Shown here: positions 1 to 64,000 of the stretch, piece by piece
Layout of the letters: each line of letters begins with the position of its first letter
How positions within the stretch are numbered: the stretch's first letter is position 1
From: Eubacteriales bacterium
Lineage (GTDB): Bacteria > Bacillota > Clostridia > Lachnospirales > Lachnospiraceae
Direction: 5' to 3'
Assembly (NCBI GenBank): GCA_030536995.1
Contig: JAUNOY010000004.1
Coordinates: 62,001 to 126,000 of the forward strand
Length of the DNA stretch: 64,000 nucleotides
The notes under the pieces: generated by a model
The model's database searches: none
What the model saw: the letters and a program-made list of their open reading frames with translations, nothing else
What the model was told of the DNA's origin: nothing
Position numbers and translations under genes: made by a program

Positions 1-67
1 GGATTTCATATGAAAATTATATCATACTTCTTTCGGCAAAATCCAGAGTCTGTTTGAAAATCCGTTT

Positions 68-847
68 CTATGGTCTGAGGTAATTCCGCATGGATTTCAG
101 GGCATTTTTTTCCAGACGGCTGACCTGAGCCTGAGAGATGCCGATTTCCTCCGCAACCTCCATCTGTGTGCGTCCTTCATAAAAGCGCAGTTCAATGATA
201 TGTTTTTCACGCTCCGGAAGCCTATGCATGGCTTCTCTCAGGGAAAGATTTTCAATCCAGCGGTCTTCTTTGTTTTTTTTGTCGCTGATTTGATCCATGA
301 CATAGAGTGTGTCTCCGCCCTCCGTATAGACGGGTTCGAAGAGACTTACGGGACTCTGTATAGCGTCGATGGCATAGACGATCATCTCTTTTTCAATGCC
401 GATTTCTTCGGCTATTTCATTGATTGTAGGTTCTTTTAAATTTTGTTTGATGTAGTTCTCTTTTGCGTAGATTGCTTTGTATGCAATATCTCTCAGAGAA
501 CGGCTGACACGTATGGAATTGTTATCTCTGAGAAAACGCCGGATTTCTCCGATGATCATGGGGACTGCGTAGGTGGAAAACTTTACGTTTAAAGAAGTAT
601 CAAAATTATCAATGGCCTTGATAAGACCGATACAGCCTATCTGGAACAAATCGTCCGGATTTTCATTGCTGCTTCCGAAACGCTTAATCACACTTAAAAC
701 AAGACGCAGGTTTCCCTTGATGTAAAGCTCCCTTGCTTCCAGGTCTCCGTCATTGATCCTTCGGAAAAGTTCTTCTTTTTCCACGGAAGTAAGAACCGGA
801 AGCTTCGATGTATTGACTCCGCAAATTTCTACTTTGTTAAGCGCCAT
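68..847 (-). CDS. sigG: RNA polymerase sporulation sigma factor SigG
   Basis: Sigma-70 family factor of 259 residues that directs late forespore transcription during sporulation. The sequence shows the region 2 core (NPDDLFQIGCIGLIKAIDNFD, then KFSTYAVPMIIGEIRRFLRD), a region 3 segment, and a C-terminal region 4 helix-turn-helix (TQMEVAEEIGISQAQVSRLEK). The length matches Bacillus SigG (about 260). The open frame extends 17 codons further upstream, but the ATG at 847 is chosen because an AAGGAGG site lies just before it and the protein then begins MALNKVEICG, as in SigG orthologues. It lies downstream of a ymxH-family gene on the same strand. A possible SigG-type promoter lies between the two. 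Confidence 0.95.
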   Translation of the reverse strand: MALNKVEICGVNTSKLPVLTSVEKEELFRRINDGDLEARELYIKGNLRLVLSVIKRFGSSNENPDDLFQIGCIGLIKAIDNFDTSLNVKFSTYAVPMIIGEIRRFLRDNNSIRVSRSLRDIAYKAIYAKENYIKQNLKEPTINEIAEEIGIEKEMIVYAIDAIQSPVSLFEPVYTEGGDTLYVMDQISDKKNKEDRWIENLSLREAMHRLPEREKHIIELRFYEGRTQMEVAEEIGISQAQVSRLEKNALKSMRNYLRP

Positions 848-912
848 CTTTAGAATCCTCCTTGTTTTTGAGTTACTGTTTTTTATTTGCAGTAACATCT
901 TCGGCTACTAAA

Positions 913-942
913 GATGATGTGCCGCACTATGGATAAATATAC
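913..942 (-). promoter_or_regulatory. Possible SigG/SigF-type promoter upstream of sigG
   Basis: Read on the minus strand, GTATA (942-938) is followed after 18 bases by CATCATC (919-913). This fits the loose forespore-sigma consensus (GNATR, N18, CATNNTA) imperfectly. It would allow SigG autoregulation. Judged by eye only. Confidence 0.3.
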
Positions 943-1003
943 TTTTTCTGTAAAAATATAAAAAATATAAGCCCTTGACAAATGGGAGGAGCTGCGAAGT
1001 CGT

Positions 1004-1258
1004 TTACTCTTTATGCAGGAATTTTTCCTCCTGAATTTCCACAAGAATGATGTCATCTCCAATTTGGCGGATACATTTCCACGGGATTACAAATTCGCTT
1101 TCTTTTCCGAAGAATCCGAAAAAGCGGCAGGGACCGGGAACGACCAGAGCAGTAATGCAGCCGGATTTGCAGTCAAATTCAAGATCAATGGGACAGCCAA
1201 GACTCCGACAGGTACAGATATTGATAATTTCTTTTTGCTTTAGGTCACAAATACGCAT
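1004..1258 (-). CDS. YlmC/YmxH family sporulation protein (PRC-barrel)
   Basis: An 84-residue PRC-barrel-like protein of the YlmC/YmxH family. Members are found in endospore formers and their biochemical role is not established. Visible features are a short N-terminal MRICDLKQKEIINI, a Cys-rich stretch (CTCRSLGCPIDLEFDCKSGC) and the hydrophobic barrel-like part FVIPWKCIRQIGDDIILVEI. It lies directly upstream of sigG on the same strand, which fits a sporulation role. The ribosome site is weak (AAAGAG about 7 bases before the ATG). Confidence 0.85.
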   Translation of the reverse strand: MRICDLKQKEIINICTCRSLGCPIDLEFDCKSGCITALVVPGPCRFFGFFGKESEFVIPWKCIRQIGDDIILVEIQEEKFLHKE

Positions 1259-1317
1259 AAAAAACTCTTTTTTACAAAATTTATGTGCAAATTAGATAAA
1301 ATATGCAAGTCCTTTTA

Positions 1318-1347
1318 TTGACACAGGGAAGGAAAATAAAGTATAAT
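1318..1347 (+). promoter_or_regulatory. Probable SigA promoter of nrdR
   Basis: TTGACA (1318-1323), 18-base spacer, TATAAT (1342-1347): both hexamers match the vegetative consensus exactly. It lies about 70 bases before the nrdR start. Confidence 0.7.
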
Positions 1348-1419
1348 TGTTACATATAAATTTAAGCCGGTGCAGCGATAGGGTGTGGCGGCAAGTTTTG
1401 GTGAAGGGAGGACTCCTTT

Positions 1420-1869
1420 GTGAAATGTCCGTTTTGTAATCAGGATAATACGAGAGTGGTAGATTCAAGACCTGTGGAAGATACGAATTCAATCCGCCGT
1501 CGCCGTCTGTGCGATAACTGCGGAAGGAGATTTACAACTTACGAGAAGGTGGAGACCATACCTCTCACAGTCATTAAGAAAGACCAGAACAGAGAACAGT
1601 ATAATCGTTCCAAGATTCAGACAGGTATTTTGCGCGCCTGTTATAAACGTCCTGTTTCTGTTGAGAAGATTGAGGAGGCACTGGATGCCATTGAAGGTGA
1701 AATCTTTAATACGGAGGAGAAAGAAATTTCCAGTACAAAGATTGGTGAAATTGTTATGAATCACCTAAAGGATCTGGATGCTGTGGCTTATGTGCGTTTC
1801 GCATCTGTGTACAGAGAATTCAAGGATGTGAGTACCTTTATGGACGAACTCAAAAAATTTATGAATTAA
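1420..1869 (+). CDS. nrdR: Transcriptional repressor NrdR
   Basis: ATP-cone repressor that senses (d)ATP and represses ribonucleotide reductase genes. The 149-residue length is typical. The N-terminal zinc ribbon has two CxxC pairs ([11 protein letters not shown] and [16 protein letters not shown]). The ATP-cone follows ([13 protein letters not shown] to [28 protein letters not shown]). The start codon is GTG at 1420, supported by an AGGGAGG site about 10 bases upstream and by the required MKCPFC N-terminus. The gene is monocistronic, between a strong promoter and a bidirectional terminator. Confidence 0.97.
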
Positions 1870-1876
1870 TGAATTA

Positions 1877-1925
1877 AAAAACTGCCCGAAGGATTTTATT
1901 TTTATCAATCCTTCGGGCAGTTTTG
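1877..1925. terminator. Bidirectional rho-independent terminator between nrdR and gdhA
   Basis: Perfect 15-bp stem ACTGCCCGAAGGATT (1881-1895) with its complement (1907-1921), 11-base loop, A-run before and T-run after. It serves the convergent genes nrdR (+) and gdhA (-). Confidence 0.92.
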
Positions 1926-1945
1926 GGGTCTGGGGAAAGCCGGGA

Positions 1946-3331
<1,386 letters not shown>

Positions 3332-3524
3332 CTAAAGTGTTAAAAAAGAAAAGAGTGAGATGAAAATTTTTTAAAAAAATAGTCGCATGAAAAAATACAA
3401 AGGAACTACTTGCGAAATTTTGCCAAATGTGAGATTATAATGAGAATTAATAAAACTGTTTATAGATTGGATTTATGGATGATGTATAAACAGTTGCTTG
3501 ATAAGGGCTGAAAAGGAGAAAATT

Positions 3525-4742
3525 ATGAGAAAATTTGAGAAATCTTCAAAACTTGATAATGTATTATATGATGTTCGAGGCCCGGTTGTAGATGAAGCGC
3601 AACGTATGGAAGAGGATGGGATGGAGATCCTTAAACTGAATATCGGCAATCCCTATCCGTTTGGATTTTCCGCACCGCAGGAGGTAATCCTTGATATGCT
3701 CAGCAATGTGCGTACTTCTCAGGGATATTCTGACTCCAAAGGTATTTTTTCTGCAAGGAAAGCGATCATGCAGTATTCGCAGCTCCGCAATATTCCTAAT
3801 GTGACCATGAACGACATTTATACGGGAAATGGCGTCAGTGAGCTTATCAATCTCTGTATGCAGGCGCTTTTGAACAACGGAGATGAAATTCTGATTCCAT
3901 CGCCGGATTATCCGCTCTGGACGGCGACGGCGACGCTGGCAGGCGGAAAGGTGGTTCATTACATCTGCGATGAGCAGTCGGAATGGTATCCGGATATGGA
4001 TGATATCCGCAGCAAGATTACGGACAGGACCAAGGCGATTGTTATCATCAATCCAAACAATCCTACAGGAGCAGTATACCCGAAGGAAATTCTGGAGCAG
4101 ATCGTACAGATTGCAAGAGAGCATGAGCTTATTATTTTTTCTGATGAGATTTATGACAGACTTGTCATGGACGGATATGAGCATACTTCGATTGCATCTC
4201 TGGCGCCGGATGTGTTCTGCGTGACATTTTCAGGATTGTCCAAATCACATATGATCGCCGGTTTCCGTATTGGCTGGATGATTTTAAGCGGAGCAAAAAA
4301 TATGGCGAAGGGCTACATTGAGGGAATCAACATGCTGTCTTCCATGCGTCTCTGTTCCAATGTGCCGGCACAGTCAATTGTCCAGACTGCTCTTGGCGGA
4401 TACCAGAGTGTCAATGAATACATTGTTCCGGGTGGAAGAATCTATGAGCAGAGAGATTATGTATACAAGGCGCTCACGGACATCCCGGGAATTACAGCGG
4501 TGAAGCCAAAGGCTGCATTTTACATCTTTCCTAAGATTGACGTGGCGAAGTTCAATATTTCGGACGATGAGCAGTTTGCACTCGATTTTCTTCATGAGAA
4601 GCAGGTGCTTCTTGTGCCTGGCAAGGGCTTTAACTGGGGACAGCCGGATCACTTCCGCGTGGTTTATCTCCCAAATGTGCGCCAGCTTGAAAAAGCCATC
4701 GGCAAGCTTGGGGACTTTTTAAGTACATACAGACAGAAATGA
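3525..4742 (+). CDS. Class I/II PLP-dependent aminotransferase, AlaA-like
   Basis: A 405-residue fold-type I aminotransferase related to the AlaA/YugH-type alanine aminotransferases. Visible are the substrate-entry region LNIGNPYPFGF, the cofactor region YTGNGVSELINLCMQALLNNGDE, NPNNPTGAVYP, DEIYDRLVMD, and the PLP-binding lysine in SGLSKSHMIAGFRIGW. The frame extends 9 codons upstream to a TTG, but the ATG at 3525 is preferred because AAAAGGAG lies directly before it and MRKFEKSSKL is a plausible N-terminus. The substrate (alanine/pyruvate/glutamate) is inferred from the family. Confidence 0.88.
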   Translation: MRKFEKSSKLDNVLYDVRGPVVDEAQRMEEDGMEILKLNIGNPYPFGFSAPQEVILDMLSNVRTSQGYSDSKGIFSARKAIMQYSQLRNIPNVTMNDIYTGNGVSELINLCMQALLNNGDEILIPSPDYPLWTATATLAGGKVVHYICDEQSEWYPDMDDIRSKITDRTKAIVIINPNNPTGAVYPKEILEQIVQIAREHELIIFSDEIYDRLVMDGYEHTSIASLAPDVFCVTFSGLSKSHMIAGFRIGWMILSGAKNMAKGYIEGINMLSSMRLCSNVPAQSIVQTALGGYQSVNEYIVPGGRIYEQRDYVYKALTDIPGITAVKPKAAFYIFPKIDVAKFNISDDEQFALDFLHEKQVLLVPGKGFNWGQPDHFRVVYLPNVRQLEKAIGKLGDFLSTYRQK

Positions 4743-4776
4743 TGAGATAGTATATTTCGTAAAAAATTTTCTGTTC

Positions 4777-4806
4777 TGGACAAAAAAAGCCAGATAATGC
4801 TATAAT
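4777..4806 (+). promoter_or_regulatory. Possible promoter of the citrate synthase gene
   Basis: TGGACA (4777-4782), 18-base spacer, TATAAT (4801-4806). A second TATAAT follows at 4810-4815. This would give a leader of about 120 bases in which no riboswitch was recognised. Confidence 0.45.
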
Positions 4807-4930
4807 AGCTATAATGTGGTAAAAAATATGATCAAATATAACTGAAAATCAAAAAACAGTCAGGATCAGAGAATGAAGGAGGAAACATTACTGGTAAAAC
4901 TGAGGGGAACTAAAAATTGAAAGGGGAAAC

Positions 4931-6301
4931 ATGAATATGGCAGGATTTAAGACAAAAGTAACGCCGCAGGTAGAGCAGCTCACAGAAATTTGCAAGGAGC
5001 ACAGCAGCCTTGACCTCTCCCTGTATGCAAAGTATGATGTAAAAAGAGGACTTCGTGACGTTAACGGCAAGGGTGTGCTCGCCGGTTTGACACAGATATC
5101 CAACGTACAGGCAACGAAGGTTGTAGACGGGAAGGAAGTTCCCTGTGCAGGAAGTCTTTTTTACAGAGGATACAACATTAAGGATCTGACAAAGGGCTTT
5201 CTTACAGATGGCAGATTCGGATTCGAAGAGGTAGCATATCTTCTTTTGTTCGGTGTGCTTCCAAATGAGGAACAGCTGAAAGAATTCAGCAAGATACTCT
5301 GTGATCAGAGATCCCTGCCTACAAATTTTGTACGAGACGTTGTAATGAAAGCGCCAAGCAAGGATATTATGAATGCGCTGGCAAGGAGTGTACTTACTCT
5401 TTATTCTTATGACGACAATCCGGATGATATCTCTCTTCCGAATGTTATGAGACAGTGTTTGAACCTGATCAGCGTATTCCCCCTTCTGTCTGTATATGGC
5501 TATCAGGCGTATAATCATTATGTGAAGGGAAAGAGTCTCTATATCCATCTTCCGCAGAAGGGACTTTCCACTGCTGAGAATATTTTAAGGATTTTAAGAC
5601 CGGACAAGAAATATACGGAACTTGAGGCAAAGATTCTCGATATTGCTCTGATTTTACACATGGAGCATGGCGGTGGTAACAACTCCACCTTTACGACTCA
5701 CGTAGTATCTTCCTCAGGAACCGATACTTATTCTGCGATTGCAGCAGCTCTGGGTTCCCTGAAAGGACCGAAACACGGCGGTGCCAACATTAAGGTTGTC
5801 AGCATGTTCAAGGATATGAAGAAACATATCAAAGACTGGACAGATGAGGATGAGGTAAGAGATTACTTAAAGAAACTTCTGCACAAAGAAGCTTTCGACA
5901 GAAGAGGGCTTATCTATGGTATGGGACATGCGATTTATTCGGTATCAGACCCTCGTGCGGAAGTACTGAAAGGTTTCGTTGAGAAGCTGGCTAAAGAAAA
6001 GGGAAGAATGAAGGATTATAATCTTTATGCAATGGTAGAGCGTCTGGCTCCGGAAGTAATTGCGGAGGAGCGCAAAATGTATAAAGGCGTCAGCGCGAAC
6101 GTAGACTTCTACAGCGGTTTCGTATACAGTATGTTAGACCTTCCTCTGGAGCTTTACACGCCGATGTTCGCGGTTGCCCGTATCGTAGGATGGAGTGCAC
6201 ACCGTATGGAAGAGCTGATCAATACAGACAAAATTATACGTCCTGCATATAAGACTGTGCTTCCGGAAGTATCCTATGTGCCGCTTCACGATCGTAAATA
6301 A
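4931..6301 (+). CDS. Citrate synthase (si-type)
   Basis: Condenses oxaloacetate and acetyl-CoA to citrate, probably to feed glutamate synthesis through a partial TCA route. The protein has 456 residues. Catalytic motifs are visible: the His region ILHMEHGGGNNSTFTTHVV, the CoA/citrate region LKGPKHGGANIKV, and GMGHAIYSVSDPRAEVLKG with the histidine of the GxGHxxY motif and the following Asp/Arg. It has a long N-terminal extension relative to the 370-residue forms. The ribosome site AAGGGG precedes the ATG. No aconitase or isocitrate dehydrogenase gene lies nearby. A 2-methylcitrate synthase activity cannot be excluded. Confidence 0.92.
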   Translation: MNMAGFKTKVTPQVEQLTEICKEHSSLDLSLYAKYDVKRGLRDVNGKGVLAGLTQISNVQATKVVDGKEVPCAGSLFYRGYNIKDLTKGFLTDGRFGFEEVAYLLLFGVLPNEEQLKEFSKILCDQRSLPTNFVRDVVMKAPSKDIMNALARSVLTLYSYDDNPDDISLPNVMRQCLNLISVFPLLSVYGYQAYNHYVKGKSLYIHLPQKGLSTAENILRILRPDKKYTELEAKILDIALILHMEHGGGNNSTFTTHVVSSSGTDTYSAIAAALGSLKGPKHGGANIKVVSMFKDMKKHIKDWTDEDEVRDYLKKLLHKEAFDRRGLIYGMGHAIYSVSDPRAEVLKGFVEKLAKEKGRMKDYNLYAMVERLAPEVIAEERKMYKGVSANVDFYSGFVYSMLDLPLELYTPMFAVARIVGWSAHRMEELINTDKIIRPAYKTVLPEVSYVPLHDRK

Positions 6302-6322
6302 AAGACAGCAAATAAGAAGGGA

Positions 6323-7192
6323 ATGGTGGAGATGACAGTTAAGAGTGGAACCGCTCTGATTCTGGAAGGCGGAGGAAACCGCGGAGTGTTTACTTCAGGC
6401 GTCCTTGACTGCCTGATGGAACACCAGATAAAATTTCCTTATGTTGTAGGCGTTTCAGCGGGCGCCTGCAACGCTGTGGATTATGTGTCCTGGCAGCCGG
6501 GAAGAACAAAAAACTGTATGATTCTGGAAGATAAGGAGAACCGTTATATCAGTCTTGGGCAGACAATCCGAAATAAAAGTCTGTTTGACATGGATATGAT
6601 TTTTGACCGTTTTCCGAAAGAAATTTTCCCGTTTGATTTTGATACTTTTTTTCAGTCTGACATTCGCTGTCAGATGGTTGTGACAGATTGTATTACCGGA
6701 AAAGCCAGATATATGGAAGAAAAAAAAGACAGTGACCGGCTTATGAATATCTGCCGCGCGTCCTCCAGTATCCCGGCAGCATGCCCGATGGTTATGCTGG
6801 ACGGACGCCCGTATCTTGATGGAGGGGTGTCGGATTCCATTCCCCTTTTTCATGCAATGAAGCTGGGGTATCAGAAGGATGTGGTCGTACTTACCAGAAA
6901 CTTGGGATATCGTAAGACTAAGCCCGGCAAGAGCGCCGCGTTTTACAGTGCGGCATTTAAGAAGTATCCGAATCTTGTCAGGAGTCTTCTGAACCGGTAT
7001 AAGGTTTATAATCGTACGCTGGACCTGGTGGAAAAGTGGGAGAGAGAAGGACATATTTTTGTCATAAGGCCGGTATCGAAGCCGATATCCAGAACAGAAC
7101 AGGATAAAGAGGCTCTGACTGCTTTTTATCAGGAGGGATATGATCTGATGGAGAAAAGATTAGAAGAGTTACAGGCATATCTTTTATCCTGA
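6323..7192 (+). CDS. Patatin-like phospholipase (RssA/YchK family)
   Basis: A serine hydrolase of the patatin fold, 289 residues. It has the oxyanion loop EGGGNRGVFTSGVLD near residue 14, the nucleophile elbow GVSAGA (G-x-S-x-G) and the dyad aspartate in LDGGVSDSIPL. Family members hydrolyse lipid acyl groups; the substrate is unknown. An alternative ATG lies at 6332, with AAGGG spaced slightly better. It follows citrate synthase by 21 bases and is probably cotranscribed with it. Confidence 0.88.
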   Translation: MVEMTVKSGTALILEGGGNRGVFTSGVLDCLMEHQIKFPYVVGVSAGACNAVDYVSWQPGRTKNCMILEDKENRYISLGQTIRNKSLFDMDMIFDRFPKEIFPFDFDTFFQSDIRCQMVVTDCITGKARYMEEKKDSDRLMNICRASSSIPAACPMVMLDGRPYLDGGVSDSIPLFHAMKLGYQKDVVVLTRNLGYRKTKPGKSAAFYSAAFKKYPNLVRSLLNRYKVYNRTLDLVEKWEREGHIFVIRPVSKPISRTEQDKEALTAFYQEGYDLMEKRLEELQAYLLS

Positions 7193-7228
7193 CAAAGAAG
7201 AATAAAAGAAACAAAGGAAACAGCAGGG

Positions 7229-7738
7229 ATGTTTAAATGTTTTTTTCCGGATGAATATCTGGATTCAACGTATGAAATTGATTTTGACAAACTGTATGCG
7301 CAGGGCTACAGGGGACTGCTTTTTGATATAGACAATACCCTTGTGCCCCATGGAGCGCCGGCAGATGAGCGCGCCTGCGCTCTGTTTGCCCATCTGAGAG
7401 AACTGGGCTTTAAAAGCTGCTTTTTATCAAATAATCAGATTGAGAGAGTTTCTTCTTTTAACAATGCGATTGGAGAGCAGTTTATTGAAAACGCACATAA
7501 GCCTTCTGTGAAAAATTACAAAAAGGCTATGGAAATGCTGGGTACGGATACCAGCAATACAATTTTTATTGGTGATCAGCTTTTTACCGACATTTATGGA
7601 GCGAAGCGGGCAGGAATCAGAAATATTCTGGTGAAGCCGATTCATCCGAAAGAAGAAATCCAGATTGTGCTGAAACGGTATCTGGAGAAGATTGTATTAT
7701 ATTTTTACCGTAAAGATAAAGAGGAGGGGAATTTATGA
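7229..7738 (+). CDS. YqeG family HAD IIIA-type phosphatase
   Basis: A HAD-superfamily phosphohydrolase of 169 residues, the usual size of YqeG. Motif I is LLFDIDNTLVPHG (nucleophile Asp and general acid Asp), motif II the SNN in CFLSNNQIERV, motif III the lysine in KPSVKNYKKAM, and motif IV FIGDQLFTDIYGAKRAG. The physiological substrate is unknown. In Bacillus yqeG lies near aroE; here it overlaps aroK by 4 bases (ATGA), which suggests translational coupling and conserves the link with shikimate genes. Confidence 0.9.
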   Translation: MFKCFFPDEYLDSTYEIDFDKLYAQGYRGLLFDIDNTLVPHGAPADERACALFAHLRELGFKSCFLSNNQIERVSSFNNAIGEQFIENAHKPSVKNYKKAMEMLGTDTSNTIFIGDQLFTDIYGAKRAGIRNILVKPIHPKEEIQIVLKRYLEKIVLYFYRKDKEEGNL

Positions 7739-8256
7739 GCCATATTGTTATTATAGGGTTTATGGGTTCTGGTAAGACACGTGTGGGCAAAAGGTTGTCC
7801 AAGGACTTGAATATTCCGTTTATTGATGTGGACAGGGTGATTGTAAAGAAGATGAACCTGTCTGTGAAAGAGATTTTTGACAGATTCGGGGAGCCGTTTT
7901 ACCGCGCTCTCGAAACAACAGTTATAAAGGCTCTGATTGACGATCCGGAGCAGAAAATTATTTCTCTCGGGGCAGGGGTTCCGATGCAGGAACAGAATGA
8001 TAAATATATCAAGAAGCTTGGCACGATTGTTTATCTGAAAGGTTCTTTGGCTACTTTGAAGAAGCGTCTGGAAAATTCGGGCGGAGATCCTCTGATCGAT
8101 GGGGATGACAGAGACGAAAAAATCAAGAAGCTTCTGAAACAGAGAGATCCGGTTTATACGAAGTATGCGGATATTGAAATTATCACAGGTGACAAGACAT
8201 TTGAGGCCCTGATTGAAGAATTGGAAGAAAAATTAAGCCCTATTGTAAAAAAATAG
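7735..8256 (+). CDS. aroK: Shikimate kinase
   Basis: Phosphorylates shikimate at the 3-hydroxyl with ATP, the fifth step of the chorismate pathway. The protein has 173 residues. The Walker A motif is GFMGSGKTRVG. The shikimate-binding Asp and Arg lie in IDVDRVIVKK and FGEPFYRALE, the GAGVPM loop follows, and the LID arginines lie in RDPVYTKYADI. AGGAGGGGA precedes the ATG, which overlaps the yqeG stop codon. A promoter for the next gene begins right at the aroK stop. Confidence 0.93.
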   Translation: MSHIVIIGFMGSGKTRVGKRLSKDLNIPFIDVDRVIVKKMNLSVKEIFDRFGEPFYRALETTVIKALIDDPEQKIISLGAGVPMQEQNDKYIKKLGTIVYLKGSLATLKKRLENSGGDPLIDGDDRDEKIKKLLKQRDPVYTKYADIEIITGDKTFEALIEELEEKLSPIVKK

Positions 8257-8285
8257 TTGAAAAAAAGTTTCAGTTATTATAAAAT
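8257..8285 (+). promoter_or_regulatory. Probable SigA promoter of efp
   Basis: TTGAAA (8257-8262), 17-base spacer, TAAAAT (8280-8285). It sits immediately after the aroK stop and gives a short leader before efp. Confidence 0.6.
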
Positions 8286-8325
8286 GGTTCGTAGTGAAGT
8301 GTACAATTAAGGAGGAAATATAATT

Positions 8326-8883
8326 ATGATTTCAGCAGGTGATTTCAAAAACGGTATCACACTTGAAATTGACGGCAACGTATGTCAGATTGTTGAATTC
8401 CAGCATGTTAAACCTGGTAAAGGCGCTGCCTTCGTAAGAACAAAATACAAAAACATCATTACAGGATCAGTGTTAGAGAAATCTTTCCGTCCTACTGAGA
8501 AATTCCCGGCAGCTCGTATTGAGCGCGTTGATATGCAGTATCTGTATAACGATGGTGATTTATACTACTTCATGAATGTAGAGACATATGACCAGGTTGG
8601 TCTTACTGCAGATCAGGTTGGCGATTCTCTGAAATTTGTTAAAGAGAATGAAATGGTTAAAATCTGTTCTCACAATGGCAACGTTTTCGCAATCGAGCCA
8701 CCTCTGTTCGTAGAGCTTGAGGTTATTGAGACAGAACCGGGCTTTGCAGGAAATACTGCTCAGGGTGCTACTAAACCGGCAACTGTTGAGACCGGTGCTC
8801 AGGTACAGGTTCCGCTGTTCGTAAACCAGGGAGATAAACTTAAAATTGATACAAGAACAGGAGAATATCTCTCTAGAGTATAA
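8326..8883 (+). CDS. efp: Elongation factor P
   Basis: Ribosome-associated factor that relieves stalling at polyproline stretches. The protein has 185 residues in three beta-barrel domains, with the standard length. The tip loop [10 protein letters not shown], which carries the residue modified in many species, is visible near residue 30. The family signature [14 protein letters not shown] and the C-terminal [17 protein letters not shown] are present. AAGGAGG precedes the ATG. The gene is flanked by its own promoter and terminator. Confidence 0.97.
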
Positions 8884-8899
8884 TGCTTTTGTAAGCAGG

Positions 8900-8929
8900 G
8901 GCCCGCAGACGTTAGTTTGCGGGCTTTTA
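8900..8929 (+). terminator. Terminator after efp
   Basis: GCCCGCA stem (8901-8907), ten-base loop, TGCGGGC (8918-8924), then TTTTAT. Confidence 0.8.
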
Positions 8930-8957
8930 TGAAAGATAATTCTTTCAGGAGGAAGAA

Positions 8958-9965
8958 ATGGATTACGTAACATTGGGAAAAACCGGTCTGAAAATTTCGC
9001 GTATGGGTTTTGGCGGAATTCCTATTCAGAGAATTGATGCGCAGGGTACGAAGGAACTGATTCATAAAATGACAGATGCCGGTGTGAATTATATTGACAC
9101 AGCCAGAGGTTATACAGTCAGCGAGGAATATCTGGGGTATGCGCTGGAAGGCGTTCGTGATAAATTCGTTCTTGCGACTAAGAGTATGGCAAGGACGAAG
9201 GAAGCCATGACTGCTGATATTGAAAAGAGTCTTGGAAACCTTCGTACAGAGTATATTGACCTTTATCAGATTCACAATCCAAGCATGGAACAGCTTGAAC
9301 AGGTAATGAACGAAGGAGGAGCTCTGGAAGCGCTTAAGGAAGCACAGGCTGCCGGGAAAATCAGACACATTGGTCTGACTGCGCATTCTGTGGCTGTGTT
9401 TGAGAGAGCACTGGAGCTTGACTGGGTAGAGACAATTATGTTCCCGTACAATATTGTTGAAAGTCAGGGAGAAGAACTGATTGCCCGCTGTAAAGAAAAA
9501 AACATCGGCTTTATTGCCATGAAACCTCTTGCAGGCGGTGCGATTGAGAATGCGTCTCTGGCAATCCGCTATATCTGTGCAAACGATAATGTGACAGTTG
9601 TGATTCCGGGAATGGCAGAGGAGAAGGAACTCGAGCAGAATCTCAGGGCGTGTCTTGATGAGTCTCCGTTATCAGAAGAGGAGCAAAAAGAAATTGCCGG
9701 AATTCGTGAACAGCTTGGCTCTAATTTCTGTCGTCGCTGTAACTACTGTGCGCCATGTACAGCTGGTATTAATATTCCAAGTGTATTTCTTTTTGCAGGC
9801 TATCTGGAACGATATGACCTGGGAGATTGGGCGCGTGACCGCTACGATTCTCTGGCAGTAAAAGCATCAGCCTGTGTGGGATGCGGGGAGTGCGAAACAC
9901 GCTGTCCGTATCAGCTGCCAATTCGTGAAATGCTCAAAAAATGTGCACAGGAATTTGGAAAATAA
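8958..9965 (+). CDS. Aldo/keto reductase with C-terminal 4Fe-4S ferredoxin domain
   Basis: A 335-residue AKR-fold oxidoreductase. The N-terminal TIM barrel has the cofactor/substrate elements GFGGIPIQRI, the catalytic Asp and Tyr in YIDTARGYTVSEEYLG, and IHNPSMEQL. The C-terminal 70 residues carry two cysteine clusters, CRRCNYCAPC and CVGCGECETRCPYQLP. This suggests an iron-sulfur relay and ferredoxin-coupled electron flow. The arrangement is common in anaerobic Clostridia; the substrate is unknown. AGGAGG lies 8 bases before the ATG. Confidence 0.88.
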   Translation: MDYVTLGKTGLKISRMGFGGIPIQRIDAQGTKELIHKMTDAGVNYIDTARGYTVSEEYLGYALEGVRDKFVLATKSMARTKEAMTADIEKSLGNLRTEYIDLYQIHNPSMEQLEQVMNEGGALEALKEAQAAGKIRHIGLTAHSVAVFERALELDWVETIMFPYNIVESQGEELIARCKEKNIGFIAMKPLAGGAIENASLAIRYICANDNVTVVIPGMAEEKELEQNLRACLDESPLSEEEQKEIAGIREQLGSNFCRRCNYCAPCTAGINIPSVFLFAGYLERYDLGDWARDRYDSLAVKASACVGCGECETRCPYQLPIREMLKKCAQEFGK

Positions 9966-9973
9966 AAAAACAC

Positions 9974-10002
9974 TTGATATTTTCTCTAAAATGGATTAAA
10001 AT
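9974..10002 (+). promoter_or_regulatory. Probable promoter of the flavodiiron protein gene
   Basis: TTGATA (9974-9979), 17-base spacer, TAAAAT (9997-10002), about 60 bases upstream of the start codon. Confidence 0.55.
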
Positions 10003-10065
10003 GGTATGGAATTGATTTGGAGAATGCATGTGTGAAAAATATTATATAAAGAGAGGGCAAATGCA

Positions 10066-11859
10066 ATGAAAATTACAAACGACATTCTTTACGTAGGTGT
10101 GAATGATCATGATGTTGATCTTTTTGAAGGTCAGTATGTAGTGCCGAGCGGCATGGCTTACAACTCTTATGTGATTATGGATGAAAAAATCGCAGTTATG
10201 GATACTGTTGATGCCAGATTTACCCATGAGTGGCTGGATAATTTAGAGAAAGCTTTAAACGGCGCGAAACCGGATTATCTCGTTGTACAGCACATGGAAC
10301 CTGACCATGCTGCAAACATCTATAATTTTTCCAAAGTTTATCCGGATACAAAGATTGTAGCAAATGCGAAAACTTTCGTTATGATGCAGAATTTCTTCCG
10401 TGATCTTGATCTGGAAGGAAAGAAAGTGGAAGTTGAGAATGGTGGAAGCCTGTCTCTTGGTAAACATGTTCTGAATTTTGTTTTTGCCCCGATGGTGCAC
10501 TGGCCAGAGGTTATGGTTACTTATGACAGTACAGATAAAGTTCTGTTCTCTGCGGATGGTTTCGGCAAATTCGGAGCTCTTGATGTGAAAGAGGATTGGG
10601 AAGATGAGTCCCGTCGTTACTTCATCGGTATCGTAGGTAAATATGGTGCACAGGTACAGAGACTTCTGAAAGCAGCTGCAACACTGGATATTCAGATTAT
10701 CTGTCCTCTTCACGGACCGGTTCTTACAGAGAATCTTGGTTATTATCTTGACAAATACAACACATGGTCTTCTTATGCAGTAGAAAAAGAAGGCGTAGTG
10801 ATTGCTTATACTTCTGTATACGGACATACTAAGAAAGCAGTAGATGTTCTTGCAAACAAACTGAAAGAAAAAGGATGCCCGAAGGTTATTGTACACGATC
10901 TTGCTCGTTGTGACATGTCTCAGGCGGTTGCAGATGCATTCTGCTATGGCAAGCTGGTTCTTGCAACAACAACTTATAATGCAGATATCTATCCATTCAT
11001 GAAGACATTTATTGAGCATCTTACAGAGCGTAATTTCCAGAACCGCACCATCGGTCTTATCGAGAACGGTTCCTGGGCACCTCTTGCAGGCAAGATTATG
11101 CGTGAAATGTTTGAAAAGTCCAAAAAAATCAGCTGGCTGAACAACAATATTAAGATTATGTCTTCCTTAAGCGGCGAGAATATGGAACAGCTGGAAGCTA
11201 TGGCTGATGAACTTTGCAAAGAGTACGTTGCACAGTCTCCGGAAAAAGCAAATAAAAATGATATGACTGCGCTCTTTAAAATCGGATATGGTTTATATGT
11301 AGTAACATCTAACGATGGAACAAAGGATAACGGTCTTATTGTAAACACAGTAACTCAGCTTACTGATAATCCGAACCGTATCGCTGTTAATATTAATAAA
11401 GCAAACTACTCTCACCATGTAATCAAAAATACCGGTGTTATGAACGTAAACTGTCTCTCTGTAGACGCACCGTTTGAAATCTTCCAGAGATTTGGTTTCC
11501 AGAGCGGACGTACAGCAGATAAATTTGCAGGAATGGAAACACTTCGTTCCGATAATGGACTTGTATTCCTTCCGAAATATATCAATGCATTTATGTCCCT
11601 GAAAGTAGAGCAGTATGTAGATCTTGATACTCACGGTATGTTTATCTGTACCGTTACAGAAGCTCGTGTTATGAATGACAGAGAAACTATGACATACAAC
11701 TATTACCACAGCAACGTAAAACCGAAACCTCAGACAGAAGGCAAAAAAGGTTTTGTATGTAAAGTCTGTGGATGGGTTTATGAAGGAGATACTCTTCCGG
11801 ATGATATCGTATGCCCGCTCTGTAAGCATGGCGCTGCTGACTTTGAGCCGATTGAATAA
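10066..11859 (+). CDS. Flavodiiron protein with fused flavin reductase and rubredoxin domains
   Basis: A 597-residue multidomain O2/NO reductase. The domains in order are: a metallo-beta-lactamase-like diiron domain (about 1-245) with the ligand motif H76-M-E-P-D-H and later ligands in APMVHWPE, FSADGFGKFG and CPLHGPV; a flavodoxin domain (about 250-390, beginning VVIAYTSVYGHTKKAVD); a flavin reductase-like FMN domain (about 400-550, LFKIGYGLYVVTSN); and a C-terminal rubredoxin (CKVCGWVYEGD and CPLCKHG). The rubredoxin plus flavin reductase would allow electron delivery within one chain. Its likely role is scavenging oxygen or nitric oxide in an anaerobe. It has its own promoter and terminator. 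Confidence 0.9.
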   Translation: MKITNDILYVGVNDHDVDLFEGQYVVPSGMAYNSYVIMDEKIAVMDTVDARFTHEWLDNLEKALNGAKPDYLVVQHMEPDHAANIYNFSKVYPDTKIVANAKTFVMMQNFFRDLDLEGKKVEVENGGSLSLGKHVLNFVFAPMVHWPEVMVTYDSTDKVLFSADGFGKFGALDVKEDWEDESRRYFIGIVGKYGAQVQRLLKAAATLDIQIICPLHGPVLTENLGYYLDKYNTWSSYAVEKEGVVIAYTSVYGHTKKAVDVLANKLKEKGCPKVIVHDLARCDMSQAVADAFCYGKLVLATTTYNADIYPFMKTFIEHLTERNFQNRTIGLIENGSWAPLAGKIMREMFEKSKKISWLNNNIKIMSSLSGENMEQLEAMADELCKEYVAQSPEKANKNDMTALFKIGYGLYVVTSNDGTKDNGLIVNTVTQLTDNPNRIAVNINKANYSHHVIKNTGVMNVNCLSVDAPFEIFQRFGFQSGRTADKFAGMETLRSDNGLVFLPKYINAFMSLKVEQYVDLDTHGMFICTVTEARVMNDRETMTYNYYHSNVKPKPQTEGKKGFVCKVCGWVYEGDTLPDDIVCPLCKHGAADFEPIE

Positions 11860-11886
11860 GTATTGTAAAGAATAGGAAGAATGAAA

Positions 11887-11915
11887 TGGCGCCGGGAATG
11901 CTCCGGCGCTGTTTT
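11887..11915 (+). terminator. Terminator after the flavodiiron protein gene
   Basis: GCGCCGG (11889-11895), seven-base loop, CCGGCGC (11903-11909), then TGTTTT. Confidence 0.8.
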
Positions 11916-11956
11916 AGTGAAAATTTTGTTTTGAAATGGTGAGTTACAAAAAATCC

Positions 11957-11985
11957 TTGACAGACAGCGTGGATGTGCCTATAAT
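11957..11985 (+). promoter_or_regulatory. Strong SigA promoter of ssrA
   Basis: TTGACA (11957-11962), exactly 17 bases, TATAAT (11980-11985). Both hexamers are perfect, as expected for a highly expressed stable RNA. Transcription would begin about 60 bases before the mature tmRNA 5' end, leaving a leader to be removed by processing. Confidence 0.85.
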
Positions 11986-12051
11986 AATAGAACAGTAAAC
12001 GAAACGTCTGCCAGCCAGTTTCGGTCAGGACACCGAAGAATGAAGTCATTA

Positions 12052-12397
12052 GGGCTTGTACTGGTTTCGACGGGGGTTTTGAAGTTGGGGAAGCCATCCG
12101 CAGACTCCTGGACTGCGTACCAACCGGGAACTAAATATAAACGCAGACGAAAAGTTAGCGTTAGCAGCCTAATTGCTGCTCGTCAGCCCTAGTGCACTCA
12201 CACATTAGGAATCTGGCGTCGACTATGTGAGAAACCTTGCCGGATAAGCTTTGCTCCGGTAGATGTATTCATGAAGCTACTGAAGTGACAAGCCTGTCGG
12301 TGGGCGTGTTGCAGAGGGAATGTTAAAACAGCGACTGTGATGGGAGATGCCTCAAGGGATAGGCTTTCGGACGCGGGTTCAATTCCCGCCAGGTCCA
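12052..12397 (+). ncRNA. ssrA: Transfer-messenger RNA (tmRNA)
   Basis: About 346 bases. The 5' end GGGCTTG (12052-12058) pairs with the 3' CAGGTCC (12390-12396), allowing G-U pairs, to form the acceptor stem. The conserved CTGGTTTCGACGGGG follows the 5' strand. The T arm GCGGGTTCAATTCCCGC precedes the 3' strand. The reading frame begins at GCA 12143, with TATAAAC just upstream as in other resume sites, and reads A-D-E-K-L-A-L-A-A before TAA at 12170-12172. The 3' CCA is not encoded (the sequence continues A-CTT). It rescues stalled ribosomes and tags nascent chains for proteolysis. Confidence 0.96.
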
Positions 12398-12398
12398 C

Positions 12399-12431
12399 TT
12401 AAAAAGTGTCGTATTTACGGCACTTTTTTTA
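12399..12431 (+). terminator. Terminator after ssrA
   Basis: AAAAAGTGTCGTA pairs with TACGGCACTTTTT across a tiny loop and is followed by a run of T. Confidence 0.85.
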
Positions 12432-12441
12432 TTGCCTGTAA

Positions 12442-12470
12442 TTGACTTTGTCAAAACAGAGTGATAAAAT
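12442..12470 (+). promoter_or_regulatory. Probable promoter of the membrane protein/M56 pair
   Basis: TTGACT (12442-12447), 17-base spacer, TAAAAT (12465-12470), 37 bases before the next start codon. Confidence 0.55.
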
Positions 12471-12507
12471 ATAAAAGTAATCATTCCATACCAAAAAGGA
12501 GGCAGAG

Positions 12508-12849
12508 ATGAAACGCAAACTATTTACTGCTGTGATGATTATTTTTACAATTCTGTTAGCTATTATCCTGTTTGTATCCCTGATCTGCGGGGCGCCGGTG
12601 GGCAGGAGTGAATTGGGCATGTATGTAGTTGGCGCTTTGGGCATATCCATTTTGCTTCCGGCTGGATTTACTTTTTTCTTCCTTGTCACGCTCCGACTGA
12701 GTGAGAGAACGGAGGAAGCAGAGTTGGAGGAGCTGGAGGATACGGAAACAGAAAACAGGATACCGGCACTGGTTTGTGCAATTGCAAAAGAGCGGAATTT
12801 ATCGTCTGAGGAAAAAGAGCGTATTATATCTTTTATAGAGGATTTATAA
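12508..12849 (+). CDS. Small membrane protein of unknown function, upstream of a BlaR1-like protease
   Basis: A 113-residue protein with no recognised family. Two hydrophobic segments (about residues 4-27 and 37-62) suggest a hairpin membrane topology. An acidic linker follows (EEAELEELEDTETEN), then a C-terminal helical region (ALVCAIAKERNLSSEEKERIISFIEDL). AAGGAGG lies 7 bases before the ATG. It ends 2 bases before the M56 protease gene, so the two are almost certainly cotranscribed. In BlaR1/MecR1 systems this position is normally held by the BlaI/MecI repressor, but no winged-helix features are visible here. Confidence 0.75.
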   Translation: MKRKLFTAVMIIFTILLAIILFVSLICGAPVGRSELGMYVVGALGISILLPAGFTFFFLVTLRLSERTEEAELEELEDTETENRIPALVCAIAKERNLSSEEKERIISFIEDL

Positions 12850-12851
12850 CG

Positions 12852-14117
12852 ATGCTTTGTGTTTGTATGTCAATTGCAGGTTCAGTGCCTGTTATTGTAT
12901 GTCTTGTTTTGTGGTTGATACAAAAGGAGAATTACCATTTTTTTCTGGGAAGAATACTCTTACTGACGAGTATGTTCTTTTATCTTGTTCCGTTTCAATT
13001 GATCAAATATGTATTGCCTGAGTGGACAGTGCCTTTGCTTAAACTTCCGATGGAAATTCATATCCGGCAGGATTTTTATAAGCTCGTAGAACTGCAAAGT
13101 TTTATTTCTCAGGATGATTCGCTGTGGATTCCCAAATGGGTATCTGTGATTATACATATCTGGCTATGCTGCATCGGCACATTTGCTGTTTATCAGATTC
13201 TTAAATATAGAATAGATATCAGAAGAATGCTGTCACAGTCTGTAAAGAAATCAGTAGATATCAACGGAAGAAAAACGGAAATTCTGGTCAATAAGAATAT
13301 TCATACACCGTATACAGTTGGCTTTATAAAACAGACAATTATTTTGCCGGAGATGAGTCTGAACCATCCGTGTTTTGAGATGTGTTACAGACACGAGGAC
13401 CAGCACAGAAGAAATCACGACAGTTTCATGAAGTTAATCGGTGTAGTGATTATCTGCATACACTGGTTTAATCCCATTGCGATATTATTGCTGTGGTTAT
13501 ACAGTGTGACGGCAGAGTATATCTGTGATGCAAAGGCAACAGAGGGATGTTCAAAGGAAGAGAAAAAGCAATATGCGAGACTTTTGGCAGAGTTGGCAAC
13601 AGAAGAGGAAGAGCTGTCTGTGGTATGGAAAAATAGTTTATCAGGTTCGGAAAGGCTTATGAGAAGGAGGATTTGTTATCTTATGAAAAGAAAAAGTTTG
13701 ATGAAGAAGGGGATTGCGATTATTACTGCCGCGATTACAGTGTTTGCAAGTGCAAGTACGATATTAGCGTATGAGCCGTTTATGTCTGCAGATGATAAAA
13801 CAATGGAAGTGTCAACTTTTAGTGATTTTGGGGAAGTATTGGAAGAAAATAGTTATGATATTTATGATTTTAGTGTTTCTGATACAGTTGTTGTATATGA
13901 AGATGGAACACGTTTTCCAATTATAATGGAGAAAGAGTTAGAATATGCTTTATGTAATCATGTGATGAAAAATTGTTACTATCAGGTTCACAGATCAAAT
14001 AGTACAGGTGGTTGTACTGTGCATGTCTATAATGCCCAGAGATGTACAAAGTGCGGCTACATAAAAACCGGCAGCCTACATAATGTTATCACTTACATGG
14101 TCTGCCCACACAAATAA
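12852..14117 (+). CDS. M56 family (BlaR1/MecR1-like) membrane metalloprotease
   Basis: A 421-residue protein with an N-terminal multi-pass membrane region (about residues 1-120). The zinc protease motif H-E-D-Q-H (HExxH) lies in CYRHEDQHRRNHD, followed by EYICDAKATEG with the downstream glutamate ligand. A single membrane segment lies near 285-310 (KKGIAIITAAITVFASASTI). The extracytoplasmic domain is short (about 110 residues) and Cys-rich, ending with CTKCGYIKTG and CPHK. It is not the penicillin-binding sensor domain of BlaR1. The signal sensed and the substrate cleaved are unknown. No BlaI-like repressor gene is adjacent. Confidence 0.8.
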   Translation: MLCVCMSIAGSVPVIVCLVLWLIQKENYHFFLGRILLLTSMFFYLVPFQLIKYVLPEWTVPLLKLPMEIHIRQDFYKLVELQSFISQDDSLWIPKWVSVIIHIWLCCIGTFAVYQILKYRIDIRRMLSQSVKKSVDINGRKTEILVNKNIHTPYTVGFIKQTIILPEMSLNHPCFEMCYRHEDQHRRNHDSFMKLIGVVIICIHWFNPIAILLLWLYSVTAEYICDAKATEGCSKEEKKQYARLLAELATEEEELSVVWKNSLSGSERLMRRRICYLMKRKSLMKKGIAIITAAITVFASASTILAYEPFMSADDKTMEVSTFSDFGEVLEENSYDIYDFSVSDTVVVYEDGTRFPIIMEKELEYALCNHVMKNCYYQVHRSNSTGGCTVHVYNAQRCTKCGYIKTGSLHNVITYMVCPHK

Positions 14118-14130
14118 TACCCCATCAACA

Positions 14131-14159
14131 AAGGAGTCAGTTTTCACTGACTCTTTTGT
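14131..14159 (+). terminator. Terminator after the M56 protease gene
   Basis: AGTCAGT, TTTC loop, ACTGACT, then CTTTTGTTTT. Confidence 0.8.
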
Positions 14160-14311
14160 TTTCGGCAGCTAACGGAAAAACAACGCGGGTCTAAATTGAA
14201 ATATACGCCTATCAGCAGTCAGCGCAGTATTTTTCATACTGAATTTCACAAATCTAACATATTTTTCTGCTATATTGACAATAAGAAGTAAGTTTACGGA
14301 GGATACCAATC

Positions 14312-14992
14312 ATGGATTCATTAAAAATATTAGTAGTAGATGACGAAAGCCGTATGAGGAAACTGGTGAAAGATTTCCTTTCCAAAAAGAACTTTCAGGT
14401 TCTGGAAGCCGGAGACGGTGAAGAGGCAATGGATGTTTTTTATAAAGAGAAAGATATTGCGCTTATTATTCTTGATGTAATGATGCCGAAGATGGATGGC
14501 TGGGAAGTGTGCCGTGAGGTGCGGAAGAACTCGAAGGTACCGATCATAATGCTGACTGCAAGAGGAGATGAGCGGGATGAGCTTCTGGGCTTTGAGCTTG
14601 GCGTAGACGAATATATTTCCAAGCCGTTCAGCCCGAAGATTCTGGTTGCCCGTGTGGAAGCTATTCTCCGCCGTTCCGGACAGAGCAGCCAGGAAGATGT
14701 GATTTCTGCAGGGGGAATTACCATTGACAAGGCAGCACATCAGGCGTCGGTGGACGGAAAAGTCATGGAATTGAGTTATAAAGAATTTGAACTCCTCACT
14801 TACTTTCTGGAAAATGAGGGAATTGCCCTTTCCAGAGAAAAGATTCTCAATTCCGTATGGAATTATGACTATTTCGGAGACGCCCGTACCATTGATACCC
14901 ATGTGAAGAAATTGAGAAGTAAAATGGGTGAAAAAGGCGATTATATAAAAACAGTATGGGGTATGGGCTACAAGTTTGAGGCGACAGAATGA
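14312..14992 (+). CDS. OmpR/PhoB-type response regulator
   Basis: 226 residues. The receiver domain shows the acidic pair VVDDESRMRK, phosphoacceptor D55 in IILDVMMPKMDG, and the switch elements MLTARGD and DEYISKPFSP. A winged-helix DNA-binding domain follows (LSYKEFELLTYFLEN to RTIDTHVKKLRSKMG). Its stop codon overlaps the histidine kinase start by 4 bases, giving a classic two-component pair. The regulon is unknown. The preceding 194 bases hold a terminator and an AT-rich stretch in which no clear promoter was picked. Confidence 0.93.
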   Translation: MDSLKILVVDDESRMRKLVKDFLSKKNFQVLEAGDGEEAMDVFYKEKDIALIILDVMMPKMDGWEVCREVRKNSKVPIIMLTARGDERDELLGFELGVDEYISKPFSPKILVARVEAILRRSGQSSQEDVISAGGITIDKAAHQASVDGKVMELSYKEFELLTYFLENEGIALSREKILNSVWNYDYFGDARTIDTHVKKLRSKMGEKGDYIKTVWGMGYKFEATE

Positions 14993-16539
14993 AAAAGAAG
15001 AAGAAATTTCATGCACTGAAACATCAGATAGCGTTTTTGTTTATCGGTCTTTTTCTCCTGTCTATGTTTGCAATGGTTGCCGTTAACGGACTTTTCCTTG
15101 CAAAATATTACCTTACCAAAAAGGTAGAGGTACTGATGGAGGCAAAGAAATCCATCGAAGCCCTTGATATGGATGCCCTCATTGAATACGATGACGATAC
15201 ACAGGAAAAAAGCGAGACAAAGGATATACCGGATGAGCTGGAGCGCAGCAGTTCCAGAAATAACCTTTCCTGGGTAGTGGTAAATCAGGAAAACAGCGGA
15301 CTGTTTTATGTTGGAGCAAATGACAGAATGCTTCGGAGCAAACTGTTTGGCTATATCAGTGAACTCGATCAGGATGTGTCCGGAAGCAGGATTTTGAAGA
15401 CAACAGAAGACAGTATTATCTGGCAGATTCATGACAGTTTTGCAGGAATGGACTACGTGGAGTGTTGGGGGCAATACGAGAACGGATACTTTTTCCTGAT
15501 ACGTTCTCCATTGGAGAGCATTCGGGAAAACGCGGCAATTTCCAATAGTTTTTACTTTTTTGTAGGAGTTGTAACCCTGATTATCGGTGGTTTCGTCATA
15601 TTCTATGTTACAGGAAGAATCACGAAACCTATCTGTGAACTGACGAAGCTTTCCGAAAAAATGAGCAATCTGGATTTTGATGCCCGATACGAAAGCAGCG
15701 TCGGAAATGAGATAGATATGTTGGGGGACAATTTCAATAAGATGTCCAAGAGACTGGAACACACGATTTCTGAACTGAAATCTGCAAACAATGAGTTGCA
15801 GAAAGATATTGAAAACAAGATAAAAATTGATGAAATGCGTAAGGAGTTTCTGGATAATGTATCCCACGAGCTGAAAACGCCGATTGCATTGATTCAGGGA
15901 TATGCGGAAGGATTAAGTGAAAACATATCCGACGATCCTGAGAGCAGGGCATTTTATTGCGAAGTCATTATGGATGAAGCAGCGAAGATGAATAAGCTGG
16001 TCAAAAACCTTCTTACCTTAAACAAACTGGAATCCGGCAAGGATGCCGTTATGATGGAGCGCTTTGACCTTGTTTCTCTGATAGAAGGTGTGCTTCAGTC
16101 CATGAATATTCTGATTACCCAGAAAGAGGCAGATGTACATTTTGAGGCAAACAAACCTGTTTATGTCTGGGCAGACGAATTTAAGGTAGAAGAAGTTGTG
16201 ACAAATTATGTCAGCAATGCGCTGAATCATCTGGATGGGGAAAAACAGATTGAAATTAAGCTTTCTATAGAAGAAAACCGTGTGAAAACGTCGGTGTTTA
16301 ATACAGGAAAACCTATTCCGGAGGAGGATCTTCCTAATTTATGGAACAAGTTTTTCAAGGTAGATAAGGCGAGGACGAGAGAGTACGGAGGAAGCGGTAT
16401 CGGACTTTCCATTGTAAAAGCGATTATGGAAGGAATGAACCAGAGTTATGGGGTAAAGAACTATGATAATGGTGTGAAATTCTGGTTTACGCTGGAACTG
16501 GATGACATGAGAAAAGAAGGCGAAAAAACAACGTATTAA
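14989..16539 (+). CDS. Sensor histidine kinase
   Basis: 516 residues. A first membrane segment (about 15-37), an extracytoplasmic sensor of about 135 residues and a second membrane segment (about 182-205) are followed by HAMP (GRITKPICELTKLSEKM). The HisKA phosphoacceptor is H293 in FLDNVSHELKTPIAL. The HATPase domain has the N box (NYVSNALNHL) and G boxes (FNTGKPIPEE and GGSGIGLSIVKAIME). It partners with the upstream response regulator through an ATGA overlap. The arrangement resembles cell-envelope sensing kinases; the ligand is unknown. Confidence 0.92.
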   Translation: MKKKKKFHALKHQIAFLFIGLFLLSMFAMVAVNGLFLAKYYLTKKVEVLMEAKKSIEALDMDALIEYDDDTQEKSETKDIPDELERSSSRNNLSWVVVNQENSGLFYVGANDRMLRSKLFGYISELDQDVSGSRILKTTEDSIIWQIHDSFAGMDYVECWGQYENGYFFLIRSPLESIRENAAISNSFYFFVGVVTLIIGGFVIFYVTGRITKPICELTKLSEKMSNLDFDARYESSVGNEIDMLGDNFNKMSKRLEHTISELKSANNELQKDIENKIKIDEMRKEFLDNVSHELKTPIALIQGYAEGLSENISDDPESRAFYCEVIMDEAAKMNKLVKNLLTLNKLESGKDAVMMERFDLVSLIEGVLQSMNILITQKEADVHFEANKPVYVWADEFKVEEVVTNYVSNALNHLDGEKQIEIKLSIEENRVKTSVFNTGKPIPEEDLPNLWNKFFKVDKARTREYGGSGIGLSIVKAIMEGMNQSYGVKNYDNGVKFWFTLELDDMRKEGEKTTY

Positions 16540-16561
16540 CCTTGCAGACAGAAACTGACAG

Positions 16562-16608
16562 AAAAAACAGACGGAAGCAAAGAAATCTCTTTGCAACTGT
16601 CTGTTTTT
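16562..16608 (+). terminator. Terminator after the two-component system
   Basis: Outer arms AAAAACAGAC/GTCTGTTTTT enclose a second perfect stem, GCAAAGA/TCTTTGC (16577-16594), ending in a T-run. Confidence 0.75.
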
Positions 16609-16719
16609 GCGTTATACTGTAACAATGAATAAGTACAGCGTTTTCCATGACGGAGGTAAGAACGATTTCGTCTGTATAAAATGCAGAAACAAAAGAAAAA
16701 TAAGAGGTGAAGAACAATT

Positions 16720-17394
16720 ATGGCTCCAATAGCAGGAGATTGGCTGGAAGCACTCAAAGGAGAGTTTCATCAGCCATATTATGCGCAATTATATAAAACA
16801 GTAATGGAAGAATACAGAACAAAGAAGATTTTTCCTCCGGCGGATGAAATGTTTAACGCATTTCATTTTACGCCGTTAAAGGATGTGAAAGTGGTAATCC
16901 TTGGGCAGGATCCGTATCATAACGACGGACAGGCTCATGGACTTTGTTTCTCTGTGAAAAAAGGAGTGGATACCCCACCGTCTCTGGTGAATATTTATCA
17001 GGAACTCCGCGATGACTGCGGATGCTATGTGCCCAATAACGGATATCTGGAGAAATGGGCGAAGCAGGGTGTGCTGCTTTTAAACACAGTTCTTACAGTG
17101 CGTGCTCATCAGGCGAATTCCCACAGAGGGATAGGATGGGAGCAGTTCACGGATGCGGCGATTCGTGTACTCAATGAACAGGACAGGCCGATTGTGTTTC
17201 TGCTCTGGGGACGCCCGGCACAGATGAAGCATTCCATGCTGAATAATCCAAGACATTTGATTCTGGAAGCACCGCATCCAAGTCCTCTTTCTGCATACAG
17301 AGGATTTTTCGGCTGCCGTCATTTCAGCAAAACAAATGAATTTTTAAAAGAAAACGGTCTGGAGCCAATTGACTGGCAGATCGAAAATATTTAA
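16720..17394 (+). CDS. ung: Uracil-DNA glycosylase, family 1
   Basis: Excises uracil from DNA to start base-excision repair. The 224-residue length is standard. The water-activating loop is GQDPYHNDGQAHGL, the uracil-binding motif LLLNTVLTVR, and the minor-groove intercalation loop HPSPLSAYRGF. AGAGGTGAAG precedes the ATG. It is followed 11 bases later by a flippase gene with no obvious functional link. Confidence 0.96.
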   Translation: MAPIAGDWLEALKGEFHQPYYAQLYKTVMEEYRTKKIFPPADEMFNAFHFTPLKDVKVVILGQDPYHNDGQAHGLCFSVKKGVDTPPSLVNIYQELRDDCGCYVPNNGYLEKWAKQGVLLLNTVLTVRAHQANSHRGIGWEQFTDAAIRVLNEQDRPIVFLLWGRPAQMKHSMLNNPRHLILEAPHPSPLSAYRGFFGCRHFSKTNEFLKENGLEPIDWQIENI

Positions 17395-17405
17395 GGAAGA
17401 ATGAA

Positions 17406-19028
17406 ATGAGTAAAAATAATAACAATACACTTGTAAAAAATGCGTCATTCCTCATGGTTGCAGCTCTTATCTCAAAAATTATTGGAATGCTTTATAAAAG
17501 TCCGCTTTCCAATACCCTTGGCAATGAGAGTTACGGTCTGTTTCAGTATGCCCAGAATGCATATTTCATTCTCCTGATGATTGCGTCGTTTAGTATTCCG
17601 CAGGCTGTTTCTAAAATCATGGCGGAAAAGATTGCGTTTAAGCGTTACCGTGATGCCCAGAAGGTATTTCACGGCGCCCTTCTCTATGCGGTGATCGCAG
17701 GGGGAATTGTAGCGTTGATTTGTGTGTTCGGAGCTCCAATTCTGGTACCTGATTCCATGAAGGGAGCAAGACTTGCGCTTCAAATGCTTGCGCCTACGAT
17801 TTTTCTTTCCGGAATTCTGGGAGTATTCAGAGGGTATTTTCAGGCATATCGAAACATGATGCCGACTTCCCTGTCACAGATTATAGAGCAGATTTTTGTG
17901 GCGGTTTTTGCCCTTGTAATGTCAAATGTGATGATGAATCACTTTGCAGATGCAGGAGCGGATGAGCTTAATAGGTGGGGAGCAGCCGGAGCTACTATGG
18001 GAACGGGAGCAGGTGTTCTTTCTGCCCTGATTTTCATGCTTATTGTTTATGGAATCAACCGCAAAATTATCCGCAAAAAAGTTGTTCGTGACCGTTACTC
18101 CCGCGATGACAGCATGGCAGAGGTCATGAAACTGATCATTCTCATTGTCATGCCGATTATTTTCAGCGCATTTATTTATAACGTAAACGGATATATAAAC
18201 AGTTTCATGTACAGCAGCGCAATGGGAGCGCAGGGGATGGAAGAGAAGGCGATTTCTGCTCTGTATGCAGAATATGGTTATTTTGCCACTTTGATCAACA
18301 TTCCTCTGACCCTGGCCAGCACAGCGCCGACATCTATGATTCCTGAGGTTTCGGCTCATTATGCAAGAGGGGATATAAAGGCTGCAAACTCAAAAATTGA
18401 CCGTGCGACCTGGCTCAGTATGTTAATTTCAATACCTGCGGCAGTTGGTCTTGCAGTGCTGTCCGGACCGATCACAGAGATTCTTTTCCCAAGGACAGAC
18501 GGTGTAGGCGGGAAACTGCTGATTCTTGGAGCAATTACCATTGTTCTGAACGGAAATTCAAATATTTCCAACGGTGTTCTTCAGGGAATCGGCAAAGCGA
18601 ATATTCCGGTTGTCAATGCGGCGATAGCCCTTGGAGCAGACGTGGTTGCAATGCTTCTGATGCTGTTTTTCACAGATCTTGGCATTTATGCGATTGTAAT
18701 AGCCATGACTGTGTATGCGATTGTCATGTGCGTTCTCAATGAGAGAAAGATGAAGCAGTATATGAAGTATAAAAATAAATGGAGAAGTGCTTATATCTAT
18801 CCATTCCTGGCATCCGTTCCTATGGGAATCGTTGCAGGCGGTGTATATTATGGACTGACCTATGTGCTTCCGGAGAGTACGCTGGTGAAGCTTGCTGTTC
18901 TGGGTGTGGCTGTAATTTTGGCAGCTGTTGTTTATTTTGCAGTGTATCTTACACTCAGTAAACCGTCTGCAGAGGAATTATCTATGATTCCCGGCGGGAG
19001 GATTCTGGCGCGTTTTGTCAGGAGATAA
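17406..19028 (+). CDS. MOP-superfamily polysaccharide/lipid flippase (SpoVB/YtgP-like)
   Basis: A 540-residue polytopic membrane protein with about 14 hydrophobic segments. It resembles the polysaccharide biosynthesis exporters that include SpoVB, YtgP and MurJ-type lipid II flippases. The N-terminal ASFLMVAALISKIIGMLYKSP and the conserved YFQAYRNMMPTSLSQIIEQ are characteristic. Its exact cargo (lipid II, spore cortex precursor or another lipid-linked glycan) cannot be read from the sequence. It is close behind ung and ends at a convergent terminator. Confidence 0.87.
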   Translation: MSKNNNNTLVKNASFLMVAALISKIIGMLYKSPLSNTLGNESYGLFQYAQNAYFILLMIASFSIPQAVSKIMAEKIAFKRYRDAQKVFHGALLYAVIAGGIVALICVFGAPILVPDSMKGARLALQMLAPTIFLSGILGVFRGYFQAYRNMMPTSLSQIIEQIFVAVFALVMSNVMMNHFADAGADELNRWGAAGATMGTGAGVLSALIFMLIVYGINRKIIRKKVVRDRYSRDDSMAEVMKLIILIVMPIIFSAFIYNVNGYINSFMYSSAMGAQGMEEKAISALYAEYGYFATLINIPLTLASTAPTSMIPEVSAHYARGDIKAANSKIDRATWLSMLISIPAAVGLAVLSGPITEILFPRTDGVGGKLLILGAITIVLNGNSNISNGVLQGIGKANIPVVNAAIALGADVVAMLLMLFFTDLGIYAIVIAMTVYAIVMCVLNERKMKQYMKYKNKWRSAYIYPFLASVPMGIVAGGVYYGLTYVLPESTLVKLAVLGVAVILAAVVYFAVYLTLSKPSAEELSMIPGGRILARFVRR

Positions 19029-19034
19029 ACGATA

Positions 19035-19090
19035 AAAAAGACTCTGACATGCCTGATGTTATTTCAGACATGCCAGAGTTTTTTGTTTTG
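19035..19090. terminator. Bidirectional terminator between the flippase and activase genes
   Basis: ACTCTGACATGCCTGA (19041-19056) pairs with TCAGACATGCCAGAGT (19064-19079), with two mismatches. It is flanked by A- and T-runs and serves both convergent genes. Confidence 0.8.
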
Positions 19091-19100
19091 TAGACAATAT

Positions 19101-22100
19101 TTATTCTTCCAGGTTTTTCTGGGCAGTGGAAAGCATCAGTTTGATTCGATTAAGCTGATTTACCTCGCTTGCTCCTGGGTCATAGTCGATGGCGACGATA
19201 TTGGCCTGATGATAGGTGCGTCGAATCTGTTTGATTACGCCTTTTCCTACGATATGGTTCGGCAGGCAGCCGAACGGCTGGATGCAGACAATATTCGGAA
19301 CATCCGCATGAATGAGTTCCAGCATTTCTCCGGTCAGGAACCAGCCCTCACCGGTCTGGTTTCCGGGAGATACGATAGGGGATGCCATGCTGGCAAGCTT
19401 GTAAATATCTGCGGACGGTGTGAAGTGGCGGCTCTGCCGGAATGCCTCATCTGCGGCGCTTCTCACCCAGTCGATGCCCTTGACTCCCCAGTTTCCCATC
19501 TTGGCTTTTTTCTTCTGGAATCCGAGGTTTTCGACCTTGAAGTTCTGATTGTAGAAGCAATAGCTGATGAAATCAATAAGATCCGGAACAACAGCTTCAG
19601 CGCCTTCCGCCTCCAGAAGCTCTGCCAGATGATTGTTGGCAGCAGGAAGGAATTTAACAAGAATTTCACCTACAATACCAACTCTCGGCTTGCGCTCATC
19701 ACTGACAGGAATGGTATCAAATTCGTGGATCATTTCCCTGCACATATGTTTGAAGCGGCTGTGACTCATACCGTCTCCGCTTAAAAAGGAGATGACACGC
19801 TGTTCCCAGATTTTGTGCTTACGATTTACAATACCCTTTTCCAGCTCATAAGGGCGCATGCGGTAGACACACTTCATAAGAATATCACCGAAAACAGCGC
19901 CGTATACGATTCGCTTTACAAGAGGAAGTGTAAGTTTAAAGCCGGGATTGCTCTCCAGTCCGCTTAAATTGATGGAGATGACAGGAACCTGTTCCATTCC
20001 CGCTTTTTTGAGTGCACGACGAATAAAGGCAATATAGTTGGAAGCACGGCAGCCGCCTCCTGTCTGGCTCATGATTACTGCAGTTTTGTTCAGGTCATAT
20101 TTGCCGGAGAGAAGAGCGTCCATAATCTGACCGACCACGATCAGAGAAGGGTAGCACGCGTCATTGTTTACATACTTCAGTCCAATGTCAACGGAGCTTC
20201 TGTTATCTGTGGGAAGAACCTCCAAATTATAACCGGAAGCGTTAAATGCGGCCTGAAACAGACTGAAATGGAACGGTGACATCTGCGGGCAGAGGATGGT
20301 ATAATTTTTCCTCATTTCCTTTGTGAATACGACCTTTTCGATGGAAGACGGAGCAATGGTACGTTTTTCATTCTGTCTGTCCTTGGCACGGAGCGCTGCA
20401 AGAAGAGAGCGTACACGGATTTTGGCTGCACCCAGATTGTTTACTTCGTCAATTTTCAGGCAGGTATAAATTTTGCCGCTTCGTTCCAGAATTTCATAAA
20501 CTTCGTCTGTGGTGACAGCGTCAAGACCGCAGCCGAAGGAGTTGAGCTGAATCAGGTCAAGGTCGTTTCTTGTTTTGACGAAGTTCGCTGCTGCATAAAG
20601 GCGGGAGTGGTACATCCACTGGTCGTTTACGCGGATAGGACGCTCTATCTGACCGAGGTGGGAGATGGAGTCCTCCGTGAACACGGCGATTCCGTAGCTG
20701 GTGATAAGATCCGGAATGCCATGGTGGATTTCCGGGTCAATATGGTAAGGACGACCTGCAAGGACGATTCCTCTGCGGCCTGTTTCTTCCAGATATTTCA
20801 AAGTTTCCTCCCCTTTTGCCTGAATATCGCGGTGGGCACAGGCAAGCTCCTCCCATGCTTTATGAGCTGCCTGACGGACTTCTTCAGAAGGGAGTTCTTT
20901 GAATACATCGACAAGTCTGTTCGTCAGGATCTCTTCGGAAGTAAACGCCATAAACGGATTGCGGAAATCAATGGAAGGGTCATTGAGCTCATCCACGTTG
21001 TTTTTAATGTTTTCGGCATAGGAAGTAACGATAGGGCAATTGTAATGGTTGACTGCGTCCGGAAATTCGTTTCTCTCATAAGGAATGCAGGGGTAAAAAA
21101 TAAATTTAACCCCGTTTTTGAGAAGCCAGCTTATATGACCGTGTGTCAGCTTCGCCGGATAGCACTCGGATTCACTTGGAATGGACTCAATGCCAAGCTC
21201 GTAAATCTTTCTGGTGGAGGTAGGAGAAAGTACAACCTCGTATTTCAGTTCTGTAAAGAAGGTAAACCAGAAAGGATAGTTTTCGAACATATTCAGCACA
21301 CGGGGGATACCGACCCTGCCTCTTTCTGCTTTATCTGCAGAGAGCGGTTTATAGGAAAAAATTCGTTTGTACTTGTATTCGTAAAGATTTGGAATATGAT
21401 CTTTGTTTTTTTCTTTTCCAATGCCGCGCTCACAGCGATTTCCGCTGATATACTGGCGTCCTCCCGAGAATTTATTGATTGTGAGGCGGCAGTTGTTGGT
21501 ACAGCCGCGGCAGTTCGCCATAGAGGTGGTGTACTGCAGTTCGTTGATTTTTTTGATAGAGAGCATGGATGTTTCCTTGCCTTCCTCATGACGTTCTCTT
21601 GCGATAAGGGCAGCGCCGAAAGCTCCCATGATTCCTGCGATATCCGGGCGGATTGCTTCACAGTCTGCGATTTTTTCGAAGCTTCGAAGGACAGCGTCGT
21701 TGTAGAAGGTTCCTCCCTGGACTACGATGTGTCGTCCCAATTCAGAAGCGTCAGAAACCTTGATAACCTTATAGAGGGCATTTTTGATGACAGAGTAGGC
21801 AAGTCCGGCAGAAATATCGGAAACCTCTGCGCCTTCTTTCTGCGCCTGCTTTACCTTGGAATTCATAAATACAGTGCAGCGTGTGCCAAGGTCAATGGGG
21901 TGCTGTGCAAACAGAGCGGCTTTGGCAAAATCCTGAACAGAGTAATTCAGGGATTTCGCAAATGTTTCGATGAAAGAACCGCAGCCTGAGGAGCAGGCTT
22001 CGTTTAACTGTACACTGTCAACAGTATTGTTCTTTATCTTGATACACTTCATATCCTGACCGCCGATATCAAGGATACAGTCTACCTTTGGATCGAAGAA

Positions 22101-23324
22101 AGCAGCTGCATAATAGTGAGAAACAGTTTCGACCTCGCCCTCGTCGAGAAGAAGAGCTGCCTTGATAAGAGCCTCCCCGTAGCCGGTGGAACAGGAGTAG
22201 GCAATGTGTGCGTCTTCTGGAAGAAGACTGTAAATCTCCTGAATGGAACGGATAGCGGTCTTTAAAGGATTTCCGTTGTTGCTGCTGTAAAAAGAGTACA
22301 GAAGAGCACCGTCTTCGCCTACAAGAGCGGTTTTGGTAGTGGTGGAGCCTGCGTCAATACCCAGATAACAGTTTCCTTTATAGGAGGATAAATCTCCGGT
22401 TGCGACTTTATATGTACTCTGGCGTTTGTGGAAGCGCTCATAATCCTCTTCAGAGGAAAAAAGAGGCTCCATACGTGCAACCTCGAAATCAAGCTTGATG
22501 GAATTGCGAAGTCTGTCCTTCATATCGGTAAGAGAAATGCTTACATCTTCCTTTGCGTTCAGCGCAGACCCAATGGCTGCGAAAAGATGGGAGTTATCCG
22601 GCACAATGGTATGCTCTTCGTCAAGCTTCAGAGTGCGGATAAATGCTTTTTTAAGTTCAGACAGAAAGTGGAGAGGTCCTCCAAGGAATGCCACATGACC
22701 GCGAATCGGCTTGCCGCAGGCGAGACCGGAAATGGTCTGGTTTACCACCGCCTGAAAGATAGATGCGGACAGGTCCTCCTTTGTTGCACCGTCGTTAATG
22801 AGGGGCTGGATATCTGTTTTGGCAAATACACCGCAGCGGGCAGCAATCGGGTAAAGAGCTTTATAATTTTTGGCATATTCATTAAGACCTGTGGCATCGC
22901 TCTGTAAAAGAGAGGCCATCTGGTCAATGAAAGAACCGGTACCGCCTGCGCAGATACCGTTCATACGCTGTTCGATATTTCCGTTTTCAAAATAAATAAT
23001 TTTAGCATCTTCACCGCCGAGCTCAATGGCGACGTCTGTCTGCGGAGCCAGTTTCTGCAGGGAAGAAGAAACTGCAATGACCTCCTGTACAAACGGAACA
23101 CCCAGATGATCAGCCAGAGTCAGACCGCCGGAGCCTGTGATTACAGGATGGAGGGTCATCTCTCCGTACTGCTCCCAGGCTTCCTGGAGAAGGTCTGCCA
23201 GAGTTTCCTGAATGTTGGCGAAATGACGTTTATAATCTGCAAAAAGCAGATTGTCAGCTTTATCAAGTATTGCGATTTTTACAGTGGTGGAACCAATATC
23301 TATTCCGAGTGTATAACTATTCAT
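19101..23324 (-). CDS. Giant 2-hydroxyacyl-CoA dehydratase activase-related protein
   Basis: 1407 residues. Two tandem ASKHA ATPase domains of the BadF/HgdC activator type (GIDIGSTTVKIAIL near residue 8 and GIDAGSTTTKTALV near 321) each carry a Cys/Gly cluster motif (CAGGTGSFIDQM and CSSGCGSFIETF) expected to bridge a [4Fe-4S] cluster. A DUF2229-like segment follows (about 650-1000, including CRGCTNNCRLT and GIESIPSESECYPAKLTHGH). The C-terminal region is dehydratase-subunit-like (QTGGGCRASNY). Such proteins are widespread in Clostridia, but their substrate is not established. The start at 23324 has AGAGGAGG about 15 bases upstream, a rather long spacing. Confidence 0.85.
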   Translation of the reverse strand: MNSYTLGIDIGSTTVKIAILDKADNLLFADYKRHFANIQETLADLLQEAWEQYGEMTLHPVITGSGGLTLADHLGVPFVQEVIAVSSSLQKLAPQTDVAIELGGEDAKIIYFENGNIEQRMNGICAGGTGSFIDQMASLLQSDATGLNEYAKNYKALYPIAARCGVFAKTDIQPLINDGATKEDLSASIFQAVVNQTISGLACGKPIRGHVAFLGGPLHFLSELKKAFIRTLKLDEEHTIVPDNSHLFAAIGSALNAKEDVSISLTDMKDRLRNSIKLDFEVARMEPLFSSEEDYERFHKRQSTYKVATGDLSSYKGNCYLGIDAGSTTTKTALVGEDGALLYSFYSSNNGNPLKTAIRSIQEIYSLLPEDAHIAYSCSTGYGEALIKAALLLDEGEVETVSHYYAAAFFDPKVDCILDIGGQDMKCIKIKNNTVDSVQLNEACSSGCGSFIETFAKSLNYSVQDFAKAALFAQHPIDLGTRCTVFMNSKVKQAQKEGAEVSDISAGLAYSVIKNALYKVIKVSDASELGRHIVVQGGTFYNDAVLRSFEKIADCEAIRPDIAGIMGAFGAALIARERHEEGKETSMLSIKKINELQYTTSMANCRGCTNNCRLTINKFSGGRQYISGNRCERGIGKEKNKDHIPNLYEYKYKRIFSYKPLSADKAERGRVGIPRVLNMFENYPFWFTFFTELKYEVVLSPTSTRKIYELGIESIPSESECYPAKLTHGHISWLLKNGVKFIFYPCIPYERNEFPDAVNHYNCPIVTSYAENIKNNVDELNDPSIDFRNPFMAFTSEEILTNRLVDVFKELPSEEVRQAAHKAWEELACAHRDIQAKGEETLKYLEETGRRGIVLAGRPYHIDPEIHHGIPDLITSYGIAVFTEDSISHLGQIERPIRVNDQWMYHSRLYAAANFVKTRNDLDLIQLNSFGCGLDAVTTDEVYEILERSGKIYTCLKIDEVNNLGAAKIRVRSLLAALRAKDRQNEKRTIAPSSIEKVVFTKEMRKNYTILCPQMSPFHFSLFQAAFNASGYNLEVLPTDNRSSVDIGLKYVNNDACYPSLIVVGQIMDALLSGKYDLNKTAVIMSQTGGGCRASNYIAFIRRALKKAGMEQVPVISINLSGLESNPGFKLTLPLVKRIVYGAVFGDILMKCVYRMRPYELEKGIVNRKHKIWEQRVISFLSGDGMSHSRFKHMCREMIHEFDTIPVSDERKPRVGIVGEILVKFLPAANNHLAELLEAEGAEAVVPDLIDFISYCFYNQNFKVENLGFQKKKAKMGNWGVKGIDWVRSAADEAFRQSRHFTPSADIYKLASMASPIVSPGNQTGEGWFLTGEMLELIHADVPNIVCIQPFGCLPNHIVGKGVIKQIRRTYHQANIVAIDYDPGASEVNQLNRIKLMLSTAQKNLEE

Positions 23325-23449
23325 AAAAGTAATTTATGCCTCCTCTTTTGGGTCAAACACGCTCTGTTACTGCCCGGATAATTTGAATATAAAGGACAGT
23401 ATCGACTGATTCTTTCTTATTAATATGCAGAACGGTTTTTATCTGTACC

Positions 23450-23478
23450 ATTATACTCTAATGCAAAAAAAATGACAA
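23450..23478 (-). promoter_or_regulatory. Probable promoter of the activase gene
   Basis: On the minus strand: TTGTCA (23478-23473), 17-base spacer, TATAAT (23455-23450). It lies in the 310-base divergent region 23325-23634, which also holds the tgt promoter. Nothing else was recognised there. Confidence 0.55.
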
Positions 23479-23512
23479 TGAGAAAGATTACCAATGATTG
23501 CCGCGTTTTCTG

Positions 23513-23541
23513 TTGAAATTTTGTTGTTTTCAAGCTATAAT
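23513..23541 (+). promoter_or_regulatory. Probable promoter of tgt
   Basis: TTGAAA (23513-23518), 17-base spacer, TATAAT (23536-23541). The leader of about 90 bases contains a small inverted pair (ACTGTCC near 23571 and GGACAGT near 23595). Confidence 0.65.
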
Positions 23542-23634
23542 AAGCAGGTTAAAAGAGAATGGAAACAAGTGACTGTCCACAAAATTCAAGGATCGGACAG
23601 TTGCTGCATTATTACGATGAAAAGAGGATAATCA

Positions 23635-24786
23635 ATGGCAGAGTATAAACTTCTGAAGACGGAAGGACGTGCCAAACGTGCAGAATTCCATACTGTACAC
23701 GGAACGATCCAGACGCCTGTTTTTATGAATGTAGGAACGATCGCAGCGATCAAGGGTGCGGTATCTACTCAGGATTTACAGGAAATCGGCACACAGGTGG
23801 AGTTGTCCAATACCTATCACCTTCATGTGCGTCCGGGAGATAAGATTGTGAAACAGCTTGGCGGTCTTCACAAATTTATGGTCTGGGACAAACCGATCCT
23901 TACAGATTCCGGCGGATTTCAGGTGTTTTCCCTTTCCGGTCTTCGCAAAATAAAAGAAGAAGGCGTTTATTTCCGTTCCCATATTGACGGTCATAAGATT
24001 TTTATGGGACCGGAGGAAAGTATGCAGATTCAGTCCAATCTGGCATCCACTATTGCAATGGCATTTGATGAGTGTCCAAGCAGCGTGGCGGACAGGGATT
24101 ATGTGCAGAAATCCGTTGACCGTACTACCCGCTGGCTGAAACGATGCAAAGCGGAAATGGCACGTCTGAACAGTCTTCCGGACACTATCAATAAAGAACA
24201 GCTTTTGTTCGGAATTAATCAGGGCGCCATTTATTCCGATATCCGTATCAATCACGCGAAAGAGATTGCGGCGCTTGATCTGGACGGATATGCCATCGGC
24301 GGTCTTGCTGTCGGTGAGACTCATGAGGAAATGTATCATATCCTTGATGAGGTTGTGCCGTATCTTCCGCAGAATAAACCGACTTACCTTATGGGTGTAG
24401 GAACGCCTGCAAACATTCTGGAGGGCGTTGAGCGCGGCGTCGATTTCTTTGACTGTGTATATCCGAGCAGGAACGGACGCCATGGTCATGTATATACCAA
24501 CCGTGGAAAGATGAACCTTTTCAATGCAAAATATGAGTTGGATACCCGTCCGATTGAGGAGGGATGTCAGTGTCCGGCATGCCGTCATTACAGCAGAGCT
24601 TATATCAGACATCTTCTGAAAGCGAAAGAAATGCTGGGTATGCGTCTCTGCGTACTTCACAATCTCTATTTCTACAATCACATGATGGAAGAAATCAGAG
24701 ATGCTCTTGATGCCGGAAACTTTGCAGAGTATAAAAAAATGCGTCTGGAAGGCTTCGAGGAGGGCAAAATCAACTCCAACCGATAG
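23635..24786 (+). CDS. tgt: tRNA-guanine transglycosylase
   Basis: Exchanges guanine-34 of GUN-anticodon tRNAs for the queuosine precursor. The protein has 383 residues. Visible are the catalytic aspartates in ILTDSGGFQVFSLS and in FDCVYPSRNGRHGHVYT, the substrate region MAFDECPS, GINQGAIYSDIR, GLAVGETHEEM, and the zinc site CQCPACRHYSRAYIRHL with the later His in LHNLYFY. It is followed by yajC, a common neighbour (tgt-yajC), although a separate promoter is visible before yajC. Confidence 0.97.
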   Translation: MAEYKLLKTEGRAKRAEFHTVHGTIQTPVFMNVGTIAAIKGAVSTQDLQEIGTQVELSNTYHLHVRPGDKIVKQLGGLHKFMVWDKPILTDSGGFQVFSLSGLRKIKEEGVYFRSHIDGHKIFMGPEESMQIQSNLASTIAMAFDECPSSVADRDYVQKSVDRTTRWLKRCKAEMARLNSLPDTINKEQLLFGINQGAIYSDIRINHAKEIAALDLDGYAIGGLAVGETHEEMYHILDEVVPYLPQNKPTYLMGVGTPANILEGVERGVDFFDCVYPSRNGRHGHVYTNRGKMNLFNAKYELDTRPIEEGCQCPACRHYSRAYIRHLLKAKEMLGMRLCVLHNLYFYNHMMEEIRDALDAGNFAEYKKMRLEGFEEGKINSNR

Positions 24787-24824
24787 AATTTGTGCATATA
24801 GAATATAAAAAAAGTGAAAACTAC

Positions 24825-24853
24825 TTGAAGTTATGACATTTTTTGTGTATGAT
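24825..24853 (+). promoter_or_regulatory. Possible promoter of yajC
   Basis: TTGAAG (24825-24830), 17-base spacer, TATGAT (24848-24853). Confidence 0.5.
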
Positions 24854-24948
24854 ATGCTGTAGTGCCCGGAAACGGGGCATGACTTTCCGGAAACATGAAC
24901 AAGAGACTCCGGACAGTTTCGAAAGTAAGATATAGGAGGAATTGTGAA

Positions 24949-25248
24949 ATGGACGCACAGGGCGGAATGAGCTTGGGATTTACCATTGTCTGGATGGTAG
25001 TTCTGTTTGGAATTATGTATTTTTTAATGATTCGTCCACAGAAGAAAGAGCAGAAAAGACTGCAGGCCATGTTAAATGACATGGAGGTTGGCGACAGCGT
25101 AGTTACCACAGGCGGATTCTACGGCGTAGTCATCGACATGACAGAAGAAGACGTGATCGTAGAGTTCGGAAACAACAAGAATTGCCGTATTCCTATGAGA
25201 AAACAGGCAATCGCTGAAGTAGAAAAAGCAGAGCAGGCTTCTGCCTGA
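24949..25248 (+). CDS. yajC: Preprotein translocase subunit YajC
   Basis: A single-pass inner-membrane accessory of the Sec translocase, 99 residues. It has an N-terminal hydrophobic helix (FTIVWMVVLFGIMYFLMI), then the family motif RPQKKEQKRLQAML and GDSVVTTGGFYGVV. The frame is open 18 codons further upstream, but the ATG at 24949 is chosen because AGGAGGA lies 8 bases before it and the product then begins MDAQGG. No secD/secF gene follows; a terminator does. Confidence 0.93.
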   Translation: MDAQGGMSLGFTIVWMVVLFGIMYFLMIRPQKKEQKRLQAMLNDMEVGDSVVTTGGFYGVVIDMTEEDVIVEFGNNKNCRIPMRKQAIAEVEKAEQASA

Positions 25249-25256
25249 CCGGAAAA

Positions 25257-25298
25257 GAAAGCAGGTATCGTCGAAAAAAGATGATGCTTGCTTTTTTT
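25257..25298 (+). terminator. Terminator after yajC
   Basis: AAAGCAGGTATCGTC pairs with GATGATGCTTGCTTT using three G-U pairs and is followed by a T-run. Confidence 0.8.
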
Positions 25299-25350
25299 GT
25301 CCCTGTTTATTTTTTTACGTTAATACATTAAAATTTTTCACGTTAAAAGG

Positions 25351-25379
25351 TTGAAATATGAGGAGAAGTGTATTATTAT
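25351..25379 (+). promoter_or_regulatory. Probable promoter of the leuB-serA operon
   Basis: TTGAAA (25351-25356), 17-base spacer, TATTAT (25374-25379). The leader to leuB is only about 30 bases, too short for a T-box or a leader-peptide attenuator. Confidence 0.5.
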
Positions 25380-25414
25380 ATTAGCAATACCCATCTGATT
25401 GGAGGATAATAATT

Positions 25415-26497
25415 ATGGAACATAAGATTGCATTGATCCGAGGAGACGGAATCGGACCGGAAATTGTGACAGAAGCGAAGAAAGTACTTGATAAGGTCTG
25501 TGAGAAATACAACCACAGTTTTACATACTCGGAGGTGCTGTTGGGAGGTGCATCCATAGATGTACACGGCGTACCTCTTACGGAAGAAGCCATTGCACAG
25601 GCGAAAGCCTCTGATGCAGTTCTAATGGGTTCCATCGGAGGAGATGCAAAGACTTCCCCCTGGTACAGGCTGGAGCCTTCCAGACGTCCGGAGGCAGGGC
25701 TTCTCGCAATCAGAAAAGAGCTTAATTTATTTGCCAATTTAAGACCTGCTTATCTTTACAATGAATTAAAGGAAGCTTGCCCGTTAAGAGAGGAGATTAT
25801 CGGAGATGGTTTTGATATGATAATTGTCCGTGAGCTTACAGGAGGTCTTTATTTCGGAGAAAGAAAGACGACAGAGGAAAACGGCGTAAAAAAAGCCGTC
25901 GATACTTTGACATATAATGAAAATGAGATTCGCCGGATCGCAGTCAAGGCATTTGAGATTGCAGGAAAGCGAAGAAAGAAAGTGACAAGCGTAGATAAAG
26001 CCAATGTGCTCGACTCTTCCAGACTCTGGAGGAGTGTGGTGGAAGAGGTTGCGGCAGATTATCCGGATGTGACGCTGGAGCATATGCTGGTTGACAACTG
26101 TGCCATGCAGCTTGTCCGCGACCCGAAGCAGTTTGACGTTATCCTTACGGAAAACATGTTTGGAGACATTTTATCCGATGAAGCCAGCATGGTGACAGGC
26201 TCCATTGGAATGCTTTCCTCGGCAAGCTTAAATGAGACGAAATTCGGTCTTTATGAGCCAAGTCACGGTTCAGCTCCTGATATTGCAGGGCAGAATAAAG
26301 CGAATCCGATTGCAACAATTCTTTCTGCGGCTATGATGCTTCGATTCTCTCTCGATATGGATGAGGAAGCGGATGCTGTCGAAGCAGCTGTGCAGAAAGT
26401 GCTCACAGAAGGCTACAGGACCGGAGATATTATGTCGGAAGGCTGTACCTTAGTGGGAACAAAGGAAATGGGAGATTTGATTGCAGCAGCAATCTGA
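25415..26497 (+). CDS. leuB: 3-isopropylmalate dehydrogenase
   Basis: NAD-dependent oxidative decarboxylase of leucine biosynthesis, 360 residues. The N-terminal [18 protein letters not shown], the substrate arginine region [19 protein letters not shown], the [11 protein letters not shown] loop, the catalytic Tyr/Lys region and the C-terminal [21 protein letters not shown] all match LeuB rather than isocitrate dehydrogenase. It heads a five-gene amino-acid operon. leuA, leuC and leuD are not in the window. Confidence 0.96.
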
Positions 26498-26520
26498 AGA
26501 GAATAAAGGAGAGAAGCACT

Positions 26521-28194
26521 ATGAGAAGTGATGCAGTAAAAAAAGGAGCACAGCAGGCTCCGCATCGTTCCCTGTTTAATGCGCTGGGAATGACAAAAGA
26601 GGAAATGGAAAGACCGCTGGTCGGTATTGTCAGTTCATACAATGAAATTGTACCGGGACATATGAACCTGGATAAAATTGTGGCAGCTGTGAAGCAGGGA
26701 GTTGCCATGGCAGGCGGTACGCCGGTTGTCTTTCCGGCGATTGCTGTCTGTGACGGTATTGCGATGGGACATCTGGGAATGAAATATTCTCTGGTAACAA
26801 GAGATCTGATTGCAGATTCTACAGAAGCTATGGCTTTGGCACATCAGTTTGACGCCCTTGTTATGGTTCCAAACTGTGATAAGAACGTGCCGGGACTTCT
26901 GATGGCGGCAGCCAGAATCAATGTACCGACGATTTTTGTAAGCGGCGGTCCGATGATGGCAGGTCATATCAACGGACATAAAACAAGTCTTTCCAGTATG
27001 TTTGAGGCAGTCGGCGCTTATGCGGCTGGCAATCTCACAGAAGAAGGGCTTACAGAATACGAAAATAAGGTGTGTCCTACCTGCGGTTCCTGTTCAGGCA
27101 TGTACACAGCTAACTCCATGAACTGCCTGACGGAAGCTCTGGGAATGGGACTTCAGGGAAACGGAACAATCCCGGCTGTATATTCTGAGCGAATCCGCCT
27201 TGCGAAACATGCGGGTATGCAGGTGATGGAACTTTACAGAAGAAATATCCGTCCGAGAGACATCATGACAGAGGATGCGATTCTCAATGCTCTTACTGTG
27301 GATATGGCACTTGGCTGTTCTACGAACAGTATGCTGCATCTTCCGGCGATTGCCCATGAAATCGGCATGGATTTCGATATCAGCTTTGCAAATGAAATCA
27401 GCGAAAAGACCCCGAATCTCTGTCATCTGGCCCCGGCAGGTCCGACTTACATGGAAGATCTCAATGAGGCAGGCGGCGTATACGCGGTCATGAATGAATT
27501 AAATAAACTGGGACTTCTCCACACAGACTGTATCACAGCAACCGGAAAGACAGTGGGAGAAAACATTGAAAACTGTATCAACCTGAATCCGGAAGTAATC
27601 CGTCCGGTTGAAAATCCATACAGTAAAACAGGCGGACTTGCAGTTCTTAAAGGAAATCTTGCTCCTGACGGAGGTGTTGTAAAACGTTCTGCCGTAGTAG
27701 AGGAAATGATGGTCCATGAAGGACCGGCAAGAGTTTTTGACTGTGAAGAAGATGCTATTGCAGCTATCAAGGGCGGAAAAATTGTAGCAGGAGATGTGGT
27801 AGTCATCCGCTATGAGGGACCGAAAGGCGGTCCGGGCATGAGAGAGATGCTCAATCCGACGTCTGCGATTGCGGGAATGGGTCTTGGTTCATCGGTAGCT
27901 CTTATCACAGACGGACGCTTCAGCGGCGCATCCAGAGGAGCATCTATCGGACACGTTTCTCCGGAAGCGGCAGTGGGCGGTCCGATCGCTCTGGTAGAAG
28001 AGGGAGATATTATCAGCATTAATATTCCGGAGCTGAAGCTTGAAATCAGAGTTTCAGACGAAGAAATGCAGGCGAGAAAAGAAAAATGGCAACCTCGCCA
28101 GCCAAAAGTTACCACAGGCTATCTTGCAAGATATGCAGCTATGGTAACATCAGGAAACAGAGGAGCAATTTTAGAAGTACCAAAAGCGGAGTAA
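26521..28194 (+). CDS. ilvD: Dihydroxy-acid dehydratase
   Basis: Iron-sulfur dehydratase of valine and isoleucine synthesis, 557 residues. Cluster cysteines are visible in [13 protein letters not shown] and [19 protein letters not shown]. The family signature [16 protein letters not shown] is near the C-terminus. It starts 23 bases after leuB with AAGGAGAG before the ATG. It is followed 12 bases later by ilvB. Confidence 0.97.
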
Positions 28195-28206
28195 GGAGGA
28201 AAATAT

Positions 28207-29889
28207 ATGCAGCTTACAGGAGCGGAAATCATTGTTGAATGTTTAAAAGAGCAGGGTGTTGACACCGTATTTGGTTATCCGGGAGGAGCTATCCTGAATG
28301 TTTACGATGCCCTTTATAAATACAGGGATGATATTACCCATATCCTTACATCCCATGAGCAGGGTGCAGCCCATGCGGCAGACGGATATTCCAGAGCAAC
28401 CGGCAAGGTGGGCGTATGTCTGGCAACAAGCGGTCCCGGAGCTACAAATCTGGTTACAGGTATTGCGACTGCCTTTATGGATTCGGTTCCGGTAGTGGCC
28501 ATCACAGCCAATGTAGGAATGCCCCTTCTCGGAAAAGATTCCTTCCAGGAGGTTGATATTGCAGGTATTGTAATGCCGATTACCAAACACAGTTATATTG
28601 TAAAAGATATTACCAGGCTTGCAGACACAATCCGTAAAGCCTTCTATATTGCAAAGAGCGGCCGTCCGGGACCTGTTCTTGTGGATGTTACCAAGGATGT
28701 GACAGGAGCGCTTTATGATTATAAACCGCGTCGTCCGGCTACGGTGACAAGAGAAATCAGCGAAATGAGAGATGAGGATCTGGCAGCAGCTATTGAGCTG
28801 ATCAAGAACGCAGAGCGTCCGTTTATCTTCAACGGCGGCGGAGCCGTGATTTCCGGTGCGCAGGATGAAATCACAGAGCTTGCGCACAGAATTCAGGCTC
28901 CTGTATGCGACAGCCTTATGGGTAAAGGCGCCTTTTCCGGTGAAGATCCGCTGTATACAGGCATGCTGGGCATGCATGGTACGAAGACGTCTAATCTGGG
29001 AGTTTCCCAGTGTGACCTCCTCATTGTTTTGGGAGCAAGATTCAGCGATCGTGTAACAGGAAATGCAAAGACATTTGCAAAAAATGCCAAGATTCTTCAG
29101 ATTGATGTAGATGCAGCGGAAATCAATAAAAATATTATCGTAGATGTGTCTGTTGTAGGGGATGTGAAGGAAGTTCTTAGTCGCCTTCTGGAGGAAATTC
29201 CGGCTAAGGACAATCCGGAATGGACAGCAAAAATTCAGGATATGAAGGCAAAGTATCCATTACGATACGACCATACACAGCTTACAGGTCCGTACATTAT
29301 TCAGAAGCTTTATGAGATGACCGGCGGAGACGCGATTATTACCACAGATGTAGGCCAGCACCAGATGTGGGCTGCACAATATTATAAATATAAAGAACCG
29401 AGAACCCTTCTTACCTCAGGCGGTCTGGGAACTATGGGATACGGCCTTGGGGCAGCCATTGGCGCAAAGATGGGAAGACCGGAAAAAACAGTTGTAAACA
29501 TTGCAGGTGACGGATGCTTCCGTATGAATATGAATGAGATTGCTACGGCAGTCCGCACAGGCAAACAGGTGATTCAGATTATCCTCAATAATCATGTGCT
29601 CGGAATGGTTCGTCAGTGGCAGTCTCTGTTCTACGACCACAGATATTCTCATACAATTCTGGATGATGCAGTAGATTTTGTGAAAGTATCTGAGGCGATG
29701 GGGGCAAAAGCAATCCGCGTAACGAAAATGGAAGAAGTCGAACCTGCGTTGAAGGAAGCGCTGGAAACACAGGGCACAGTAGTTCTTGACTGTTGGATTG
29801 ACCGTGATTTAAGCGTATTCCCGATGGTACCGGCGGGAGCAAACATCGACGACGTATTTGATGAGGAGGATATGAAGAAAGATGAGTAG
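28207..29889 (+). CDS. ilvB: Acetolactate synthase, large (catalytic) subunit
   Basis: ThDP enzyme that makes acetolactate or acetohydroxybutyrate, 560 residues. The active-site Glu lies in ILTSHEQGAAHAADGYSRATGKVG, the FAD region in the middle, and the ThDP motif GDGCFRMNMNEIATAVRTG with NNHVLGMVRQWQ. The QDKFQE-like loop reads GKDSFQEVD. No ilvN regulatory subunit or ilvC follows; the next genes are serC and serA. The stop codon overlaps the serC start by 8 bases. Confidence 0.95.
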   Translation: MQLTGAEIIVECLKEQGVDTVFGYPGGAILNVYDALYKYRDDITHILTSHEQGAAHAADGYSRATGKVGVCLATSGPGATNLVTGIATAFMDSVPVVAITANVGMPLLGKDSFQEVDIAGIVMPITKHSYIVKDITRLADTIRKAFYIAKSGRPGPVLVDVTKDVTGALYDYKPRRPATVTREISEMRDEDLAAAIELIKNAERPFIFNGGGAVISGAQDEITELAHRIQAPVCDSLMGKGAFSGEDPLYTGMLGMHGTKTSNLGVSQCDLLIVLGARFSDRVTGNAKTFAKNAKILQIDVDAAEINKNIIVDVSVVGDVKEVLSRLLEEIPAKDNPEWTAKIQDMKAKYPLRYDHTQLTGPYIIQKLYEMTGGDAIITTDVGQHQMWAAQYYKYKEPRTLLTSGGLGTMGYGLGAAIGAKMGRPEKTVVNIAGDGCFRMNMNEIATAVRTGKQVIQIILNNHVLGMVRQWQSLFYDHRYSHTILDDAVDFVKVSEAMGAKAIRVTKMEEVEPALKEALETQGTVVLDCWIDRDLSVFPMVPAGANIDDVFDEEDMKKDE

Positions 29890-30964
29890 AGTATATAATT
29901 TTTCTGCAGGACCTGCAGTTCTTCCTGAGTGTGTATTACAGGAAGTTGCAGCGGAAATGATGGATTACAATGGTACAGGAATGTCTGTGATGGAAATGAG
30001 CCACAGAAGTGCGGCTTTCCAGCAGATTATCGACGAAGCAGAACAGGATCTGCGGGATCTGATGAACATTCCGGATAATTATAAAGTGTTATTCCTTCAG
30101 GGCGGCGCTTCCCAGCAGTTTGCCATGATTCCAATGAATCTTATGAAGAACAGAGTGGCGGATTACATTGTCACAGGACAGTGGGCAAAGAAGGCATATC
30201 AGGAAGCTCAGAAATACGGAAAAGCAAACAAGATTGCATCCTCTGAGGATAAGACGTTCTCCTATATTCCGGACTGCAGCGATCTTCCGATCAGCCCTGA
30301 TGCCGATTATGTTTACATTTGTGAAAACAATACCATTTACGGAACGAAGTTTAAAGAACTCCCGAATACAAAGGGGAAAGATCTGGTAGCTGACGTTTCT
30401 TCCTGTTTCCTGTCCGAACCGGTGGATGTGAGCAAATATGCGATCATCTACGGTGGTGTGCAGAAAAATATCGGACCTGCAGGTATGGTTATTGCCATTG
30501 TCCGGGAAGATCTGATCACAGAAGATGTGCTTCCGGGAACACCGACCATGCTGACTTATAAGACGCATGCAGATGCAGGTTCTCTCTACAATACTCCAAA
30601 CGCCTATTGCATTTATGTGTGCGGTAAGGTGTTCAAATGGCTGAAATCAATGGGCGGCCTTGAGGAGATGAAGAAACGCAACGAAGAAAAAGCGAAAATC
30701 CTTTATGACTTCCTTGACCGGAGCCGCCTTTTCAAAGGGACTGTTGTTCCGAAAGACCGTTCTCTTATGAATGTGCCTTTTGTGACAGGAGATAAGGAAA
30801 TGGATGCGAAATTCGTAAAAGAAGCGGCGCAGGCAGGACTTGTGAATCTGAAAGGCCACAGAAGTGTGGGCGGTATGCGCGCAAGTATCTACAACGCAAT
30901 GCCGAAAGCTGGTGTGGAAGCTCTTGTAGCATTCATGAAAAAATTCGAGGAGGAAAATGTGTAA
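29882..30964 (+). CDS. serC: Phosphoserine aminotransferase
   Basis: PLP enzyme converting 3-phosphohydroxypyruvate to phosphoserine, 360 residues. It begins with the family hallmark VYNFSAGPAVLPECVL. The PLP lysine is in IYGGVQKNIGPAGM, and NNTIYGTKF and SLMNVPFV are also present. It is translationally coupled to ilvB (8-base overlap) and to serA (1-base overlap). This ties serine supply to branched-chain amino-acid synthesis. Confidence 0.97.
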   Translation: MSRVYNFSAGPAVLPECVLQEVAAEMMDYNGTGMSVMEMSHRSAAFQQIIDEAEQDLRDLMNIPDNYKVLFLQGGASQQFAMIPMNLMKNRVADYIVTGQWAKKAYQEAQKYGKANKIASSEDKTFSYIPDCSDLPISPDADYVYICENNTIYGTKFKELPNTKGKDLVADVSSCFLSEPVDVSKYAIIYGGVQKNIGPAGMVIAIVREDLITEDVLPGTPTMLTYKTHADAGSLYNTPNAYCIYVCGKVFKWLKSMGGLEEMKKRNEEKAKILYDFLDRSRLFKGTVVPKDRSLMNVPFVTGDKEMDAKFVKEAAQAGLVNLKGHRSVGGMRASIYNAMPKAGVEALVAFMKKFEEENV

Positions 30965-32127
30965 TGTATCAGTATCACTGCCTCAACCCTATAGCAGAAA
31001 AAGGTCTGAACCTTTTTGGAGAAGAATATAGAAAAACAGAAGCTTCTGACGGAGCAGATGCAATTCTTGTCAGAAGTGCGAAGATGCACGATATGGAGAT
31101 TCCGGAAAGTGTAGTTGCCGTAGCGCGTGCAGGCGCGGGAGTCAACAATATTCCGGTTAAAGAATATGCAGAGAAGGGAATCGTGGTCTTCAATACGCCG
31201 GGAGCAAATGCTAACGGCGTAAAAGAGCTGGTTCTTGCAGGTATGCTTCTTGCTTCCCGAGATATCGTCGGGGGCATTGAGTGGGTAGAAAAAGAGAAAG
31301 ACCGTGAGGATATCGACAAGCTTGCAGAGAAGCAGAAGAAGCAGTTTGCAGGCTGTGAGATTATGGGGAAAAAGCTGGGTATCATCGGCCTTGGCGCTAT
31401 CGGAGCCATGGTTGCCAATGCGGCGTCCGGTCTTGGCATGGATGTTTATGGATATGATCCGTATATCTCCATTGATGCAGCATGGAATCTTTCCCGTACT
31501 ATCAAACACAGCAAGAGCCTGGATGAAATTTATACGCAGTGCGATTATATCACAATCCATGTTCCTCTCCTGGACAGTACAAAAGAAATGATTAATGCGG
31601 AAGCTTTTCGCAAAATGAAAGACGGAGTGGTTCTTCTGAACTTTGCCCGTGACCTGTTGGTGGATGAAAACGCATTGATTGAAGCTCTGGAAAGCGGAAA
31701 AGTAAAGAAATATGTAACAGATTTTGCAAATCATACCGTAGCAGGAAGAGAGGGAATTCTGGTAACGCCGCATCTGGGCGCATCCACTGAGGAATCGGAG
31801 GAAAACTGTGCAGTGATGGCGGTGAAAGAACTGAAAGATTTCCTGGAAAACGGAAACATCAAAAACTCTGTAAACTTCCCAAACTGTGATATGGGTACCT
31901 GTGTGGCAGTGGGGCGTATTGCCATTACGCACAGAAATATCCCGAACATGATCAGTCAGCTGACAAATGTCCTCGGTTCAGAAGGGGTAAATATCGCCGA
32001 CATGACCAATAAGAGTAAAGGTGAGTATGCCTATACGCTGCTTGATCTGGAAAGTACGGCATCCAAAGAAGCGCTGGAAGCGCTGAAAGCCATTGAAGGG
32101 GTAGCGAAAGTGCGTGTAATAAAATAA
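30964..32127 (+). CDS. serA: D-3-phosphoglycerate dehydrogenase
   Basis: First enzyme of serine synthesis, 387 residues. It shows the substrate loop RAGAGVNNIPV, the Rossmann motif LGIIGLGAIGAMVANAA, the catalytic Arg region LLNFARDLLVDE, and the His in LVTPHLGASTEESEENCA. The C-terminal ACT domain (AITHRNIPNMISQLTNVL to VAKVRVIK) suggests serine feedback. It overlaps the serC stop by one base (TAATG) and is the last gene of the operon. Confidence 0.97.
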   Translation: MYQYHCLNPIAEKGLNLFGEEYRKTEASDGADAILVRSAKMHDMEIPESVVAVARAGAGVNNIPVKEYAEKGIVVFNTPGANANGVKELVLAGMLLASRDIVGGIEWVEKEKDREDIDKLAEKQKKQFAGCEIMGKKLGIIGLGAIGAMVANAASGLGMDVYGYDPYISIDAAWNLSRTIKHSKSLDEIYTQCDYITIHVPLLDSTKEMINAEAFRKMKDGVVLLNFARDLLVDENALIEALESGKVKKYVTDFANHTVAGREGILVTPHLGASTEESEENCAVMAVKELKDFLENGNIKNSVNFPNCDMGTCVAVGRIAITHRNIPNMISQLTNVLGSEGVNIADMTNKSKGEYAYTLLDLESTASKEALEALKAIEGVAKVRVIK

Positions 32128-32146
32128 AAAAGGAATCTTCATATAT

Positions 32147-32188
32147 AAAAACTCCTGCCGGACTCGAAATTCCGGCAGGAGTTTTCTT
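32147..32188. terminator. Bidirectional terminator between serA and the PfkB kinase gene
   Basis: Perfect stem ACTCCTGCCGGA (32151-32162) and TCCGGCAGGAGT (32171-32182), 8-base loop, A-run upstream and TTTTC downstream. Confidence 0.9.
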
Positions 32189-32224
32189 TGCAAAAAAATT
32201 CTGTAAAAAAGAGAACAGTCAGAG

Positions 32225-33199
32225 TTATCTTCCGCGGGAAGCCTTGAATTCCTCTACTTCCTCACGGGTAGACATGACGCGCAGAGCTCCCTTGCGTGTA
32301 GTGATCAGGGAAGCCGCTGCATTGGCGAAGGTTAAAAGCTCGTACAGATTCTCCTCTGTCAGATTATCAAGACCGTGTTCCAGCACATAATTTAAGGAGC
32401 TTGCACAGAAAGTATCGCCTGCGCCTGTAGTCTCGATGGTGTTTTCCTGAAGGAATGGAGCAGATTCTACGCGCAGATCTTTATAGTACGCGCGGCTTCC
32501 TTCTTTGCCCATAGTGATAAGGACAAGAGGGATGTTATATTTTTCGCGGATAATGGCAGCACCTTTATCGTAATCGGTGGTTCCGAACAGGAATTCTACT
32601 TCGTTGTCGGAAATTTTCAGGATGTCACATTTGGTGAGGCCATATTCGATTTCTTTACGTGCATCGTCCAGAGACTTCCACAGAGGAGGGCGAAGGTTCG
32701 GGTCAAAGCTTACGATACATCCGGCTTCCTTTGCCACTTCGATAGCATGGCGTGTCGCCTCTCTGACACCCTCGTGAGTGGAAGAGAGAGTTCCGAAATG
32801 GAAAATGCGGGAATCGCGGATCAGGTCTTCCTGAATCTCTTCTTTTGTAAGCATCATATCAGCGCCCGGATTACGATAAAAGGAAAAATCTCTGTCTCCA
32901 TCCGGATAAGTATGTACAAATGCAAGTGTAGTATGTACTTCGTCGTCCATAATCAGGTTGCGGGTATCGATTCCCACTTCCTCTACAGCGTTTTTTAACT
33001 GTTCACCGAACATATCTTTACCGACTTTTCCAATGAAGGCGGTTTTTTTACCGAGTTTTTCGAGCATGGCAAGAACGTTGCAGGGTGCTCCGCCCGGATT
33101 GGCTTCCATAATCGGATTTCCCTGTGCGCTCATTCCGTTTTCTGTAAAGTCGATCAGTAATTCCCCTAAGGCAGTTACGTCATAGGATTTATTTCCCAT
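32225..33199 (-). CDS. PfkB family carbohydrate kinase (probable fructokinase)
   Basis: Ribokinase-fold sugar kinase, 324 residues. The N-terminal signature AMLEKLGKKTAFIGKVGKD, the sugar-lid region GNPIMEANPGGAPCNV, and the C-terminal anion-hole motif ETTGAGDTFCASSLNYVL with the catalytic Asp are visible. It resembles ScrK/FrK-type fructokinases, but the sugar cannot be proven from sequence. AGGAGGA precedes the ATG at 33199. A probable promoter lies just upstream. Confidence 0.88.
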   Translation of the reverse strand: MGNKSYDVTALGELLIDFTENGMSAQGNPIMEANPGGAPCNVLAMLEKLGKKTAFIGKVGKDMFGEQLKNAVEEVGIDTRNLIMDDEVHTTLAFVHTYPDGDRDFSFYRNPGADMMLTKEEIQEDLIRDSRIFHFGTLSSTHEGVREATRHAIEVAKEAGCIVSFDPNLRPPLWKSLDDARKEIEYGLTKCDILKISDNEVEFLFGTTDYDKGAAIIREKYNIPLVLITMGKEGSRAYYKDLRVESAPFLQENTIETTGAGDTFCASSLNYVLEHGLDNLTEENLYELLTFANAAASLITTRKGALRVMSTREEVEEFKASRGR

Positions 33200-33258
33200 A
33201 GTTTCAAGTCCTCCTGATTTCGTTTTTTCAGACTCACAATAAGCCTAATTATAATTCC

Positions 33259-33287
33259 ACTTTATCTTAGTAAAGAGTATTTGTCAA
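33259..33287 (-). promoter_or_regulatory. Possible promoter of the PfkB kinase gene
   Basis: On the minus strand: TTGACA (33287-33282), 17-base spacer, TAAAGT (33264-33259). Confidence 0.4.
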
Positions 33288-33441
33288 ATACATTTTTTTG
33301 TATTTTTTCTATTTTTTGTGGTAATTTCTTTATTTTTAAAAATAAAAATGGTAAAATAGAAAAAAATAAGGCGATTTTGATATTATTCACAGCGCATGAG
33401 CGGTGTGGAGGATAACACTGTTCAGACAGGAGGAAAAGAGC

Positions 33442-35568
33442 ATGGACGAGAAATTATATAATCTTATGAACTGGCCCAGGATCGAGGACGTTGTATATTG
33501 TGAGGAGAGCGCGCCGAGAGATGTAATGGGACCTTCTCTGACACAGGAGGGCGTGATCGTGCAGGGATTTTTTCCGGATGCGGAAGCAGTTTCGGTTGTA
33601 ACAGGTGGAAAAACATATGTCTGCGAACTTGAGGATGAAGCAGGCTATTATGCGGTACTTTTGCCGAGACGGAAAATTCCGGAATATAAATTCAGAGTGA
33701 CAAAGAACGGAGAAACAAAGGAATTCTATGATCCGTATGCATTTCCGGGGCAGATAACCGAAGATGAGGAGAAGGCTTTCTGCGCAGGTGTGTATTATGA
33801 AGCATACGAAAAAATGGGAGCTCATCCTATGGAAATCAATGGGGTGAAAGGTACTTATTTTGCAGTATGGGCGCCAAATGCGGTACGTGTCAGTGTCGTG
33901 GGCGATTTCAACAACTGGGACGGACGCACGCTGATGATGCACAGAATGCCGATGTCGGGAATCTATGAGCTCTTTGTGCCGGGTGTGGGCGCAGGCGATA
34001 TTTACAAATATGAAATAAAGACAAAAGACGGGGGAATCCTCCTGAAAGCAGACCCTTATGCGGCGCAGGCGCAGCAACCTCCGTGTACGGCTTCTGTGGT
34101 GGCGGACGTGGACAGCTTCCGGTGGAATGACGAAGACTGGATGAGCAGCAGATGCAGATTTGCAGACAAAAAGCAGCCGGTTTCCATTTATGAGACAAGC
34201 CTCGGACAGTGGTCTTCTGCGGAAGAACTTGTGGATTTTCTCACAGAGACCGGGTACACCCATGTAGAATTTCTTCCTGTTATGGAATATCTGGAAGAGG
34301 AAACAAACGGATATTCAACCTCTGCTTATTTTGCGGTAACCTCCAGATTCGGCGAACCGGAGGATTTCCGTGCGCTTGTGGATACACTTCATCAGGCGGG
34401 AATCGGTGTGATTCTTGACTGGACACCTGCACAGTTTCCGAGATATGAAGGCGGACTTGAAAGATTTGACGGTACTCCTCTTTATGAGCAGCCGAATGAA
34501 TCCGGTAAAGTACATCCGTTCTGGGGAACGCTTCTGTACAATTACGCAAGCCCGATGGTGAAAGATTTCCTGATTTCCAATGCCTGCTATTGGCTGGAGG
34601 TTTACCATGCGGACGGTCTGCGTATGGATGATGTAGATGCGATGCTGTATCTTGATTATGGCAGGAATCCGGGCGAGTGGATGCCGAATCTTTACGGTAC
34701 AAATGAGAACCTTCATGCAGTAGAATTTCTGAAGCACTTAAACTCCATTGTGAAAAAGAGAAATCCGGGTGTAATACTGATTGCACAGGAAGATGGTCTG
34801 TGGCCGGAGCTTACAGGCTCTGTGGAGGATGACCACATTGGTTTCGATTACAAATGGAGCGGCGGTTGGACAAAAGATTTTCTGGATTATCTCGGAGAAA
34901 CGCCGCAGGAGAGAAAGAACAGTCATGACAGGCTGACGCTGTCCATGCTTTATGCTTACTGCGAGCGTTTTGTACTGACTCTTGGGCGCAGAGATGTGGG
35001 AACATCTTTTGAAGAGTTTATGGACAGGATACCGGGAGATGAGGCGCAGAAATTTGCTCAGATAAGAGAGGCTTATACTTATATGATGCTTCATCCGGGA
35101 TGTAAGATGATGGCTCCGGAACCGGGAATGCCGGAAGGATTAAAGGCATGTATTCACGACCTGAATGAGCTTTATAAGGCGAATCAGGCTCTTTATACAA
35201 GCGATGATAAATATGATGGCTTCGAGTGGATACAGCTTATGAAATATGAAGAAAACGTGATTTCTTTCCTGAGAAAAGACACCGAAACAGGAGAAACGCT
35301 TCTTGCAGTGTGCAATTTCTCGGATAAAGTTTATGAGGCCTATCGGTCAGGCGTTCCGTTCTATGGCAAATATAAAGAAATCTTCAACAGTGACGATAAG
35401 AAATACGGCGGTGCAGGCGTAAAGAATCCGCGAATGAAAACCTCCAGAAAAGAAGAGTGCGATGAGAGAGAAAACTCCCTCACATTCCGTCTCCCGGCAT
35501 TTGGCGCAGTGATTTTCAGCTGCACACCGGCAGAGGAGAAGAAGGCGGTAAAAAAGAAAGAAAAATAA
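33442..35568 (+). CDS. GH13 branching-enzyme homologue (GlgB-like) lacking key catalytic residues
   Basis: 708 residues with GlgB architecture: N-terminal beta domain, CBM48-like domain (FAVWAPNAVRVSVVGDFNNWDG), GH13 barrel and C-terminal beta domain. The barrel aligns well with GlgB, but key residues differ. D326 (LDWTPAQ) and the nucleophile D396 (LRMDD) remain. The GlgB His of DWVPxH is Q331, the acid/base Glu (E. coli E458) is Q449 in IAQEDG, and His525-Asp526 are R516-R517 in LGRRDV. It is probably catalytically inactive or altered and may be a glycogen-binding or regulatory paralogue. The start at 33442 is set by AGGAGG; the frame is open 13 codons further upstream. Confidence 0.85.
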   Translation: MDEKLYNLMNWPRIEDVVYCEESAPRDVMGPSLTQEGVIVQGFFPDAEAVSVVTGGKTYVCELEDEAGYYAVLLPRRKIPEYKFRVTKNGETKEFYDPYAFPGQITEDEEKAFCAGVYYEAYEKMGAHPMEINGVKGTYFAVWAPNAVRVSVVGDFNNWDGRTLMMHRMPMSGIYELFVPGVGAGDIYKYEIKTKDGGILLKADPYAAQAQQPPCTASVVADVDSFRWNDEDWMSSRCRFADKKQPVSIYETSLGQWSSAEELVDFLTETGYTHVEFLPVMEYLEEETNGYSTSAYFAVTSRFGEPEDFRALVDTLHQAGIGVILDWTPAQFPRYEGGLERFDGTPLYEQPNESGKVHPFWGTLLYNYASPMVKDFLISNACYWLEVYHADGLRMDDVDAMLYLDYGRNPGEWMPNLYGTNENLHAVEFLKHLNSIVKKRNPGVILIAQEDGLWPELTGSVEDDHIGFDYKWSGGWTKDFLDYLGETPQERKNSHDRLTLSMLYAYCERFVLTLGRRDVGTSFEEFMDRIPGDEAQKFAQIREAYTYMMLHPGCKMMAPEPGMPEGLKACIHDLNELYKANQALYTSDDKYDGFEWIQLMKYEENVISFLRKDTETGETLLAVCNFSDKVYEAYRSGVPFYGKYKEIFNSDDKKYGGAGVKNPRMKTSRKEECDERENSLTFRLPAFGAVIFSCTPAEEKKAVKKKEK

Positions 35569-35576
35569 AAAATTGC

Positions 35577-35604
35577 TTGATTTTTTTTCAAAATAATGTA
35601 TAAT
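35577..35604 (+). promoter_or_regulatory. Possible promoter of the tRNA-Thr gene
   Basis: TTGATT (35577-35582), 16-base spacer, TATAAT (35599-35604), 21 bases before the tRNA. Confidence 0.55.
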
Positions 35605-35624
35605 ATCCCTTGTGTGTAACACAA

Positions 35625-35697
35625 GCTGAAATAGCTCAGTCGGTAGAGCACTTCACTCGTAATGAAGGGGTCGTGGGTTCAAGTCCCATTTTCAGCT
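35625..35697 (+). tRNA. tRNA-Thr (anticodon CGT)
   Basis: 73 bases. Acceptor arms GCTGAAA (35625-35631) and TTTCAGC (35690-35696) pair perfectly. The D arm is TAGCTCAGTCGGTAGAGCA. The anticodon stem CTTCA/TGAAG holds the loop CTCGTAA with anticodon CGT, and the T arm is GTGGGTTCAAGTCCCAT. CCA is not encoded. It lies between a GH13 gene and a degraded amidohydrolase fragment. Confidence 0.95.
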
Positions 35698-35711
35698 TAG
35701 GTGGATATTGT

Positions 35712-35746
35712 GGAACCGTCATTCCTCCGGGAATGGCGGTTCTTTT
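35712..35746 (+). terminator. Terminator after tRNA-Thr
   Basis: GAACCGTCATTCC and GGAATGGCGGTTC form a 13-bp stem with one G-U pair, a TCCG loop and a following CTTTT. Confidence 0.8.
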
Positions 35747-35763
35747 GACAAGGAGATGATGAG

Positions 35764-36006
35764 ATGGCTGATTCCCATAGCCACACACCACATGCATGCG
35801 GACACCACGCACAGATTGCAGCCATGATTGGCGCATCATTGGCACTGGCCGATGAAGAAGTGAAAGCTTCTCTGTCTGGGTCCGTATCTTTTTTTGCTGT
35901 TCCGGCGGAAGAATACATAGATGCGGACAAGCGTCCGGCTCTGCAAAAAGAAGGAATCGAATTTTCGGGTTATGGAGAAAAAATTTCCGGAGGTAAAAAA
36001 ATATGA
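35764..36006 (+). pseudogene. Remnant of an M20-family amidohydrolase
   Basis: An 80-codon open frame matching only the metal-binding core of M20D-type amidohydrolases: TPHACGHHAQIAAMIGASLALA and VSFFAVPAEEYID, with the HACGH ligand motif and the PAEE glutamates. Full-length relatives have about 400 residues, so both ends are missing (roughly 95 residues before and 250 after). It nevertheless has a good ribosome site (AAGGAG) and an ATG, and its TGA overlaps the ATG of the next transporter gene. It may be translated and couple ribosomes into that operon. Confidence 0.7.
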
Positions 36007-37097
36007 AGACATCACTGGAATTAAAAAATATAAAAAAGAGTTTTACACAGGATGAGGGAGTCTTAAAGGGCATCAGTCTGTCTATTGCAGAAGGGGAATT
36101 TATCACCTTTCTGGGAGCATCGGGCTGTGGCAAGACCACGACACTTCGAATCATTGCAGGTCTTGAAACACCGGACGAGGGAAGCGTTTTCCTGGATGGC
36201 AAAGACGTAACAAAGCTGGAGCCGAATCTGAGAGATGTAAATACGGTATTTCAGAATTATGCCCTTTTTCCTCATATGAATGTAGAAGAAAATATCGGAT
36301 ACGGACTGAAGCTGAAAAAAACGCCGAAAGTCGAAATCAGAAAAAAAGTAAAAGAAATGTTGGAACTGGTGCAGCTGGAAGGCTACGAAAAAAGAAAGCC
36401 ATCCGAGCTTTCAGGCGGACAGAAGCAAAGAGTCGCCATTGCCAGAGCATTGATCAACAATCCGAAGGTTCTCCTTCTGGACGAGCCGCTTGGAGCTCTT
36501 GATCTTCAGCTTCGCCGAACTATGCAGTTTGAACTGAAAAATCTTCAGAAAAAACTGGGTATCACCTTCCTTTATATTACCCATGACCAGGAAGAGGCAA
36601 TCAATATGTCCGACAGAATCGTGGTGATGAAGGAAGGGCGTTTCGAACAGGTGGGGACACCGGATGAGATTTATAATCATCCGAAAACAAGCTATGTGGC
36701 AACTTTTGTTGGAAATGCGAACATTCTGCACGGAAGAGTAGAGCGTATCATCGAAAACAGGGCGCTTGTAGAGCTTGCAGGAGGAAAAGCGCTTGTGGAG
36801 AGGAATGGCGCAGAGCTGAAAGAGGGAGAAAATGTAACCCTTGCCATCCGCAGTGAGAAGATTCAGCTTGATGAGGACTGCGGATGTGGTCTTGAAGCAG
36901 TTGTTACGGAAAAAACCTTTGCCGGTGGACAGCTTCGTCTTCTTCTTCGTCTGCCGGACGGGTCTGTGATTGTGGCAAGCCGTTATGGAATTGATGCTTC
37001 GGTGACGGAAGGGCAAAAAGTATGCTGGAGATTTAATGCCGAAGATGCGGTGCTGGTGGACAGAGAAGTATCCGGCACAGTGGAGGACAAGCCGTGA
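36003..37097 (+). CDS. potA: Spermidine/putrescine-type ABC transporter ATP-binding protein (system 1)
   Basis: 364-residue ATPase that powers the import system with the two following permeases. Walker A is [12 protein letters not shown], the Q loop VFQNYALFPH, the signature [15 protein letters not shown], Walker [13 protein letters not shown] and the switch histidine ITHDQEEA. A C-terminal TOBE-like domain (about 240-350) follows. GGAGG lies 8 bases before the ATG, which overlaps the stop of the amidohydrolase remnant. Substrate assignment rests on the Pot-like family and operon only. Confidence 0.9.
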   Translation: MKTSLELKNIKKSFTQDEGVLKGISLSIAEGEFITFLGASGCGKTTTLRIIAGLETPDEGSVFLDGKDVTKLEPNLRDVNTVFQNYALFPHMNVEENIGYGLKLKKTPKVEIRKKVKEMLELVQLEGYEKRKPSELSGGQKQRVAIARALINNPKVLLLDEPLGALDLQLRRTMQFELKNLQKKLGITFLYITHDQEEAINMSDRIVVMKEGRFEQVGTPDEIYNHPKTSYVATFVGNANILHGRVERIIENRALVELAGGKALVERNGAELKEGENVTLAIRSEKIQLDEDCGCGLEAVVTEKTFAGGQLRLLLRLPDGSVIVASRYGIDASVTEGQKVCWRFNAEDAVLVDREVSGTVEDKP

Positions 37098-37948
37098 GCC
37101 GGGGGAAAAAGGGGCCTGTATGGATGATACTGCCCTTATATCTCTTCACCATTGTATTTGTGGCATGTCCGTTGATTTACATGGTTGCCCTGAGTTTCGC
37201 CAAGGCAGCGCCCGGCTACGGGGTGGAATGGACGTTTACTCTTGACAATTACAGAAAAATACTGGAACCGGTATATCTCAATACCTTTGTGCAGTCCATG
37301 AAGCTTGCGTTTACCAGTACGGTGCTGATCGCACTGATCGGATATCCCTTTGGGTATTTTATGGCAAAAATGCCGGATTCCAAAAAACACAGGGCGCAGA
37401 TTTTCCTGAACATTCCATTCTGGGTGAATTCGCTGATTCGTTTATACGGATGGATTATCATTCTTCAGAAAAAAGGAGTGCTGAATTTTATCTTGCTGAA
37501 GCTTGGGATTATTGAGAAGCCGTTGTCACTTTTGTACAGCTATCCCGCCATTGTCATCGGTATGGTATATGTACTTCTTCCGTTTATGATTATGTCGGTC
37601 TACTCCAGCGCAGAGAAGCTGGACTGGTCGCTGGTGGAGGCGGCAAGAGATCTGGGTGCAGGAAAGATACAGGCATTTCTGACTGTGACACTGAAGCTGA
37701 CATTTCCGGGGCTGCTTTCCGGAATTATCCTGACCTTTATTCCGTCTATGGGACTTTTCTTCATTGCGGATATTCTGGGAGGAAATAAAATCGTACTTGT
37801 GGGAAGTCTGATTCAGGAGCAGATGACCCGCGGAAGCAACTGGCCATTTGCGGCGGCGCTGGCAGTTGTGATGATGGTGCTGACAACGATTCTTATCATG
37901 GTATACCGGAAACTGACAAATGCAAAGGAACTGGAGGGAATCGGATGA
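37094..37948 (+). CDS. potB: ABC transporter permease, PotB-like (system 1)
   Basis: 284-residue inner-membrane permease with about six membrane helices and the BPD_transp_1 EAA loop (LVEAARDLGAGKIQAFLTVTLKL). It starts with GTG at 37094, overlapping the ATPase stop by 4 bases. The next ATG-led alternatives would cut into the first helix. It is cotranscribed with the PotC-like gene, with a further 4-base overlap. Confidence 0.9.
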   Translation: MSRGKKGPVWMILPLYLFTIVFVACPLIYMVALSFAKAAPGYGVEWTFTLDNYRKILEPVYLNTFVQSMKLAFTSTVLIALIGYPFGYFMAKMPDSKKHRAQIFLNIPFWVNSLIRLYGWIIILQKKGVLNFILLKLGIIEKPLSLLYSYPAIVIGMVYVLLPFMIMSVYSSAEKLDWSLVEAARDLGAGKIQAFLTVTLKLTFPGLLSGIILTFIPSMGLFFIADILGGNKIVLVGSLIQEQMTRGSNWPFAAALAVVMMVLTTILIMVYRKLTNAKELEGIG

Positions 37949-38721
37949 AAAAGAATTCTAAATTTGCGGCGTTTTATATGGGAGTTATCTTTCTCCTGAT
38001 GTACATTCCCATTGCTGTGGTAATTGTATTCTCTTTTAATGAGTCGAAGCTTCCTGTATCATTTACGGGATTTTCCCTGAAATGGTACCGGCAGCTTTTT
38101 GCAGACAGCGATATGCTGGAGGCTTTAAGAAACAGCCTTGTGCTGGGAGTTTTAAGCTGCGGGATAAGCGCAGTAATCGGAACCTTCGGCGCAGTGGGAC
38201 TTTCCAGAATCCACTGGAAAACAAAGGGAGCCCTGGAATATATTTCCATACTTCCTTTGATGATACCGGAAATTATACTGGGTATGGTGCTTATGGCATT
38301 TTTTTACATGCTGGGACTGCCGTTCGGAATGCTGACCCTGCTTATCGGACATACGGTGTTTTGCGTGCCGTATATCCTGATGGAAGTCAAAGCGCGGCTG
38401 GTTGGAATGGACCCGTCTCTTGAAGAGGCAGCCAGAGACCTGGGAGCAGGTGCTTTCCGGGCATTTCTCGATGTGACGCTGCCTCTGATCATGCCTGCGG
38501 TGATTTCAGGCTCCCTGCTTGCTTTTGCCATGTCTATGGACGATGTGGTAATCAGTATCTTTGTAAACGGACCGAGAATTTCCACACTTCCGATTAAGGT
38601 ATATACACAGTTAAAAACAGGCGTTACGCCGGAAATCAATGCGCTCTGCACGATTATGCTGGCTGTGACCCTGTTGGTTTTACTGCTTCGGAGCATTTTT
38701 GCCCGGCGGAAAAACAAATAG
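37945..38721 (+). CDS. potC: ABC transporter permease, PotC-like (system 1)
   Basis: 258-residue permease with six predicted membrane segments. The N-terminal YIPIAVVIVFSFNESKL and FTGFSLKWYRQLF are typical of PotC. The EAA loop is LEEAARDLGAGAFRAFLDVTLPL, followed by AFAMSMDDVVISIFVNG. No substrate-binding protein gene follows directly; the only unfused one is six kilobases downstream-side at 42518, after the second transporter. Confidence 0.9.
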   Translation: MKKNSKFAAFYMGVIFLLMYIPIAVVIVFSFNESKLPVSFTGFSLKWYRQLFADSDMLEALRNSLVLGVLSCGISAVIGTFGAVGLSRIHWKTKGALEYISILPLMIPEIILGMVLMAFFYMLGLPFGMLTLLIGHTVFCVPYILMEVKARLVGMDPSLEEAARDLGAGAFRAFLDVTLPLIMPAVISGSLLAFAMSMDDVVISIFVNGPRISTLPIKVYTQLKTGVTPEINALCTIMLAVTLLVLLLRSIFARRKNK

Positions 38722-38759
38722 AGAATAAAACAAGGAGATAAAAGGGAAAGGAACAGACG

Positions 38760-39803
38760 ATGAATAAATTAATTGAAATTAAGAATCTGACAAAGAACTT
38801 TGACGACCAGCAGGTTCTCAGAGGAATCAATCTTGATATATATGAAAAAGAATTCCTTACACTGCTGGGACCAAGCGGCTGTGGAAAAACAACCACGCTG
38901 CGTATCATCGCAGGCTTTGAAGAGCCGAGCGGCGGAGAGGTGCTTTTTAACGGAATTGAGATTTCCAAACTGCCTCCTTATAAAAGAGAGGTAAACACCG
39001 TGTTCCAGAAATATGCACTTTTTCCTCATCTTAATGTAGCGGAAAACATTGGCTTCGGGCTGAATCTGAAAAAAGTAGACAAGACTGTTGTGGCTCAGAA
39101 AGTAGAACGCATGCTGAAAATGGTAGGTCTGGAAGGATTTGAAAAGAGAGATGTCACTCTTCTTTCAGGTGGTCAGCAGCAGCGAGTTGCCATTGCCCGC
39201 GCCCTTGTCAATGAGCCGAAGGTGCTTCTCCTTGACGAACCGTTAGGTGCGCTGGATGCAAAAATCCGTAAACAGATGCAGGTGGAACTGAAAAAAATCC
39301 AGCAGGAAGTCGGAATCACCTTTATCTATGTCACACACGACCAGGAGGAGGCGCTTTCCATGTCAGATACTGTCGTTGTCATGAACAACGGTGAGATTCA
39401 GCAGATTGGAAGCCCGACCGATATTTACAATGAGCCGGAAAACCGTTTTGTTGCAGAATTTATCGGAGAATCCAATATTATTGGTGGCGTGATGGTCAGA
39501 GATTACCTTGTGGAATTTGACGGATTCCGCTTCGAATGTGTAGACAAGGGATTCGAGGACATGGAAGAAATTGAGGTTGTATTAAGACCGGAGGATCTGG
39601 ATATTGTGGATCCGGATCAGGCACAGATTAAAGGCGTTGTAAAAAACATCACCTTTAAAGGGGTTCATTATGAGATTCTGGTGGAAACAGAGCTTCGTAC
39701 CTATATGGTACACACAACAGATTATGCGGAAGTCGGACGGAATGTGGGACTGAAATTCGGGCCGGAAGACATCCATGTTATGTGCAGGATGGGAGCTTAC
39801 TGA
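38760..39803 (+). CDS. potA: Spermidine/putrescine-type ABC transporter ATP-binding protein (system 2)
   Basis: 347-residue paralogue of the ATPase at 36003. Walker A is [12 protein letters not shown], the Q loop [10 protein letters not shown], the signature [15 protein letters not shown], Walker [13 protein letters not shown] and the switch THDQEEA, with a C-terminal TOBE domain. It is separated from system 1 by only 38 bases, so both probably lie on one transcript. The divergence between the two ATPases suggests an old duplication or independent recruitment. Confidence 0.92.
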
Positions 39804-40618
39804 TGAAACAATTCAAGCATCTGATCAAACCTTACCTTGTATGGGCGTTTGTGATCATCGTTATCCCGCTGATCTTGATTGCACTTTACGCTTTTACAGA
39901 AGAAGGAAATGAGGTACTGACTCTTGCCTTTACCTGGAAAAACTTTGCGAAATTCCTGGAGACAACCTACTTAAGCGTTATCTTGAAATCCTTTAAACTG
40001 GGTATCATCACAACGGTGATCTGTCTTGTTGCAGGTTATCCTCTTGCTTTCATTATCTCCAAATTTTCAGAGAAGGTACAGAGCCTCCTGATTCTTCTTG
40101 TGACGATTCCCATGTGGATCAATATGCTGCTCCGTACCTATGCGTGGATGAACCTTTTATCAGACAACGGAATCATCAATTACCTTCTGGGTATAGTGGG
40201 GATTTCCCCGGTTTCCATGATGTATACGGATTTTTCCGTAATCGTGGGCCTGGTGTGTAACTTTATGCCGTTTATGATCATTCCTATCCATACTTCCTTA
40301 AGCAAGATGGATAAATCTTATATTGAGGCGGCTTATGATCTGGGGGCAAATAAGCTCCAGACCTTTACGAGAGTTATCTGGAAGCTTTCTATTCCGGGTG
40401 TCCTCAATGGAATTATGATGGTATTCCTCCTTTCCATTTCTACGTTTGTTATTCCGAAGCTTCTCGGCGGCGGACAGTATATGCTTATCGGTAACCTGAT
40501 TGAATCTCAGTTTATCTCTGTGGGAGACTGGAACTTCGGAAGTGCCATTTCCCTGATACTGGCAGTGCTCATTCTGATTTTTATGAGCTTTATGAAAAAA
40601 ATGGACAAAGATGAATAA
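39803..40618 (+). CDS. potB: ABC transporter permease, PotB-like (system 2)
   Basis: 271-residue permease. The ATG at 39803 overlaps the ATPase stop by one base (TGATG) and has GGGAG 8 bases upstream. An in-frame GTG at 39782 is less likely. Six hydrophobic segments are visible, with the EAA loop YIEAAYDLGANKLQTFTRVIWKL. It is followed 14 bases later by the fused permease/binding protein. Confidence 0.9.
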   Translation: MKQFKHLIKPYLVWAFVIIVIPLILIALYAFTEEGNEVLTLAFTWKNFAKFLETTYLSVILKSFKLGIITTVICLVAGYPLAFIISKFSEKVQSLLILLVTIPMWINMLLRTYAWMNLLSDNGIINYLLGIVGISPVSMMYTDFSVIVGLVCNFMPFMIIPIHTSLSKMDKSYIEAAYDLGANKLQTFTRVIWKLSIPGVLNGIMMVFLLSISTFVIPKLLGGGQYMLIGNLIESQFISVGDWNFGSAISLILAVLILIFMSFMKKMDKDE

Positions 40619-40632
40619 GGAGCAGGGGGAAG

Positions 40633-42480
40633 ATGAAAAGTAAAAAGAGTATTTTTTCAAGATTTTATGTATTGCTTTGCCTTGCATTTTTTTACCTGCC
40701 GATTCTGGTAACGATGATTTTTTCTTTCAACTCATCGAAATCTCTGACCAGATTTACAGGCTTTTCTCTTCGCTGGTACGGCGAGCTGTTAAAGAATGTA
40801 GAGGTAAGCAAAGCAGTTTACGTATCCGTTACAGTTGCCATCCTTGCAACGGTGATTTCCACAGTGCTTGGAACCATAACAGCTATCGGTCTTTCCAAGT
40901 CAAAGAAAGTGGTAAAGGAGCTGCTTTTAAATATAAACAACATTCCGATTCTGAATCCGGAGATTGTGACAGCCATCGGTCTGATGCTGCTGTTTTCCTC
41001 ACTGGGCTTCAGAAAAGGATATATGACAATGCTTCTGGCGCATATTGCTTTTTGTACGCCTTATGTGATCACAAGCGTATACCCGAAAGTAAGAGGACTT
41101 GACCCGAATATGGCAAATGCGGCCATGGACCTTGGTGCGACACCGTATCAGGCGCTGACCAAAGTTATTGTGCCGATGATCAAAGAGGGTATTTTTGCAG
41201 GCGCACTTCTTGCCTTCACCATGTCCTTTGACGATTTCGTTATTTCTTACTTCGTGTCAGGAAATGGTGTGAAAAATATCTCCATTGTTGTTTATAACAT
41301 GACGAAGAGAATCAATCCGACCATCAATGCATTGTCAACCATTGTAATAGTTGTCATTATACTGGTACTTGCCCTGTCCAATCTTATGCCTGTGTTTAAG
41401 AAGTTTACAACAGGCAGAATCAACAGGAAAACAAGAAAAATCCTCTCCCTGGTTCTGGTGGCTGCAGTAGCTGTGGGACTTGTGAAGTGGGGCTATGTGG
41501 CACAGGGAAAACATATGTTGAAGGTTTACAATGCGGGAGAGTATATTGATGCCGACCTGTTGGAGGAATTTGAAAAAGAATATGACTGTACAGTGGTATA
41601 TGAGACATTTGAATCCAATGAGATGATGTACACCAAGCTTTCCAGTGGTGAAACTTATGATGTCCTGGTTCCTTCCGACTATATGATCGAACGTCTGATC
41701 AAGGAAGAATATCTTCAGCATCTTGACTGGGATCTCATTCCGAATAAAAAGAATCTTAAGGATGAGGTAGTCAACAGAAGCTATGACCCGGGAAATCGCT
41801 ATTCCTGTCCGTATTTCTACGGAACAGTGGGAATCCTGTACGATACCACAGTGGTTGACGAGGCTGACTTAAAGGATGGCTGGAATCTTCTGGCAAATCC
41901 GAAATATAAGGGAAATCTTTATATGTACGATTCCGAGAGAGATTCCTTTATGATTGCCTTGAAGGCTCTGGGTTATTCCATGAATACTACCAGCGAGAAG
42001 GAAATCGAGGAAGCGTACCAGTGGCTGATCCATCAAAGAGACAGCATGGAGCCGATTTATGCAGGAGACGACGTAATCGACAATATGATTTCCGGAAACA
42101 AGGCTCTGGCAGTGGTTTATTCCGGAGACGCGTCCTACATTATCAGCGAAAATCCGAATCTTGCGTACTATACGCCTGAGGAGGGAACCAACCTGTGGTA
42201 CGATGCTATGGTCATTACAAAGGACTGCAGTGAGACAGAACTTGCCCATGAATTTATTAATTTTATGATAAGTGAGAAATCTGCTCTTTCCAATACGGAA
42301 GAAGTAGGGTATACTTCTACTGTAAAGAGCGCTTTTGAGACAATGCGTGACGGAGAATATGCGGGAGTCGGCTCCTACATACCGGAAACGGATAATCCAA
42401 ACAGCGAGATCTTTGCCTACCAGAAACCGCAGATTAAGCAGTTGTTTGCGGAGCTCTGGACAAAGGTAAAAGCAAAGTAA
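40633..42480 (+). CDS. Fused ABC permease and substrate-binding protein (PotC-PotD type, system 2)
   Basis: 615 residues. Residues 1-265 are a PotC-like permease (FYLPILVTMIFSFNSSKS, FTGFSLRWYGELL, EAA-type loop MANAAMDLGATPYQALTKVI). A further membrane segment (about 271-290, ILSLVLVAAVAVGLVKW) leads into a PotD-like binding domain (about 298-615: LKVYNAGEYIDADLLEEFEKEY, LVPSDYMIERLI, DSERDSFMIALKALGYSMN). The binding domain is thus tethered to the outer face, replacing a lipoprotein. Such fusions are known in Firmicutes. The frame is continuous, with no sign of an assembly join. Confidence 0.92.
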   Translation: MKSKKSIFSRFYVLLCLAFFYLPILVTMIFSFNSSKSLTRFTGFSLRWYGELLKNVEVSKAVYVSVTVAILATVISTVLGTITAIGLSKSKKVVKELLLNINNIPILNPEIVTAIGLMLLFSSLGFRKGYMTMLLAHIAFCTPYVITSVYPKVRGLDPNMANAAMDLGATPYQALTKVIVPMIKEGIFAGALLAFTMSFDDFVISYFVSGNGVKNISIVVYNMTKRINPTINALSTIVIVVIILVLALSNLMPVFKKFTTGRINRKTRKILSLVLVAAVAVGLVKWGYVAQGKHMLKVYNAGEYIDADLLEEFEKEYDCTVVYETFESNEMMYTKLSSGETYDVLVPSDYMIERLIKEEYLQHLDWDLIPNKKNLKDEVVNRSYDPGNRYSCPYFYGTVGILYDTTVVDEADLKDGWNLLANPKYKGNLYMYDSERDSFMIALKALGYSMNTTSEKEIEEAYQWLIHQRDSMEPIYAGDDVIDNMISGNKALAVVYSGDASYIISENPNLAYYTPEEGTNLWYDAMVITKDCSETELAHEFINFMISEKSALSNTEEVGYTSTVKSAFETMRDGEYAGVGSYIPETDNPNSEIFAYQKPQIKQLFAELWTKVKAK

Positions 42481-42517
42481 CTGACGACATCATGGTTTTG
42501 CAGAAAGGAGTTTTGCA

Positions 42518-43555
42518 ATGAAGATGAAAAGAGCGGCAGCAGTGCTGATGTGCGCTGCACTTGCAGGAAGCGTTCTGACAGGATTCAAGGACGCGGGAGA
42601 CGACAAGGAACTGGTACTTTTTACCTGGCAGGGAATGTTCCCTCAGGAAGTCCTTGACGGGTTTGAAGAAGAGACAGGAGTTAAGGTCATTTACTCCAAT
42701 TTTGATACAGATGAGACAATGTTTGAGAAGCTTTCCATGGCGAAGGGCGGAGACTATGATTTTGTAATCGCAGATGATTACATTCTGGAAACCGTTATCG
42801 CAAACGGTCTTGCCCAGGAGCTGGATAAAGAATCTCTGGAAAATATCGGAAATATCAATCCTTTATACCAGGGACAGTTCTACGATCCGGAAGATGCCTA
42901 TACAGTGCCGTACGGAGCAGGAATCCCTCTCATCGTATATGATCCGGAGCAGGTTGATCTTGATATCAAGGGATACAGTGATCTCTGGGATGAATCTCTG
43001 GAAGACAGTATTGCGCTGGTGGGAAATTACCGTGTGATCAATGGCATTACCCAGCTGTCTCTCGGAAAGAGTATGAATGAAGAGGATGTAGATGTCATTA
43101 AGGAGACCGGAAAGAAGCTTCAGGAGCTTGCTCCCAATGTGCGTATGATTCAGGATGATAATACCCAGAATGCACTTTTAAACGGAGAGGCAAGCGTGGC
43201 CCTTCTTTATACTTCTCAGGTGACTGCAGCTCTTGCAGAAAATCCTGATCTTAAGGTAGTATATCCGGAAGAGGGTCTTGGATTCGGAATTATGGGAGCT
43301 TTTATTCCGAGCCAGGCGCCGAATAAAGACGCAGCATATTCCTTCCTGGATTATCTGATGCAGCCGGAGATTGCCGCACAGTGCACCAACTACATCGGTT
43401 ACTACAGCACAAATAAAGCAGCCGATGAATTTGTAAATGAAAATCTCGTAGTTCCTGACGATGTGACCAAAGGCGAAATCGTACAGAACGTAAGTCAGGA
43501 AGCCGAAGAACAGTATAACAAAAACTGGACAGAATTTAAGGCGGCCTGCGACTGA
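42518..43555 (+). CDS. potD: Spermidine/putrescine-type extracellular solute-binding protein (probably for system 1)
   Basis: 345 residues with a signal peptide (basic MKMKR, then AAAVLMCAALAGSVLTG) and a PotD-like periplasmic-binding fold (ELVLFTWQGMFPQEVLDGFEEETG, FVIADDYILETVI). The lipobox position reads L-T-G-F, so the expected lipid-modified Cys is Phe23 (codon TTC at 42584-42586). Because system 2 carries its own fused binding domain, this protein most likely serves system 1. AGAAAGGAG precedes the ATG. Confidence 0.88.
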   Translation: MKMKRAAAVLMCAALAGSVLTGFKDAGDDKELVLFTWQGMFPQEVLDGFEEETGVKVIYSNFDTDETMFEKLSMAKGGDYDFVIADDYILETVIANGLAQELDKESLENIGNINPLYQGQFYDPEDAYTVPYGAGIPLIVYDPEQVDLDIKGYSDLWDESLEDSIALVGNYRVINGITQLSLGKSMNEEDVDVIKETGKKLQELAPNVRMIQDDNTQNALLNGEASVALLYTSQVTAALAENPDLKVVYPEEGLGFGIMGAFIPSQAPNKDAAYSFLDYLMQPEIAAQCTNYIGYYSTNKAADEFVNENLVVPDDVTKGEIVQNVSQEAEEQYNKNWTEFKAACD

Positions 43556-43587
43556 TATCTGACAGCAAAACTACATAGAAAAAAACA

Positions 43588-43620
43588 AACAGCCAAATCC
43601 GAATCAGGATTTGGCTGTAA
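43588..43620 (+). terminator. Hairpin after the pot cluster, weak terminator
   Basis: CAGCCAAATCC (43590-43600) and GGATTTGGCTG (43607-43617) form a perfect 11-bp stem, but only TAATAAC follows. It may stabilise or attenuate the transcript rather than end it fully. Confidence 0.55.
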
Positions 43621-43638
43621 TAACAAGGGGGATAAAAG

Positions 43639-45279
43639 ATGGAAATATATAAAGGTTCCATAGCCTTCTCAGGAATCGCCATCGGCAGAATACTGTATTA
43701 TCAGAGAAATGAACATCGCATACGTCAGTATGTAGTGAGTAATGTAAAAACAGAACTGGAAATTTTTGGAGAAGCTTGTCAGAAAGTGGAAGAAGAACTG
43801 GATGCCCGCTATAAAGAGTATGCAGCGTCCGCAGGGGCGGAAGCCGATGTTTTTCTCACTCAGAAAAAAATCCTGAACAGTAAAAGCTTCAAAAAAGCCA
43901 TAGAAAGCATTATTCAAAATGAGAAAGTCAATGCTGCATATGCGGTTATGACAACAAAAGATGAAATCACATCAACCTTCCGGAATCTGGAGGAAGAAGT
44001 GATCAAGGAGAGGATTGCGGGAATCCGTCTTCTGTCAGATCGCCTGATCGGAGCTCTGGGGGGGATTTCTCCGAAAATTGATCTGGGAGATGAACCTGTT
44101 ATTCTTGTCACGGAAAATATTTTTCCAACGGAGCTGATGGAAATGGACAAAGAAAAACTTCTTGGAATTGTTACCCATCAGGGCTCCGATATTTCTCACG
44201 CCTCCATTATGGCGAAAAGCATGAATCTGCCCATGCTTGTGGGAATTGAAGCGGATATGGACTGGGAAGGGGAGTATGCTATCATAGACGGCTACAATGG
44301 TACTTTTTACATTGACCCAGACGAGGAACTCCTCAGAGAATACGACATTCGCAGACAGGCAGATTTAAAGGAAAGGGAAGAACTTCTTGAGCTTCGAAGT
44401 ATGCCGGATGTGACTCGTGACGGCAAAAAAGTAAATATTTATGCAAATATCGGAAATATGGATGATTTGAGCAGTGTTCTTTATTACAGCGCTGCAGGAA
44501 TCGGACTTTTAAGAAGTGAATTTCAATACCTTGGGCGCGAGAATTACCCAAGAGAAAACGAACTTTTCCTTGCTTACCGCAAAATAGCCGAAACAATGGG
44601 AGACCACATGGCAGTTATCCGCACGGCAGACCTTGGAGCGGATAAGCAGGCAGAATATCTGGATATTCCGGATGAAGCCAATCCGATTATGGGAAACAGG
44701 GGAATCCGCCTTTGTCTTGACCGGAAAAGAATGTTTAAAGCGCAGCTTCGTGCGATTTTACGTGCAAGCGCTTACGGAAATCTGGCAATGATGTATCCGA
44801 TGATCTCCTCAGAGGAGGAAATGGATGAAATTGAGAAACTGATAGAAGAAGTGAAAGCGGGGCTGAAAGAGAAAAAAATTCCTTACAAAGATATAAAGAC
44901 GGGAATTATGGTGGAGACGCCCGCTGCTGTCATGATCAGTCGGGAACTGGCAAAAAGAGTAGATTTCCTGAGCCTCGGAACAAATGATCTGACACAATAT
45001 ACACTTGCCATGGACAGACAGAATCCGCTTCTTCGCAGTAAATACAATGACCATCATCCGGCAGTGATGAAAATGATTGAGATGGTAGTGAATGCAGGGC
45101 ATCAGGAAGGCTGTCCCGTCTATATCTGCGGTGAACTGGCGGCGGATACGCATCTGACGAAAAAATTTCTGCAGATGGGTGTAGACGGATTGTCTGTAGT
45201 GCCTGCCAGCATTCTTCCGGTGCGTAAGGCAGTCCGATGTACGGATTTAAGATATCAGGAGAACAAAGATGAAAAGTAA
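43639..45279 (+). CDS. ptsI: Phosphoenolpyruvate-protein phosphotransferase (PTS enzyme I)
   Basis: 546 residues. It transfers phosphate from PEP to HPr. The N-terminal HPr-binding helical domain is followed by the active-site His187 in SDISHASIMAKS. The PEP-binding barrel follows, with GIGLLRSEFQYL, IRTADLGADKQ, NPIMGNRGIRLC, MVETPAAVMIS, SLGTNDLTQYTLAMDR and the catalytic Cys in ICGELAADTHL. It is slightly shorter than classic enzyme I (about 570) and no ptsH gene is adjacent, so it may be a paralogue. It overlaps the following DUF362 gene by 11 bases. Confidence 0.88.
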   Translation: MEIYKGSIAFSGIAIGRILYYQRNEHRIRQYVVSNVKTELEIFGEACQKVEEELDARYKEYAASAGAEADVFLTQKKILNSKSFKKAIESIIQNEKVNAAYAVMTTKDEITSTFRNLEEEVIKERIAGIRLLSDRLIGALGGISPKIDLGDEPVILVTENIFPTELMEMDKEKLLGIVTHQGSDISHASIMAKSMNLPMLVGIEADMDWEGEYAIIDGYNGTFYIDPDEELLREYDIRRQADLKEREELLELRSMPDVTRDGKKVNIYANIGNMDDLSSVLYYSAAGIGLLRSEFQYLGRENYPRENELFLAYRKIAETMGDHMAVIRTADLGADKQAEYLDIPDEANPIMGNRGIRLCLDRKRMFKAQLRAILRASAYGNLAMMYPMISSEEEMDEIEKLIEEVKAGLKEKKIPYKDIKTGIMVETPAAVMISRELAKRVDFLSLGTNDLTQYTLAMDRQNPLLRSKYNDHHPAVMKMIEMVVNAGHQEGCPVYICGELAADTHLTKKFLQMGVDGLSVVPASILPVRKAVRCTDLRYQENKDEK

Positions 45280-46402
45280 AGTGATTCTTCTCCCTTGTGA
45301 GGAGTATGAAGAAGAAAATATATATACGCTGCTGAAAAAAGCGCTGGAGCTTCTCGGCGGGATAGAAAGCCTGATAAAGAAAGAAGAAAAAATTCTTTTG
45401 AAACCTAATCTTTTGAAAAGAGCAGAGGTAGAGAAGGCAGTTATTACCCATCCTGTAGTTGTAGGCGCTTTTGCGCGGATTCTCAGGGAAAAAGGCTATC
45501 AAAACCTGGTGCTTGCAGATTCCTGCGGTCACGGTACCACGAAGGCTGTCATCAAAGGTACGGGAATGGATACCTATCTTGAGAAATATGAGATTCCTGC
45601 GATTGATTATTCGCAGGGAATCTCTGTAAAGTATCCGCAGGGAGTACAGGCAAAGGAATTTGTGATTCCGAAAGAACTTCTTGAGTCGGACTGTGTGATT
45701 TCTCTGTGTAAGATGAAGACCCATGCTCTGGAACGTGTGACAGGGGCTGTGAAGAATAGTTATGGCTTTATTTACGGGCTTCACAAGGCAAAGGGGCATA
45801 CGTTGTATCCCAGTGCAGACAGCTTTGCGCGGATGCTTGTGGATCTCAATAAATATGTTGCGCCCAGGCTGTACATCATGGATGGAATCGTGGCAATGGA
45901 GGGGAACGGGCCGGGCTCCGGCGATCCCACTCCTATGAAAGTAATGCTTGTCTCAAAAGACCCGGTTGCCCTTGACAGCGTATTTTGCCGTCTTGTGCAT
46001 TTGAAGCCGGAGATGGTGCCTACCAATTATCACGGAGAGAAGATGGGACTTGGCACATGGAAAGAAGAGGAAATCGAGCTTCTGACACCGGAAGGGGAAA
46101 TATCCATGACCGAGGCTGTAAGCCGGTACGGAAACCCTTCTTTCAATGTTGACCGGACAGAAGTACGTCACAATATCTGGACCAAGATGGCAGGCGCTCT
46201 GAAACTCTTCCAGAAGAAGCCCTACATTGATGAGGCGCGCTGTATCCGCTGCGGTATTTGCGTCAAAAGCTGCCCTGTCCCCGGAAAAGCCGTAGACTTC
46301 CAAAAAGGTCGTGACAAGCCTCCCGTATACGACTACAGGAAATGTATCCGCTGTTTCTGTTGTCAGGAAATGTGCCCGGAGAAGGCAATAAAAGTCAAAT
46401 AA
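45269..46402 (+). CDS. DUF362 domain protein with C-terminal 2[4Fe-4S] ferredoxin domain
   Basis: 377 residues. The DUF362 region (about 1-290) includes KILLKPNLLKRAEVEKAVITHPVVV, CKMKTHALERVTGAVKNSYG and DGIVAMEGNGPGSGDP. The C-terminal part has two cluster motifs, CIRCGICVKSCPVPG and CIRCFCCQEMCPEKA. The function of this family is not established; it is common in anaerobes. The start overlaps the enzyme I gene by 11 bases, indicating coupled translation, but no functional link is obvious. Confidence 0.85.
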   Translation: MKSKVILLPCEEYEEENIYTLLKKALELLGGIESLIKKEEKILLKPNLLKRAEVEKAVITHPVVVGAFARILREKGYQNLVLADSCGHGTTKAVIKGTGMDTYLEKYEIPAIDYSQGISVKYPQGVQAKEFVIPKELLESDCVISLCKMKTHALERVTGAVKNSYGFIYGLHKAKGHTLYPSADSFARMLVDLNKYVAPRLYIMDGIVAMEGNGPGSGDPTPMKVMLVSKDPVALDSVFCRLVHLKPEMVPTNYHGEKMGLGTWKEEEIELLTPEGEISMTEAVSRYGNPSFNVDRTEVRHNIWTKMAGALKLFQKKPYIDEARCIRCGICVKSCPVPGKAVDFQKGRDKPPVYDYRKCIRCFCCQEMCPEKAIKVK

Positions 46403-46414
46403 AAAAGATGAAGG

Positions 46415-46443
46415 TTGTATTCTGAAGTAGGATATGCTACGAT
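46415..46443 (+). promoter_or_regulatory. Possible promoter of the ART-SecB cassette
   Basis: TTGTAT (46415-46420), 17-base spacer, TACGAT (46438-46443). A second AT-rich candidate exists further down near 46455-46475. It is weak by eye, but a promoter is expected because the cassette begins a new AT-rich block. Confidence 0.35.
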
Positions 46444-46537
46444 AAATATATATTTTGAATGTAAATATTAAAATGTGGTTGGTTTATAGGATGTGATTTT
46501 GCATAGTGGCTTAAGCATCTGGAATAAGAGTGAAAAA

Positions 46538-47125
46538 ATGAAAGAGATAGGATATCATGGAACCTGTTTAAGGCATCGGGAAGATATAGAGAAAAACGGT
46601 TTGGATCCTGACAAATGTAGTTATCGTACAGATCATTGGCTGGGACAGGGAGTATATTTTTTTGACGATTATGAAAAAGCATTATGGTGGGCATCGACGA
46701 TATCTTTGCAAAATAAGAGCTGTGGAGGCATAATTTTTGAAGCTGAGATAGAAGCGTCAGATAAAGAAGTATTGGATTTGGATGATAATAAACAGTTGGA
46801 TTGTTTTATGACAGAAACCTTACAAACTCTTCAGGAAATAAAGGAGCAGTGTTCTGGACAAATGCCAATATTTGATGACGGGAAGATGCGTGCTGTTTTT
46901 TTCGATTATTATAAGATACGCAAGGGGATATCCGTAATCATAGGAACGTTTCAAAAAACTTGTGCGGGCTATACGTGTAAAAGAAGTCCCGCTGAAAGAG
47001 AAAATCAACAAAAAATAATGGATATAATTGGAATTAAATTTAAAGAAAGACAAATTTGTGTATCCCAAAAAGAGTGTATCAAATCAACGAAATTGATATA
47101 TAATGAGCAGGAAGAGGTGATATGA
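46538..47125 (+). CDS. Putative ADP-ribosyltransferase-fold toxin, first gene of a toxin-antitoxin-chaperone cassette
   Basis: 195 residues from the ATG at 46538. A GTG at 46493 would add 15 residues but has a poor ribosome site. The N-terminus reads GYHGT with H7, then LGQGVYFFDDYEKALWWAS with G38-V-Y40-F and A48-xx-W-A. This His...Tyr spacing is the pattern of PARP/DUF3990-like ADP-ribosyltransferases (H-Y-x group). The third catalytic residue could not be assigned. The following genes encode a small protein and a SecB-like chaperone, matching the CmdT-CmdA-CmdC order known from E. coli, where CmdT is an mRNA ADP-ribosyltransferase. The toxin role here is inference. The gene is AT-richer than its neighbours. 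Confidence 0.6.
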   Translation: MKEIGYHGTCLRHREDIEKNGLDPDKCSYRTDHWLGQGVYFFDDYEKALWWASTISLQNKSCGGIIFEAEIEASDKEVLDLDDNKQLDCFMTETLQTLQEIKEQCSGQMPIFDDGKMRAVFFDYYKIRKGISVIIGTFQKTCAGYTCKRSPAERENQQKIMDIIGIKFKERQICVSQKECIKSTKLIYNEQEEVI

Positions 47126-47361
47126 TGTTTGATAAGGACTTATTTCTTTTGCTATGCGAAAAATATGATGTTGAACTGAGTGAGATAAATGATGCCCCGG
47201 TAATAAAAAATGGCTTGAATGTTCACGAGATTACAGATGAAGATGTAGTCCGTGCTTTTGAATTTCATCAACCATATTTTGAATATTTCGGTAATAGAAT
47301 TAATACAGAAACTATGATGTGTGAGTTTTCTTTATTGGAAGATTATGCAGAGGCATGTTAG
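47122..47361 (+). CDS. Small acidic protein, putative antitoxin of the ART-SecB cassette
   Basis: 79 residues with no recognised family. It is acidic and contains FDKDLFLLLCEKYDVELSEI, an ITDEDVVRAFEFHQPYFEYFG segment, and a C-terminus rich in acidic and hydrophobic residues (LLEDYAEAC). No helix-turn-helix or ribbon-helix-helix is apparent. The ATG overlaps the upstream TGA by 4 bases (an alternative ATG follows at 47125), with GAAGAGG before it. Its position between an ART-like gene and a SecB-like gene suggests the antitoxin of a chaperone-controlled toxin-antitoxin module; this is inference from order only. Confidence 0.6.
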   Translation: MMFDKDLFLLLCEKYDVELSEINDAPVIKNGLNVHEITDEDVVRAFEFHQPYFEYFGNRINTETMMCEFSLLEDYAEAC

Positions 47362-47370
47362 GAGAAATGT

Positions 47371-47763
47371 ATGAAAGTGAAGGCTAAATATGAAAGCTCT
47401 CTTGTGTTGGAGAAAATGGAAATTACGGAGAGTACTTTCAGAAAAAAAGATGGTGATTTAGGCGAGTTAGAACTGAATGTTGAAGTTGAACACAGTATGC
47501 GCATACTTACAGAAGATGTTTTCGAGGTGTTTCTGGTTACAATAGTGTCTGACGAGGAAGAAAAGGTTTTTATCAGGGTGAAGGGAAGAGCGATTTTTGT
47601 TACGCAACAGCAAAATGTGGATATTTTAAAGAAAAATATGATAGCGATCATGTTTCCGTATATAAGGAGCTATATTTCCATAGTAACAACCCAGCCGGGA
47701 ATGGAGCCTGTTGTGTTGCCGGCTATGAATATTGCTGCAATGATTAATGAAGAAAATAAATAA
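47371..47763 (+). CDS. SecB-like chaperone
   Basis: 130 residues. The C-terminal half has the SecB pattern: a beta-rich core, then VDILKKNMIAIMFPYIRSYI, SIVTTQPGMEPVVLPAMNIAAMI. This aligns with the FPYAREC-xx-xx-PxxNLAPVNFDALF region of SecB (FPY at about residue 95, the NI-AAMI end near 120). Firmicutes normally lack SecB as an export chaperone, and solitary SecB-like genes are typically parts of toxin-antitoxin-chaperone systems that protect the antitoxin. It follows the small gene by 9 bases with TAGGAG before the ATG. It ends at a terminator, closing the three-gene unit. Confidence 0.8.
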   Translation: MKVKAKYESSLVLEKMEITESTFRKKDGDLGELELNVEVEHSMRILTEDVFEVFLVTIVSDEEEKVFIRVKGRAIFVTQQQNVDILKKNMIAIMFPYIRSYISIVTTQPGMEPVVLPAMNIAAMINEENK

Positions 47764-47768
47764 AGAAT

Positions 47769-47822
47769 AAGTGCCATCTCTGTACTACATTTTGAAATAA
47801 TGTACAGTGATGGCACTTTTAG
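47769..47822. terminator. Terminator after the ART-SecB cassette
   Basis: AAGTGCCATC-TCTGTAC pairs with GTACAGTGATGGCACTT (one mismatch) and is followed by TTAG. It also serves the convergent methyltransferase gene. Confidence 0.8.
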
Positions 47823-47838
47823 ATAATATGAGAAATGA

Positions 47839-48711
47839 TTAAAGTGCCAATAGCTTCGCAGTCTCCTCAATATACTCCGGCGTTGTCCCGCAGCAGCCGC
47901 CTATAACAGAGGCGCCGTTCTCCACCAGAACCTTCATATGCTTCGCAAATTCTTTGGCAGACATACTGTACTGCGCATTGCCATACTCATCAATAAGAGG
48001 CATACCTGCATTGGGCTTGGCGACAACCGGAATAGACACACTTTCTTTGATGTTGCGAATGACGGAAACAAGCTGATCCGGGCCGACGGAACAGTTGATG
48101 CCGACGGCAGCGGCTCCAGCGCTTTCCAGAGCAACGGCAGCTTCCACCGCATTTCCGCCGCTGAAAATACTTCCGTCAGCCTCCACTGTCATGGTGCAAA
48201 GAACAGGAAGAGAGCAGACGGAACCGGCAGCGTCAAGAGCAGCCAGAGTTTCCTCGATATTAATCATAGTTTCTGCTGCAATAAAATCCACACCGGCCTC
48301 TTCCAGAAGCTGAATCTGCTCGCAGTAAACCTCAAATGCATCCTCATAAGTCAAATCTCCGGCAGGCGCCATCATTTTTCCGGTTGTTGTAATATCGCCT
48401 GCCACCAGAATATCCGCCCCCACAGCCTCTCTGGAAAGGGAGACAAGAGAATGATTCAGTTCCCGGATCTGTCCTTCAAGATTGTGAAGGCGGAGATTGA
48501 AACGATTGCCGCCGAAAGTAGGGGCGTAAACAGCGCGGCTGCCCGCACGAACATAAGCGCGCTGAAGGTTAAGAAAAATATCCCTGTTCTCCAGAATCCA
48601 TTTCTCAGTGCAAATCCCCCGCGGCATACCCGCAGCCATAAGATTAGAACCTGTTGCTCCGTCAAGGAGAAGAATCTTCTGTGTCAGTGTCTGAAATTGT
48701 TCTCTAGTCAT
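47839..48711 (-). CDS. Homocysteine S-methyltransferase family protein
   Basis: 290-residue TIM-barrel protein of the MmuM/MetH-N family. It transfers a methyl group to homocysteine, for example from S-methylmethionine. The N-terminal LLLDGATGSNLMAAG and TNxG-like region, and the zinc cysteines in GINCSVGPDQ and GGCCGTTPEYI, are present. The frame extends 18 codons upstream, but the ATG at 48711 is chosen because AGGAGGAC precedes it. The methyl donor is unknown. It is convergent with the SecB-like cassette. Confidence 0.88.
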   Translation of the reverse strand: MTREQFQTLTQKILLLDGATGSNLMAAGMPRGICTEKWILENRDIFLNLQRAYVRAGSRAVYAPTFGGNRFNLRLHNLEGQIRELNHSLVSLSREAVGADILVAGDITTTGKMMAPAGDLTYEDAFEVYCEQIQLLEEAGVDFIAAETMINIEETLAALDAAGSVCSLPVLCTMTVEADGSIFSGGNAVEAAVALESAGAAAVGINCSVGPDQLVSVIRNIKESVSIPVVAKPNAGMPLIDEYGNAQYSMSAKEFAKHMKVLVENGASVIGGCCGTTPEYIEETAKLLAL

Positions 48712-48750
48712 GAAAGTCCTCCTGAAATAAAAAATAGTAAGTTCTAAGCT

Positions 48751-48992
48751 GCCCCTTCCGCGCAAGGGGGCTATTGTTAAAAGTAAATACGAGGGCCGTC
48801 TCAGCAGACCTCGATCAAGAACGCTTCAGCGTTCTTGCTGCGAAATGCGCGTTGCAAAGCAACATTTTCTTCTGCGCATTTCTGCAATCTTCGCCGGAGG
48901 CGTTTATCTCAGTCGGAGATTGCACTCCCACGGAGACTAATTTGTTATAACTCACCACTTTAGAAGTGGGAGTCTTCTCCGACTAAGATAAA
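48751..48992. repeat. Dense inverted-repeat element, possible relic of an IS200/IS605-type end
   Basis: About 240 bases with four nested hairpins: CCCCTT/AAGGGG (48753-48770); a perfect CAAGAACGCT/AGCGTTCTTG (48816-48837); GAAATGCGC/GCGCATTTC enclosing GTTGC/GCAAC (48842-48882); and a long palindrome TTTATCTCAGTCGGAGA/TCTCCGACTAAGATAAA (48903-48992) enclosing ACTCCCAC/GTGGGAGT. No transposase frame is present. The GTGGGAGTC hairpin resembles ends of IS200/IS605 elements; that identity is inference. Its right edge supplies the last codons of the neighbouring epimerase gene. Confidence 0.55.
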
Positions 48993-49850
48993 ATATTCTT
49001 TGTGAAACTCTTCTTTGCTTTTCAGCACATTAATATTCTCTTTCTCGGCCAGAGTTCCCTCAAATCCGCAGTCGTCACACCGTCCCATCCAAGGCTCCAG
49101 ACAAACGAAAGGCGCACCCGGAACAGACCAGATTCCGAAGTTCGGAAAGCCCTTACAGGAAAGAGAAACATATGGTGTACCGTCAGGGAAAAGAATAGAA
49201 GCCTTTTCAATCTGCCCGTCGACCACAAGAGCGTCCTTATCAAACATATGCTCGTCAATTCTGCGGCAGCCGTCTGTAAGAGAAAGGGTATGAGGTTCAT
49301 CCGGTCTGGCTGTGCCGTGATTGAGATCGACCAGATAATAAGTCAGAGAATCCTTTCCCTCAAAAGAAAGAAGATACTCGCTCTGTCTGCCCTGTCCGTC
49401 AGCCGGAACGTTGAAAGCAGGATGGCCGCCGATGGTGAAATACATGGTTTCTTCGCCCGGATTGGTCACCTTCCAGGAAACAGTTACAGTACGGCCCTTC
49501 AAGGTATGTGTAATCTCCAACTGGAACTCATAAGGGTATTTTTCGAGAGTTTCCGGAGAAGATTTCAGCACATGGGTGATGGAATCCTCGGTTCTGCAGG
49601 TACAGACAAACTCACTGTCCCGGGCAAAGCCGTGCTGTTTGGAAGGAAATTCTCTGCCGAGAGTCCGGAAATGATCCAGATAATGGCGTCCCACATTTGG
49701 GAAAAGAACCGGCGCATGGCGTTTCCAGAAAGCCGGATCTGCCTGCCAGATAACTTCCCTGTTTTTCTCCTTATCAAAAATACTGCACAATTCTGCGCCG
49801 TGATCGTTTACAGAAACCTGAAGAAACTCATTTTCTATGGTATGTGTCAT
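48960..49850 (-). CDS. Aldose 1-epimerase family protein
   Basis: 296 residues of the galactose mutarotase-like fold (YeaD/LacX-type). It shows VNDHGAELCSIFDKE, the FPNVGRHYLD loop, a catalytic His in FTIGGHPAFNVP and the C-terminal CLEPWMGRCDDCGFEGTL with the catalytic Glu. The start at 49850 is set by AAGGAGG; the frame is open 12 codons further upstream. The last 10 or so residues (ILVGEDSHF) are encoded inside the adjacent inverted-repeat element, so the natural C-terminus was probably replaced. The sugar substrate is unknown. Confidence 0.87.
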   Translation of the reverse strand: MTHTIENEFLQVSVNDHGAELCSIFDKEKNREVIWQADPAFWKRHAPVLFPNVGRHYLDHFRTLGREFPSKQHGFARDSEFVCTCRTEDSITHVLKSSPETLEKYPYEFQLEITHTLKGRTVTVSWKVTNPGEETMYFTIGGHPAFNVPADGQGRQSEYLLSFEGKDSLTYYLVDLNHGTARPDEPHTLSLTDGCRRIDEHMFDKDALVVDGQIEKASILFPDGTPYVSLSCKGFPNFGIWSVPGAPFVCLEPWMGRCDDCGFEGTLAEKENINVLKSKEEFHKEYFILVGEDSHF

Positions 49851-49996
49851 GACTAAATCCTCCTTACAATACGATATAAAGACCATTGTTGGTCAGATTC
49901 CGCAGACAAACCTGCTTTTTCTATATGTTATTATAGCATAATCGACAAAAATTTACCAGTTTTTTTATAAGATATGTGCAAAATAACAATTAAGCG

Positions 49997-50025
49997 TTGA
50001 CTTGAAAGCGCTTTTTTGTTACAAT
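49997..50025 (+). promoter_or_regulatory. Promoter of the PPi-PFK gene with embedded cre-like site
   Basis: TTGACT (49997-50002), 17-base spacer, TACAAT (50020-50025). The spacer begins with TGAAAGCGCTTTTT (50003-50016), which matches the first 12 positions of the CcpA cre consensus (TGWAANCGNTNWCA) and contains the palindrome AAAGCGCTTT. Catabolite control of this glycolytic gene is inferred. Confidence 0.55.
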
Positions 50026-50091
50026 TTACCTTAATGAGGCGAGCGTCAGCGAGAAAAGAGACGTGATGCGCAATGTTAGGAGGACAATTAA

Positions 50092-51345
50092 ATGGCTAAA
50101 AAGAGAAATATCATCGTAGGACAGTCCGGCGGACCAACCGCAGTAATCAACTCAAGTCTGGCAGGCGTATACAAGAATGCCATTGAAAGAGGTTTTGACA
50201 AAGTATACGGAATGAGAAACGGAATTCAGGGCTTATTGGATGAGCAGTATATCGACTTATCTACCCAGATTCATTCCGAACTGGACATTGAGCTTTTAAA
50301 GAGAACTCCATCTGCATTTTTAGGTTCCTGCCGTTATAAATTACCGGAAATCCATGAAAACAGAGAAATCTATGAGAAACTTTTCGGAATTTTAAAGAAA
50401 CTGGATATTGATACCCTGATCTACATCGGTGGAAACGACTCTATGGATACGATCAAGAAATTATCCGACTACGCGATTCTTACAGGACAGACTCAGAAAT
50501 TCATCGGCTGTCCGAAGACCATTGATAACGACCTGGCATTAACAGACCATACACCGGGCTTTGGAAGCGCTGCCAAATATATTGCAGCATCCACAAAAGA
50601 AGTAATCCGTGATGCAGAAGGCCTTACCTATAAGAAAAATATGATTACCATCATGGAAATTATGGGACGTAACGCAGGATGGCTTACAGGGGCTGCAGCG
50701 CTTGCGAAAACAGAAGACTGCGACGGACCGGATCTCATCTACCTTCCGGAAGTGGCATTCGATATTGACAAATTCCTTGTAAAAGTGAAAGACCTTCTTT
50801 CCAAAAAAGCATCTGTTGTGATTGCAGTATCTGAAGGAATCAAACTTGCAGACGGCAGATATGTATGTGAACTTGGAAATACAGGCGACTATGTAGACGC
50901 ATTCGGACATAAACAGCTTCAGGGTACAGCGACCTACCTTGCGAACTTCCTGGCAGCAGAGTGCGGATGTAAAACAAGAGCCGTTGAGCTTTCCACCTTA
51001 CAGAGATGCGCATCCCACATGGCTTCCAGAACAGATATAGAAGAAGCGTTCATGGTTGGCGGCGCTGCAGTGAAGGCTGCAGACGAAGGAGACACAGGCA
51101 AGATGGTTGTAATCGACCGTGTATCCGATGATCCATACATGTCAAAAACAGGTATCTACGATGTACACCGCATCGCAAACGAAGAGAAACTTGTTCCGAG
51201 AAACTGGATGAACAGAGATGCAACCTATGTGACAGAAGACTTCGTAGACTATGTGAAACCGCTGATTCAGGGTGATTACCAGCCGATTATGGTAAACGGT
51301 CTTCCGAGACATCTGGTACTCAACACAGGCAAAAAGAGAAGATAA
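50092..51345 (+). CDS. pfp: 6-phosphofructokinase, probably pyrophosphate-dependent
   Basis: 417-residue PFK-fold enzyme. The N-terminal GQSGGPTAVINSS and the catalytic PKTIDNDLALTDH loop are clear. The two residues that separate PPi- from ATP-dependent enzymes both point to PPi: the GGDGS motif reads GGNDS with D116 (Gly in ATP-PFK), and the PGTIDND motif reads PKTIDND with K142. Established knowledge links this Asp/Lys pair to pyrophosphate as phosphoryl donor. Directly downstream is ppdK, whose reaction also involves PPi. A TTAGGAGG site precedes the ATG. Confidence 0.88.
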   Translation: MAKKRNIIVGQSGGPTAVINSSLAGVYKNAIERGFDKVYGMRNGIQGLLDEQYIDLSTQIHSELDIELLKRTPSAFLGSCRYKLPEIHENREIYEKLFGILKKLDIDTLIYIGGNDSMDTIKKLSDYAILTGQTQKFIGCPKTIDNDLALTDHTPGFGSAAKYIAASTKEVIRDAEGLTYKKNMITIMEIMGRNAGWLTGAAALAKTEDCDGPDLIYLPEVAFDIDKFLVKVKDLLSKKASVVIAVSEGIKLADGRYVCELGNTGDYVDAFGHKQLQGTATYLANFLAAECGCKTRAVELSTLQRCASHMASRTDIEEAFMVGGAAVKAADEGDTGKMVVIDRVSDDPYMSKTGIYDVHRIANEEKLVPRNWMNRDATYVTEDFVDYVKPLIQGDYQPIMVNGLPRHLVLNTGKKRR

Positions 51346-51360
51346 GCATAAAAACAGAAA

Positions 51361-51406
51361 CAAAATCTCCCGTGCTGATTTTACATCGGTATGGGGGATT
51401 TTGTTG
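51361..51406 (+). terminator. Terminator after the PPi-PFK gene
   Basis: CAAAATCTCCCGTGCTGA and TCGGTATGGGGGATTTTG pair over 18 positions with several G-U pairs, then TTGC. Confidence 0.7.
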
Positions 51407-51501
51407 CAGAGAAACAAATGCGGAAATCCGACTTAATCAAGGTGTAAAGAAAAATTTTATACAAAATTACAAAAGTTTTTCACCTTTTTGACAGAATGAC
51501 C

Positions 51502-51530
51502 TTGACTAATGACATTAAAATCTATAAAAT
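51502..51530 (+). promoter_or_regulatory. Probable promoter of ppdK
   Basis: TTGACT (51502-51507), 17-base spacer, TAAAAT (51525-51530). A further TTGACA lies at 51488-51493. Confidence 0.55.
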
Positions 51531-51597
51531 GATTATGTGCGTATAGAAAACATATTTTGTGTTTTTAAAGAACAATAATTTAGGAGGAAAATGTAAA

Positions 51598-54222
51598 ATG
51601 GCAAAATGGGTTTACATGTTCACAGAAGGTGACGCTACAATGAGAAACCTTCTGGGTGGTAAAGGCGCTAACCTTGCTGAGATGACAAACCTTGGTCTTC
51701 CTGTACCGCAGGGCTTCACAATCACAACTGAAGCTTGTACTCAGTACTATGAGGACGGAAGAAAGATCAACGATGAGATCATGGCTCAGATCATGGAAGC
51801 AATTACCAAAATGGAAGGAGTTACCGGTAAAAAATTCGGTGACAAAGAAAATCCTCTGCTCGTTTCCGTTCGTTCCGGTGCTAGAGCATCCATGCCTGGT
51901 ATGATGGACACTATCCTTAACCTTGGTCTTAACGAAGAAGTTGTTCATACATTAGCAGAAAAATCCGGTAATGCTCGTTGGGCATGGGACTGCTACAGAA
52001 GATTTATCCAGATGTACTCTGACGTAGTTATGGAAGTTGGTAAAAAATACTTCGAAGAGCTCATCGACAAGATGAAAGAAGAAAAAGGTGTTAAGCAGGA
52101 CGTTGAACTTACTGCAGAAGACCTTGAAACACTTGCTAACCAGTTTAAAGCAGAATACAAAGAAAAAATCGGCGAAGACTTCCCATCTGATCCTAAGGAA
52201 CAGCTTATGGGCGCTGTTAAAGCCGTATTCCGTTCCTGGGACAACCCACGTGCGAACGTATACCGTCGTGACAACGATATCCCATATTCCTGGGGTACAG
52301 CTGTTAACGTACAGATGATGGCATTCGGTAACATGGGTGATGACTGTGGTACAGGTGTTGCGTTTACTCGTGACCCAGCTACAGGTGAGAATGGTCTGTT
52401 CGGTGAGTTCCTTACAAACGCTCAGGGTGAGGACGTAGTTGCCGGTGTTCGTACACCAATGCACATCTCCGAGATGGAGCAGAAATTCCCGGAAGCATTC
52501 GCTCAGTTTAAAGACGTTTGCAGCAGACTTGAGAAACACTACAGAGATATGCAGGATATGGAGTTCACTGTAGAGCACGGTAAACTTTATATGCTTCAGA
52601 CACGTAACGGTAAGAGAACAGCTCAGGCTGCTCTTAAGATCGCTTGTGACCTTGTAGATGAAGGCATGAGAACAGAAGAAGAAGCTGTTGCAATGATCGA
52701 CCCACGTAACCTTGACACTCTGCTTCACCCACAGTTCGACGCTGCTGCACTGAAAGCTGCAGAGCCGGCTGCAAGAGCACTTGGCGCTTCTCCGGGAGCT
52801 GCATGCGGTAAAATCGTATTCACAGCTGAGGACGCTAAAGCTTGGGCTGAAAGAGGAGAGAAAGTAGTTCTCGTTCGTCTTGAGACATCCCCAGAGGATA
52901 TCGAAGGTATGAAAGCTGCTCAGGGTATCCTGACAGTTCGTGGTGGTATGACATCTCATGCAGCTGTAGTAGCTCGTGGTATGGGTACATGCTGCGTATC
53001 CGGTTGTGGCGAGATCGCAATGGATGAAGAAAACAAGAAATTTACACTTGCTGGTAAAGAATATCATGAAGGAGACTTCCTCTCCCTTGATGGTTCTACA
53101 GGATGCATCTACGACGGAATCATTCCTACAGTAGACGCTAGCATCGCTGGTGAGTTCGGAAGAATCATGGGATGGGCTGACAAGTTCAGAACTCTTAAAG
53201 TTCGTACAAACGCTGATACTCCTGCAGATGCTAAAAAAGCTCGTGAGCTTGGCGCTGAAGGTATCGGTCTTTGCCGTACAGAGCATATGTTCTTCGAAGG
53301 CAACAGAATCGACGCATTCCGTGAGATGATCTGCTCCGAAACTGTAGAAGAGAGAGAAGCAGCTCTTGAGAAGATCCTTCCAGAGCAGCAGGGAGACTTC
53401 GAGGCACTTTACGAAGCACTTGAAGGTAACCCGGTTACTATCCGTTTCCTGGATCCGCCGCTTCATGAGTTCGTTCCAACAACAGAAGAAGATATTAAGA
53501 AACTTGCTGATTCTCAGGGCAAAACTGTAGAGCAGATCAAGACAATCATCGATTCCTTACATGAGTTCAACCCAATGATGGGACATCGTGGATGCCGTCT
53601 TGCTGTAACATACCCAGAGATCGCTAAAATGCAGACAAAAGCAGTTATCCGTGCAGCTATCAATGTTAAGAAAGCACACGCTGACTGGAATGTTTGCCCA
53701 GAGATCATGATCCCATTAGTAGGCGACGTAAAAGAGCTTAAATACGTTAAGAAAGTTGTTGTTGAGACAGCAGACGCTGAGATCGCAGCAGCTGGCGTAG
53801 AGCTTAAATACGAAGTTGGTACTATGATCGAGATCCCACGTGCAGCTCTTACAGCTGACGATATCGCAAAAGAGGCAGACTTCTTCTGCTTCGGTACAAA
53901 CGACCTTACACAGATGACATTCGGTTTCTCCCGTGATGACGCTGGTAAGTTCCTTAACGCATACTATGACGCTAAGATCTTCGAGAACGATCCATTCGCT
54001 AAACTCGACCAGACAGGCGTTGGTAAGTTAATGGATATGGCAATCAAACTCGGTAAACCGGTTAATCCAAACCTGCACATCGGTATCTGCGGTGAGCACG
54101 GCGGTGACCCAACATCCGTAGAATTCTGCCATAAGATCGGTCTGGACTACGTTTCCTGTTCTCCATTCCGTGTTCCGATCGCTCGTCTTGCAGCAGCACA
54201 GGCAGCTATCAACAACAAATAA
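51598..54222 (+). CDS. ppdK: Pyruvate, phosphate dikinase
   Basis: 874 residues. It interconverts PEP, AMP and PPi with pyruvate, ATP and phosphate. The nucleotide-binding N-terminal domain (LLGGKGANLAEMTNLGLPVPQGFTI, SVRSGARASMPGMMDTILN), the phosphohistidine domain (GGMTSHAAVVARGMGTCCVSG) and the PEP barrel (IGLCRTEHMFFE, MIEIPRAALTADDIA, FGTNDLTQMTFGFSRDD, ICGEHGGDPTSVEFC) are complete. The start at 51598 has AGGAGGA upstream. Codon use is strongly biased (for example GTAAC/GCTCGT types), consistent with very high expression. Together with PPi-PFK it fits PPi-based glycolysis. Confidence 0.97.
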   Translation: MAKWVYMFTEGDATMRNLLGGKGANLAEMTNLGLPVPQGFTITTEACTQYYEDGRKINDEIMAQIMEAITKMEGVTGKKFGDKENPLLVSVRSGARASMPGMMDTILNLGLNEEVVHTLAEKSGNARWAWDCYRRFIQMYSDVVMEVGKKYFEELIDKMKEEKGVKQDVELTAEDLETLANQFKAEYKEKIGEDFPSDPKEQLMGAVKAVFRSWDNPRANVYRRDNDIPYSWGTAVNVQMMAFGNMGDDCGTGVAFTRDPATGENGLFGEFLTNAQGEDVVAGVRTPMHISEMEQKFPEAFAQFKDVCSRLEKHYRDMQDMEFTVEHGKLYMLQTRNGKRTAQAALKIACDLVDEGMRTEEEAVAMIDPRNLDTLLHPQFDAAALKAAEPAARALGASPGAACGKIVFTAEDAKAWAERGEKVVLVRLETSPEDIEGMKAAQGILTVRGGMTSHAAVVARGMGTCCVSGCGEIAMDEENKKFTLAGKEYHEGDFLSLDGSTGCIYDGIIPTVDASIAGEFGRIMGWADKFRTLKVRTNADTPADAKKARELGAEGIGLCRTEHMFFEGNRIDAFREMICSETVEEREAALEKILPEQQGDFEALYEALEGNPVTIRFLDPPLHEFVPTTEEDIKKLADSQGKTVEQIKTIIDSLHEFNPMMGHRGCRLAVTYPEIAKMQTKAVIRAAINVKKAHADWNVCPEIMIPLVGDVKELKYVKKVVVETADAEIAAAGVELKYEVGTMIEIPRAALTADDIAKEADFFCFGTNDLTQMTFGFSRDDAGKFLNAYYDAKIFENDPFAKLDQTGVGKLMDMAIKLGKPVNPNLHIGICGEHGGDPTSVEFCHKIGLDYVSCSPFRVPIARLAAAQAAINNK

Positions 54223-54265
54223 TTAATCAATAACTGAATATTGATTTTGTGTCCAAACGAGATAG

Positions 54266-54297
54266 AACCCCTCCGTCCTTGTGGCGGAGGGGTTTTT
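54266..54297 (+). terminator. Terminator after ppdK
   Basis: AACCCCTCCG and CGGAGGGGTT, nine-base loop, then TTTGCG. Confidence 0.9.
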
Positions 54298-54397
54298 GCG
54301 TATAAGATTCTCGTGTACACAAAAAGAAACATTAAATATGATAGAATGGTGCTATAATAAATATATTAAATGATAAAGCAAGAGGTGAATAACTATT

Positions 54398-54793
54398 ATG
54401 GAAGAATTAGTGGGAAAAAGATGCAGGGTTTCAGATGAAAACTCCTTTTTTTATGGAGATTGCGGTGTCATAGACTTCTTTGACGGCGAATTATATCACG
54501 TTATGATTGACGGGGATATGGATACCTTTGCTTTTGAAAGAGAAGCGATACAAATTCTGGATGAAGAAGCAGCAGAAACAAAAGAGAAGAATGTTGCTGT
54601 ATCCCGGGAAACTGTCCTGGAGAGTGTCACCCATCGGATGTTGACGAAACAGGAACTTATAAAAGCCATCAATCAGGCTTTTCCGGATGAGGGTCCGGAC
54701 AGTACAGCGCCGATTGCTGCCATTGCAATTACTCAGTTATCTGACGGAACCACACTTCAGAGCATTACACTGGCGAAAAAACTTCCGGTCTGA
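54398..54793 (+). CDS. Hypothetical protein
   Basis: 131 residues with no recognised family. The N-terminal 50 residues look like a small beta-barrel (VGKRCRVSDENSFFYGDCGVIDFFDGELYHVMIDGD), followed by an acidic linker and a C-terminal region (TKQELIKAINQAFPD, then APIAAIAITQLSDGTTLQSITLAKKL). AAGAGGTG lies before the ATG. A TATAAT at 54353-54358 may be its -10. It stands alone between ppdK and the exopolysaccharide locus. Confidence 0.7.
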   Translation: MEELVGKRCRVSDENSFFYGDCGVIDFFDGELYHVMIDGDMDTFAFEREAIQILDEEAAETKEKNVAVSRETVLESVTHRMLTKQELIKAINQAFPDEGPDSTAPIAAIAITQLSDGTTLQSITLAKKLPV

Positions 54794-54900
54794 AAACGTA
54801 AACAAACCAACTTTCCATCGTGACATTTTGACAATAAAAGTAATTATAAAAAAGCAATAATAGACAAAAAGCGGAAAATATCCAAAAACCTGAGAATTCC

Positions 54901-54929
54901 TTGTATTCAAAGAGTGATTGCGCTATAAT
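54901..54929 (+). promoter_or_regulatory. Probable promoter of the exopolysaccharide locus
   Basis: TTGTAT (54901-54906), 17-base spacer, TATAAT (54924-54929). It precedes an untranslated leader of about 140 bases before cpsB. Confidence 0.6.
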
Positions 54930-55004
54930 AAACACGAAAAGTACAGTATAGCATTTTATCAGAGCAGAGTTACATTTTGAAATCCGAATAGTATGATGAG
55001 AGAG

Positions 55005-55050
55005 GCTACCCTTTCGAAATGATTAAATTTCCGGAAAGGGGGTGCTTTTT
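55005..55050 (+). promoter_or_regulatory. Leader hairpin/terminator-like element upstream of cpsB
   Basis: ACCCTTTCGAAA (55008-55019) pairs with TTTCCGGAAAGGGGGT (55028-55043), with small bulges, followed by GCTTTTT. This is a terminator-like hairpin in the leader of a locus that encodes a LoaP antiterminator. LoaP is known to act at RNA hairpins in the leaders of the long operons it controls. Its regulatory role here is inferred. Confidence 0.45.
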
Positions 55051-55074
55051 CCGCGTAAAAAAAGAGGAGGTAAG

Positions 55075-55791
55075 ATGTCCGGTTTTTGTGACATACATAC
55101 ACATATTCTGCCGGGAATAGATGACGGCGCCAGAGATTGGGATATGTGTCTGGAAATGATAGACAGAGCCTGGGAAGGCGGTGTCCGGCGGATGATAGCC
55201 ACACCTCACTATCTGCCCTGGAAAGAACATAAACCGAATCCTGTTCAGATTGTCCGACTATGCAGGGAAGCACAGTGGAGGGCAAGAACAGAATTAGGGC
55301 ATGAAATTATCATTTATCCGGGACAGGAAATCTATTATCATGTTGATATGATAGAGGAAATCCGGAGGGGAGAAATTCTTACCATGGCCGGAACCCAGCA
55401 TATACTGGTGGAATTTCCCATAGACATCAGCGCCCGGCAGCTGAAACAGGCAGTCACCCATATCTGCGAAGCCAGATACATCCCGATTCTTGCTCATATT
55501 GAACGATATGAATGCCTTAGAACCGGTGAAATTCTGGAAGAGACGGCAGGACTGGGAGCGCTGTTTCAGATTAATATAAAATCCCTGCAGGGAAATATGC
55601 TGAACCAGACAACCCGCTGGTGTAAACATCAGTTACTGGAGCGAAAAATTGACTTTCTGGCATCTGATATGCATAATTTAAGCAGCAGACCCCCCACATC
55701 CTACGAAATGCTGGACTGGGTGGGGAAGAAGCTTGACAGAGAATACCAGAGAGACATATTGCTGAGAAATGCATTGCGCATGGGAATATAG
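55075..55791 (+). CDS. CpsB/CapC-family PHP-type protein-tyrosine phosphatase
   Basis: 238-residue manganese-dependent phosphatase of capsule loci. The PHP metal motifs are clear: FCDIHTHILPGIDDGA, MIATPHYLP, the PGQEIYYH region, ILAHIERY and ASDMHN. In other Firmicutes it dephosphorylates the tyrosine kinase CpsD/Wze and tunes polymer length. No kinase or chain-length gene is visible in this window. The start at 55075 is set by AGAGGAGG; the frame is open 11 codons further upstream. Confidence 0.92.
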   Translation: MSGFCDIHTHILPGIDDGARDWDMCLEMIDRAWEGGVRRMIATPHYLPWKEHKPNPVQIVRLCREAQWRARTELGHEIIIYPGQEIYYHVDMIEEIRRGEILTMAGTQHILVEFPIDISARQLKQAVTHICEARYIPILAHIERYECLRTGEILEETAGLGALFQINIKSLQGNMLNQTTRWCKHQLLERKIDFLASDMHNLSSRPPTSYEMLDWVGKKLDREYQRDILLRNALRMGI

Positions 55792-55800
55792 AAGGAAGAA

Positions 55801-55890
55801 ATGAAAAAGAAAAAGAAATTTCCGGTTTTAAATCGTCGCATCGCCGCGTTTGAAACAGAAATGATTATACGCTTCGCCGGATTCGCCTGA
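55801..55890 (+). CDS. Possible 29-residue basic leader peptide
   Basis: An open frame of 29 codons: MKKKKKFPVLNRR, then a mixed segment ending MIIRFAGFA. AAGGAAG lies just before the ATG and it follows cpsB by 9 bases. No family is recognised. It could be a short translated leader before loaP or a chance frame. Confidence 0.25.
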   Translation: MKKKKKFPVLNRRIAAFETEMIIRFAGFA

Positions 55891-55965
55891 AACAGGACGA
55901 AATGGCGAAGCATGTCCTTTTTTAAAGGAAATCATTTTGATTTAAGGAAAGAACAGACAGGAACG

Positions 55966-56487
55966 ATGAGAGAGAAATTCATGTGGTACGTAATCCAGGT
56001 TCGCACAGGCACAGAGGAAAAAATCTGTATTCAGTGCAAGAAGACAATACCGAAATCTATTATGGAGCATTGTTTCATACCTCATTATGAAGAAAAAAGA
56101 AAAATTCAGGGCAAATGGAAAACCCTGCAGCATGTGCTGTTTCCGGGTTATGTATTTGTCATTACAAATGAGATAGACAAACTCCGGGACAAACTGAAAA
56201 GTGTTATAGGAATGACGCGGCTCATTGGAAGCGGCGATGATGTGGTTCCCTTAACCGATCAGGAAATTGCGCTGTTGCTAAGCTTCGGCGGGGATAAACA
56301 ACTGATTGAAATGTCGGAAGGTATTATTATAGGAGACAGGATTATTATCAACAGCGGACCTCTCAAGGGCAAAGAAGGATATATCCGGAAAATAAACCGT
56401 CACAAACGGAAAGCCTGGCTGGAAATACCGTTTTTCGGTTCCATGCAGACGGTACAGGTGGGATTGGAGATTGTGGAAAAAGGATAA
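55966..56487 (+). CDS. loaP: NusG-paralogue antiterminator, LoaP type
   Basis: 173 residues from ATG 55966; an ATG at 55981 would give MWYVIQVRTG, the usual LoaP N-terminus, and an ATG at 55912 is also in frame. The N-terminal NGN domain (WYVIQVRTGTEEKI, HVLFPGYVFVIT) and the C-terminal KOW domain (IIINSGPLKGKEGYIRKINRHKRKAWLEI) match specialised NusG paralogues. Established knowledge: LoaP prevents early termination in long polysaccharide and antibiotic operons of Firmicutes. Placement near the start of this locus fits that role. Confidence 0.88.
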   Translation: MREKFMWYVIQVRTGTEEKICIQCKKTIPKSIMEHCFIPHYEEKRKIQGKWKTLQHVLFPGYVFVITNEIDKLRDKLKSVIGMTRLIGSGDDVVPLTDQEIALLLSFGGDKQLIEMSEGIIIGDRIIINSGPLKGKEGYIRKINRHKRKAWLEIPFFGSMQTVQVGLEIVEKG

Positions 56488-56510
56488 TCAAGAAGGGGAA
56501 TGGAGAGAAA

Positions 56511-57320
56511 ATGTATAAGAAGGGTTCTGATAGTTGGTTGAAGCATTGGGACTTTTATAGTATTGGATATGCTATGTCTGCAAGTGGCATTTATTCTGGC
56601 GTATGCATTGAGCGGATATGGAATTAATCCATTATTCCAGAATGGCATTGTTTTTATTAGTTCCATTGTATATTCTTTTATCCTATTATTGCGCGGGCTT
56701 TTTAGAAAAAAATTCTGCGCAATAATAAGATAAAAGAACAAAGAGATCAGATCGCTTTTGATTGTCACTACAATCATTAACTATGTCTCGTCTAGAAAGC
56801 TTTTCTTGAAACGTCTTATGGATATTGCAGGAGGTTTGGGTGTATGCATTCTTACCGAAATTCTCTTTCTTTTTGTAGTGCCGGCAATTTACATAGAATC
56901 ACTGGGCTCGGTCTTTTTTGTCCAGGAGCGCGTCGGCAAGAACGGAAAACTGTTTAAAATGTACAAATTTGGACTATGTACATGGATGTAGAAAAGCGTA
57001 AGGTAGAGTTTATGAAAGATAAAGCTTGGCGACGGGAAGATGTTTAAGCTAGATTTCTACTCACGTGTAATCGGTAATAGTATTTTACTCGATGGAACGA
57101 AAAAAGACGGAATTGGTGATTTTATCAGAAAGTATAGTATTGATGAATTTCCACAGTTTTGGAATGGACTGAAAGGAATCTTTTATATAATGAGCGTAAC
57201 CAAGAAGAACCTTGAATTTGCAAGGGTTTCTGTGGCTTAGTCGAATCTCATTATGATGATTTTTCTGTTTAGAAGGTGCGAATAAGCCTGGGAATCGGTA
57301 TGAGGCATGGTTTCTTGGAT
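56511..57320 (+). pseudogene. Decayed copy of the polyprenyl-phosphate sugar-1-phosphate transferase
   Basis: A degraded duplicate of the gene at 57496. It begins with ATG at 56511, and MYKKGSDSWLKHWDF aligns with the intact MYKKNSSGWVKHVDF. A frameshift follows near residue 15, after which LDMLCLQVAFILAYAL in another frame matches the intact LDLVCIQLAFYLSYVF. The middle of the gene is deleted. From 56800 the C-terminal domain resumes (FLKRLMDIAGGLG, QERVGKNGKLFKMYKF), broken again near 56970, and later pieces (GTKKDGIGDFIRKYSIDEFPQF) carry on to about 57320 with further stops. It cannot make a working enzyme. Confidence 0.85.
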
Positions 57321-57373
57321 GCTTATTTTTAACCTATAAAAGTAATGAAAAATTATGATAAGAAGGTTCGACG

Positions 57374-57413
57374 TAGCCTATAAATATTCAAGAAAATGAA
57401 TATTTATAGGCTA
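57374..57413. repeat. Perfect 17-bp inverted repeat
   Basis: TAGCCTATAAATATTCA (57374-57390), six-base loop AGAAAA, exact complement TGAATATTTATAGGCTA (57397-57413). No T-run follows. It lies between the pseudogene and the intact sugar transferase gene. Confidence 0.85.
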
Positions 57414-57495
57414 GTTGTCGTATAAAATCTTCTAACAATAGTCTTGGAGGGAATCAATAAAAAATATTTTTACTGAAGAGGGAGAATAACAAGAA

Positions 57496-58947
57496 ATGTA
57501 TAAAAAGAATTCAAGTGGATGGGTGAAACATGTCGATTTTATTATTTTAGATTTAGTATGTATTCAACTTGCGTTTTACCTATCGTATGTGTTTCGCCAG
57601 GGGGATTGGAATCCGTATGTGGTTCCGCTGTATCGAAACATGGCCATTTTCATTGTGTTGGCTGATCTTATCATTATTTTTATATTTGAGATATATAAAA
57701 GCGTACTAAGAAGGGGATATTATAAAGAATTTGCGGTTTCTATAAAACAGGCAATTATGCTGTTATTAATTTCAAGTTTATATTTAATTACGGTACAGGA
57801 TGGTAATTCTTATTCTAGAGTTGTATTGTTTTCTATGGTGATAGTTTATGGAGGAATAACTTATAGCACACGCTTGCTATGGAAAATGGTTTTAAAATAT
57901 CGTATGAAAAATAATGAAGATTCATCACTTGTAATTATTACATCGTCTCAAATAATGGAACAAGTGGTTTGTAATATTAAAGAAAAAAATTACAATATGT
58001 ATAAAATTAGTGGTGTAATTGTGATAGATCAAGATATGTGTGGAACAAGTATTGAAGGAATTCCAGTGCTTGCGAATGCTGATAATGCAGCCGAGTATCT
58101 TCTTCAAAATTGGGTAGATGAAGTATTTATTAATGTAGATGAAAGTGCGCTATATCCAAAAGAACTGATTGAAAGATGCTCGGAAATGGGACTTACAGTG
58201 CATTTAAATCTTGCAAAAGTGTCTGACAGTGCACTGGGAAAACAGTCTATTGGTAAAGTGGGTTCATATACGGTTTTGACAACAAGCATCAATGTTATGA
58301 CGATGAGACAGGCATTTATAAAACGATCAATCGATATTCTAGCAGGGATTGTAGGATGCATTCTGACAGGAATTATATTGGTCTTTATCGCACCATTGAT
58401 TTATATTAGTTCGCCAGGTCCAATTTTCTTTTCTCAGGAGCGTGTAGGAAAGAACGGAAAGTTGTTCAAGATGTATAAGTTCCGAAGTATGTACATGGAT
58501 GCAGAAGAACGTAAAGCAGAATTGATGAAAGAAAACAAGATGAGTAATAATCTGATGTTTAAAATGGATTTTGATCCGAGAATTATTGGTAATAAAATTC
58601 TTCCAGACGGTACAAAGAAGACTGGAATTGGACAATTTATCAGATCTACATCTTTGGATGAGTTTCCACAGTTCCTCAACGTGTTAGCTGGCCAAATGTC
58701 ACTGGTGGGTTTCCGTCCAGCGCTGAAATCGGAATATGAAGAATATGATTACCATCATCGTGCGAGAATTGCCATGAAACCAGGAATTACTGGAATGTGG
58801 CAGGTGAGTGGACGAAGTGATATTACTGATTTTGAGGAAGTTGTTAGATTAGATACAGAGTATATTAGAAATTGGAGCATAGGATTGGATTTTAGAATTT
58901 TGTTAAAGACGGTAAAAACTGTGTTACATAGAGATGGATCGATGTAA
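57496..58947 (+). CDS. Polyprenyl-phosphate sugar-1-phosphate transferase (initiating glycosyltransferase)
   Basis: 483 residues. Four to five N-terminal membrane segments (about 10-125), a central nucleotide/CoA-binding-like domain (about 145-260) and a re-entrant/membrane segment near 287-310 lead into the bacterial sugar transferase domain (KRSIDILAGIVG, SPGPIFFSQERVGKNGK, FKMYKFRSMYMDAEERK, TSLDEFPQFLNVLAGQMSLVGFRPAL, MWQVSGRSDITDFEE). It loads the first sugar phosphate onto undecaprenyl phosphate to start polymer synthesis. The decayed relative directly upstream suggests tandem duplication or replacement. The gene is AT-rich. Confidence 0.92.
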   Translation: MYKKNSSGWVKHVDFIILDLVCIQLAFYLSYVFRQGDWNPYVVPLYRNMAIFIVLADLIIIFIFEIYKSVLRRGYYKEFAVSIKQAIMLLLISSLYLITVQDGNSYSRVVLFSMVIVYGGITYSTRLLWKMVLKYRMKNNEDSSLVIITSSQIMEQVVCNIKEKNYNMYKISGVIVIDQDMCGTSIEGIPVLANADNAAEYLLQNWVDEVFINVDESALYPKELIERCSEMGLTVHLNLAKVSDSALGKQSIGKVGSYTVLTTSINVMTMRQAFIKRSIDILAGIVGCILTGIILVFIAPLIYISSPGPIFFSQERVGKNGKLFKMYKFRSMYMDAEERKAELMKENKMSNNLMFKMDFDPRIIGNKILPDGTKKTGIGQFIRSTSLDEFPQFLNVLAGQMSLVGFRPALKSEYEEYDYHHRARIAMKPGITGMWQVSGRSDITDFEEVVRLDTEYIRNWSIGLDFRILLKTVKTVLHRDGSM

Positions 58948-58964
58948 AAGGAGTAAGAAACAAC

Positions 58965-61900
58965 ATGGAAATTGCAAAATACAGGAGATTAAAGAATTTA
59001 TTTTTACAACAAAGTTATTTGGATGCATGGGAAGATTACCAGAGAAGTATTCGTAAAAATAGTTTTGCACAGTGGGATTTTGTTGTGTTGACTGCATCCA
59101 ATGAAGCTCAGGCAGAATCCTTTGATCAGCAGATTGCGTGGAGAAAAGAAAAAAATGTACTTCCAAAGAATACAAAGTTTCTCGTGATTCCAGATCCAGC
59201 AGGAAAGCGAATTGGTTCTGGTGGAGCAACTTTACAGGTATTACGTATGCTGTCTGAACAGGAAGGATTCCATGGGGATTTTCATAACAAACGTGTGCTT
59301 GTTATTCATTCTGGAGGAGATAGTAAACGTGTACCACAGTATTCTGTATGTGGTAAACTTTTCTCTCCCGTTCCAAGAGAATTGCCAGATGGAAGAACAT
59401 CTACCTTGTTTGATGAATTTTTAATTGGAATGGCAGGTGTCCCATCTCGTTTTAAAGAGGGAATGTTAATTTTATCAGGAGATGTATTACTGTTATTTAA
59501 TCCGCTTCAAATTGATGCTTCTTTTGAAGGGGCAGCAGCAATCTCTATGAAATCCCCAGTGGAGATTGGAAAAGATCACGGAGTCTTTTTGAATGATGGA
59601 ACAGACCATGTGCAGAAGTTTTTACATAAACAGACAGTGGAAACATTGACAGAGATGGGGGCTGTTAATGGAGAAGGTAACGTAGATTTGGATACAGGAG
59701 CGGTGCTTTGCAGTTCGGAACTGTTAGAAGCATTATTTTCTTTGATTGCAGAAAATGGAGAGATTCAGGAAGAAAAGTATGCACAGTTTGTAAATGAACG
59801 TTCTCGAATTAGCTTTTATGGGGATTTTTTATATCCATTGGCAAAAGACTCTACATTGGAACAGTTTTACAAAGAACAACCAGAAGGAAGCTTTTGTGAA
59901 GAATTATTGGAATGTAGAACAAAAATTTGGAATGTACTACACGAGTTTCCAATGAAACTGATCTGTTTGTCTCCGGCGGAGTTTATCCATTTTGGTACCA
60001 CAAGAGAATTGAGACAACTATTGACCGAAGAAATCAATGACTATGAATTCTTAGATTGGAAATCCGTGGTATGTGCAAATTGTGAAGTGGAAGGCATAGC
60101 TTTACACAAAGCGTTGTTAGAAGAGAATGTAACTGTAGAAGATGGTTGTTATATTGAAAGTAGCATGCTAAAAGGCAAAACAATTATCCATCAAGGAGCA
60201 GTTGTGAGCAATCTGTGCTTAGAGGATGCAGAAGTTCCAGAGAATACGGTGTTGCACGCAGTTAAGTTACGTGATACAGAGAAGCATCTTGTGCGTATCT
60301 ATGGTGTTTATGATAATCCAAAGAATACTTTGGAGAATAAAGGGTCATTTTTAACAGGAAACTTGGGAACATTGATTGAAAAGGCCAGTATTACGCCAGA
60401 AGACTTGTGGGAAGATTATGAGCATTATTTATGGAATGCAAAGCTGTACCCTGCAAAAGACATACAGGCAGAGGCTGTTAATGCAGCTCTTGTTTTGGTA
60501 AAAATTATAGAAGGAACTGCGACAAAAGATGAAATTCAAGCATGGAAGCTCGAAAAACGATATAGCTTGCAGGAATCCTTCCTTCTTGGAAATACAACAT
60601 GTTTTATTGAGTGGGAAAACGAACTTGAGAACCAGATTTTAGTAGAAAAGTTTCTGGAAAGATTATTTGCAGGAGAAAATTATATTTCGGCATTGAAAAT
60701 ATTTGGTGAAAAAGAAATTAATGAACGACAGTATGAAATCTTAATGGAAAAATTAGAGACCATGGAGTTCTCACAAAAAATTCGTGTATTATATGCGGTT
60801 TCACGTTCTATGAAATATCAGTCTGCTGTATTCCATGGTATGGGATATGATGTGATTGAAAAACGGTGTTTTGATACAATTCAGGAAGAAGTATGTGGAA
60901 ATTCAGAGTTCATTGGTGATGCAGAGCATCGTATTGTAAAGGATGATGTAAAGGTAACACTTCCAGTTCGTGTGAATTGGGGGGGAGGATGGACAGATAC
61001 TCCACCATATTGTAACGAAAAAGGTGGAGTAGTCTTAAATGTTGCAATTCTTTTAAAAGGTGAGAAACAGATAGAGGTAGAAGTACGTAGATTGGATGAG
61101 CTGCACATTGAGTTTGCAAGCTTAGATTTTGATGCTTATGGAAAGGTAACTACAGTAGAAGAAATTCAAGATTGTCATAATCCATACGATTCTTTTGCAC
61201 TTCATAAAACAGCATTGATCGCCTGTGGTGTGATTCCAAAGACGGGAGAAGCAAACCTACAGGAGATTTTGAAACGACTTGGTGGCGGAATCTACTTATC
61301 TACAAGAGTATGCAATGTGCCAAAGGGATCTGGTCTTGGGACAAGCAGTATCTTATCAGGAGCAGCAGTCAAGGCAATTGGAGAATTTTTAGGACAAGCG
61401 TGGTCGAATGAAATCTTGTATGAAAAAGTACTTCATTTGGAACAGATTATGAGTACCGGTGGTGGATGGCAGGATCAGGTCGGCGGCCTAACCCCAGGAA
61501 TTAAATATATTACAACAAAGCCAGGAATGGAGCAGCATATCAAAGTGGAATATGTAAATTTAGATGAAGAAACAAGAGAAGAATTACAGGAACGTTTTGC
61601 GTTGATCTACACAGGTCAGAGAAGACTTGCAAGAAATCTTCTTCGTTATGTTATTGGTGGATATATTGGAGGTAAACCAGAGTCTGTAAAAGCTTTGGAA
61701 GAGATGAAACACCTAGCTGTATTAATGAGATATGAGTTAGAGCAAGGAAGAATTGATGAATTTGCAAAACTTCTAAACCAGCATTGGGAAGTGTCTAAAA
61801 AGTTAGATGCTGGAACTACCAACACTTGTATCGACCAGATTTTTGAAGCTTGTGAGGATCTCATTGATGGGAAGTTTATTGCCGGAGCTGGAGGCGGTGG

Positions 61901-62015
61901 ATTCCTTCAGGTGATTTTGAAAAAAGGTGTAAGCAAAGAAGCTTTGAGAAACCGACTGCGCAATGTATTCCAGGATTCAGGGGTTGATGTGTGGGAAACA
62001 GAGTTTTTGTGGTAA
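58965..62015 (+). CDS. fkp: Bifunctional L-fucokinase / GDP-L-fucose pyrophosphorylase (FKP)
   Basis: 1016 residues. The N-terminal half is a fucose-1-phosphate guanylyltransferase (WDFVVLTASNEAQAESFDQQI, AGKRIGSGGATLQVLRML, VIHSGGDSKRVPQYSVCGK). The C-terminal half, from about residue 660, is a GHMP kinase (VNWGGGWTDTPPYC near 675, PKGSGLGTSSILSGA near 786, AGAGGGGFLQVIL at the end). The fusion is known from Bacteroides Fkp and plant FKGP. It converts salvaged L-fucose to GDP-fucose. It lies 17 bases after the sugar transferase gene and is probably part of the polymer operon, implying a fucosylated surface glycan. Confidence 0.92.
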   Translation: MEIAKYRRLKNLFLQQSYLDAWEDYQRSIRKNSFAQWDFVVLTASNEAQAESFDQQIAWRKEKNVLPKNTKFLVIPDPAGKRIGSGGATLQVLRMLSEQEGFHGDFHNKRVLVIHSGGDSKRVPQYSVCGKLFSPVPRELPDGRTSTLFDEFLIGMAGVPSRFKEGMLILSGDVLLLFNPLQIDASFEGAAAISMKSPVEIGKDHGVFLNDGTDHVQKFLHKQTVETLTEMGAVNGEGNVDLDTGAVLCSSELLEALFSLIAENGEIQEEKYAQFVNERSRISFYGDFLYPLAKDSTLEQFYKEQPEGSFCEELLECRTKIWNVLHEFPMKLICLSPAEFIHFGTTRELRQLLTEEINDYEFLDWKSVVCANCEVEGIALHKALLEENVTVEDGCYIESSMLKGKTIIHQGAVVSNLCLEDAEVPENTVLHAVKLRDTEKHLVRIYGVYDNPKNTLENKGSFLTGNLGTLIEKASITPEDLWEDYEHYLWNAKLYPAKDIQAEAVNAALVLVKIIEGTATKDEIQAWKLEKRYSLQESFLLGNTTCFIEWENELENQILVEKFLERLFAGENYISALKIFGEKEINERQYEILMEKLETMEFSQKIRVLYAVSRSMKYQSAVFHGMGYDVIEKRCFDTIQEEVCGNSEFIGDAEHRIVKDDVKVTLPVRVNWGGGWTDTPPYCNEKGGVVLNVAILLKGEKQIEVEVRRLDELHIEFASLDFDAYGKVTTVEEIQDCHNPYDSFALHKTALIACGVIPKTGEANLQEILKRLGGGIYLSTRVCNVPKGSGLGTSSILSGAAVKAIGEFLGQAWSNEILYEKVLHLEQIMSTGGGWQDQVGGLTPGIKYITTKPGMEQHIKVEYVNLDEETREELQERFALIYTGQRRLARNLLRYVIGGYIGGKPESVKALEEMKHLAVLMRYELEQGRIDEFAKLLNQHWEVSKKLDAGTTNTCIDQIFEACEDLIDGKFIAGAGGGGFLQVILKKGVSKEALRNRLRNVFQDSGVDVWETEFLW

Positions 62016-62081
62016 GAACTATCATGTATAGTAAAAGAAAATCAAAAGAACAGGGATAGAAAGTGGAAAGGAACTTGTGAT

Positions 62082-62888
62082 ATGGCAGAGGAGCAAAAAA
62101 ACAATTATCAGAGAAAAGTGGATAAATCTCTTATCCCCACCTGTAATATCATGGGAGTGAATATTGCGGCAATCAATATGAAATGGCTACTGGAATATCT
62201 GGAGAAAAATCTGCCAGATATCAAAGGCGATTATATCTGTGTATCGAATGTCCATACCACAGTGACCAGTTATGATAGTGCTTCTTATTGTGCAATACAA
62301 AACGGAGGGATTATGGCAATCCCGGATGGTGGACCATTATCCAGTGTAGGGCGGAAACGTGGACATCAAGAAATGGAACGCACAACCGGACCGAGTTTGA
62401 TGGGAGAAATCTTTCAAATTTCAGCGGAAAAGGGATATCGCCATTACTTTTATGGTAGTACAGAAGAAACCTTAGCATTACTTGAGAAGAAATTGAAAGA
62501 GAATTATCCGGGAATCCAAATTGCCGGAATGTATAGTCCCCCGTTTCGAGTTCTGACAGAAGAAGAGGACAGGCAGATTGTAGAAAATATCAATTTTGCG
62601 AATGTAGATTTTGTATGGATTGGTCTTGGCGCTCCGAAGCAAGAAAAATGGATGGCAGCACACCAGGGAAAAGTCAATGGGCTGATGATAGGTGTAGGCG
62701 CAGGGTTTGATTATTACGCAGGAAATATTAAACGAGCACCTATGTGGATGCAGAAATGTAATCTGGAGTGGTTGTATCGGTTGATGCAGGATCCAAAGAG
62801 ATTGTTTAAAAGATACTTATATACAAATATGAAGTTTATATGGAATACTATTATTAGGGGAAAGAGAGGTAATGACTGTGGGCAATAA
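62082..62888 (+). CDS. WecG/TagA/CpsF-family glycosyltransferase
   Basis: 268-residue GT26-type transferase. Characteristic motifs are NVHTTVTSYDSASY, AIPDGGPLSSVGRKRG, GYRHYFYGSTEETL, FVWIGLGAPKQEKWMAAH, MIGVGAGFDYYAGNIKRAPMW and the C-terminal EWLYRLMQDPKRLFKRY. Family members typically add the second sugar (for example ManNAc types) to a lipid-linked monosaccharide; the donor here is unknown. Its stop overlaps the next glycosyltransferase start by 17 bases. Confidence 0.92.
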   Translation: MAEEQKNNYQRKVDKSLIPTCNIMGVNIAAINMKWLLEYLEKNLPDIKGDYICVSNVHTTVTSYDSASYCAIQNGGIMAIPDGGPLSSVGRKRGHQEMERTTGPSLMGEIFQISAEKGYRHYFYGSTEETLALLEKKLKENYPGIQIAGMYSPPFRVLTEEEDRQIVENINFANVDFVWIGLGAPKQEKWMAAHQGKVNGLMIGVGAGFDYYAGNIKRAPMWMQKCNLEWLYRLMQDPKRLFKRYLYTNMKFIWNTIIRGKRGNDCGQ

Positions 62889-64000
62889 AAAAAAGAATAT
62901 TTTGATTGTACATAATTATTACCAGATTCCTGGTGGTGAAGATACGGTTGTTGCCAATGAAAAGAAAATGCTTGAGAAGCAAGGACATAAAGTAATTTTA
63001 TACAGCCGTAATAATGCGGAATTGAAGCAAATGTCAAAGCTGCAGAAAATTTTTCTTCCAATTACAACGGTGTTTAATCCAAGAACATACAGAGACGTCA
63101 AGAAGTTGATAAGAGAAGAGAATATAGAAGTTGTTCATATTCATAATACGCTTAATTTGGTGAGTCCAGCAGTCTATTATGCTGCGAGACGTATGAAAGT
63201 GCCAGTGATTCAGACTATCCATAATTTTCGGTTACTTTGCCCTGGGGCAACTTTTTATAGAGATGGGCATATTTGTGAAGATTGTGTAGAACATGGTTTG
63301 AAATGTGCAGTAAAACACAGTTGCTATCGAGGAAGTAAAATTCAGACATTGGCATGTGTGCTTAGTACAGTATTTCATCAGATGATAGGGATTTACGGAA
63401 AAATTAATTATATTTGCCTGACTGATTTTAATAAGAAAAAACTATTGGAATTAAAGCAAATTAAACCGGAGCGAGTATTTATAAAGCCTAATTTTGTTGA
63501 AAGCAAAAACGAATATGTTCCAGAGAAAGATAGAAAAAATCAATTTGTCTTTGTAGGAAGATTAGATAAGCTAAAAGGAATAGATTTTCTTTTTGAAGCG
63601 TGGAAAGTGATGGGAGAGGAAGCTCCGAAGTTAATTGTTTGTGGTACGGGGCCAATGAAAGAATGGTGTGAGATATTCATTAGAGAAAATTTTGTGAATA
63701 TTGAAATGTATGGATTTGTGCCTAATGATGAAGCTCTAAAAATAATAGCAAATAGCCGGGCACTTGTATTGCCCACTCAGTGCTATGAAGGATTTCCGAT
63801 GAGCATCGTGGAAGCATTTAGTGTCGGAACTCCTGTTATTTGTTCTGATCTTGGAAACGCTGGAAGTGTTGTTGAAGAGGGGGTTACGGGATATAAGTTC
63901 ATGGCTAACTCAGTAGATGGGATTATCTGTGCAGTCGAAAAATGTCATGGATTATGTAGCCAGACAAAGATAGTATATCAAGAAAACTATTCAGCAGAGA
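62872..64000 (+). CDS. Family 4 glycosyltransferase (partial, runs off the window)
   Basis: 376 codons are visible from the ATG at 62872 (AGAGAGG just before) to the window end, with no stop. The N-terminal Rossmann domain begins ILIVHNYYQIPGGEDTV and includes VVHIHNTLNLVSPAVYY and a Cys-rich insert (LCPGATFYRDG, CEDCVEHGLKC). The C-terminal GT-B domain shows FVGRLDKLKGIDFLF, CGTGPMKEW, and the donor-binding CYEGFPMSIVEAFSVGTPVI with the ExxxxxE pattern. It adds a sugar to the polymer repeat unit; donor and acceptor are unknown. An alternative GTG start lies at 62878. Confidence 0.9.
   Translation, partial: MTVGNKKKNILIVHNYYQIPGGEDTVVANEKKMLEKQGHKVILYSRNNAELKQMSKLQKIFLPITTVFNPRTYRDVKKLIREENIEVVHIHNTLNLVSPAVYYAARRMKVPVIQTIHNFRLLCPGATFYRDGHICEDCVEHGLKCAVKHSCYRGSKIQTLACVLSTVFHQMIGIYGKINYICLTDFNKKKLLELKQIKPERVFIKPNFVESKNEYVPEKDRKNQFVFVGRLDKLKGIDFLFEAWKVMGEEAPKLIVCGTGPMKEWCEIFIRENFVNIEMYGFVPNDEALKIIANSRALVLPTQCYEGFPMSIVEAFSVGTPVICSDLGNAGSVVEEGVTGYKFMANSVDGIICAVEKCHGLCSQTKIVYQENYSAE

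Follow-up and report, generated by a model that had tools for sequence, protein, structure and literature searches.

What kind of genetic unit are the three short, closely packed genes at positions 46538–47763 of this Lachnospiraceae sequence, and how would such a unit work? In the window, i.e. the whole 64,000-nucleotide stretch analysed here, they form an intact operon on one strand: the toxin gene comes first, the antitoxin gene second and the gene for a SecB-like chaperone last. A preliminary description had likened them to the CmdTAC system of E. coli; its three open reading frames (ORFs), including the 4-nt overlap (ATGA) of the first two, lie where it had placed them. We conclude that the cassette is very probably a CmdTAC-type toxin-antitoxin-chaperone operon that works by the CmdTAC-like switch proposed below. 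The relevant features of the window are:

12052–12400: tmRNA, source of the host ssrA tag
45269–46402, + strand: left flank, DUF362 / 4Fe-4S protein (Pfam), outside the system; forms the conserved left border of the empty site
46403–46537, + strand: leader; probably holds a weakened promoter of the sigma-A type (alignment read by eye)
46538–47125, + strand: CmdT-like toxin gene, 195 aa; ADP-ribosyltransferase with H7, Y40 and Q172
47122–47361, + strand: CmdA-like antitoxin gene, 79 aa, acidic; assigned by position and 4-nt overlap, conserved in the clade
47347–47358, + strand: putative ClpX-type C-terminal degradation signal, the codons for the antitoxin's last four residues, A-E-A-C
47371–47763, + strand: CmdC / SecB-like chaperone gene, 130 aa
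47769–47818, unstranded: terminator-like hairpin between cmdC and the convergent neighbour (-24.7 kcal/mol, z -5.93)
47839–48765, - strand: right flank, convergent homocysteine S-methyltransferase-like gene (Pfam), outside the system; forms the conserved right border of the empty site

The cassette stands out from its surroundings in composition, as described earlier: G+C is 33–37% in three 700-base segments within the block and 38–50% in segments wholly outside it (positions 40001 to 54000). The toxin frame stays open upstream as far as a GTG at 46493. When the leaders of 13 relatives are aligned by eye, most carry a TTG-beginning hexamer ∼17 nt from a TATACT-like hexamer; the leader in the window deviates from this promoter-like pattern, and the cassette probably carries its own promoter. 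The suggestion that it also has its own terminator stands in part. The hairpin behind the chaperone gene is strong, but its U-run is short and a consensus terminator scan found none there, and we call it terminator-like, no more. Elsewhere in the window, a 615-aa ORF (40633–42480), presumably PotC-PotD-like, fuses a transport permease (BPD_transp_1) to a solute-binding domain (SBP_bac_8) and is followed by a separate solute-binding-like protein (42518–43555). A NusG-domain protein (55912–56487), which we take to resemble the specialised NusG paralogues of polysaccharide operons, lies behind a CpsB/CapC gene and ahead of a sugar-transferase-like gene.

The toxin matches the PADLOC models PD-T4-9_A (PDLC04068, E 1.5e-9; PDLC04069, E 3.1e-4), and the match to the PD-T4-9 toxin profile spans nearly its whole length; PD-T4-9 has been renamed CmdTAC (PMC9519451). 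As the preliminary description had anticipated, the 195-residue protein is modelled as an ADP-ribosyltransferase (ART): the AlphaFold2 model has a pLDDT of 90.9, and its listed structural matches include ART folds; absence of a structural family from that VIA-align list does not count against it. Across 42 aligned family members, the H and Y of the H-Y-Q triad are present in all and the Q in 38. The Pfam PARP catalytic domain falls below threshold in the window's toxin (E 0.0017; 18.3 bits against a cut-off of 26.7). Of the PARP/DUF3990 likeness originally proposed, DUF3990 gained slight support from weak matches in five of the 42 family members; PARP is matched by 17. Searching the PDB with the single toxin sequence returned nothing useful, and the family profile gave weak matches there (best E 0.009).

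For toxins with this kind of ART fold, targets include NAD, protein, DNA and RNA. The same switch could thus operate with a toxin that modifies a protein, tRNA or DNA rather than mRNA, giving a similar outcome by different chemistry. Just 9–20% identity links the toxin to the 50 structures listed, and the target of CmdT is established for the E. coli enzyme alone, which would both accommodate such a change; the nearly full-length match to CmdT's family profile and the shared H-Y-[EDQ] triad argue for the CmdT-like activity. We consider a different target possible but rather unlikely.

The 130-residue protein had been described as a SecB-like chaperone, and profile searches bear this out. It matches PADLOC PD-T4-9_C (PDLC04072, E 5.5e-18) and scores 34.4 bits against Pfam SecB (PF02556), above the curated 26-bit cut-off. 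A profile of 37 chaperone family members finds solved SecB structures (8.5e-13); the single sequence, searched against the PDB, found nothing useful. Its Pfam and NCBIfam name is SecB, and one could read it as a general export SecB in a coincidental neighbourhood. However, its best score against the seven export-SecB NCBIfam equivalogs listed is 34 bits, far below every one of their cut-offs (102.8 to 277), and the same two genes precede it, in differing surroundings, in every examined clade relative with an intact toxin. SecB matches occur in four of 14 control genomes, including the archaeon Methanocaldococcus jannaschii, but not in the Bacillus subtilis, Lactococcus lactis and Corynebacterium glutamicum controls. 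The chaperone is the sole SecB match in its own genome, in keeping with the earlier expectation of no separate export SecB. A solitary export SecB was rejected on these low scores and the single match, and we find this reading scarcely credible. By the published calling rule for CmdTAC, which asks for a SecB-like CmdC homologue no more than two genes away from CmdT (PMC11618068), the operon is called: its CmdC-like gene is the second gene downstream of the CmdT-like gene.

The middle ORF, lying between toxin and chaperone genes and conserved in the clade, matches no family in PADLOC, Pfam or NCBIfam above cut-off, and none of 36 family antitoxins searched against PADLOC matches PD-T4-9. Both CmdTAC papers describe CmdA as too variable for calling (PMC11618068, PMC9519451). 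The antitoxin is modelled as a folded N-terminal half, with two helices and a hairpin over residues 5–46, followed by a disordered tail. The pLDDT is ∼84–87 over residues 1–40, 74 at 41–50 and ∼50 beyond, and overall model confidence is low (mean pLDDT 71.6, pTM 0.38). The window's antitoxin ends AEAC, and an -AC end is found in all 15 distinct antitoxins of its clade, window included; that of the nearest relative outside the clade (L076, 41% toxin identity) ends -AA. The host ssrA tag, ADEKLALAA, ends LAA, unlike the antitoxin. For E. coli CmdA, an LAA end and ClpP-dependent loss are already published. A cysteine end is plausible as a ClpX signal because the ClpX of S. mutans recognises several different tripeptides of hydrophobic character at the C-terminus (PMC10782952).

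The three-gene set is more than chance, because full-length relatives (60–76% toxin identity) keep the same genes, order and near-equal spacing. All three stay together in every examined clade relative with an intact toxin; the co-occurrence foreseen by the preliminary description is thus found in other genomes. Counting the host's own genome each time, toxin relatives occur in six of 64 genomes of the genus (one truncated) and, in samples taken at higher ranks, in 10 of 299 for the family, 10 of 391 for the class and 17 of 398 for the phylum. A scan of named genomes, which used nine closer toxins as query and hence leans towards close relatives, returned 27 loci. The closest 15 of these (60–76% identity, one partial) are labelled as Lachnospiraceae genera, Clostridia, Clostridiaceae or Eubacterium. 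Toxin relatives also lie on 32 viral contigs in an alignment scan (a scan of viral contigs with one toxin protein found none) and in the Streptococcus satellite phages Javan245 and Javan248. On an Enterococcus faecium plasmid with phage genes (L016, 3980–5431), the three CmdTAC-like genes sit directly behind an amidase (lysin-type) gene with an integrase nearby, a possible superinfection-control gene block. A decayed copy is present in Blautia sp. Marseille-P3087 (L075, 5001–5381), where the toxin is cut at 126 residues and neither antitoxin nor chaperone was found.

Close relatives also preserve the site without the cassette. In 17 of the 20 other same-genus genomes that bear the DUF362 gene, the two flanking genes face each other directly, separated by 4–388 nt and with no cassette between them; in the remaining three, the orientation differs (one genome) or no right neighbour turned up in the locus (two). 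One genome (G307) has the empty site plus a cassette elsewhere. Comparison of 17 Lachnospiraceae-type loci revealed no mobile element carrying the window's cassette, and an adjacent ORF is common only to the near-identical pair L070/L073. A phosphofructokinase recurs at differing distances in the window, L062 and L071, as do other flank families in L061/L068, L062/L068 and L065/L067; L061 and L066 offer little flank on one side. With the site empty in relatives and an adjacent ORF shared by that one pair only, the cassette travels as a bare ∼1.25 kb unit. Sequence comparison and models together show one tight operon that moves as a unit; its products are an ART-fold toxin, a SecB-like chaperone and a short antitoxin whose N-terminal module is folded and whose tail is disordered.

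How would these parts act together? The N-terminal half of the antitoxin would keep the toxin inactive, and its tail would combine a chaperone-binding stretch with a ClpX-type degradation signal that is masked while the chaperone is bound. Once a phage infects, one of its freshly synthesised proteins (in E. coli, the major capsid protein) would pull the chaperone off the antitoxin. With the chaperone gone, ClpXP would destroy the antitoxin, and the freed toxin would ADP-ribosylate cellular RNA and halt translation ahead of phage production. We infer the role in phage defence, the trigger and the RNA target by analogy with E. coli CmdTAC.

The module might instead serve stress response, mobile-DNA maintenance or competition between elements. 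One published discussion treats HigBA1 of M. tuberculosis, which is under SecB control, as a sentinel of protein export that responds to stress (PMC4257090), and relatives in phages, satellite phages and plasmids would fit addiction or superinfection control too. No defence genes occur among the 10 neighbouring proteins, so no defence island is seen that far. Yet the tested homologous system protects E. coli against T-even phages (PMC11618068), and the cassette is free-standing and chromosomal, at unrelated sites, with no evident element to stabilise. A role outside phage defence is in our judgement quite improbable, and we retain the phage-responsive, CmdTAC-like switch as our reading.

The end of the antitoxin tail tracks the chaperone gene across the family. 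A C-terminus of the form [AV][ACS] is present in 53 of 55 distinct antitoxins that have an intact toxin and a chaperone gene, and in none of 14 small proteins encoded behind a toxin with no chaperone gene downstream (Fisher p 8e-13), the rule having been derived from loci L012–L087, which are part of the data counted. As background, seven of 433 ORFs of at least 200 residues at the same loci end this way. Clustering at 60% toxin identity leaves 34 of 36 versus 0 of 12 (p 1e-9), and at the later loci L118–L142 the rule holds in nine of 11 with a chaperone and none of five without. These counts started from 101 loci searched, which gave 103 toxin rows; L001–L011, L028 and L088–L117 (repeats or other genes) were left out beforehand, and L143–L146 were added only after this count. 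We dropped 15 rows with an antitoxin equal to that of an earlier row, eight with a broken or short toxin and seven without an ORF behind the toxin. Four rows less than 1200 bases from the DNA end were set apart (two follow the rule, two do not). ‘Without chaperone’ denotes that the 900 bases following the toxin gave, on its own strand, no match to the chaperone profile at E 1e-3. The exceptions among chaperone-bearing loci are L121 (EAT) and L125 (AVG). L043 is counted as chaperone-free though another SecB-like ORF lies ∼1 kb upstream on the opposite strand, and in L053, L139, L141 and L142 the ORF that follows the toxin is perhaps no antitoxin; without these five doubtful rows, none of nine chaperone-free proteins follows the rule. 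The second SecB-like ORF of L043 (4497–4973, - strand) is on a viral contig. On the toxin tree, chaperone presence changes at least three times on well-supported branches, and seven times by parsimony.

Chaperone-free CmdT relatives (e.g. L015, L022, L077, L078, L087 and L136) have a toxin of the same family with a small gene behind it, but no SecB-like gene was found in the DNA covered and the small protein lacks a ClpX-type C-terminus. The clearest case is Streptococcus sp. 121 (L087), whose toxin shares 39% identity with the Javan248 toxin and where no chaperone match was found across 10 kb. Behind its toxin lie two tandem paralogous 69-aa antitoxin-like genes (5457–5926), the products of which are homologous to streptococcal CmdA in its N-terminal portion (37% over 43 residues, 32% over 56) and stop before the tail. 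A shared N-terminal half is demonstrated for L087 and streptococcal CmdA only; profile comparison of five chaperone-free small proteins with the 15 window-clade antitoxins detected no significant homology (probability 2). In Companilactobacillus (L082, 5538–6160), a CmdT-like toxin that lacks a chaperone is followed by three consecutive small ORFs that resemble one another.

The counts suggest that the degradation tail nearly always accompanies the chaperone gene and is missing when the chaperone is absent. We lean, with some reserve, towards the view that chaperone dependence is a detachable module, a disordered tail with a ClpX-type end gained or lost repeatedly together with the SecB-like gene, and that the Lachnospiraceae branch that includes the window's cassette shifted its degradation signal from -AA to -AC. 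If so, the same CmdT-family toxin could work in either of two formats, a simple pair of genes or a sensor gated by the chaperone. HigA1 of M. tuberculosis has a Val-Ala end, and its C-terminal stretch, which holds both the chaperone site and the ClpX degron, is transferable (PMC8165232, PMC5105189). Work on other toxin-antitoxin systems showed the tail mechanism by means of engineered transplants (PMC5105189); here the link between tail and chaperone becomes readable and testable in natural variants of one family. We found no account of this family-wide link in the open-access literature, preprints excluded.

Among known systems, the cassette most resembles CmdTAC (PD-T4-9) of E. coli ECOR22, with which it shares the gene order, an ART toxin with an H-Y-[EDQ] triad, a SecB-like chaperone and PADLOC models for T and C. 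Its antitoxin is likewise short, with predicted N-terminal helices and a long disordered C-terminus. It differs in its Gram-positive host, in being a bare cassette between core genes, and in an antitoxin that ends -AC rather than LAA and matches no family model. NatRT and MbcTA use other chemistry, and their entries name toxin and antitoxin only, unlike the operon in the window. The TAC system of M. tuberculosis (HigB1-HigA1-Rv1957) also guards its antitoxin with a SecB-like chaperone, but its toxin is a ribonuclease (PMC9098466) and its antitoxin HigA1. MqsRAC of E. coli shares the TAC architecture and has anti-phage activity, whereas its toxin and antitoxin are unrelated to those described here (PMC9519451).

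The likeness to CmdTAC first proposed is thus supported by the PADLOC T and C matches, the ART model and the co-occurrence of the three genes. The further idea of a distant, possibly undescribed Firmicute branch fared less evenly. No paper naming a Lachnospiraceae or Blautia CmdTAC branch was found in the open-access literature, but CmdTAC homologues in Gram-positive species are already stated in print (PMC11618068). More than half of an earlier screen's 21 systems were reported as abundant in Firmicutes and three other phyla, in a statement that does not name CmdTAC (PMC9519451). What appears to go beyond print, as far as we found, is the family-wide link between tail and chaperone and the -AC end of the clade despite a host tag ending LAA. 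The cassette joins the known CmdTAC kind as a well-supported member with a distinctive antitoxin end, and places a compact, intact operon of this type in gut Firmicutes, with empty sites in close relatives.
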